DNA of 35,568 nt from Methylocystaceae bacterium. Lineage in GTDB: Bacteria; Pseudomonadota; Alphaproteobacteria; Rhizobiales; Beijerinckiaceae. Where the stretch lies: positions 1-35,568 of the forward strand of contig BJGJ01000015.1 of NCBI GenBank assembly GCA_014190435.1. Direction: 5' to 3'. Numbering within the stretch: position 1 is the first letter of the stretch; each line of letters starts with the position of its first letter. The notes below the pieces were generated by a model that was given only the letters and a program-made list of their open reading frames with translations, was not told the origin of the DNA and made no database searches. The position numbers were made by a program, and so were the translations under genes. This document shows, piece by piece, positions 1 through 35,568 of the stretch.

Positions 1-236
1 TCAAGCCAAGGATTATTTCCCTGACTTATTCATGATGCAAAATAGAGTTAAATTTAGTGTCATTATCGTTAGAACTTAGCAGACATTTTAACTCTTAAAA
101 AAAGTTTTATCTACGTAACTAATTAGATAGCATCTCTTAAAATATATAAAATTTTCTAACTGGCTTGAAGGTGATTTTTCCTTGAATATCTCTAATTCAG
201 AGAATAACTATGCGCTCAGAAAATTTGGAGTGATTC
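1..236. other. AT-rich left-edge spacer
   Basis: I see no convincing gene, RNA or terminator here. The stretch is AT-rich with stops in all frames. It presumably holds the promoter of the lipase homologue. A ribosome-binding site GGAG lies at about 227-230, eight nucleotides or fewer upstream of the ATG at 237. Confidence 0.5.
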
Positions 237-1560
237 ATGCAGTTGTTTTTTTCGAATTTTACGCCCTTTTCTCTTTAGTCTCGTTAGTTTGACACCAGTC
301 TCTCTTCACGCAGCACCTTTACTCGCGCCTCTTGCTCCTTTCTACGCACAACTGCAAACGCTTTCGCCCAAAGGCGCACTGGGACAGATTATAAAAAAAG
401 AAAGAATCCCAACAGCCATCCCCAATGCAGAGGCCTGGCGTATCGCCTATGTGTCCTCAGATCTTTTTGATCGCAAGACACTGTCAACAGCGATCCTTGT
501 AGCGCCAAAGGGAAAAGCGCCTAAAGAAGGTAGACCCATAATCGCTTGGGCGCACGGCACAACAGGGACAGCGCAAAACTGCGGGCCCTCCCAAGTCATT
601 GACCCGGCTAAAGCATTGAATCAATATTTTATGATCAATGGCGATTCTTGGACAGATTATGGACTGCCAGCGATAGAACGCTTCATTGACGAGGGCTATG
701 TCGTTGTTGGGACGGATTATCAAGGGTTAGGCGCCGGCGGCGCACATCAATACGCCATTGCGGCAACCCAAGCGCGAGACGTGATTAATTCTATTCGCGC
801 AGCAGGCGCTTTAGGCGTAGCGGGATCGAATAAGAAAGCTGTTATCTATGGCTGGTCACAAGGGGGCGGCGCTACGATTTCCGCAGCAGCACAAGGTGAT
901 TATATCGCGCAAAAACATACAGCCTTCGACGACATCGAGCTTGTAGGCTTTGTCGCCATGGCACCGCAAGACGTTGCTACATTTGCTCCAAAAGACAGGC
1001 TTGAGGACACGTCAGCTGAAAGACTACTCCAATCATTAATCATTGGCTTTTCTGATAATATTTTTAATTTCTCGCATCTTAGTACGAACCTATGGGCAAC
1101 GGCTCATGCTTTTCCTAATTTAAAATTAACAGATCTCTATACGCAAGAGGGCGCAAAAGTCATCGATGACATCATGCATAGAAAATGCGTTCATGTGGTC
1201 TCTGATACTCTTAAATTCGTCTATGCGGATAGCTATAAATCACTTCTTAATCCGCGCCCTTCTAATGCCCCCGCCTGGGCTCGGGCGATCATTCAAGGTG
1301 CCGGCACAAGCCATAAATCTATCGCCCCTGTCATCATCTATTGGGGAACTAAAGATACAGTCGTGCCGCCAATCATGGGCAAACTCTATCAAGATAGAAT
1401 GTGCGCCTTAGGCGCAAACATCTCCCGCATTCAGCTCCCTGGTGAGGAGACTAATTTTTCAACACCAAAGGCTTCCGAGGCGCTTTATACTACTTGGATC
1501 AAAGAGCGGCTTAAAGGTAAACCACTCGGCAATGGCTGCGCCCAACCACAAAAAGAATGA
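237..1560 (+). pseudogene. secretory lipase homologue, frameshifted in signal peptide and lacking catalytic His
   Basis: This is an alpha/beta-hydrolase resembling the secretory lipase family (PF03583-like). The main frame runs from 289 (TTG) to 1560. It has the oxyanion segment AWAHGTTG, the nucleophile elbow GWSQGG (Ser190, counted from 289) and the acid loop YWGTKDTVVPP (Asp356). The good start is the ATG at 237, preceded by GGAG, but it is one base out of frame. Removing one T from the run of seven Ts at 246-252 joins ATG 237 to the main frame and creates a typical signal peptide (MQLFFRILRPFLFSLVSL..., then LHA-AP as a likely cleavage site). After Asp356 there is no histidine at all; the position where the catalytic His is expected reads ETNFSTPK (Asn389). 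The gene is therefore probably decaying, or is switched by slippage and now lipolytically inactive. A homopolymer sequencing error could explain the frameshift but not the His loss. Confidence 0.65.
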
Positions 1561-1817
1561 AGCCAAGCCAAAAAAATTTTCTCTGAGAAGCATTTCACAA
1601 AATCGTCAAAGAGAGAAGCTTCTTTACTTTGACCAACAGAGCTCTCTAAACGGCCTTCGCATTTTATCAGCAGACATATACTTCTAAGGGCATTTTTATA
1701 AAAAGAATTTATCTACAAAATCTAATTCATGAGGCCATCACTTTTTACTCAACCGATCACAATTTATCTGCTAACCTCTAATCAAGATGAATGCTCACAA
1801 TCGAGGAGAGAGCGATA

Positions 1818-2750
1818 ATGACGCCACGGGTTAAAGAAATTCTTAGTTGGTATGGCGCAGACAACCCCGGAACCTTATCAAATCTTGCGAGATTATTGAA
1901 CCATGGCCGCTTAGGCGGCTCAGGTAAAATGGTCATCCTTCCTGTCGACCAGGGATTTGAGCACGGTCCAGCACGCTCCTTTGCCCCTAACCCTCCCGCA
2001 TACAACCCGCTTTATCACTTTGAACTAGCGATTGAGGCGGGCTGCAACGCCTATGCTGCCCCGCTGGGCTTTCTTGAGGCAGGCGCCCGTGACTTTGCTG
2101 GTGAAATCCCGCTCATCCTAAAATGCAACGATAATGACGCCTTGCTGGACGATAAGGATCCTAACCAAGCTCTCACCTCGAGCGTACAAGATGCCCTGCG
2201 TCTGGGATGTTGCGCGATTGGTTTTACAATCTATCCCGGCTCTGCCCATCAACTAGAAATGTTCCAGCAAATTCGCGCCTATGCGGAAGAAGCCAAACGC
2301 CACGGTCTTGTAGTTATTTTGTGGTCTTATCCACGGGGATCAGCGCTGAGCAAGCAAGGCGAAACCGCGATTGATGTGATTGGATATTCAGCCCAAATTG
2401 CCGCACAGCTTGGCGCGCATATTATCAAAGTCAAATTACCAGACGCTTTTGTTGAGCAAGAGGCCGCGCGCAAAGTCTATACGGCACAAAAAATTCCAGT
2501 TGCAACAGCCACTGAACGTGTCCGCCATGTTGTTGATTGCGCCTTCGCTGGACGGCGGATCGTTATTTTCTCTGGCGGCCCAACAATCTCGGATGAAGGC
2601 GAACTGCTAGGTGAAATCCGCGCCATCCATGCAGGAGGCGGTTTTGGCTCGATTATCGGCCGTAATTCATTCCAACGTCAAAGAAAAGACGCCCTCGAGA
2701 TGCTTGGAAAAATCATGGATATTTACGCAAGCGCGCCAACCTCTGCTTAA
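1818..2750 (+). CDS. fbaB: class I fructose-bisphosphate aldolase (FbaB/DhnA type)
   Basis: The enzyme cleaves fructose-1,6-bisphosphate to dihydroxyacetone phosphate and glyceraldehyde-3-phosphate in the cytoplasm through a Schiff base, without metal. The N-terminal phosphate-binding segment reads ILPVDQGFEHGPARSF. The Schiff-base lysine lies in IIKVKLPD (K204 or K206). The C-terminal FSGGPT and GGGFGSIIGRN segments are the usual phosphate grip of this family. I chose the ATG at 1818 (310 residues, MTPRVKEILSWYG) because GAGGAG lies about nine bases upstream and family members start this way. An upstream in-frame ATG at 1791 has only a poor ribosome-binding site. The gene stands alone with its own terminator, but its product works beside the pentose-phosphate enzymes encoded further right. 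Confidence 0.93.
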   Translation: MTPRVKEILSWYGADNPGTLSNLARLLNHGRLGGSGKMVILPVDQGFEHGPARSFAPNPPAYNPLYHFELAIEAGCNAYAAPLGFLEAGARDFAGEIPLILKCNDNDALLDDKDPNQALTSSVQDALRLGCCAIGFTIYPGSAHQLEMFQQIRAYAEEAKRHGLVVILWSYPRGSALSKQGETAIDVIGYSAQIAAQLGAHIIKVKLPDAFVEQEAARKVYTAQKIPVATATERVRHVVDCAFAGRRIVIFSGGPTISDEGELLGEIRAIHAGGGFGSIIGRNSFQRQRKDALEMLGKIMDIYASAPTSA

Positions 2751-2778
2751 AAATTACCTCTGTTCAAGCTAAAAATAC

Positions 2779-2825
2779 GCTGCCGCTTCACGAGCTAACG
2801 GCTTACGAAGCGGCAGCTAATTTTC
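2779..2825 (+). terminator. Rho-independent terminator after aldolase gene
   Basis: Perfect 11-bp stem GCTGCCGCTTC (2779-2789) pairs with GAAGCGGCAGC (2807-2817). It has a 17-nt loop and is followed by TAATTTTC. It sits 29 bases after the aldolase stop codon, as expected for a transcription terminator. Confidence 0.75.
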
Positions 2826-3317
2826 AAGTTCTCTTTTGCAAGCGGCAGTTTCTTTAAAATAATCCAGAGCATTCAATGAAAGGCTATTTTTCAATTATCC
2901 GTAAAGATCTTTTTTTATAAAGTAATTCCAAATAAACATACTTTTATTTATATTTTCAGTCAGCGGAATATCATTCCTTTTATCTATAAAATATTTTAAA
3001 CGACAAAGTCATATTAATAAGCAGCTGACTAAATAATTAGTAGTCAAAAATTCGTGAAATAAATTCCCATTATTATTTATTTCAAAAAAAATAAAGCTCA
3101 ATATATACAGGGATCTGCCACCTAAAATGTCGCGTTCAAATATGATATGTTCACCAAGAACCCTATTATGATATGTTTACCAAGAACCCTATCGAAATTG
3201 TAAAAGACTAACTATAAATTTTTCTGGAGTCTAAAGATACTCTCTCCCGCGCTTGATAGAATCTGCAATATTAGTATAGCTTATTAAAAAGCGCTTTCTT
3301 TATAAAAGGAAATCAAT
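2826..3317. other. AT-rich intergenic region with a repeat remnant
   Basis: Nearly 500 bases without a credible ORF. The only structured element is the 26-bp tandem duplication at 3141-3192. The last 15 bases hold AAAGGA, seven bases before the TTG start of the exchanger gene. I could not identify a promoter with confidence. Confidence 0.5.
3141..3192. repeat. two abutting 26-bp direct repeats
   Basis: Units 3141-3166 and 3167-3192 are adjacent with no spacer and differ at one base (C against T, unit position 12). Both contain the core ACCAAGAACCCTAT. There are only two copies, so this is not a CRISPR. They could be a tandem duplication, a binding-site pair, or a scar of an insertion-sequence end; IS21-type ends carry short repeated units. 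The last reading is speculative. Confidence 0.8.
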
Positions 3318-4391
3318 TTGATCGAGCAAAAAATAAAAACTATAATGATCGCCACCAGCGCGCTTATTTTTGCCGCGGCACTACTTCATTATACTGGAAT
3401 TTCATTTCCAATTATTGGACCTATACTGAATTTTATACTCTGCGCGCTCGCCCTGGCTGGGATCGCACATATCATCGGCCACTCAACGGAACAACTTGGT
3501 AACTATTTAGGCGCCGGCATTACGGGTGTCATACAGGCTGCCGTTGCGAGCCTACCGGAATTATTTGTATGCCTTTTTTCTCTTAAAGCTGGACTCGTCG
3601 CTCTTGTACAAGCTTCATTAATCGGCTCTATTCTCGGCAATGTCCTAATGCTGCTTGGATTAGCCTTTATTGTTGGCGGTAAAAAACATGGCGTTCTGAT
3701 TTTCGAAAAACAGTCAACGCGCATGATTTCTACCCTACTCTTGCTTGCCGTATCTGCGCTTGTTCTCCCCACACTTGCTCAAGAGTTACATTTGCCTGCA
3801 GGATCGCACGAGAAACAACTCGCAACTGTCTGCGCAATCGTTCTTTTGTTCGTTTTTATCGTACATACAAATGCTATGCTGACTCAAGGGCAGCGCTCTA
3901 TGCCCACTGACGTCCATGAAATGCATGATATCTGGCCTCTAGCAACAGCTACAAATATTATGATTGGCTGCAGTGTTGGCGCAGCCTTTGTCTCGTATTG
4001 GTTTGTTGACGCCCTTCAACCCGCAATAGACAAGCTGGGTATTAGTCAAACCTTTGCCGGACTTGTTATTGTTTCAAACGCCGGAAACGCCGTTGAAAAT
4101 GTTGTTGGGGTAAAGCTCGCAGCTCAAGGAAAATCAGATTTTGCCGTCAGTATTATCTTAAATAGCGCGCTACAAATTGCCGTAGCCCTCATCCCAATTC
4201 TTGTCTTAGCGAGCTTTGTAATTGGCGGCGAGCCTTTTACGCTCGCAATCCCACCGATCCTTGCAGTAGCCCTGTTCCTTTCGGTTCTTGTCGTTACTGT
4301 CGTCACGGTAGATGGACACGCAGATATGGTTGATGGCGCGGCGCTATTTGGGCTCTACGTCATTATAGCAGCTATTTTCTGGTGGGGATAA
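3318..4391 (+). CDS. CaCA-family Ca2+(cation)/H+ exchanger, Cax-like
   Basis: A 357-residue integral membrane protein with about 10-11 hydrophobic helices in two homologous halves, the layout of the Ca2+/cation antiporter superfamily. It would export Ca2+ or another cation in exchange for protons across the inner membrane. The second signature is well conserved (GNAVENVVGVKLAAQGKSD, G256-E260 and following). The first signature reads ASLPELFVCLFSLKAG at residues 77-92, where Cax proteins usually have GNAPE or GNATE, so the Gly-Asn pair of the ion site is replaced while the Glu (E81) is kept. The start is TTG at 3318, supported by AAAGGA seven bases upstream. It is a single gene, convergent with rpe; no cofactor or regulator is nearby. 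Confidence 0.85.
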   Translation: MIEQKIKTIMIATSALIFAAALLHYTGISFPIIGPILNFILCALALAGIAHIIGHSTEQLGNYLGAGITGVIQAAVASLPELFVCLFSLKAGLVALVQASLIGSILGNVLMLLGLAFIVGGKKHGVLIFEKQSTRMISTLLLLAVSALVLPTLAQELHLPAGSHEKQLATVCAIVLLFVFIVHTNAMLTQGQRSMPTDVHEMHDIWPLATATNIMIGCSVGAAFVSYWFVDALQPAIDKLGISQTFAGLVIVSNAGNAVENVVGVKLAAQGKSDFAVSIILNSALQIAVALIPILVLASFVIGGEPFTLAIPPILAVALFLSVLVVTVVTVDGHADMVDGAALFGLYVIIAAIFWWG

Positions 4392-4687
4392 TCGTTGCTT
4401 TAATTTATCCTGCCTAACAATCAGCAGCAGACGAAACTCCCCAGATTACTGAGTTAACGTGATCCAAAAGCGCTATCAGTCCTGAAGCTGTTTCTCTAAA
4501 ATATCAATTTATTTAACTAGCGCTTAGGCGTTTATATCTCAAAAAGGACGAAAAATTTTTAATTAATCTCGTATGAAACTTAGGTTTTTGGCCGGAAACT
4601 CGACTGTGTCTTCTGCCAGAGTTAGGCCGCAGCAAAATTATGCCACCGCCATTACTCCATAATTCCAGGCCTTAATCGATTTTATAA

Positions 4688-5377
4688 TTATACAACTGAC
4701 ACAAGCGCTTTTGCTCGGATTTCAGAAATTGCAGTGGCATAATTTTTAGCAGTAAAAATTGCTGAACCTGCTACGATCGCTCTTGCGCCAGCCGCTGCCG
4801 ACAAGCCAACGGTATGGACATTCTCGCCACCGTCAACTTCGATAATCGGATTTAACCCTCGTTCAGTACATAATGCGCGCAGTCGTTTAATCTTTGGCAG
4901 CATTTCGGGAAGAAAATTTTGTCCGCCAAAACCTGGATTAACGGTCATCACCATAATCACATCGCAAAGATGTAAAACATACTCGATGAGCTCTGGCGGA
5001 CTTGCTGGATTAATCACGACGCCAGCCTTTTTACCCAGCTCCCGGATCTGGGAGAGGGTACGGTGCAGATGAATTGTTGAACTTGGTTCTGCATGCACTA
5101 ATAAATGATCGGCTCCGGCTTTTGCAAAATTTTCAAGATAGCGTTCTGGCTCAATAACCATCAAATGAACATTTAATGGCTTTGTCGTCACGCGCCGAAT
5201 AGCTTCAACAATAAGTGGACCGATGGTAATATTAGGAACAAATCGGCCGTCCATCACATCGACATGAATCCAATCGGCCCCAGCAGCATCGACCGCGCGG
5301 ACCTCTTCGCCCAAACGCGTGAAATCTGCAGAGAGGATAGATGGCGCAATAAGGATCGGCGATGATGAAGCAGTCAT
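4688..5377 (-). CDS. rpe: ribulose-phosphate 3-epimerase
   Basis: Interconverts ribulose-5-phosphate and xylulose-5-phosphate in the pentose-phosphate pathway. It is a 229-residue TIM barrel with the hallmark segments APSILSADF, HVDVMDGRFVPN (metal ligand and catalytic Asp), LNVHLMV, MTVNPGFGGQNF and IEVDGG (second catalytic Asp). Length is normal for the family. It is the last gene of the eight-gene minus-strand operon, 14 bases after pgl. No clear terminator follows in the 296 bases before the convergent exchanger gene. Confidence 0.96.
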   Translation of the reverse strand: MTASSSPILIAPSILSADFTRLGEEVRAVDAAGADWIHVDVMDGRFVPNITIGPLIVEAIRRVTTKPLNVHLMVIEPERYLENFAKAGADHLLVHAEPSSTIHLHRTLSQIRELGKKAGVVINPASPPELIEYVLHLCDVIMVMTVNPGFGGQNFLPEMLPKIKRLRALCTERGLNPIIEVDGGENVHTVGLSAAAGARAIVAGSAIFTAKNYATAISEIRAKALVSVV

Positions 5378-5391
5378 CGGCGCAACATTGC

Positions 5392-6138
5392 CTAAATTTT
5401 CTTCGAGGAAGTCAGATCTTCCTCAACAACAGCGCGATCGACAAACCAGAATAAATCTCCCGTTGGGCGTATCTGCGCCGCCGGAACGAGACTCTGGCCT
5501 GTTTGAATTTCTTTAAAAATAGCTGCCTTTTCTTTGCCTGCAACGAGAAAAGCAACCCGTTGCGCACTCTCAAGCGCGGGATATGTCATGGTGATGCGAA
5601 TTTCATCACGCCCGTGCGGAACACAGGCCACCCATTTTGTTCGTTCTTTCAAAACAGGCTCGCCTGGTAAGAGCGAGGCTGTATGGCCATCCGGCCCAAG
5701 CCCAAGGAGCACCAGATCAAATAAGGGCCGCTGTGGATCAAGAAATGGCGCGCCATAAACCTTTTGCAAAATCTCGGCATAGCGTGCAGCCGCCACATCT
5801 GGATCACCATCAACAGAAACAGGAAAAATATTTTCAGGCGGCACAGGCACTTTCGATAACATCGCCTCCCGCGTCATTTTGTAATTACTCTCGGGATGAT
5901 CTTGTGGAACAAAACGTTCATCTCCCCAAAACCACAAAACGCGACTCCAGGGAAAACGATCCTTAAATTCGGGTGAAGCGAGGAGGCTATACAGTGTCTT
6001 AGGCGTAGAACCGCCTGAGAGGGAAACGCGAAAGGGACCACTTGAGCTAAGCGCTGCTTGCGTCATCCACTCCGCAACCTGTCCAGCAAGACTAAGCGGA
6101 TCATCAAGAACTTCAATCTTACCGAGCATCTCAGCCAT
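5392..6138 (-). CDS. pgl: 6-phosphogluconolactonase
   Basis: Hydrolyses 6-phosphoglucono-1,5-lactone, the Zwf product, to 6-phosphogluconate. It is a 248-residue protein of the DevB/Pgl type (glucosamine-6-phosphate isomerase-like fold), with SLSGGSTPKTLYSLLA near residue 41, FWGDERFVPQDHPESNY in the middle, and LLGLGPDGHTASLLPG. The ATG at 6138 lies eight bases after the HAD gene stop; an alternative ATG three codons downstream (MLGKIE) cannot be excluded. It sits between the phosphatase and rpe genes in the pentose-phosphate operon. Confidence 0.93.
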   Translation of the reverse strand: MAEMLGKIEVLDDPLSLAGQVAEWMTQAALSSSGPFRVSLSGGSTPKTLYSLLASPEFKDRFPWSRVLWFWGDERFVPQDHPESNYKMTREAMLSKVPVPPENIFPVSVDGDPDVAAARYAEILQKVYGAPFLDPQRPLFDLVLLGLGPDGHTASLLPGEPVLKERTKWVACVPHGRDEIRITMTYPALESAQRVAFLVAGKEKAAIFKEIQTGQSLVPAAQIRPTGDLFWFVDRAVVEEDLTSSKKI

Positions 6139-6146
6139 CCTGCTTG

Positions 6147-6965
6147 TTAGTCCGCAAGGTTTAAAATGATATTTTCCATCGCTTTAGCGAAGCCTTCGTC
6201 ATTATAAGACGCCGTAACGGCGCAAGCCTTAGCCTTGACCTCATCCGAAGCATTACCCATCGCGATGGAATAGCCCGAGCGCGCGAACATTAAGATATCA
6301 TTCCCCCCATCGCCAATGGTAACGACTTCTTCATGAAGAACGCCCAAATGCGCCACATGATAATCCACAACAGCACCCTTATTGGCGGCTATATTTGTAA
6401 TGTCGAGATAATAGCTTTGTGAGCGTGTCGCGGAGACCTGTGCGCCAAATAGCGCCTGCGCTTCGCTTTCGCATTGTCGCACGCGATCAAAGTCATCACT
6501 CACTCCGACAATTTTAGCCACACAGTCTAAATGCCCCTCAAAATCAGACACAATTTTTGGATCAAATTTTACAGCCCACGCTTCATGTCGGACATGCGGC
6601 CCATCCATATCGCCAACAAGCCAGTCTTTGCCATTGAACACCCACACATCAAGATCGTATTGACGAATAAGCTCAATCGCCTGGCGTGAAATGTCAGCAG
6701 AGAGTGTTTTTTGTTCAAGAATGGCGAAATCATTCGTGACAAATTGGCCCCCATTAAAGCCCGCCATTGGCGTTACAAGTTCAAGTGGATCTTGCAACAT
6801 CGCCATACCGCGCGGCGGCCGGCCGCTTGTAACGGCAAATTTTATCCCTGCTTTATACAAAGCTTGCACGGCAGCGCAGGCGCGGGGCGTCAACACTTTT
6901 TCTTGCGTGAGCAGCGTACCATCCACATCAGAGACTACGAGAGAAATCTTTCGCTTCTCACCCAT
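6147..6965 (-). CDS. Cof-type HAD-superfamily sugar phosphatase
   Basis: A 272-residue HAD hydrolase of subfamily IIB. Motif I is VVSDVDGTLLT (nucleophile and acid Asp), motif II TSGRP, and motif IV TIGDGGNDILMF, followed by YSIAMGNA typical of Cof/YidA proteins. Such enzymes dephosphorylate small phosphorylated metabolites, often sugar phosphates. The substrate cannot be read from sequence. Its position between zwf (27 bases upstream) and pgl (eight bases downstream) suggests overflow control or repair of a phosphorylated sugar or gluconate in this pathway; that is inference. It does not resemble any missing pathway enzyme such as ribose-5-phosphate isomerase. Confidence 0.88.
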   Translation of the reverse strand: MGEKRKISLVVSDVDGTLLTQEKVLTPRACAAVQALYKAGIKFAVTSGRPPRGMAMLQDPLELVTPMAGFNGGQFVTNDFAILEQKTLSADISRQAIELIRQYDLDVWVFNGKDWLVGDMDGPHVRHEAWAVKFDPKIVSDFEGHLDCVAKIVGVSDDFDRVRQCESEAQALFGAQVSATRSQSYYLDITNIAANKGAVVDYHVAHLGVLHEEVVTIGDGGNDILMFARSGYSIAMGNASDEVKAKACAVTASYNDEGFAKAMENIILNLAD

Positions 6966-6992
6966 CCAACACGTTCCTTAGATTGCTTAAAT

Positions 6993-8570
6993 TTAAACGA
7001 GCGGACGCCAGGCGCGTCCATCGCGCGCCATGAGCTCATCAGCCGCCGCCGGCCCACTTCCACCTGAAGTATAATTTGGAAAATCCGCTGGCTTATTTTT
7101 TGCCCAAGCGTCTAAAATTGGCTGCACCGTACGCCACCCAGAAAGCACATTGTCTTCTCGCTTAAACAGCGTCGCATCTCCCGTCATGCAATCATAAAGC
7201 AATGTTTCATAGCCTGTGCCATGTTGCATTTTAAAATAAGTCTTATAGGCGAAATCCATACTCACTGTGCTGAGCTTAACGGTTGGCCCTGGTTGTTTTG
7301 CCGCAAATTCCAATGAAATGCCCTCATCGGGCTGAATGCGCAAGACCATCCAATTTGGATTCATTTTCTCGACATCTGTGCCGCGGAACAGCGTGAAAGG
7401 CGCTTGATGAAACCGCACCGCGATTTCTGTCGTGCGGCGCACTAAATGCTTACCTGTACGCAGATAAAACGGCACACCCGACCACCGCCAATTATCAATC
7501 ATTAACTTACAGGCGAAATAGGTCTCGGTATTTGAGTCATAAGCGACATCGGGCTCATGTCTATAGGCCTGTTTAGGCGCGCCTAATACAGTGCCAGCGC
7601 CATACTGACCCCGGACAGCATCTTTAAGTGCGCTAGCCTCATCAAATGGACGAATAGCCTCGAGCACTTCTGTTTTCTTCGCGCGCACTGCATCGGCGTC
7701 AAACGAAATCGGCGGCTCCATCGCTGTCATCGCCAATAATTGGAAGATATGATTGGGCACCATATCGCGCATTGCGCCGGTAACTTCATAAAATTTACCG
7801 CGGCGCTCCACGCCAACTGTTTCGGCGGCAGTAATTTGAACGTGGTCAATGTGGTCCCGATTCCACAAGGGCTCAAAGAGACCATTGGCAAAACGTAACA
7901 CCATAATATTTTGCACCGTTTCCTTGCCTAGGAAATGATCGATGCGATAAACTTGATGCTCGGCTAGTGACTTTAATACTTCACTATTCAGATGTTTGGC
8001 AGAAGCTAAATCATGGCCAAAAGGTTTTTCAATTACAACGCGACGCCAGCAGCCTCCCTCTTCTTTCGTCAAACCTGCTTCGCCAAGATGAGCAACAGTT
8101 GAACAAAAGAAGCGATCTGAAATCGCGAGATAGAAAAGATAATTGCCGCAGGTTCCAGAATTCCGATCAAGGCCGGCAAGATGAGCGCCTAAAGACCGAT
8201 AAGTTTCAGGATCATTTAAATCGCCTTGGACATAACTCATACGCTGCGTCAGCCAAGCCCAAGCAGCCTCGTCAAATTTATTAATTTCATATTCACCTTC
8301 AGCGCCAACAAATTCTTTTATGGAGCCCGCAAGTCCATCACGCCATTCTTGCGAACTTTTAGAAACAAGATCAACACCAACCAGTTGGAAATTGTCCGAA
8401 AGACGCTTTTCTACTGCTAAATTATAAAGCGCCGGCACAACCAAACGCTTTGTTAAATCGCCCGCTCCGCCAAAGAGCACCATCGCGCAGGGAGGAGCCT
8501 TGCCGTCAGCGTCGCCTTCTTGGGGAAATAATCCACTCGCGCCTGATTGCTCTGTCACGTTACAACTCAC
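6993..8570 (-). CDS. zwf: glucose-6-phosphate 1-dehydrogenase
   Basis: Oxidises glucose-6-phosphate to 6-phosphogluconolactone with reduction of NAD(P)+, the entry step of the oxidative pentose-phosphate pathway. The dinucleotide-binding loop reads [10 protein letters not shown] (commonly GASGDL). The substrate and catalytic segment is [14 protein letters not shown] near residue 212, and [11 protein letters not shown] is also conserved. At 525 residues it is slightly long because of an N-terminal extension. The start is GTG at 8570, overlapping the tkt stop by three bases inside GTGA, which implies translational coupling. Confidence 0.96.
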
Positions 8571-10663
8571 TTACTGCGGCCAAGGATCTCCTTGGCGACG
8601 GCTACGACTTGCTCAGGTTCAAAACCAAACCTGCGCTGTAATTCTTTTAATGGCGCAGAAGCGCCAAACGTCTTCATGCCAATCACCCGGCCTTGAAAAC
8701 CAACATAGCGATCCCAGCCAAGCGTTGAGCCTTGCTCAACAGCAAGACGCGCGGTGATCGTCGGCGGGAAAACTTCGTCGCGATAAGCCTGGGGTTGATC
8801 TTCGAAAATATCCCAAGACGGCATAGAGACTGCGCGAGCACGAATGCCTTCCGCCTGCAGGGTTTTTTGCGCATCAAGAATGAGCGCAACTTCGCTGCCT
8901 GAAGCAATGAGAATAATTTCTGGCGCACCGCCAGATGCATCCGCCATGATATAAGCGCCCCGCGCAACGCCTGAGGCTGGAGCATAACGCGTGCGATCAA
9001 AAGTTGGTAAAGGCTGTCGTGAGAGAAAGAACGCCGCTGGCTGATGCCGCAATTGCGCGACATAGCGATAGGCCTCAACAACTTCATTGGCGTCAGCAGG
9101 ACGTAAAACGACGAGGCCAGGGACGGCGCGCAGAGAGATCAATTGCTCTACGGGTTGATGGGTTGGGCCGTCTTCACCATCACCCATTGCGTCATGAGTA
9201 AAGACAAAAATTGTCGGCAGCTCCATGAGTGCAGACAGACGTATAGCGGGCCGCGCGTAATCGCTGAAGATAGCGAAGGTCGCACCGAAAGCCCGTAGCT
9301 TGGAAAGCGAAAGTCCATTAACAATCGCTGCCATCGCATGTTCGCGAATGCCATAGTGAAGATTACGACCTGAAGGCGACTCAGGCTGAAAATCTCCAGC
9401 ACCCGAAAATTTCAGCGTTGTCTTATTAGAAGGCCCAAGATCGGCAGAGCCGCCTAAAAACCATGGTATCTTTTCCGCCAAAGCGTTCAGCGTCAGACCT
9501 GACGCGTCGCGTCCGGCAACACCTTTTGGATCGGCCGGAAAGCTCGGCAAGGCGCTATCCCACCCTTGCGGCAAATCACGCCGCTGCATTTGGTCAATTT
9601 CAAGCGCGAGCTGAGGAAAAGCCTTACAATAGGCGGCAAATAAATTTTCCCATTCGCTGCGCGCTTTGGCGCCGCGCGCGCCAACGCCATCGGCGAAACG
9701 TTTAGGCGTCTGCTCGGGCACTAAAAATTTAGCATCTTCTGGCCAGCCATAGGCGCGTTTAGCAAGGCGCACTTCTTCTTCGCCTAAGGGTTCACCATGC
9801 GCAGCTGGGGTATCAACCTTGTTGGGTGACCCATAACCGATATGACTATCGAGAATAATCAGCGTCGGCCGACCTGTTGTTTTACGGAAAATCGTCAACG
9901 CGTCTTCAATACGCGAGAGATCATTAGCATCGCCTACGCGCAACACATTCCAGCGATAGCCTAAGAAACGCGCAGCAACATCTTCTGTGAAGGTGATGCG
10001 CGTTTTTCCTTCAATGGTGATATGATTATTGTCGTAGATCCAGCATAGATTATCGAGCTCAAGATGTCCCGCGAGCGAAGCGGCTTCTGAACCGACGCCC
10101 TCCATCAAACATCCATCGCCGCAAATGGCGTAAATATTATAATTAAAGATTTCAAAGCCAGGCTGGTTGTAGCGACTGGCTAACCATTTCCGCGCCATCG
10201 CCATTCCGACGCTGGTCGCAATGCCTTGCCCAAGCGGTCCTGTTGTCGTTTCAACGCCAGAAACGAGGTGATATTCTGGATGACCGGGTGCCTTACTGTC
10301 AATTTGACGAAAGCGACGAATATCATCGAGCGTGACTGAAGGCTGACCGAGTATTTCATAGTCAGCGTTGACCGCGCGCGTGCCGGTTAAATATAACACC
10401 GACCACAACAACATAGATGCGTGGCCATTGGAGAGAACAAAACGATCACGATTTGGCCAGATTGGATCCATTGGGTCAAAAGACATGACCCGGTTCCAAA
10501 GCGTATAGACCAGCGGCGCCAGCGCCATGGGCGTACCCGGGTGACCCGACTTCGCCTGTTCAACAGCATCAATCGACAGCGTACGGATTGTATTAATCGC
10601 CAGTAGATCGAGTTCATCTGCGCTCATTTTATCCGATGGCGGCCACGGAGTCTCTACGCTCAT
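8567..10663 (-). CDS. tkt: transketolase
   Basis: Thiamine-diphosphate enzyme moving two-carbon units between pentose, tetrose and hexose phosphates. Visible landmarks are [20 protein letters not shown], the TPP/Mg motif [20 protein letters not shown] followed by [10 protein letters not shown], the segment [15 protein letters not shown], and catalytic Glu in [12 protein letters not shown]. The frame is open upstream to 10867, but the ATG at 10663 ([12 protein letters not shown], 698 residues) matches the family length. It lies four bases after the gnd stop with GGAG about ten bases upstream; the longer version would run backwards through gnd. Confidence 0.95.
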
Positions 10664-10667
10664 TAAA

Positions 10668-11687
10668 TCAAGACTCCGCTTTCTTTTCGAGATGGCCGCC
10701 AAATTCATAGCGCATGGCGGAGAGTATTTTATTGGCGAAATCCGCTTCACCGCGCGAACTAAATCGTTCATAAAGCGCGGCTGAAAGAACATGCGCCGGC
10801 ACGCCTTCATCAATAGCGGCTTTAATTGTCCAGCGGCCTTCTCCTGAATCGGAAACGCGACCTGCAAATTTTTTCAATCCCGGATCTTCAATCAAGGCTG
10901 ACGCAGTCAGATCCAGCAGCCAAGAGGCAATAACGCTGCCGCGACGCCAGACCTCAGTGATATCGGGTAGATTAAAATCATACAAATAATGTTCCGGATC
11001 GCGCAGCGGGGTTGTTTCAGCATCAATGACGCCGCCCTTCTTACCGACATTAGCCGCGTTCAAAACGCCTAAGCCTTCAGCGTAAGCCGCCATCACGCCA
11101 TATTCAATGCCATTATGCACCATCTTAACAAAATGTCCGCCGCCATGCTGACCGCAATGCAAATAGCCAAGCTCTGACGTGCCGCCTGCTTTTTCACGAC
11201 CCGGCGTTCGAGGTATATCGCCTCTGCCTGGTGCAAGCGTTGCAAAAATTGGATCAAGATGCTGCACAATGTTAGTTTCGCCGCCAATCATCATGCAATA
11301 GCCACGCTCTAATCCCCAAACGCCGCCGCTTGTGCCGACATCGACATAATGCACGCCTTTCGCCACAAGCTCTTTCGTGCGACGAATATCGTCGATGTAG
11401 TAAGAATTACCGCCATCGATCAAAATATCGCCCGCCTCAAGAAAGGGCAACAAATTCTCAATGACCTTATCCACGACGCCTGTTGGCACCATCATCCAAA
11501 TTGCGCGAGGCTTTGCGAGATTTTTTGCAAAATCTGCAAACGTTGTCGTTCCTGTCGCCCCTTGCTTTGCGAGCGTCTCAACTGCTTGCGCAGAACTATC
11601 ATAGACCACGCAATCATGCCCGCCTTTAAGCAAGCGAGACACCATATTTGCGCCCATCCGACCGAGGCCGATCATTCCTAACTGCAT
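10668..11687 (-). CDS. gnd: 6-phosphogluconate dehydrogenase, decarboxylating, short (NAD-type) form
   Basis: Oxidatively decarboxylates 6-phosphogluconate to ribulose-5-phosphate. The Rossmann motif GLGRMG is at residues 7-12. Substrate-binding segments are [22 protein letters not shown] and [18 protein letters not shown]. At 339 residues it belongs to the short class of about 300-340 residues (GntZ/GndA-like), rather than the long enzyme of about 470 residues found in enterobacteria. Members of the short class often prefer NAD+, but the cofactor is inferred, not shown. ATG at 11687 is preceded by GGAGG, three bases after the pgi stop. Confidence 0.93.
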
Positions 11688-11690
11688 GCG

Positions 11691-13349
11691 TCAGCCCTCC
11701 TTGGAGGTTGTTTTAAGTTTTCGATACCGCTGGATCAGCGCATTTGTTGAACTATCGTGATCAAGCTTGGGTTCGCTTGTACTTTCAAGCTGCGGCAGGA
11801 TCCTCTGCGCAAGAACTTTTCCGAGCTCAACGCCCCATTGATCGAAGGAGTCAATTTGCCAGATCACACCCTGTGTAAAGACGCTATGTTCATAAAGCGC
11901 AACAAGCTTACCCAACGCCGCAGGCGTTAACGCTTCCAACATCAACGTATTGGACGGACGATTGCCTTCAAACAACCGATGCGGCACCAGCCAATCTGGC
12001 GTGCCTTCCGCTTTTACTTCCTCAACCGTTTTGCCAAAAGCAAGCGCTTCCGTTTGGGCAAAGACGTTTGCCACTAGCATATCTTGATGTCGACCAAGCG
12101 GATTGAGATTGCACGCAAAGGCAATAAAATCACACGGGATTAAACGAGTGCCTTGATGGATCAATTGATAGAATGAATGCTGACCATTGGTCCCAGGCTC
12201 CCCCCAATAAATGGGTCCCGTATCATAGTCGACATGCGCGCCTGTAATCGTTACATGCTTGCCATTGCTCTCCATCGTGAGCTGCTGCAAATAGGCAGGG
12301 AAACGTTTGAGATATTGCTGATAAGGTAAAACTGCAACGGTTTGCGCGCCAAAAAAATTATTGTACCACAGAGACAACAGACCCATCAACGCAGGTAAAT
12401 TACGCTCAAAAGGAGCAGTACGGTAATGCTCATCCATTTCGTGGAAACCACTTAGCATGGCGCGGAAATTTTCCGGACCGATCGCTAACATGGTGGAGAG
12501 ACCAATGGCGGAGTCCATTGAATAACGACCGCCAACCCAATCCCAGAAGCCAAACATATTGGCTGTATCAATGCCAAATTTTGTTACTTCCACCGCATTG
12601 GTTGAAACAGCAACGAAATGCTTTGCAATACCGGCTTCATCGCCCTTCAGTTGCGCCATCATCCATGCACGCGCGCTTTGGGCATTAGCCATTGTTTCCA
12701 AGGTTGTAAAAGTCTTTGAGGAAACAATAAACAGTGTTTCCGCCGGATCGAGGTCGCGCACTGCTTCTGAAAAATCCGTGCCGTCAACATTAGACACAAA
12801 GCGAAACGTCATGGCGCGATCGCTATAATGCTTCAACGCCTCATAAGCCATGACGGGCCCAAGATCCGAGCCGCCAATACCAATATTAATTACATTGCAA
12901 ATACGTTTACCGGAATGGCCTTTCCAGTCGCCGCTGCGCACACGATTAGAAAAATCTGACATGCGATCGAGCACAGCATGAACGTCTGGAACGACATTTT
13001 GCCCCTCGTGCAGGATTGTTGCGTCTCGCGGCGCTCGCAACGCCGTATGGAGTACGGCGCGTTTTTCAGAAACATTGATTGCATCGCCCCGAAACATTGC
13101 GTCAATATGCGCACGTAATCCTGATTGTTGCGCAAGCTGCAACAACAGGCTTAGCGTTTCATCGGTAATGCGGTTTTTAGAATAATCGAGATAAATTCCC
13201 GCTGCTTCTAACGCGAATTTTTCGCCTCTTTTGGCATCTTGAGCAAATAGTTGTTTCAAATGAAGGGATTTTAGTTTTTGAAAATGCGCTTCCAGCTGCT
13301 TCCAGGCGGGAAGCTGACGCAAAGGCGCGCTTGCAGGCAAATTTGTCAT
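11691..13349 (-). CDS. pgi: glucose-6-phosphate isomerase
   Basis: Interconverts glucose-6-phosphate and fructose-6-phosphate. All active-site segments are present: [30 protein letters not shown], the [12 protein letters not shown] signature (the usual residue before SAIG is Trp; here Asp), catalytic Glu in TMESNGKHV near 359, His391 in [16 protein letters not shown], and the C-terminal Lys in [11 protein letters not shown]. At 552 residues it has normal length. The gene starts four bases after tal; elsewhere the two activities occur as a single fused Tal-Pgi protein, so the order is informative. Confidence 0.96.
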
Positions 13350-13353
13350 CCAT

Positions 13354-14430
13354 TTATCCCTTACGTAGCTCAGTCAATTTCGCTTCAATACAGCCAATAA
13401 GATCGTCCCAGGACTTCACAAAAGAGTCGGCACCTTCTTCTTGAAGTTTGAGCGCAAGCGCATCAAGATCAACACCAGATTTTTTAAAATTCGCCAGTAC
13501 GCTTTGGTGGTCTCCGCCATCTGGCGTCAAAGCGCCGGTTATTTTGCCGTGATCGGCAAAAGCGAGCAGCGTATTTTCCGGCATTGTGTTTACGGTGTAC
13601 GGAGCTGCCAACGCTTCTATATAAAGCGTATCTGAAGCCTTTGGATCCTTTGTTCCCGTGCTTGCATAGAGCAACCGCTGGGCGCGCGCGCCTTCGTTGG
13701 CTAAATGCTGAAAGCGAGCCGAGGCCAACAGATCTTGATAGGCGTGATAGGTTTGTTTTGCGACTGCAATACCCAATTGATTGGTCAAGTCTGCGCCGAC
13801 CTTACCCGCAACAGCGACATCCCACCGACTAATAAAGAGTGACGCGACCGATCCCACAGCCGGATTTAAGCCTGCGGCGACGCGGCGTTCGATTCCGCGC
13901 AAATAGGCCTCCGCAGCCGCTATATATTGCGCGCACGAGAATAATAAGGTGACATTGACAGGAATGCCGGCAAAGATAGCCGCTTCTATTGCCGGTAAGC
14001 CTGCAGGCGTACCGGGGATTTTAATAAAGAGATTAGGCCGCGCGGCGCGTTGATGTAAATCTTGCGCGGCAGCAAGCGTATTTTCTGTATCATTAGCAAG
14101 AAGCGGCGACACTTCAAGCGAAACCCAACCGTCAATCCCATCTGTGCGCTTAAAAATTGGCAGAAAGAGATCCGCTGCGCGCGTGATATCTGTCAGCGCA
14201 AGATCAAAGAAAAGATCCTCGGCTTTTTTATCGCGCTTGCTAGCGATATCTGCATCATAATCTACACTTTTGCTGATCGCATGATCGAAAATTGTCGGAT
14301 TAGAGGTCAGTCCCGTGACAGATAATTCATCAATATACCGACGCAACACGCCGCCATTGAGAAGTTCACGGGTAATATTGTCGAGCCAAAGGCTTTGGCC
14401 GACGTTATGTAGCGCCTTCGTGGAATTCAT
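13354..14430 (-). CDS. tal: transaldolase
   Basis: Transfers a dihydroxyacetone unit from sedoheptulose-7-phosphate to glyceraldehyde-3-phosphate. The Schiff-base lysine is in NLFIKIPGT (K137). The N-terminal segment [16 protein letters not shown] and the segment [10 protein letters not shown] are diagnostic. At 358 residues it fits the longer transaldolase subfamily of actinobacteria and alphaproteobacteria rather than the 317-residue TalB type. It is the first gene of the pentose-phosphate operon, so the operon promoter should lie in 14431-14823. I see only a weak minus-strand -10 candidate (CATAAT near 14511-14516) there. Confidence 0.94.
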
Positions 14431-14823
14431 CGCGTCGGCTCCAGTTTCGAAAAGATTAACGCGCTCTGCTCAAGATTAGGCCTTATACCGATTTTCTGAG
14501 CGCTTGGGATTATGACGGTTTCAAGTAAGTTAAGTCTTTGTCTCATTTACTTTCGGGGCAAATTAAGCCGCTTTTAGCGCAGGCCGCAAGTTAGGATTTA
14601 CTTTTATTGCTTATTTCTTTTTTCTTTCTACAAGAAACTCTTTAATGTGCTGATCTTGACCCATATCATCGCTCAATTAAAGATAGACAAGTAGACAAAC
14701 AGCGAAAATTGTCGCGCGGTTCTGTTCTTGACTATAAATTGCCTTAACAAGGCATAATCAAGCCCCACTTTTGAGCTTTTATCACAGCTCAAATCAATGC
14801 CGAGGTCTCTAAAAGGAAAGATC
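14431..14823. other. divergent control region between tal operon and pgm
   Basis: About 390 bases with no credible gene, serving as leader for both the eight-gene operon (leftward) and pgm (rightward). The best element is the pgm promoter candidate with an embedded inverted repeat at 14728-14758. Shared control of pgm and the operon would make biochemical sense but is inference. Confidence 0.55.
14728..14758 (+). promoter_or_regulatory. candidate pgm promoter with internal inverted repeat
   Basis: TTGACT (14728-14733) and CATAAT (14753-14758) are separated by 19 bases, close to sigma-70 consensus though two bases wide. Between them lies the inverted repeat TGCCTT-AAC-AAGGCA (14740-14754), overlapping the -10. 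That is a natural place for a repressor site. The ATG of pgm lies 66 bases downstream. Confidence 0.4.
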
Positions 14824-16485
14824 ATGCCCGAAAACGTCAGCCCACTTGCCGGCAAACCCGCCGAGGCGTCCTTGTTGGTAAACGTGCCCCGGCTATTGAC
14901 GGCTTATTATTCACTCACGCCAGATCCCTCAATCGCCACACAACGTGTGGCATTTGGCACATCCGGCCATCGCGGCTCCGCCTTCGACACTGCTTTTAAT
15001 GAAGCGCATATTCTAGCGATCACCCAAGCCATTTGTCTCCATCGTCATCGCAGCGGCATCACCGGACCTCTCTTTATTGGTATCGATACGCACGCCCTAT
15101 CAGAGCCTGCGCTCGTCAGCGCATTAGAAGTACTCATCGCCAATGATATTGATGTGATGATTGACGCGCGCAATGGCTATACGCCAACACCTGTTATTTC
15201 ACACGCAATTCTTACCTATAATAAAGACCGCAGCAGTGGGTTTGCAGATGGCATTGTTATTACGCCCTCGCATAATCCGCCTTCTGACGGTGGCTTCAAA
15301 TATAATCCCCCCAATGGTGGCCCAGCCGATACTGATGTTACCAGCTGGATTGAACGAACCGCCAATGATTTTTTAGCAAAAAATCTTGCCGGCGTTACGC
15401 GCATTCCTTACGCGCGCGCGCTCAAATCCGACCACCTTCATCGCCATGATTATATCGCTCATTATGTCCCAGATTTAATCAATGTCGTTGATTTGGACGC
15501 CATCCGCGGATCAGGGGTGAAGATTGGCATTGATCCGCTTGGCGGGGCTAGCGTTCACTTCTGGCAACCGATCATAGAGCGCTATGGCTTATCAGCAACA
15601 ATCGTCAATGAAGCGGTAGATCCTACTTTTCGCTTCATGACCGTGGACTGGGACGGCAAGATCCGCATGGATTGCTCATCGCCCTACGCCATGACCCGAT
15701 TGATCGCAATGGCCGATAAATTTGATGTTGCATTCGCCAATGACACAGACGCCGATCGACATGGTATTGTCACACGCTCAAACGGATTAATGAATCCAAA
15801 TCATTATCTCGCTGTTGCAATTTCTTACCTCTTCGATAATCGTCCACAATGGCGCGGCGAAAGCGCTGTTGGCAAAACTATTGTCAGTAGCAGCATCATT
15901 GACCGCGTCGCCACAAAGCTTGGACGTAAACTTATTGAAGTGCCCGTTGGCTTTAAATGGTTTGTTTCTGGCTTGATTGATGGGTCGCTTGGATTTGGCG
16001 GCGAAGAAAGCGCCGGCGCCTCATTCTTACGCCGCGACGGTTCTGTTTGGACAACAGATAAGGATGGATTAATTCCTAGTCTGCTTTCTGCTGAAATCAC
16101 TGCGCGAACAGGAAAAGATCCTGGCGAAATCTATCAAGACTTAACGCGCGAACTGGGCGCACCCTACTACGCCCGTATTGACGCGCCAGCGACGACGACA
16201 CAAAAAGAACAGCTTAAAGCGCTCACGCCAGATAAGGTTGGCATGAGAGAATTGGCTGGCGAAGCGATCACGCAAACACTCATTACTGCGCCCGGGAACG
16301 ACGTCGCTTTCGGCGGATTAAAAGTTGTAACTAAATCCAGCTGGTTTGCTGCAAGACCTTCTGGAACGGAGGAAATTTACAAACTTTACGCCGAGAGCTT
16401 TCAAAGCCAAACGCATCTCGAACAAGTCCAAAAAGAAGCGCAAGACTTTCTTTCTAGCGTTTTCAAAAATGCGCCCATCTCATAA
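14824..16485 (+). CDS. pgm: phosphoglucomutase (alpha-D-glucose-1,6-bisphosphate dependent)
   Basis: Interconverts alpha-glucose-1-phosphate and glucose-6-phosphate. It resembles E. coli Pgm along its length: [26 protein letters not shown], the phosphoserine loop [13 protein letters not shown], the metal loop NDTDADRHG, the sugar loop [10 protein letters not shown] and the phosphate-binding [16 protein letters not shown]. The frame opens at 14797, but ATG 14824 ([18 protein letters not shown], 553 residues) has AAGGA seven bases upstream and matches the family start. It links the product of the nearby glucan phosphorylase to Zwf and Pgi. Its end overlaps the convergent GH3 gene by six bases. 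Confidence 0.96.
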
Positions 16486-18621
16486 AACCAAATCAAAACT
16501 GTCTTTTAAAAGCCCGACGGGATCAGCGCTTTGACCCACATAAATCTCAAAGCGCCCCGCCTCTAAGGTCAAATCTAACTCTGGGCCGACAAAGGCTAAA
16601 TCCTCAACAGCAAGAACGAAAGAAAGCTGTTCTTCTGCGCCTTGACCGACAAATACTTTTTTCACGCCTTTCAGCTCCAACACCGGACGCGCGAGACTAG
16701 CGACAAGATCGTGAATAAAGAAAAATAGCGTGGCTTCGCCAGGGCGCGCGCCGTCATTACGCACACGTACGCTCACCTCAACATTATCGTTATGCTTCAC
16801 AAGCGGCGTTAAACAAGCAAAATCTAGCAGTGAAAATGCGCTGTAAGAAAGACCATGGCCAAAAGGAAATTGAGGAGAGGCGAGCGTATCAATATAGCAA
16901 CTTGAATAATGCACTCCTATTTGCGTTGGACGTCCTGTTGCGCGTTGATTATAAAAAATTGGCGTCTGCCCAACCGCACGCGGCCATGAAATCGGTAGTC
17001 GTCCAGTTGGATTGATTACGCCAAATAAAATATCGGCCAGCGCATGACCCGCTTCACTCCCCAATTGCCATGTCGCCAAGACTGCGGTGGCGCGCTCAAA
17101 TAACCACGGCGCTGCAAGCGGACGGCCGGATGTTAAGACAACGACGACAGGCTTACCCAACGCAAAAACCGCTTCAGCTAACGCGCGTTGCGCGCCAGGT
17201 AAGCCAATATCAGCACGGCTTGCCGCCTCCCCGCTCATTTCTGCTGTTTCGCCAAGACACAGTAAAATGACTTCCGCCTTGCGACAGGCCGCCAGCGCAA
17301 GCTCAATGCCTGAAACATCCTGCGATAGCCCATCAACGCCTATAACAAGATCAAGATGACAGTTTGGTGCCGCTTTCCGTACGCCTTCAAAGAAGCTGAC
17401 TGTTTGTTCTTCATGACCTGCTGAGGCCCAAGATCCCAACATCGCGCCAACATCGTCGACAAAGGGTCCAATCATTGCAAGACAAATCAAATCAGGCGCA
17501 AGTGGCAACAGCTGATCTTTATTTGTCAAAAGAACAATTGCCCTCTGCGCCGCTTCTCGCGCTAGCGCACGACGCTGATCTTTACCTTTTTGCGCGTTGT
17601 ATGAGACAGAGCTGCCGCGCCGATAGGGATCTTTAAAAAGACCTAAGCGCTCTTTGAGGCGCAGAACACGACGCACGCTATTATCAATATCATTCAATGA
17701 GACGAGACCGCGATCAACAGCGATCGGCAATCCTTCAATAAAGGCATTACTCGTCATATCGATATCAACGCCAGCATTAAACGCAAGCACTGCCGCCTCA
17801 AGGAGATCATGAGCGACGCCATGATTAAGTAACTCACCAACGGCATTAAAATCGCTAATAACAACGCCCTCAAATCCAAGACGCTGACGCAAAATATCTT
17901 TTAATAAATATCGATTGGCTGTCATAGGCTGGCCCGCAATATCATTGAAGGCTGGCATGATTGCAGCAACGCCCGCGGCGATCGCAGCAGCAAAAGGCGG
18001 GAGATAGATTTCTAATAAGGTTCTTTCCGACACATCCGCGGAGGCATATTCGCGTCCAGCTGTCACGGCGCCATAGGCGCCAAAATGCTTGGCTGTCGCG
18101 GCAAGCGAGGTAGCAAAACTCAAATCCTCCCCTTGAAAGCCACGCGTTTTTGCAACGCCAATTTGTCTCGCAAGCCAGGTATCTTCGCCAGGCCCTTCAA
18201 CCATCCGTCCCCAGCGGGCGTCACGCGCAATATCCAACATTGGCGCAAAAGTTAATGCGACGCCTTCTTCACTGGCCTCTTGCGCGGCCGCTTGGGCTGT
18301 TTTCTGCCATAAGACGGGATTAAACGCACAGGCCTCTGCTAAGGGCGTTGGAAAAATCACGCGATGGCCATGGATGATGTCGTGACAGAGCAATAAGGGA
18401 ATGCCCAATCGACTTTCATCCACAGCCAAGCGCTGCACGCGGGCAACTTCCTCACGCCCCCATATATTTAAAAGACTGCCAATATGCCCTGCACGAATTA
18501 AGTCATCCACCTCTTGAAGCGCACCCGGACCTGTGACAGCGCGAAAGGAGGCGACCATATTTAATTGGCCGACTTTTTCTTCAAGCGTCATTGCATCCAG
18601 CAAAACCTCAAGCTGATCCAT
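16480..18621 (-). CDS. GH3 family beta-glucosidase, cytoplasmic
   Basis: A 713-residue glycoside hydrolase family 3 protein with the N-terminal barrel, the alpha/beta sandwich ([22 protein letters not shown]) and a C-terminal fibronectin-type domain ([21 protein letters not shown]). The catalytic nucleophile is Asp257 in [14 protein letters not shown], and substrate-binding KHFGAYGA is present. There is no signal peptide (starts [20 protein letters not shown]), unlike periplasmic BglX. Family 3 is broad, so linkage is not fixed by sequence. A GH3 sophorose-active beta-glucosidase is encoded beside 1,2-beta-oligoglucan phosphorylase in Listeria innocua, and the same pairing here supports action on sophorose and short beta-1,2-glucans. 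Confidence 0.9.
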
Positions 18622-19069
18622 TATTTTTTTACTTTCACAACACAGAAGATAGGTTAGAGCGAATTTATCCCATAGTCTTGATCAAAGCTAATCTAAAAAA
18701 AATTCTTATAGGGCAGAAATAATGTTTCACTTTCACGCTCTTAGCGCTTTAAGAGGTCATTAGAAATAAGACTCATTTAGTTCATTTATCACCGACGGCG
18801 CAATTTATCCCTAGCGGCTCCCTTTCTTTTCATAAAACCGTCTTACAGGGACAAAATTTGATTAACCCGATAAAAAAGCGGGGAATTCTCTCCACACCCC
18901 TTCCCTGAACCTTCAAGAGAGACCTATTACTTTTCCAAGCGAGCGATAAGTAAGCTGAAGATGGCTTTTAGGCTTTTCATCCTATTAGGAGTATAAAGCG
19001 GCTCTCCTTAATGCGAACAGCCTCTCTCAATCGGCTGGGAAAAAAGCCAGAAGGAACGGATTGGTTTTT
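18622..19069. other. divergent spacer between GH3 and ABC-protein genes
   Basis: About 450 bases without a gene; it must hold promoters for both neighbours. I found no pair of promoter boxes with good spacing and no strong hairpin. AAGGAAC at 19051-19057 is the probable ribosome-binding site of the plus-strand gene. Confidence 0.45.
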
Positions 19070-20899
19070 ATGGCGCAGCAGTCCAATAATACGACCAAAA
19101 ACACGGCCAGCCTAACAGCCTCGAGTCATGATGGCTTCACCGCCCAAATCTTAGGCATGATCAATGTGCTTTGGACATCGTCTGAGCGCAATAAAATCAT
19201 CCAACTTATCTTCGCGCTTGTTGGGGTCATTGCTGGCACAGCCTATGCCCAACTGCAACTCAATGCCTGGAATAAGCCGTTCTATAATGCGCTGGCAAAT
19301 AAAAATTTAACAATTTTTATACAGCAACTCGGCGTCTTTGCTTTGCTCGCGAGCATTTTGCTCGTGCTAAATGTTTTACAAATGCGGCTTAATCAAACAT
19401 CAAAAGTGATTTTGCGAGAAAGCCTGGTCGATGATCTTATTTCAGATTGGCTCGCGCCAAGACGCGCCTTTCTTCTTTCTTATGCTGGCGAAATTGGCGC
19501 AAATCCAGATCAACGCATTCATGAAGACGCCAAACATCTAACTGAGCTCACAACAGACCTCAGTATTGGCCTACTGCAATCGACCTTGCTATTATTAAGT
19601 TTTATCGGTGTATTATGGTCGCTTTCAGGCAGAGATGTCCTTGAGATCGGCGGCCACGTTCTCTTTACACAGCCTCCAGGCTATATGGTTTGGTATGCAC
19701 TTTTATACGCTGGCGTCGCCTCTTATATCAGCTGGCGCGTGGGCCGGCCTCTTATTGATCTTAATGCAGAGCGCTATGCGCATGAAGCTGAGATGCGCTT
19801 TGCGCTCGTACATGTGAATGAAGAAATTGATGGTGTTACGCTTAATGGTGGTGAGAGGGATGAACAGGCGCGCATTACAACGATCTTTGGAACTGTGCTT
19901 GAAGTCTCACGGCGCATCGTCAAGGCCGTCACACGACTGACCTGGGTTACCGCTGGTTACGGTTGGTTTACGATTGTTGCGCCGATATTGGTTGCTGCGC
20001 CAGCCTATTTTCAAGGTTCAATGAGTTTTGGTGAATTGATGGTGGTGGTTGGTGCTTTTAACCAAGTACAACAATCGCTTCGCTGGTTTGTTGATAATTT
20101 TGCCAATATTGCTGATTGGCGCGCAACGATGTTGCGTGTGGCGAGCTTTAGACTCACTATGTTAAAAATGGACGCGTTAGCGCAAAATGAAAATCGGATC
20201 GAATTTGAAGATTCAACTGATGCGTCAATTCATATCGATAATCTAGAAATTGCAACCGCCACAGGCTCCCTTAAATTGAGCCAGCAGCATATTGAAATGA
20301 AGCCAGGAGAAAGGATTCTGATTACAGGAGAGAATGGTGAAGAAAAATCACTTGCCTTTCGGGTTTTTGGCGGACTGTGGCCCTGGGGAAGCGGTAAAAT
20401 TACGCGCCCGCCCTCGGATGCGATTATGTTCCTGCCCATGCGCCCTTATATCCCACCGGGAACATTACGCGCCGCCATCTGCTATCCGCACTCTCATGAG
20501 ATCTATGACGCACCGACAATTGACAAAGCCTTTCACGACGTCGGCTTAGATCATCTGCGACCCTTTATTGATACGACAGACCGATGGGATCGTCGTCTAA
20601 ATTATAGCGAAAAGCAGTGTCTCATGTTTGTGCGCATCTTATTGCATCGGCCTCAATGGGTTGTCTCTGACGGCGCATTGGTAGCCTTGGTTGAATCGAA
20701 CGCATTGATTAAATCGATCTGCGAAAAAGAATTATCTGATATTGGCGTTATTGGCGTGAGAGATGGAGATGATAAAAATCTCTTTTATACGCAAAAATTT
20801 CACCTCACCTTGGATCGTCAGGGTAATTCCTTTGATCTCGCAGCAGCCTGCGGCAGCAGTCAAGCGAGCCAACACACCTCAACAACCATTTCGGCATAA
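19070..20899 (+). CDS. BacA/BclA (SbmA/YddA)-like ABC half-transporter with degenerate ATPase domain
   Basis: A 609-residue protein with a membrane domain of about five to six helices (roughly residues 40-330) of the SbmA/BacA-YddA type, including NAWNKPFYNAL and the EEIDGVTLNGGERDE region, fused to a C-terminal ABC domain (about 385-590). The ABC domain has lost its machinery. Walker A reads GENGEEKS (420-427, third Gly replaced by Glu). The signature reads LNYSEKQ (510-516) instead of LSxGEQQ. Walker B reads VVSDGA with Gly535 where the catalytic Glu belongs. The H-loop His is replaced (GVRD, Val563). The fold is still recognisable (FGGLWPWGSGKI, RPYIPPGTLRAAICYP). The start is ATG 19070; TTG 19061 is an alternative closer to AAGGAAC. 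The gene is 17 bases upstream of the GH144 gene, so co-transcription is likely. Relatives import peptides; a role with glucans would be inferred only from the neighbours. Confidence 0.85.
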   Translation: MAQQSNNTTKNTASLTASSHDGFTAQILGMINVLWTSSERNKIIQLIFALVGVIAGTAYAQLQLNAWNKPFYNALANKNLTIFIQQLGVFALLASILLVLNVLQMRLNQTSKVILRESLVDDLISDWLAPRRAFLLSYAGEIGANPDQRIHEDAKHLTELTTDLSIGLLQSTLLLLSFIGVLWSLSGRDVLEIGGHVLFTQPPGYMVWYALLYAGVASYISWRVGRPLIDLNAERYAHEAEMRFALVHVNEEIDGVTLNGGERDEQARITTIFGTVLEVSRRIVKAVTRLTWVTAGYGWFTIVAPILVAAPAYFQGSMSFGELMVVVGAFNQVQQSLRWFVDNFANIADWRATMLRVASFRLTMLKMDALAQNENRIEFEDSTDASIHIDNLEIATATGSLKLSQQHIEMKPGERILITGENGEEKSLAFRVFGGLWPWGSGKITRPPSDAIMFLPMRPYIPPGTLRAAICYPHSHEIYDAPTIDKAFHDVGLDHLRPFIDTTDRWDRRLNYSEKQCLMFVRILLHRPQWVVSDGALVALVESNALIKSICEKELSDIGVIGVRDGDDKNLFYTQKFHLTLDRQGNSFDLAAACGSSQASQHTSTTISA

Positions 20900-20916
20900 T
20901 TGAAAGGCTTTTACAA

Positions 20917-22179
20917 ATGAAGGCTTCATCTGATTTACAAAAAAATCTTTCTGACGAAGCGTTGCTTGATCTCGTACAACGACAGACTTTTCGTTATTTC
21001 TGGGAAGGAGCGCATCCCGTCAGCGGACTCGCACGCGATCGTAGTAATCGTTTTACGGATCCCAGTGACGACGCCATTGCTGTCGGCGGATCTGGATTTG
21101 GTATTATGACGATTATTGTCGCCTGCGAACGGGGATGGGTGCGGCGGGAAGAGGCTGTTGAGCGGTTAAACGCCATGCTTAATGTATTAGATCGCTCGAC
21201 TTGTTATCATGGCATGTATCCTCATTTCATGAATGGTGCCACGGGTGCGACTATTCCCTTTAGCCGCAAAGACGATGGTGGCGATGTTGTTGAAACCTCG
21301 TTCCTCTTCCAAGGCCTGTTATGCGCGCGCGCTTATTTTGACCGCGATACGGCTGAAGAATTGCGCCTGCGTCAGCGCATCACCTATCTTTGGGAAGAAG
21401 TGGAATGGAATTGGTATACGCAAGGCGGCCGCACTGTCTTAACTTGGCACTGGAGCCCCACTAATGGCTTTGCGCTTAATCATGACATTCGCGGCTGGAA
21501 TGAATGTCTCATAACCTATGTGCTTGCAGCTTCTGCACCGCGTTATGGCATCCCTGCACAAGCCTATCATGAAGGTTTTACCCAAGGACGTCAGTTTCTC
21601 AATAAACGTAGCTTTGAAGGTATTGAGCTGCCACTGGGTTCGGATTGGGGCGGCCCACTTTTCCTCGCGCATTTTTCATTTGGCAGCATTGACCCACACG
21701 GGTTGAGCGACGCCTATGCAGACTATTGGCACCAAAACGTCAATCATACGCTGATTAATTACGCCTACTGCGTGCGTAATCCAAAATCTTATAAGGGCTA
21801 TGGTCCAAAGTGTTGGGGCCTAAGTGCTGGCGATGCTGTCAATGGGTATGCGGCGAGTGCACCAGATAATGATTTAGGCGTTATTAATCCAAGCGCAGCC
21901 CTTTCAAGTTTCTGCTATGCGCCGGATCAAGCGATGGCGGCGCTACGCCATTTTTATGAAGATTTGGGCGATCGACTTTGGGGCCGTTTTGGTTTTGTCG
22001 ATGGATTTAGTCCTCAGCATGATTGGTATGCGGATACGTTCCTGGCAATTAGCCAGGCACCGATCATCATCATGATTGAAAATTATCGTTCTGGCTTGCT
22101 TTGGAAATTATTCATGGGCATTCCTGAAATTCAAGCAGGCATGAAGAAACTTGGATTTAAGAGTCCCACTCTCTCGTGA
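20917..22179 (+). CDS. GH144-type endo-beta-1,2-glucanase candidate (PF10091 glucoamylase-like)
   Basis: A 420-residue all-alpha toroid protein. The opening LLDLVQRQTFRYFWEGAHPVSGLARDRS, the middle WSPTNGFALNHDIRGWNECL and the end FVDGFSPQHDWYADTFLAISQAPIIIMIENYRSGLLWKLFM are typical of PF10091 proteins. This family includes GH144 endo-beta-1,2-glucanases (SGL) and is related to the transglycosylase domain of cyclic beta-1,2-glucan synthase. GH144 enzymes release sophorooligosaccharides from linear beta-1,2-glucan. There is no signal peptide (starts MKASSDLQKNLSDE), whereas characterised bacterial SGLs that feed on external glucan are usually exported. The ribosome-binding AAAGG precedes ATG 20917. 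The stop overlaps the GTG of the GH15 gene (GTGA), so the two are translationally coupled. Activity is inferred from family and from the GH94/GH3 partners. Confidence 0.8.
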   Translation: MKASSDLQKNLSDEALLDLVQRQTFRYFWEGAHPVSGLARDRSNRFTDPSDDAIAVGGSGFGIMTIIVACERGWVRREEAVERLNAMLNVLDRSTCYHGMYPHFMNGATGATIPFSRKDDGGDVVETSFLFQGLLCARAYFDRDTAEELRLRQRITYLWEEVEWNWYTQGGRTVLTWHWSPTNGFALNHDIRGWNECLITYVLAASAPRYGIPAQAYHEGFTQGRQFLNKRSFEGIELPLGSDWGGPLFLAHFSFGSIDPHGLSDAYADYWHQNVNHTLINYAYCVRNPKSYKGYGPKCWGLSAGDAVNGYAASAPDNDLGVINPSAALSSFCYAPDQAMAALRHFYEDLGDRLWGRFGFVDGFSPQHDWYADTFLAISQAPIIIMIENYRSGLLWKLFMGIPEIQAGMKKLGFKSPTLS

Positions 22180-23594
22180 GCCTGTTAGACGACTGGATAA
22201 ATAAGGAAGCGCAATATGCCGCAATCGCCATGCTGCGCGCCATCTCGGCGACAGATCTTGTAAAAGAACGCCCAGGCTTTGGACAAAGGATTATTCCTCA
22301 TGTGGGGTCAGTACTCGCCTCGCCCGTCCGGGCCGCTTATGATCCCGACCCAGATTATTTCTTTCATTGGTTTCGCGATTCGGCCGTTGTCATTGACGCC
22401 TTGCGCGTCGCCTTTAGCCAAGGGTTGATAGAAGAAAAAATAGCGCTGACGAAATTAAAAGAGTTTGTCGATTTCACCCGCGCTCTCCAAAACTTAGATG
22501 GGACAATATTTCTTCGTCATCAGAATTATGTAGAGCTAACACAACCAACTTTTTTACAATATTTACGCCCCCAAGAAGAAATCGCGCAGCTCTGCAACAC
22601 TTCTGTTTTTGGAGAAACACGCGTTAATCCTGATGGAAAATTTGACATTACCCGCTGGCCGCGCCCTCAAACAGATGGACCTGCACTATTAGTGCTAACC
22701 TTGCTGCGGTGGCTGGAGGAAGACGCCAAAATAGAAGATGCGTTGCGTAGCGATATGGAGCATCTCCTAATTGATAATCTCGCTTTTACCAGCCGTCATG
22801 CGCAGGAAATAAGCTTTGATATTTGGGAAGAAGAAAAGGGCTTTCATTATTATACTCAGCTTATTCAATGCGAAGCGCTAGAAAAAGGCGCTCACTGGCT
22901 GATGTTTAAAGGTGATCGCGCACAAGCAAATAGTTATCTTGCTATGCGAGATGGTTTATCTTCTCACCTTGAAAATTATTGGGACGCCAAGCTTGGCTAT
23001 CTGCGATCACGTATTGATGTTGAGCAAGGAAATAACGATAAATGGTTGGATATTTCTGTTATTTTTGCGGTTATTCATGCGGCGCGTCTTTCTGGCGCGC
23101 ACAGCGTGTTGGATGTAAAAGTTCAAGCAACAGTAACAGCGCTGGAAGAATTATTTGAAGCTGATTATGGGATTAATCAACGGCGTCCAGATGATCATGG
23201 CCTGGCTTTTGGACGCTATAAAAATGACGCTTATTATAGCGGGGGTGCCTATTTCTTCTCGACTCTTGCAGCTGCGGAATTTTATTTCAGATTAGCAATT
23301 GCGCTCCAAAAGGGCGGAACACTGGATATTACATCTGAGAATGCACGATTTTGCGCACGACTTGGCGTTACAAAATGTTCACCTCTACAAACCCAAGTTA
23401 ATGCAGCGCGCATGCGTGGCAACGCCATCTTGCGCATGGTTCAGGCCTATACACCTGAGAGCGGCGACCTTTCCGAGCAGTTCGACCAAAAAACCGGCGA
23501 ACAAACATCGGCAAAACATCTTACCTGGAGCTATGGAGCCTTTATCACGGCTTATGCTCAACGCCGCCAAGCCGCTCAGGCCACTCAAGAGTAA
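22176..23594 (+). CDS. GH15 glucoamylase-like glucosidase, cytoplasmic
   Basis: A 472-residue (alpha/alpha)6 enzyme of family 15. The substrate segment PDPDYFFHWFRDSAVVIDAL matches the PDYFYTWTRDSA motif of glucoamylases. The catalytic acid lies in FDIWEEEKGFHYYT (Glu218) and the catalytic base in DLSEQFDQKTGE (Glu434). LTWSYGAFITAY closes the domain. Both carboxylates are kept, so an inverting exo-glucosidase is expected. Known GH15 enzymes act on alpha-linkages (starch, isomaltose, trehalose, dextran), which does not fit a purely beta-1,2 system. There is no signal peptide. The start is GTG 22176, overlapping the GH144 stop. The last 50 bases overlap the convergent GH94 gene. Confidence 0.88.
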   Translation: MSLLDDWINKEAQYAAIAMLRAISATDLVKERPGFGQRIIPHVGSVLASPVRAAYDPDPDYFFHWFRDSAVVIDALRVAFSQGLIEEKIALTKLKEFVDFTRALQNLDGTIFLRHQNYVELTQPTFLQYLRPQEEIAQLCNTSVFGETRVNPDGKFDITRWPRPQTDGPALLVLTLLRWLEEDAKIEDALRSDMEHLLIDNLAFTSRHAQEISFDIWEEEKGFHYYTQLIQCEALEKGAHWLMFKGDRAQANSYLAMRDGLSSHLENYWDAKLGYLRSRIDVEQGNNDKWLDISVIFAVIHAARLSGAHSVLDVKVQATVTALEELFEADYGINQRRPDDHGLAFGRYKNDAYYSGGAYFFSTLAAAEFYFRLAIALQKGGTLDITSENARFCARLGVTKCSPLQTQVNAARMRGNAILRMVQAYTPESGDLSEQFDQKTGEQTSAKHLTWSYGAFITAYAQRRQAAQATQE

Positions 23595-26500
23595 AACCAA
23601 GCGCGCTCGATAATGTCGGCTTGACCACTCTCTCCCCAAAATAACGCCGAACGCCAAGCGCTTGTTGGATTAAAATATTGGTGTAAACGCCTGGCCCGCT
23701 GGAATAAATCCGCCACCCCCCATCAAAGGCGATTGTATTGTTTTTTACGCGCACCCAGTCAGCGCTTGCGTGATAACGATCTCTAAAAGCGGCGTCACTC
23801 GAGCTAAAATAAGTATTGCGCTGACGTAATGACGCCGTCGGCAGACGGTCTGTGACAGCAATTGGGTTCACGATGAGTAGGGCTTCTCTCAAAGCTTGTG
23901 ACTCATTAAGCGCGCTCATTGCCTCGCCATAGCGTAGATGCGAATGCGTATACATGAGACCAATTTCACGCCCAAAGAAGGCTGATGATTCTGCACGTCT
24001 GAAAATTTTCTCCAATCCACCATGATAAGCAATTGGCTTATCCATCAGCCGCGCGCCATCAACAAATAAAAGATGATTGCGAATAAGATCGAGATGATGG
24101 CGTGATTGCTCCGGTGTGAAGAGTTCGCCAAGAATCGCCTGAGTCATTGGGATCAAGGAATAGAAAACGCCCGTATGCGTATCGCTTGGATGAATAAGTA
24201 AGTCTGGAGCGCCGCCTTCCGGTTTGAAGACAGCATAACCAGCAACAGTTCCGTCATGCATTAGATATTTATTGAAATCCGCCCGCATATCAGCAGCAAG
24301 TTGTTTGAATTCTTCAGCCTGACTGATGATGCCTTTGCGCTCTAAAATAACTGCATATCGACAAAGCTGCTGATAGAGTAGCGCCACAGTCCAACTGCTA
24401 ACCATCCAATCGCGTTTTGTTGTGTCGACAGGCTGAAGAGCATCGTTCCAATCGCCATTGCCATAGCGGATTAAAGAAGTTCCAGTGATAAATCGCTCGC
24501 GCACGGTGGCGATGAGCTTATCAATATGTTTAGAGATCGGCTCCAGACGCTCTGTCTTTTCAAAATTATCTTCGCGCCGCCAGGCGACTGCTTCATCGAG
24601 AAAATTAACATCGCCCGTTGCTTCGATATAATCGCATAAGGCCTTTAACGGCCAAACGATAATATCCCCGTGCGACTGCTTATCTTGGATGAAAGAATAA
24701 GGCTCCAACATAAACCACTGGGGCCAATCACCTTGTGCTTCATATTGTTGAGCAAAAATGATCTTGAGAATTTGTTTGACGGGTTCGTCATGTTCAAAAG
24801 AGAGAAACAGCTCAACTGGCCCTTGGCAAACATCGCGTGTACCCCATGCGGCTCCCGTATATTGTTCAAGGCCATGTGGTACAGTCAGGTGAATGATTGC
24901 GTCATGCGCCAGCCAAGGCAACATGGTATCAAGCGCAGCCGCCTCAGCGATTAGCTGGGCGTCAAGACTTGAGCTTTTAATCCGCGCGCCGCGCGTAATA
25001 TCTTGCCAATAGGAATCAGTCTTCGCTAATAGGCTCTTGTCTTCCAGAGGCTGGGCATATTTATCAGCAAGCACACGCGCCTGCATGGCGTCTGTCATTG
25101 ATCCGGCAACAGCAAAAACAAAATTTGTTGTTTTTGATGTGCGGATTGTCGCAAAAGCTCCGCTACGCCGCTTCCCGTCCGCATAAAGCAATTCATCGCC
25201 GCCAATTGCTTCCGCTATATGAGGCGTGCTTGTAACTAAATGATAGGCAGCCTGTGGATAATGTCCTCCCCAGAGCGAGTCAGCAGCAGGCGTGAACACA
25301 AAGCGCTTATGTTGGGCGTCGATCTCAACGTTTGCAGCCTGTCCATATTCACGTTCACCTAACACAAGATGACCAAAAATAAGGAAGCGACAGGCTTCAC
25401 CCTCAACACTGATATGCCATTGCAGGGCCGCGTCTTCGCTTGAGGCGGTCGCTGAGACACAAATGGTTTGATCTTTAAACTGATAAATCCAACGACAATC
25501 ATTCAAGCCGATTTCGAAAGCCGATGGCACGCTCAAAAGCTGCCAGCCATCTTTCAGATCAACAAGCAAGCGCATTCCGCTGGCGCGAGTAATATTGTAG
25601 GGATCGCGTGATACGGAAAAGAGCTTATGGAAAGACGTATTGCCGATCGTGAGCTGGGCGCTGAAAACGCCATGCATCCAGCAGGTAGTGCAAAGCGTTG
25701 CTTCATCCGGTAAGATCGCCTGCCCCGAACGCAGCAAAGCACCATGACGTCGCGCAACGATCCGATCCTTATCCCCTAGGACAACATGACGCTTATGCGA
25801 TACGCCTGGCGTAAAGAAAGAAAGAAGTTTTCCTTCAACTTTTTCCTCATGCAATCGATTGGGGTAGCGCTCCACGATTTGGGCAGTCTCCAAGGGCTCT
25901 ACAATTGCAACAGGAGCATCCTGCAAAAGACTATAGGTTGGATGCGATAGAACGATTGAGGCTGGCGTAAAATTCTTTGCCGTCTCCGCAATCCCTTCCA
26001 GCAACGCTAGATCAGCGTGAGAGGAGGCAGCAGGATGATCAGGTTCAAATGCGCTAAAGAAAGTCCAGCATGTTGTTTCACCTGGCTCGAGTGTTATCGC
26101 AGTTGATTGTAACGCGGCACAGGCAGTTTCATATTGCAGTCGTTCGGAGGGCAAGTTCACGCCGTAAGCGCCTGCGATAAAATCCGCGTCTCTCAGATCT
26201 GACCCCATCAATTGACGAAAATCAGTAGCAAAGCCAACAGCGCCTTCTAAACAGCCATGCGCAACCCAGGGGAAGGTGCCACCTTGAGATTGATTTTGCC
26301 GCGCCATCAAGATGGTTTTCATGTGCGGATGTTGAGCGATAAGATGATCAATATATTGGCTCGCGTAAGCTTCATTGTTCATTAAAAAACCAGCGTCGCC
26401 TAATCCAAGATCTTGAATAAAGACTGCGTCGCAGGGCGCTGCTAATACGCCCCGATTGGTGAGCTCAACCCGCCAGAGAAGATGATTTTTCTCAGGATGA

Positions 26501-26841
26501 AGCGACAGCGTGACCTGGTAACGCATTCCCTGCTCTTCGCCAGCCCAAACAAGATGATGTGTAGAAGCGCCAAATTGACCTCGCGCTTTTTGCCCAACAA
26601 GCGGGATACAGGCTGGCGCGTCCCCACCAATGCGAATAAAAATACCCGCCATGCCGCCCTCAATGGGCAAGGCGAGGATCTGATTAATCATAATCGAACG
26701 ATTGTCTTTTGAATGCTCAATCGCAAAGATTGTACTATTTGGGAGAACGCTGATCGAAAGACCAGAGGTATTGGAAATCCGGGTAAGATGAAGATCGTCG
26801 CGTCGTGGGGTCTTCACGATCTCATTAGCCGAATGCATCAT
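23545..26841 (-). CDS. GH94 phosphorylase, 1,2-beta-oligoglucan phosphorylase type
   Basis: A roughly 1098-residue GH94 protein. The general-acid segment is RYGNGDWNDALQPV (Asp800 in my numbering), followed by the C-terminal VYTNILIQQALGVRRYFGERVVKPTLSS, which closes the phosphate-site side of the barrel. Cellobiose and cellodextrin phosphorylases are about 800-990 residues, and cyclic-glucan synthases are far longer and carry a GT84 domain. About 1100 residues with a long beta-rich N-terminal region matches 1,2-beta-oligoglucan phosphorylase (SOGP) of Listeria and Lachnoclostridium. The reaction would be sophorooligosaccharide plus phosphate to alpha-glucose-1-phosphate and a shortened chain. 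I chose ATG 26841 (GGAAGGA upstream); 26859 and 26838 are alternatives. There is no signal peptide. Specificity is by length, context and family only. Confidence 0.82.
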   Translation of the reverse strand: MMHSANEIVKTPRRDDLHLTRISNTSGLSISVLPNSTIFAIEHSKDNRSIMINQILALPIEGGMAGIFIRIGGDAPACIPLVGQKARGQFGASTHHLVWAGEEQGMRYQVTLSLHPEKNHLLWRVELTNRGVLAAPCDAVFIQDLGLGDAGFLMNNEAYASQYIDHLIAQHPHMKTILMARQNQSQGGTFPWVAHGCLEGAVGFATDFRQLMGSDLRDADFIAGAYGVNLPSERLQYETACAALQSTAITLEPGETTCWTFFSAFEPDHPAASSHADLALLEGIAETAKNFTPASIVLSHPTYSLLQDAPVAIVEPLETAQIVERYPNRLHEEKVEGKLLSFFTPGVSHKRHVVLGDKDRIVARRHGALLRSGQAILPDEATLCTTCWMHGVFSAQLTIGNTSFHKLFSVSRDPYNITRASGMRLLVDLKDGWQLLSVPSAFEIGLNDCRWIYQFKDQTICVSATASSEDAALQWHISVEGEACRFLIFGHLVLGEREYGQAANVEIDAQHKRFVFTPAADSLWGGHYPQAAYHLVTSTPHIAEAIGGDELLYADGKRRSGAFATIRTSKTTNFVFAVAGSMTDAMQARVLADKYAQPLEDKSLLAKTDSYWQDITRGARIKSSSLDAQLIAEAAALDTMLPWLAHDAIIHLTVPHGLEQYTGAAWGTRDVCQGPVELFLSFEHDEPVKQILKIIFAQQYEAQGDWPQWFMLEPYSFIQDKQSHGDIIVWPLKALCDYIEATGDVNFLDEAVAWRREDNFEKTERLEPISKHIDKLIATVRERFITGTSLIRYGNGDWNDALQPVDTTKRDWMVSSWTVALLYQQLCRYAVILERKGIISQAEEFKQLAADMRADFNKYLMHDGTVAGYAVFKPEGGAPDLLIHPSDTHTGVFYSLIPMTQAILGELFTPEQSRHHLDLIRNHLLFVDGARLMDKPIAYHGGLEKIFRRAESSAFFGREIGLMYTHSHLRYGEAMSALNESQALREALLIVNPIAVTDRLPTASLRQRNTYFSSSDAAFRDRYHASADWVRVKNNTIAFDGGWRIYSSGPGVYTNILIQQALGVRRYFGERVVKPTLSSALGFTLEWPERLGGVEHKP

Positions 26842-27503
26842 CCTTATTCCTTCCCGCATCTTATAAAAACAATCAGCTTACCTAAAGGCGGCAAGCTTGG
26901 TTTCGTCTATAAGGCTTAGTTAACGACGATCCCATGACAAAGAACGTCGTTCAAGAGGGTATTATGCATTGACCAAAGACTTCCGGAATTTTTGGGATTT
27001 TAGGATTGATCCTTAAAAAATCACGGCGGTTTAGTCCTCTCTAAGCGCCAGACTATATATCTACTGCAAGGGTGCCTAAACTGCAAAGGAAATCAAGAGA
27101 AAGATCCGGGAGCCTTTGAAACAAAGTTGGAAAAGACTGAATAAATTTATTGGAGTGAGCAAAACTTAAAGCTACTGTTCTCAACAAAAAAACAAAAGCC
27201 ATCGCTGATAAAGATGCAAGGCGAGGGTGTGATTTGACTGATAATAAGGAAAAGCTATTTTTAGCTTAAAACATATCAAAGCGTCTGAGCGGCCACAATC
27301 CTCGCGTAAGGGCAAAAAGCAAGCAAAGCTGGAATTGCAAAGAGCGTCGCCAGAGGCTTTGAATATCAACATAGGAGTGTCAGTTTCAATTGCGGTGAAA
27401 GCCTGAATTTCTCATGCATAACAGCCTATCCTTAGTGGCGCAGAGAGAAGAATTATTGCACAAATGTCTTGACGCGTGATTTGCTTCAAGAGAATTCAAA
27501 AAA
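26842..27503. other. spacer between phosphorylase and cyclase genes
   Basis: About 660 bases without a credible gene and the start of the AT-richer right part of the window. It carries the 5' regions of the leftward GH94 gene and the rightward cyclase gene. A weak inverted repeat (AACGACG/CGTCGTT, 26922-26951) is the only structure I saw. I identify no promoter with confidence. Confidence 0.45.
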
Positions 27504-29126
27504 ATGAAAATTAAAACCTTCCTGATTTTATTTTTCTCGAGCCTGATTTTATTTGCTGGCGTCAATACGATGCTTGGCTTTATTTTAGAAAATGTCGAGA
27601 GAGATATTGGGCAGTCGCAAAAGAAAATGCACGAATCCTTTGAACTTGCCCAAGAGCTTGTGTTTTCCTCTCAATGGCTCACGCGTTTTTCAAGAGGTTA
27701 TGTCGCAACAAAAGATCCAACACGACTAACTTATTATCACGCTGTTGAAGATATATTAGACGGAAAAATAGAAACGCCAGATGGTTACGATCTAGGCTAT
27801 TGGGATCTTGTTGCTGGCGGCTATGCGCCTTTTGAATTAAAAGAAATTAAAAAAGGAAGCTCTATTGAAGACCGCTTTCTAAAATTAAATATTACAACTG
27901 AAGAATATAGTAAATTAAAAGAAGCGCGCAATCAAATTGATAAATCATCTATAATTGAAAAAATCGCTATGCATGCAGTTAATGGCGAATATGATGACGG
28001 CACAGGAGTCTTTGCACGAAAAGGAAAGCCAGACCGCGCAATGGCCGAGAAATTAATTTTTAACGAGGATTATAATAAGATCAATGGAGACGTCAGTCTC
28101 CTAGTTAAAGAATTCAACACCCTCGTCAAAAAACGTTTTTCATCAGATGTCACTAAGAAAGAAAACTATGCAAATAGTCTGCTGTTTATAAACCTCTATA
28201 CCACCATCGCCTTAAGCGGCATGATTTTAGTCGCCCTCCTTTTTCTTATCTTTCGACTGGCAAAGCGTGCCAATTCTTTACTCAATTCTGTTGAAAAGAT
28301 TAGTGCTGGCGACTTATCTGTTAGAACACATATTTCTGGAAATGATGAATTATCTCAACTCTCTAATTCTATTGATATGATGGCTGATAATTTAAGATCT
28401 GCATTTGTGAAATTAGAAGAAAAAATAGAATTATCGCAAAAAGCCCTAATTGAACTAGATAATGAGCGCAATCGATCTGAAAAACTTCTCCATAATATTT
28501 TACCGGCCGCCATTGCAGAACGTCTTAGAGAAGGCGAAGAAACTATTGCTGAGATCTTTCCAGAAGTAACCGTTGCTTTTTCAGATATTGTTGGCTTTAC
28601 AGAATTATCCGCAACCCTTGGACCGCATAAAACGGTTCAAATGTTGAGTGAAATCTTTGGCGAGTTAGATGAACTTGCTGAAAAACACAGCGTTGAAAAA
28701 ATTAAAACAATTGGCGATTGTTATATGGTGGTAGGCGGCGTACCCAATCGCGACAACCTCCACTGCCAACATATTGCTAATTTTGCCCTTGATGCAATGA
28801 AAGTTGTTGAAAATTTCTCGACGGATTTTCCAGTCAATGTGCGCATGCGCATGGGTATTCATACTGGAACCGTCGCCGCTGGCGTCGTCGGTAAAAAGAA
28901 ATTCTCTTATGATCTTTGGGGAGACGTTGTAAATATCGCCAGTCGATTTGAAACGACTTCTACTCCAGATCGGATTCATGTCTCAGAAGCAATCAAGGTC
29001 CGACTTGCTGATGATTTTATCTTCTTTGACGGCGGTGAGATTGATTTAAAGGGTAAGGGAATGACGCGTTCTTATTATCTTTTAGGACGCAAAGATCATA
29101 CTCCACAACTCAAAACATTAGCTTAA
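27504..29126 (+). CDS. membrane-bound class III adenylate cyclase with sensor and HAMP domain
   Basis: A 540-residue receptor-type cyclase. Helix 1 is at about 4-26, an extracytoplasmic region of about 200 residues follows, helix 2 is at about 225-250, then HAMP (about 250-302), a coiled-coil linker ending in LLHNILPAAIAERLREGE, and the catalytic domain from about 355. Metal-binding Asp361 (FSDIVGFT) and Asp405 (TIGDCYMV) are present. The base-selecting residues are Lys401 (EKIKTIGD) and Asp470 (YDLWGD), which specify ATP rather than GTP. The transition-state pair Asn477/Arg481 (NIASR) is intact, and the late lysine lies in LKGKGM. It should therefore be an active homodimeric adenylate cyclase making cAMP in response to a periplasmic or membrane signal. 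The extracytoplasmic domain matches no sensor I recognise. No cAMP receptor or phosphodiesterase is nearby. Confidence 0.93.
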   Translation: MKIKTFLILFFSSLILFAGVNTMLGFILENVERDIGQSQKKMHESFELAQELVFSSQWLTRFSRGYVATKDPTRLTYYHAVEDILDGKIETPDGYDLGYWDLVAGGYAPFELKEIKKGSSIEDRFLKLNITTEEYSKLKEARNQIDKSSIIEKIAMHAVNGEYDDGTGVFARKGKPDRAMAEKLIFNEDYNKINGDVSLLVKEFNTLVKKRFSSDVTKKENYANSLLFINLYTTIALSGMILVALLFLIFRLAKRANSLLNSVEKISAGDLSVRTHISGNDELSQLSNSIDMMADNLRSAFVKLEEKIELSQKALIELDNERNRSEKLLHNILPAAIAERLREGEETIAEIFPEVTVAFSDIVGFTELSATLGPHKTVQMLSEIFGELDELAEKHSVEKIKTIGDCYMVVGGVPNRDNLHCQHIANFALDAMKVVENFSTDFPVNVRMRMGIHTGTVAAGVVGKKKFSYDLWGDVVNIASRFETTSTPDRIHVSEAIKVRLADDFIFFDGGEIDLKGKGMTRSYYLLGRKDHTPQLKTLA

Positions 29127-29427
29127 GATAAGATCCAAACGACCTAAAACATTAACCAGAAGGCTCATTTGGTCCCATTTCCTTCAGCAAGGACAGTTAT
29201 TCTAACATTATTGATATTTTCAATAATGTTGGCTTGAGCCTAGGACGTATGATCTAAATCAAGCACCTCTCCGCGGCAAAGGAAATAAAGCTAGCTTTGC
29301 CACCTCAAAGCTGTATAGCTGATTCTTGGCGATTTGTTAATGTTAACTGGCGGCCTAAAGACTATCGTGAGTTGCGCCCTCCCGATCTTATGAGAAATCA
29401 AATACTAATATTTTATTGGAGATCCGT
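29127..29427. other. spacer after cyclase gene
   Basis: About 300 bases with no supported gene. The one clear structure is the perfect 10-bp hairpin at 29205-29231. A 70-codon frame from 29297 overlaps the next gene and has no ribosome-binding site, so I do not call it. Confidence 0.45.
29205..29231. repeat. perfect 10-bp inverted repeat (hairpin)
   Basis: AACATTATTG (29205-29214) and CAATAATGTT (29222-29231) flank a 7-base AT loop. It lies about 80 bases after the cyclase stop. There is no T tract after it on either strand, so it may be an RNA 3'-end stabiliser or a protein site rather than a standard terminator. Confidence 0.6.
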
Positions 29428-29706
29428 GTGCCGATTAAAAAGTGGCGTCTTACACAATTTAAAAAAATTGATGGAACTGTTGATTCTAACTTCGCGGACT
29501 GGAGCCTAACTAATCCACTTGATGAAACCTTCGCCCGCGTGTTCCGCGTTGCTGAGGGAAAAAACTCGGGCCTTTGGTATTGGTGTGTTAATGACCTAAC
29601 GACGTCAAAATTTGTTAAGGAAAACGCAGGTTATAGCTCCAGTCTTGCAGATGCGAAAGCTGAATGCGAGGCGAGATTAAATTTAAACCAGATCAAGACA
29701 GCTTAA
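29428..29706 (+). CDS. small hypothetical protein, 92 residues
   Basis: I do not recognise a family. The product is soluble, without signal peptide or membrane helix, rich in Trp (five, including GLWYWCVND), and ends in a predicted helix (SLADAKAECEARLNLNQ). The start is probably GTG 29428 (VPIKKWRLTQFKK) with GGAG four bases upstream; TTG 29416 is also open. Its compact pattern of aromatic strands followed by one helix resembles many small alphaproteobacterial orphan proteins. No neighbour is tightly linked, so the context gives no function. Confidence 0.5.
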   Translation: MPIKKWRLTQFKKIDGTVDSNFADWSLTNPLDETFARVFRVAEGKNSGLWYWCVNDLTTSKFVKENAGYSSSLADAKAECEARLNLNQIKTA

Positions 29707-29805
29707 AGAATATATCAAGTCCGCTACTAAAATTATCTGTAATTGATTCATTATTCATAAAATGAGTTTTTGATTACCATAATAGAGTTTACTACTAACT
29801 TCTTG

Positions 29806-30099
29806 CTAATGGGTTGAGTGTTGCTTTAATTCCCTTGGTCCAAGAAAATCCCACAGCATTCGTCTTAACACCAATAAATGATCTGCTGCATGCGTAATAG
29901 CGTGTTGATCTATCGAGCACTTGATCTTAACGACAATTAATTGGCTGATGTCCTCCCAAGACTCCTCATAATCAAGGAGATAATGCCGATAGAGCTTTGA
30001 GTGTTTTTTTGTGAAGATTTTAGGCTCGGGCAACTCTTGCGTCAGGTGTAACCCTGTGAGCGCACAACACTGATCAAGATCAACAAGCTTTTTCATCAC
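29806..30099 (-). CDS. small hypothetical protein, 97 residues
   Basis: I recognise no family. The sequence (MMKKLVDLDQCCALTGLHL...) is charged and rich in His, Leu and Lys, has no signal peptide or membrane helix, and includes SIDQHAITHAADHLLVLRRMLWDFLG, which looks like a single amphipathic helix. The start at 30099 has weak ribosome-binding support (TGAG upstream). It is convergent with the 92-residue gene and divergent from the membrane protein at 30330. It is real only if homologues exist; the coding signal is moderate. Confidence 0.4.
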   Translation of the reverse strand: MMKKLVDLDQCCALTGLHLTQELPEPKIFTKKHSKLYRHYLLDYEESWEDISQLIVVKIKCSIDQHAITHAADHLLVLRRMLWDFLGPRELKQHSTH

Positions 30100-30329
30100 G
30101 CAACTCTCAACCTGAAGTTTGAGCTTATTGTCATAGAATGAACTCCAGGAGCTAAAAATTAGCTAAAGCCAGCGCAATTCTGGACAGGGCTGGGATCAGG
30201 GCAGGACTTTCAATGGGAGCGAGATCCTAGCCATCACCCTCTCGTTAAGGATGGGCCGTCAACTCCATTACATAATTTTGATTCAAACTTGCACTTTATA
30301 ATTAGACTTCAGCCCCTAGATATCCTCAT

Positions 30330-30776
30330 ATGAGCTATCAAAAAACCTTATCCCAGAGATGGCGCACCGGCGGATTGGAAGAGACAACAGGCATGGACGC
30401 TCGTGTATTATTTTGGGCTTTTTTACGACCCTTTCTAAATGGGGTTATTGGAGTCGTTCTGTTATTAATTAATTATTTCGGACTAGGTCTTATTGCAGGA
30501 TTTTTTGGCTATGATTTACAAAAGCTATTTTCAAATATTTTGTTTTATCTTGCATTGGCCTGTGCCTGGGTCATCTTTACTTTTAAATCTTCTCTTATTG
30601 ACGGTAGTCTTAATTTATTGAGTTCTCTCTTTGCTCTTAATTTTGCCTTAGGACTTATTTTAACACCGTACCTCTCTTACCTTCTCTGGTCATCGATTGG
30701 CTGGAAGTATCTTGGCTTTTGGCTGATCTGCCTGGCTAGCTTGACGTTGAATCTATTAACAACGCCTGAAAAATAA
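30330..30776 (+). CDS. small integral membrane protein, 148 residues
   Basis: A hydrophilic N-terminus of about 28 residues (MSYQKTLSQRWRTGGLEETTGMDARV) is followed by about four hydrophobic helices (roughly 31-55, 66-85, 93-113 and 117-141). I recognise no family with confidence. No Shine-Dalgarno sequence is visible before ATG 30330. It is flanked by unlinked genes. It could be an inner-membrane accessory subunit that works with soluble partners through its basic N-terminus, but nothing in the context shows this. Confidence 0.6.
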   Translation: MSYQKTLSQRWRTGGLEETTGMDARVLFWAFLRPFLNGVIGVVLLLINYFGLGLIAGFFGYDLQKLFSNILFYLALACAWVIFTFKSSLIDGSLNLLSSLFALNFALGLILTPYLSYLLWSSIGWKYLGFWLICLASLTLNLLTTPEK

Positions 30777-30839
30777 TCTTTATCATTCTTCCTCAATTAT
30801 TAGATTTATTTCAACCGCTGTTTTAATCAATCGACACAA

Positions 30840-30986
30840 TTAAGGTTTTTTACGTCGACGGCATGCTTCAGAACAATAAAGGACAGTTTCCCAATTTTTA
30901 TCCCATTTCTTGCGCCAGTTAAAGGGCAAAGCACAAGACACACAAATTTTTTTTGGGAGATTTGCCTTTTTTTTTGTTTTTGGCAC
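30840..30986 (-). CDS. DUF2256 family zinc-ribbon-like mini-protein, 48 residues
   Basis: A GTG-started frame encodes [20 protein letters not shown] followed by [18 protein letters not shown] and [10 protein letters not shown]. The pattern CxxC...PFxWRKKWxxxWxxVxYCSxxCR is the DUF2256 signature, with four cysteines that probably bind a metal. Such proteins are about 45-55 residues, so this one is complete. Their function is unknown. In many bacteria they lie near photolyase or cryptochrome-type genes; none is present here. It lies 48 bases downstream of the SRPBCC gene on the same strand, so co-transcription is possible. Confidence 0.85.
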
Positions 30987-31034
30987 GGAACACGCTCTAA
31001 TTTAGAACCAAAACTAGGCTATTCTAGTCATTGA

Positions 31035-31463
31035 TTATTTCTCTGCCGCAGATTTTAGCGAGGATAAAAAATCATGAAGATTTTTATATAGTTTTTTGTG
31101 AATTGCCGCACCAGCGATTTTGGTCAGCCAGCCCTCAGCACTTTGTGAGACTGTGACGAAAATACCATCATCTGTTTTTTTAAAATCCCAACACTGAGTT
31201 GTTTTCACTCCAACAGATCTTGAGCTCCAGACTATTCGTTTATTGATAACAACATCCTCAAGCGTTGATTTTATATTCACGCCATTTGTCCACTTGAATG
31301 GATTACCTTTAACAAAGACTCCTTCAAGCTGAGCAAAAGATATGGTCTTATTCCATTCTGGCCAGCGATTAATTTCCCTCATCAGCTTCCAGATTACCCC
31401 AATATCTGAATGAATAACATCTGAAGCTTCGATGTTAATTAAAGCTTCTTTTATTTCTGTCAT
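31035..31463 (-). CDS. SRPBCC-superfamily (START/Bet v1-like) protein
   Basis: A 142-residue soluble protein from ATG 31463 (MTEIKEALINIEASDVIHSD), with AAGGA about eight bases upstream; the frame is open further but that extension has no ribosome-binding site. The pattern ASDVIHSDIGVIWKLMREINRWPEWNKTI, a central strand-rich part (NPFKWTNGVNIKSTLEDVV, RIVWSSRSVGVKTTQCWDF) and a long C-terminal helix (HKKLYKNLHDFLSSLKSAAE) fit the polyketide cyclase/dehydrase-like SRPBCC fold. These proteins bind hydrophobic ligands in a deep cavity. The ligand cannot be predicted. The DUF2256 gene follows on the same strand. Confidence 0.82.
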   Translation of the reverse strand: MTEIKEALINIEASDVIHSDIGVIWKLMREINRWPEWNKTISFAQLEGVFVKGNPFKWTNGVNIKSTLEDVVINKRIVWSSRSVGVKTTQCWDFKKTDDGIFVTVSQSAEGWLTKIAGAAIHKKLYKNLHDFLSSLKSAAEK

Positions 31464-31611
31464 CTCATTTTTCCTTAAAAAAACATCAAGACCCAAAATA
31501 TTTAATACAAAGATAAGGCAAATCAATGCCGCTTATTCAATTTGATCTATCCTCACCTTGAATTAAGCCCATACATACTTACGTACGTTCAATCACTTCC
31601 CAATGGAACCC

Positions 31612-31644
31612 AAGGCTCGGCCGCCCCTAAGCCGAGCTTTTTTT
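31612..31644 (+). terminator. orphan Rho-independent terminator
   Basis: AAGGCTCGGC (31612-31621) pairs with GCCGAGCTTT (31631-31640) around a 9-base loop, and the run of seven Ts extends to 31644. It is correctly oriented only for a rightward transcript, yet no rightward gene lies upstream before 30776. Confidence 0.75.
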
Positions 31645-31726
31645 AAAAGAAGCCAAAGAAATAAACGCTGCTCAATGAACGCCCTATCCATGGCTCGCTC
31701 TAAGCCCGGGATTAGCCCTATAGTCA

Positions 31727-31748
31727 GCCTGTGCGCCGGCGCACAGGC
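31727..31748. repeat. 22-bp perfect palindrome
   Basis: The half site GCCTGTGCGCC at 31727-31737 is followed directly by its exact complement GGCGCACAGGC at 31738-31748, with no spacer. It lies 57 bases before the ATG of the exported peptide gene and is much richer in GC than its surroundings. A dimeric repressor site is the simplest reading. Confidence 0.8.
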
Positions 31749-31804
31749 ATGAGCCAAATAGCGAACTAGATTAGAATTCATTCGCTACGCAAGAGGAGGC
31801 TCAT

Positions 31805-31951
31805 ATGACACCCTATATAACGAAAATGATCGGAGCGCTCCTTGGGGTTGTTTTCTTTGCTGTAATTAGCGTTGCTATGGCGAACGCTTCAGAAATAAAT
31901 TATGGCTATAATCCTTGCAAAGATTATCCTGATTATTGCCTGGAAGATTAG
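31805..31951 (+). CDS. 48-residue exported peptide with two cysteines
   Basis: ATG 31805 is preceded by a strong AGAGGAGG about five bases upstream. The product starts MTPYITKMIGALLGVVFFAV and continues ISVAMANASEINYGYNPCKD, ending YPDYCLED. A basic N-terminus, a hydrophobic core and the site AMANA-SE indicate a cleavable signal peptide. The mature part is only about 19-20 residues, acidic, Tyr-rich, with one Cys pair (NPCKDYPDYC) that could form a disulfide. A strong terminator follows at 32004-32041. I know no family for it. It is a compact single-gene unit and would be missed by annotation with a length cut-off. Confidence 0.72.
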   Translation: MTPYITKMIGALLGVVFFAVISVAMANASEINYGYNPCKDYPDYCLED

Positions 31952-32003
31952 GCAGTGTTTATCGTCTATAAACTCATTTAAAGTATAAAAAATTATTAAA
32001 GAC

Positions 32004-32041
32004 CGCTTCTCTGTTTTTATTGAAACGGAGAAGTGATTTTT
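32004..32041 (+). terminator. Rho-independent terminator after the small exported peptide gene
   Basis: CTTCTCTGTTT (32006-32016) pairs with AAACGGAGAAG (32023-32033), with one G-U pair and a 6-base loop, extended by two outer pairs (32004-32005 with 32034-32035). It is followed by ATTTTT (32036-32041). It lies about 50 bases after the stop. Confidence 0.8.
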
Positions 32042-32195
32042 ATTCATAATCAAGCAATAAGATTTCGTCAGCTAAAAATATATTATTATTATAGAGCTAT
32101 ACTTTTTGGCTTATATCTGACTACTGTGGGCTCTGTAAAATCTTTATCCGGATATTTTGAGCTCTGGAGACTAAAATCAAGCTTAAAGGGCTGAT

Positions 32196-33077
32196 GTGAG
32201 CAGGTTACGCGCTGATTTTCTATTACTGCTCAATGCAATTATTTGGGGCGCAGCCTTTGTTGCCCAAAAACAGGCTAATGACTTTCTCGGACCAATTACC
32301 TTTATTGGCTTTCGCTATCTTGTATCCGCGCTCGTCATTCTACCCTTCGCAGTTTGGGAACGTAGTCAAACGACTAGAGCGCTTGAAAAAAATGATTATG
32401 CTTTTGCCTGTCTAATTGGCTTAATTTTATTTGGCGGCATGTCGCTTCAGCAAATTGGTCTTATCACTACAACAGCAACCAATGCTGGGTTTTTAACTTC
32501 GCTCTACGTTGTCATTACTCCGTTTGCAGCTTGGTTTTTCATGAGTCAAAAACCAAATGGACGGAACATCTTCGCCTGTATTGTCTCTATTATTGGTGCT
32601 TGGCTTTTGTCAACTAATGGCGCAATTAATAAAATAAATATCGGTGATCTCCAGATTTTACTATCTGATTTTGGCTGGGCGACATGGATTGTTTTTGTTT
32701 CAATCTTTATGCAACGTGTAGATCGACCATTCTTTCTAGCGTTTATCCAATATATACTTGCCACTCTATTAGGATTTACCTTTGGTCTTTCTTTTGAATC
32801 TATTAGTTTTGAAAGCGTTCAAAATTGTTTTTGGCCAATTTTTTATGCAGGCATTTTTTCAGGCGGATTAGCGACAACATTGCAGGGAATCGCGCAAAAA
32901 TATACTCCTGCCACCGATGCGGCTTTAATTGTCTCACTGGAAAATATCTTTGCCGCTCTTGCAGGCTATATTTTCCTAGCCGAGAAATTGACGCCAACTG
33001 GCATCTTAGGCTGCGTGATTATTATTACTGCTGTTTTAATCGTTGAGATTAAAGTTCTATCTAAAAACGAGACTTAA
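32196..33077 (+). CDS. EamA-family (DMT superfamily) permease
   Basis: A 293-residue inner-membrane protein with ten hydrophobic helices in two five-helix repeats. The first begins LLLLNAIIWGAAFVAQKQA and the second ILLSDFGWATWIVFVSIFMQR, as in EamA/RhaT-like metabolite exporters. The helix-4 pattern ATNAGFLTSLYVVITPFAAW and the matching ATDAALIVSLENIFAALAGYIFLAEKLTP are diagnostic. The substrate is unknown; members move amino acids, nucleosides or drugs. The start is GTG 32196 with AAAGGG five bases upstream. Its stop overlaps that of the leftward phosphatase gene by four bases. Confidence 0.9.
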   Translation: MSRLRADFLLLLNAIIWGAAFVAQKQANDFLGPITFIGFRYLVSALVILPFAVWERSQTTRALEKNDYAFACLIGLILFGGMSLQQIGLITTTATNAGFLTSLYVVITPFAAWFFMSQKPNGRNIFACIVSIIGAWLLSTNGAINKINIGDLQILLSDFGWATWIVFVSIFMQRVDRPFFLAFIQYILATLLGFTFGLSFESISFESVQNCFWPIFYAGIFSGGLATTLQGIAQKYTPATDAALIVSLENIFAALAGYIFLAEKLTPTGILGCVIIITAVLIVEIKVLSKNET

Positions 33078-33757
33078 TGGACACTAATTAAGTGAAAGGG
33101 CTTTGCCTGAGCTTGACTAAAAAATGCTGCAGTGAGTGCACCACCATAACACGCACCTGAATCTAGATTGCAGCGATTATCTTTTACTTCAGCCTGACCT
33201 GTAAAAGGCGGATTCTTGAGCGTTGGCGTATGACCATGGATAACATATTTTGGAAATAAGTCCTGAAATGAAATAAATCTTTGTCTTATCCAAAGCCGGT
33301 CACGATCGGTTTGATCACTTAGAGGCTTATCAGGATCAACTCCGGCATGAACAAATATTCTTTGCTGATCTTCATAGAAGGTTGGTAATGAGCGCATCCA
33401 ATTGATTGCCTCAAAAAATTCCTCATTAATCCCACCATATGAGGCCAGTGTTTCTACGCCGCCACTGAGACAAAAGCGATCCCAGCTCGCGCTGTTTTGC
33501 GCGGCTTCAATCATCATTTCCTCATGATTACCTTTTAGGCATATGATTTTATATGGATCAATTGATCGGATTAATTTTATAACCTCGCATGAAGCAGGAC
33601 CTCGATCTACATAATCTCCAAGAAATATGAATTTATACTCTTCGCCCTTACACTCATTATTGAGATAAATCTCAATCTCAATAAGAAGATTTTTAAGTAA
33701 AACCGCCATACCATGGATATCGCCAATCGCTATTGTAATCACCAAATTGGCTTTCAT
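33074..33757 (-). CDS. PPP-family metallophosphatase (bacterial Ser/Thr protein phosphatase-like)
   Basis: A 227-residue soluble enzyme with the full calcineurin-like signature: IGDIHGM (metal ligands), FLGDYVDRGPAS, CLKGNHEEMM, IFVHAGVDPD, and VIHGHTPTL. The length and compact GDxHG/GDYVDRG/GNHE spacing match the small PrpA/PrpB and phage lambda phosphatase group. These act on phosphoproteins or on dinucleoside polyphosphates such as Ap4A, and the two cannot be separated by sequence here. The start is ATG 33757 (MKANLVITIAIGDIHG). No kinase gene is nearby. Confidence 0.9.
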   Translation of the reverse strand: MKANLVITIAIGDIHGMAVLLKNLLIEIEIYLNNECKGEEYKFIFLGDYVDRGPASCEVIKLIRSIDPYKIICLKGNHEEMMIEAAQNSASWDRFCLSGGVETLASYGGINEEFFEAINWMRSLPTFYEDQQRIFVHAGVDPDKPLSDQTDRDRLWIRQRFISFQDLFPKYVIHGHTPTLKNPPFTGQAEVKDNRCNLDSGACYGGALTAAFFSQAQAKPFHLISVH

Positions 33758-33935
33758 AAAATTCTTAAAGATGACCAGTATAGTATAACAAAATATAAAA
33801 CATTAGCTAGAGCAGTGAAAAAAGGTTCCTTCTGGCTCCTTACACAATAATTTACTTGAAAAATATTTACTTGGGTTTAATCGAAAATAAGAACAGTGCA
33901 TAAGATAATCTAATTGAAAGAGAAGCTCCCTTTCT

Positions 33936-35294
33936 ATGAGCGACAACAAGCCCCATCTTGCTCAAGGCTCCCTAGGCGCGTTAGGTTCCTTTGTCATGGC
34001 GATTGGAGGCACAGCGCCAGCCTTTAGTATTGCGGTTGCCTCTGCGGCCATTATCGCCGAAGCGGGCGTCTTCTCTGTTGCAAGCGTCTTATATTGCGGC
34101 CTAATCATGATTGGCCTCGTCCTAGCCTTTGCAAATCTTAGTAAGTCTCATCCAAGCGCTGGGGCGTCTTATAGCTGGGTTAGTGCAATCTTTTCGCCTT
34201 TTCTCGGTTTTCTTGCTGGCTGGTGCTTGCTGCTATCTTCCATCATTTTCATGGCGGCGGCGGCCGTTCCTGCAGCTACGTCGACACTCATGCTTGTCGC
34301 GTCAGAATATGTAGAAAATACCTATATTGTTAGTCTCATAAGCGCGCTCTGGCTTAGTCTTATTACACTTGTGGTAATTAAGGGCGCTAAATTTGCTTAT
34401 CTCATCCAACTTTCTATGCTGATCGTAGAAATAATTATTATAACATCAATCATTGTTGGCGGATTTTATCTTCATCTCTACCAGCCAGCCCATCTTCTAG
34501 ACCTGAATTGGATCTTGCCCTTATCTATTTCACTTAAAACATTCTCCACCGCCACTACGCTCGCCTTATTTTTATACTGGGGCTGGGATGTTTCAATGTC
34601 TCTGGGAGAGGAAACAAAATCTGGTAAATCAGGAATAGGTGCAATTTCTTCAGTAATAAGTTTGATCTTATTTTTTACAGTTATGATGTCTGTTGTCTTA
34701 ATTGTTTTGACAGATGAAGAAATCGTAAAATCAAGCAGCAATATCCTCTTTGCTGTTGCTGAAAAAATATTTCCTGCCCCATGGAGTTATATTGCCATTC
34801 TCTGCACGCTTTTAAGCACAATTGGTACAATTGAGGCGCAAATTGTCCAGTTTAGTCGTTGTCTTTTCGCCATGTCCCGCGATAGGCTGTTACCGGTTTC
34901 CCTGGCTAAGATTCACCCCAAATGGCAAACGCCATGGATTGCAACACTCGTGATCTGGTGTCTGGGTCTATTGGTAATTTTTGCAACTTCCTTTTTGCCC
35001 TCTGTCAATGAAATCTTGAAAGCTTCTATTTCTGCAATTGGCTTGCAAATCTGTCTCTATATGAGTCTGACAGCGACAGCGAGTGTTTGGCATTATCGAA
35101 AAATGATTCAACAACGATTCTCGCTTGCGGTGATTTATGTTCTCTGGCCAGCCTTCGCGGCGCTCTGCATGATTCTTGTCGGCGTGGCGAGCTTATTTAC
35201 AACAGATATTTATGCCTCTCTTATCGGGATAAGCGCTATCCTTATGGGAATTGGCGGATATTTTATCAAAATTAATCTTCTCAATCTCGAATAA
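33936..35294 (+). CDS. APC-superfamily amino acid permease
   Basis: A 452-residue protein with about 12 hydrophobic helices. It opens with SLGALGSFVMAIGGTAPAFSIAVASAAI, the unwound helix-1 region of amino acid-polyamine-organocation transporters, and contains SHPSAGASYSWVSAIFSPFLGFLAGWC and the helix-6-to-8 region LYWGWDVSMSLGEETKSGKSGIG, typical of the family. SRCLFAMSRDRLLPVSLAKIHPKWQTPW is the usual cytoplasmic loop. It would import an amino acid or amine by proton or sodium symport, or act as an exchanger. The substrate is not readable. ATG 33936 has AAAGAGAAG upstream. It is a single gene. Confidence 0.9.
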   Translation: MSDNKPHLAQGSLGALGSFVMAIGGTAPAFSIAVASAAIIAEAGVFSVASVLYCGLIMIGLVLAFANLSKSHPSAGASYSWVSAIFSPFLGFLAGWCLLLSSIIFMAAAAVPAATSTLMLVASEYVENTYIVSLISALWLSLITLVVIKGAKFAYLIQLSMLIVEIIIITSIIVGGFYLHLYQPAHLLDLNWILPLSISLKTFSTATTLALFLYWGWDVSMSLGEETKSGKSGIGAISSVISLILFFTVMMSVVLIVLTDEEIVKSSSNILFAVAEKIFPAPWSYIAILCTLLSTIGTIEAQIVQFSRCLFAMSRDRLLPVSLAKIHPKWQTPWIATLVIWCLGLLVIFATSFLPSVNEILKASISAIGLQICLYMSLTATASVWHYRKMIQQRFSLAVIYVLWPAFAALCMILVGVASLFTTDIYASLIGISAILMGIGGYFIKINLLNLE

Positions 35295-35448
35295 ATACTG
35301 GTCCTATTGTTTTAATATCCAATTATCACGAACTTAGAGAAAAGTTTACTATCGCTATAAATTTGATATTTAACGAAAGTCTGTTTAAGTTAAATATATT
35401 AAGATAATTTATTAATACGACATATGGGTGGGTTTTTTCAACCTGGAT
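35295..35448. other. spacer before IS30-like element end
   Basis: Very AT-rich. The right end of the insertion element should lie within it, just after the transposase stop, but I cannot fix the terminal inverted repeat because the other end is outside the window. Confidence 0.4.
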
Positions 35449-35568
35449 TCAACCTCGAAGCGCGACAGATTTATTTGAACCCCAAAAGACTTGATGAGGC
35501 GTTTTGAATCCTAATCTTTCTCTTGGGCGGTTGTTTAATTCATACTCGATCATTCTTAGCTCCTGATC
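35449..35568 (-). mobile_element. 3' end of IS30-family transposase gene (runs off window)
   Basis: The minus strand encodes the last 39 residues of a transposase: DQELRMIEYELNNRPRERLG then FKTPHQVFWGSNKSVALRG and a stop. The pattern LNxRPRxRLGxxTPxxVF...VALRG is the standard C-terminus of IS30-family transposases, just after the catalytic Glu helix. The rest of the gene lies beyond the right edge, so whether it is intact cannot be judged. Confidence 0.85.

Follow-up and report, generated by a model that had tools for sequence, protein, structure and literature searches.

How β-1,2-glucan would reach and pass through a set of catabolic enzymes that carry no signal peptides, and whether these enzymes belong together with the pentose-phosphate genes beside them, are the questions raised by a locus from a Methylocystaceae bacterium, lying in the stretch of 35,568 nucleotides that we analysed (the window). 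An earlier note had proposed that the route passes its G6P to the adjoining pentose-phosphate operon and thereby feeds NAD(P)H production, and profile and PDB-relative searches recovered every gene it named, the pentose-phosphate genes included:

4688-14430, minus strand: pentose-phosphate operon tal-pgi-gnd-tkt-zwf-HAD-pgl-rpe, neighbour of the cassette
4688-5377, minus strand: rpe
5392-6138, minus strand: pgl
6147-6965, minus strand: HAD
6993-8570, minus strand: zwf
about 8567-10666, minus strand: tkt
10668-11687, minus strand: gnd
11691-13349, minus strand: pgi
13354-14430, minus strand: tal
14797-16485, plus strand: α-phosphoglucomutase, Pgm (TIGR01132)
16480-18621, minus strand: GH3 β-glucosidase of BglX type, without signal peptide (PF00933, 5e-66; PF01915, 3e-49; Lin1840 among its PDB relatives)
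18622-19060, no strand: intergenic region separating GH3 from the transporter gene (gene layout, L115 alignment)
19061-20899, plus strand: SbmA/BacA/Rv1819c-like (ExsE-type) ABC protein with degenerate nucleotide-binding domain (PF06472, 2e-30; PF05992, 1e-19)
20917-22179, plus strand: GH144 endo-β-1,2-glucanase family protein, without signal peptide (PF10091, 9e-71)
22176-23594, plus strand: GH15 inverting α-glucosidase, without signal peptide (PF00723, 7e-48)
23545-26859, minus strand: 1,2-β-oligoglucan phosphorylase (SOGP, GH94), 1104 aa (PF21958, SOGP_N, 2e-64; PF21250, SOGP_2nd, 3e-52)

The transporter, GH144 and GH15 genes form one unit, with a gap of 17 bases between the first two and an overlap of 4 bases between the last two, while GH15 (plus strand) and SOGP (minus strand) converge with an overlap of 50 bases. 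GH3 runs divergently from the transporter gene, whose start is probably the ATG at 19070, judging by conservation with L115, and positions 18622-19060 would thus be a promoter region common to both. The adjacency of pgm and GH3 recurs in G008/L115. The transporter and GH15, which lie between GH3 and SOGP and are the conserved partners of GH144, were absent from the earlier account.

The GH94 protein of about 1100 residues had been matched to the SOGP size class, and its assignment to SOGP, as opposed to cellobiose or cellodextrin phosphorylases, is supported by the SOGP-specific Pfam domains, by its best solved relative (5h3z, E 2e-182, residues 53-1087) and by identity at 13 of the 14 LpSOGP positions compared, namely its catalytic acid D760 and the residues of its subsites (PMC5309861); a match to PF17167 (1e-8) was also obtained. 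The single exception, LpSOGP G623, is Thr in the window protein, as it is in 78 of the 84 SOGPs aligned. The predicted activity is phosphorolysis of sophoro-oligosaccharides from sophorotriose upwards. GH144 is present in all 22 genomes with SOGP.

The GH144 candidate indeed belongs to the endo-β-1,2-glucanase family and is closest to CpSGL (5gzh, 4e-145). In the 5gzh alignment it keeps D135, D139 and E142 of CpSGL. E211, F268 and Y330 (PMC12102758) are kept in the same alignment, so that all six residues are conserved, which supports the family assignment. Endo-hydrolysis of β-1,2-glucan is the predicted activity, although homologues include an exo type that releases sophorose (PMC11842490). 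GH3 matches BglX-type enzymes broadly, including Lin1840, and scores 645 bits against the NCBIfam BglX model, just under its cut-off of 666. For GH15, the PDB relatives are glucoamylases (2vn4, 1agm), as are the fold matches of a predicted model (mean pLDDT 65), and E218 and E434, invariant in 4 of 4 rows, align with E179 and E400, the general acid and base of the A. awamori enzyme. The phosphoglucomutase is of the α type, as had been proposed (TIGR01132, 907.8 bits versus an equivalog cut-off of 778.05). Since no Glk-type glucokinase was found by PF02685 in the window's genome or two near relatives, the glucose freed by GH3 and GH15 would need another kinase.

The missing signal peptides had likewise been overlooked. 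Judged by 12-residue hydropathy, 36 of 36 transporter-linked GH144 ORFs lack an N-terminal hydrophobic stretch (maximum 1.22), whereas OpgG, taken as control, reached 2.09-2.32 in three of four loci. Because GH144, GH15 and GH3 are without signal peptides, breakdown would be cytosolic and the glucan would have to enter whole, which makes transport of intact glucan the central step.

We therefore read the locus as a putative cytosolic β-1,2-glucan catabolic cassette with its own BacA/ExsE-type importer, recycling periplasmic glucans, to which we assign a probability of roughly 0.55; that the protein transports glucan, in which direction and on what energy is inferred. The BacA/ExsE-type protein would move intact β-1,2-glucan from the periplasm to the cytosol, most probably OPG made by the cell itself, in linear or α-1,6-closed form. 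There GH144 would cut it into sophoro-oligosaccharides. SOGP would phosphorolyse those of at least three units to α-G1P, GH3 would split the leftover sophorose, and Pgm, assigned at family level, would convert G1P to G6P. For GH15 the context suggests removal of α-linked glucose that blocks β-specific enzymes, e.g., the α-1,6 closure of cyclic OPG; β-1,2-glucans with such a closure are known from Cereibacter, Ralstonia and Xanthomonas (PMC11842490). The cavity of Rv1819c/BacA, of about 7700 Å3, accepts unrelated hydrophilic compounds (PMC10960864), although the BacA group is polyspecific, with one mycobacterial member bidirectional (PMC10960864), and long-chain fatty acids are the substrate named for ExsE (PMC12003926).

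The enzymes are of known kinds, and the cassette as a whole is a new variation. Listeria innocua lin1839-lin1840 resembles the window in that SOGP and GH3 act on sophoro-oligosaccharides inside the cell (PMC4757417, PMC11842490), but there the oligosaccharides enter via a solute-binding ABC importer, in place of the BacA/ExsE-type protein, cytosolic GH144 and GH15 of the window. CpSGL and XcSGL, from the GH144 clusters of Chitinophaga, Bacteroidota and Xanthomonas, share the acidic residues of the window GH144; XcSGL, in contrast to the predicted cytosolic window enzyme, has a signal peptide (PMC12102758). A cytosolic β-1,2-glucanase is in itself not new, as PgSGL1 and PgSGL2, characterised glucanases of the same clan, are likewise without signal peptides. 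The OpgG/OpgD/OpgH system, from which the substrate presumably comes, makes OPG and trims it in the periplasm, whereas the cassette would serve cytosolic breakdown. In the excerpts of the literature covered we found neither a breakdown route for OPG, a cytosolic one included, nor the substrate of the ExsE/YddA-type transporter, and among open-access papers none tying an SbmA/BacA-type transporter to β-1,2-glucan. YddA is called "of unknown function" (PMC13316013). By linking an ExsE/YddA-type transporter to GH144, SOGP, GH3 and GH15, the cassette makes both OPG breakdown and the transporter substrate directly testable in methanotrophs that are not pathogens and in their relatives.

Conservation across 249 genomes of the order argues for the pairing of transporter and GH144. 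Of 50 GH144 matches, 26 have the transporter no more than 3 kb away (26 genomes, nine families), against about 0.05 expected for 5-Mb genomes. GH3 stands alongside in 16 of these linked loci, GH15 in 12, and SOGP within the same fetched stretch in six, five of them from family f31 and the sixth the window itself; conversely, within the fetched stretch, GH15 is missing from 14 of 26 and SOGP from 20 of 26. An Aureimonas locus (L031) has the same gene set without a GH3 match, a gammaproteobacterial MAG (L037) has all five genes, a Methylosinus plasmid carries transporter-GH15-SOGP without GH144, and at L103 and L259 GH15 adjoins the transporter without a close GH144.

The same cassette could instead serve scavenging, as a nutritional island for glucans (OPG or cyclic) from lysed neighbours. 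Its plasmid location in Methylocystis rosea and Methylosinus and its patchy occurrence in the genus (GH144 family matches, CGS-only matches included, in 15 of 37 members, SOGP in 8 of 37) are consistent with this, and cytosolic enzymes would fit either glucan source. We nevertheless consider scavenging unlikely, because OpgG/MdoG is encoded in 26 of 26 transporter-linked genomes versus 109 of 223 others (Fisher 5e-8, uncorrected for phylogeny). The tie to OpgG is weakened by its occurrence in 12 of the 20 GH144 genomes without a linked transporter as well; none of the eight GH144 genomes lacking OpgG/MdoG has a linked transporter. Moreover, no outer-membrane uptake gene was found within the window.

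Still less probable is that the protein is an exporter or a lipid or peptide carrier, its linkage to GH144 stemming from common regulation or from maturation of envelope glucans, in which case GH144 would act on cytosolic glucans. The ExsE label refers to long-chain fatty acids (PMC12003926), BacA of the M. marinum type can both import and export its substrate (PMC10960864), and at L114 GH144 adjoins a cyclic glucan synthase in the absence of the transporter. SOGP, GH3 and Pgm, by contrast, are catabolic, and OpgGH-type OPG is not known to form a large pool in the cytosol.

That the route and the pentose-phosphate operon form one meaningful unit is very improbable, and their join was rejected as a conserved feature: in the window pgm touches GH3 with tal directly after, and pentose-phosphate or pgm genes also occur at L025, L031, L103, L114 and L208, but these five are the only ones among 118 further GH144/SOGP loci with a length of 15 kb or more, searched within the fetched DNA, each with a different gene or arrangement (2-3 expected by chance, a rough estimate), and the join is missing from the best transporter-GH144 examples of the nine families. 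The route from β-1,2-glucan via G1P to G6P stands at family level.

The putative importer of the cassette is itself unusual. Its best PDB relative is Rv1819c/BacA (6tqe, 6e-54), and it combines a PF06472/PF05992 membrane domain, common to SbmA/BacA (SLiPT), BclA, YddA, ExsE and Rv1819c, with a C-terminal nucleotide-binding domain as in the YddA/BclA/ExsE group. A homologue on S. meliloti pSymB (45%) lies beside exsH and is probably ExsE. Studied members of the SbmA/BacA group carry peptides, cobalamin and other small hydrophilic compounds; the window transporter, unlike these relatives, is linked to β-glucan hydrolases, and its branch retains the nucleotide-binding domain with Walker A and B gone. 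Walker A reads GENGEEKS and Walker B SDG, so both GxxxxGK[ST] and the catalytic Glu are lost, and without ATPase motifs the protein may be inactive or regulatory. Its structure model (mean pLDDT 55) was too poor to use.

Among 55 scored homologues, both Walker motifs are lost in 16, one in 11 and none in 28. Despite this loss, dN/dS pairs indicate purifying selection on the nucleotide-binding domain in the window's lineage and in other branches, with synonymous distance near saturation for the pair L024/L025. Motif loss with the domain retained resembles, by analogy, the proposed route from an ABC transporter to proton-driven SbmA; the SLiPT definition specifies no nucleotide-binding domain, and the window protein has one. 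That the ExsE-type branch is a dedicated importer of whole β-1,2-glucan feeding cytosolic OPG recycling, with several branches, the window's included, made ATP-independent by ATPase-site decay as living intermediates towards SbmA, is a tentative extension that we regard as doubtful. Repeated Walker-motif loss, with most family members intact, offers a test set for the change from ABC to secondary transporter, which a paper of 2026 has put forward as a question (PMC13316013).

In a single low-identity alignment, three of the six Glu of the glutamate ladder plus one Asp are found in the window protein. Four positions are the same in most intact and degenerate members, and a search for ladder acids newly acquired by the members with a dead ATPase found none; YddA has Glu at E287 in that low-identity alignment, contrary to PMC13316013. 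Seven loci at first suggested that transporters next to SOGP have a dead ATPase, but this does not hold generally: in family f31 the cassette includes SOGP and the transporter keeps GK[ST] and DE, and the Methylosinus transporter next to SOGP has intact motifs. As for an intact heterodimer partner, in G133 and G096, the two f13 genomes whose copy is degenerate, no second family member was found at E 1e-30, while G008, G166 and G261 each encode one more distant member (360-438 bits), so that a partner is possible there. At L214, an intact and a degenerate transporter copy stand in tandem.

Pfam and NCBIfam searches confirmed that alpha-phosphoglucomutase (Pgm), GH3, GH144, GH94/SOGP and the pentose-phosphate operon named in the earlier note are all present in the window, while its inventory had left out a transporter and a GH15 gene. 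The genes are laid out as follows:

4688-14430, minus strand: tal-pgi-gnd-tkt-zwf-HAD-pgl-rpe operon
14797-16485, plus strand: alpha-Pgm
16480-18621, minus strand: GH3
19061-20899, plus strand: SbmA/BacA-like ABC protein (transporter)
20917-22179, plus strand: GH144
22176-23594, plus strand: GH15
23545-26859, minus strand: SOGP

Transporter, GH144 and GH15 constitute a three-gene unit flanked by GH3, which diverges from it, and by SOGP, which converges on it, with a gap of 17 bases between transporter and GH144 and an overlap of 4 bases between GH144 and GH15. A HAMP-domain adenylate/guanylate cyclase gene (27504-29126) adjoins SOGP, and from this gene onward GC falls from ~48% to 38-41%.

At the level of family assignment, the route from beta-1,2-glucan through GH144, SOGP, GH3 and Pgm that had been proposed for these genes holds. 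The GH94 protein carries both SOGP-specific domains, its residues 53-1087 align to LpSOGP (5h3z), and of the 14 positions that PMC5309861 names as catalytic or ligand sites in that enzyme, 13 are identical. The sole differing position, G623, is Thr in the window, as it is in 78 of 84 aligned SOGPs. GH144 matches CpSGL (E = 4e-145) and keeps E211, F268 and Y330 as well as D135, D139 and E142. Both the acid and the base glutamate of glucoamylases are kept in GH15, and all six significant fold matches of its model (medium quality, pLDDT 65) are glucoamylases. GH3 resembles BglX, with matches that do not single out one substrate preference. No PF02685 glucokinase was found in the window's genome or its relatives G008 and G020.

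A profile built from 14 transporters was run against 249 genomes sampled evenly across the order, with up to five candidates scored per genome, so that the counts are lower bounds; matches of at least 569 bits numbered at least 54 in at least 45 genomes, weaker ones being left out. For GH144, a threshold of E < 1e-40 yielded 50 matches in 46 genomes, of which at least 26, spread over 26 genomes and nine families, have the transporter no more than 3 kb away (hereafter linked), against a chance expectation of ~0.05 in 5-Mb genomes. Of these 26 linked loci, 16 also have GH3, 12 have GH15 and six have SOGP, some stretches stopping at contig ends. What is conserved is thus a beta-1,2-glucan cassette, most likely cytosolic, that includes a BacA/ExsE-type transporter and represents a new variation on known beta-1,2-glucan systems. 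Beyond the order sample, the set also occurs in Aureimonas leprariae (L031) and a gammaproteobacterial MAG (L037). The remaining 24 GH144 matches are not within 3 kb of the transporter: in families f11 and f18 GH144 is accompanied by GH3 and, at most of the fetched loci, by another PF06472 transporter whose ABC_tran domain is standard (L200, L203-L207; normal ABC_tran score in both tested), and f24 has neither GH3 nor such a transporter. Among SOGP loci the best 80 of 287 were compared. Three loci (L024, L025, L028) have transporter and SOGP with GH144 absent from the fetched DNA, and a Methylosinus plasmid carries transporter-GH15-SOGP.

A cytosolic location is most likely for the linked enzymes, because hydrophobic N-termini are lacking in comparison with OpgG controls. 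None of GH144, GH15, GH3 and SOGP in the window has a hydrophobic N-terminal stretch, and in all 36 transporter-linked GH144 ORFs of other loci the maximum 12-residue hydropathy before the conserved region is 1.22 or less. GH15 exceeds 1.6 only in L105 (where the gene is split and the ORF is its second piece) and in L107 and L031 (ORFs begun far upstream). OpgG gave 2.09-2.32 in three of four control loci, the fourth having no ORF above 1.2, and the unlinked GH144 of L210 has a Tat-like N-terminus (1.87). Cytosolic beta-1,2-glucanases are already described, as PgSGL1 and PgSGL2, in PMC12102758.

OpgG/MdoG (PF04349) was matched in all 37 members of the window's genus, its own genome included, and in 135 of the 249 genomes of the order. 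Its co-occurrence with the linked transporter (26/26 linked genomes versus 109/223 others; Fisher 5e-8, phylogeny uncorrected) points to the cell's own osmoregulated periplasmic glucans as substrate. None of the eight GH144 genomes without OpgG/MdoG has a linked transporter, but OpgG/MdoG is also carried by 12 of 20 unlinked GH144 genomes. In one genome (G219:C227:25020-29187) the OpgG/MdoG gene lies ~2 kb from GH144. Since alpha-1,6-closed glucans are known from the alphaproteobacterium Cereibacter (PMC11842490), it is plausible that GH15 would act on such a closure, a hypothesis limited by its absence from 14 of the 26 linked loci.

The best solved relative of the transporter is Rv1819c/BacA (E = 6e-54). 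On S. meliloti pSymB, a 45% homologue, probably ExsE, has exsH and genes for a PAS-domain protein and a response regulator close by, a neighbourhood that fits ExsE. In the window protein, Walker A reads GENGEEKS and Walker B SDG. Scoring of 55 homologues showed both motifs kept in 28, one lost in 11 and both lost in 16. Eleven of these 16 belong to GH144 loci, three have only SOGP next to them, and the two others (L143, L117) are not part of such a cassette. On a single membrane-domain tree, several branches of which are weak, motif loss requires six changes by Fitch parsimony, or eight losses if irreversible with branches below 80% collapsed. Between the window and G008, dN/dS is 0.063 for the nucleotide-binding domain and 0.036 for the membrane domain (dS ~1); the former was less constrained in 7/7 pairs compared, yet its dN/dS is far below 1, which argues that the apparently ATPase-dead domain is retained as structure. 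SLiPTs, the proton-driven SbmA/BacA group, are proposed in PMC13316013 to have arisen from YddA-like ABC transporters through domain loss. Here decay affects the site, and the domain is retained. Dead and intact members could not be told apart by the glutamate ladder. Rv1819c/BacA is described as having a polar cavity of ~7700 Å3 and as carrying unrelated hydrophilic compounds, in the case of mycobacterial BacA in both directions (PMC10960864), and ExsE is described as a long-chain fatty-acid transporter family (PMC12003926). Both what the transporter carries and what drives it can be tested.

A meaningful join of this route to the pentose-phosphate operon, also claimed in the earlier note, was not borne out: when 118 further loci spanning 15 kb or more were examined, five had a pentose-phosphate gene or pgm nearby, against 2-3 expected by our own rough estimate:

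L025: tkt
L031: zwf
L103: tkt and tal
L114: rpe and pgm
L208: gnd

In G008 pgm likewise follows GH3, where the contig stops. L103 (3906-11988, G026) has transporter-GH15 adjoining tal and tkt, then a distant GH144-like gene (31%) and GH39. In L114 (7107-19891, G034) a GH144 lacking a signal peptide is flanked by rpe and by the gene for a 2974-aa cyclic glucan synthase, and pgm lies farther out. In L258 (14001-18781 and 27229-29770), the transporter-GH144-GH15 unit is borne on Methylocystis rosea plasmid pGW6_1, with GH15 broken into two ORFs and a nearby SOGP annotated as cellobiose phosphorylase.

The window's genome comprises 2.16 Mb in 167 contigs and is 66% complete. pmoA is present in 20 of 28 genus members searched, with no match in this genome, G008 (98% complete) or G020. 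These three are AT-rich genomes of 1.6-2.2 Mb within a pmoA-bearing, Methylocystis-like genus, and their clade is possibly a reduced, non-methanotrophic branch. The loci of G008 and G020 have 48-49% GC.
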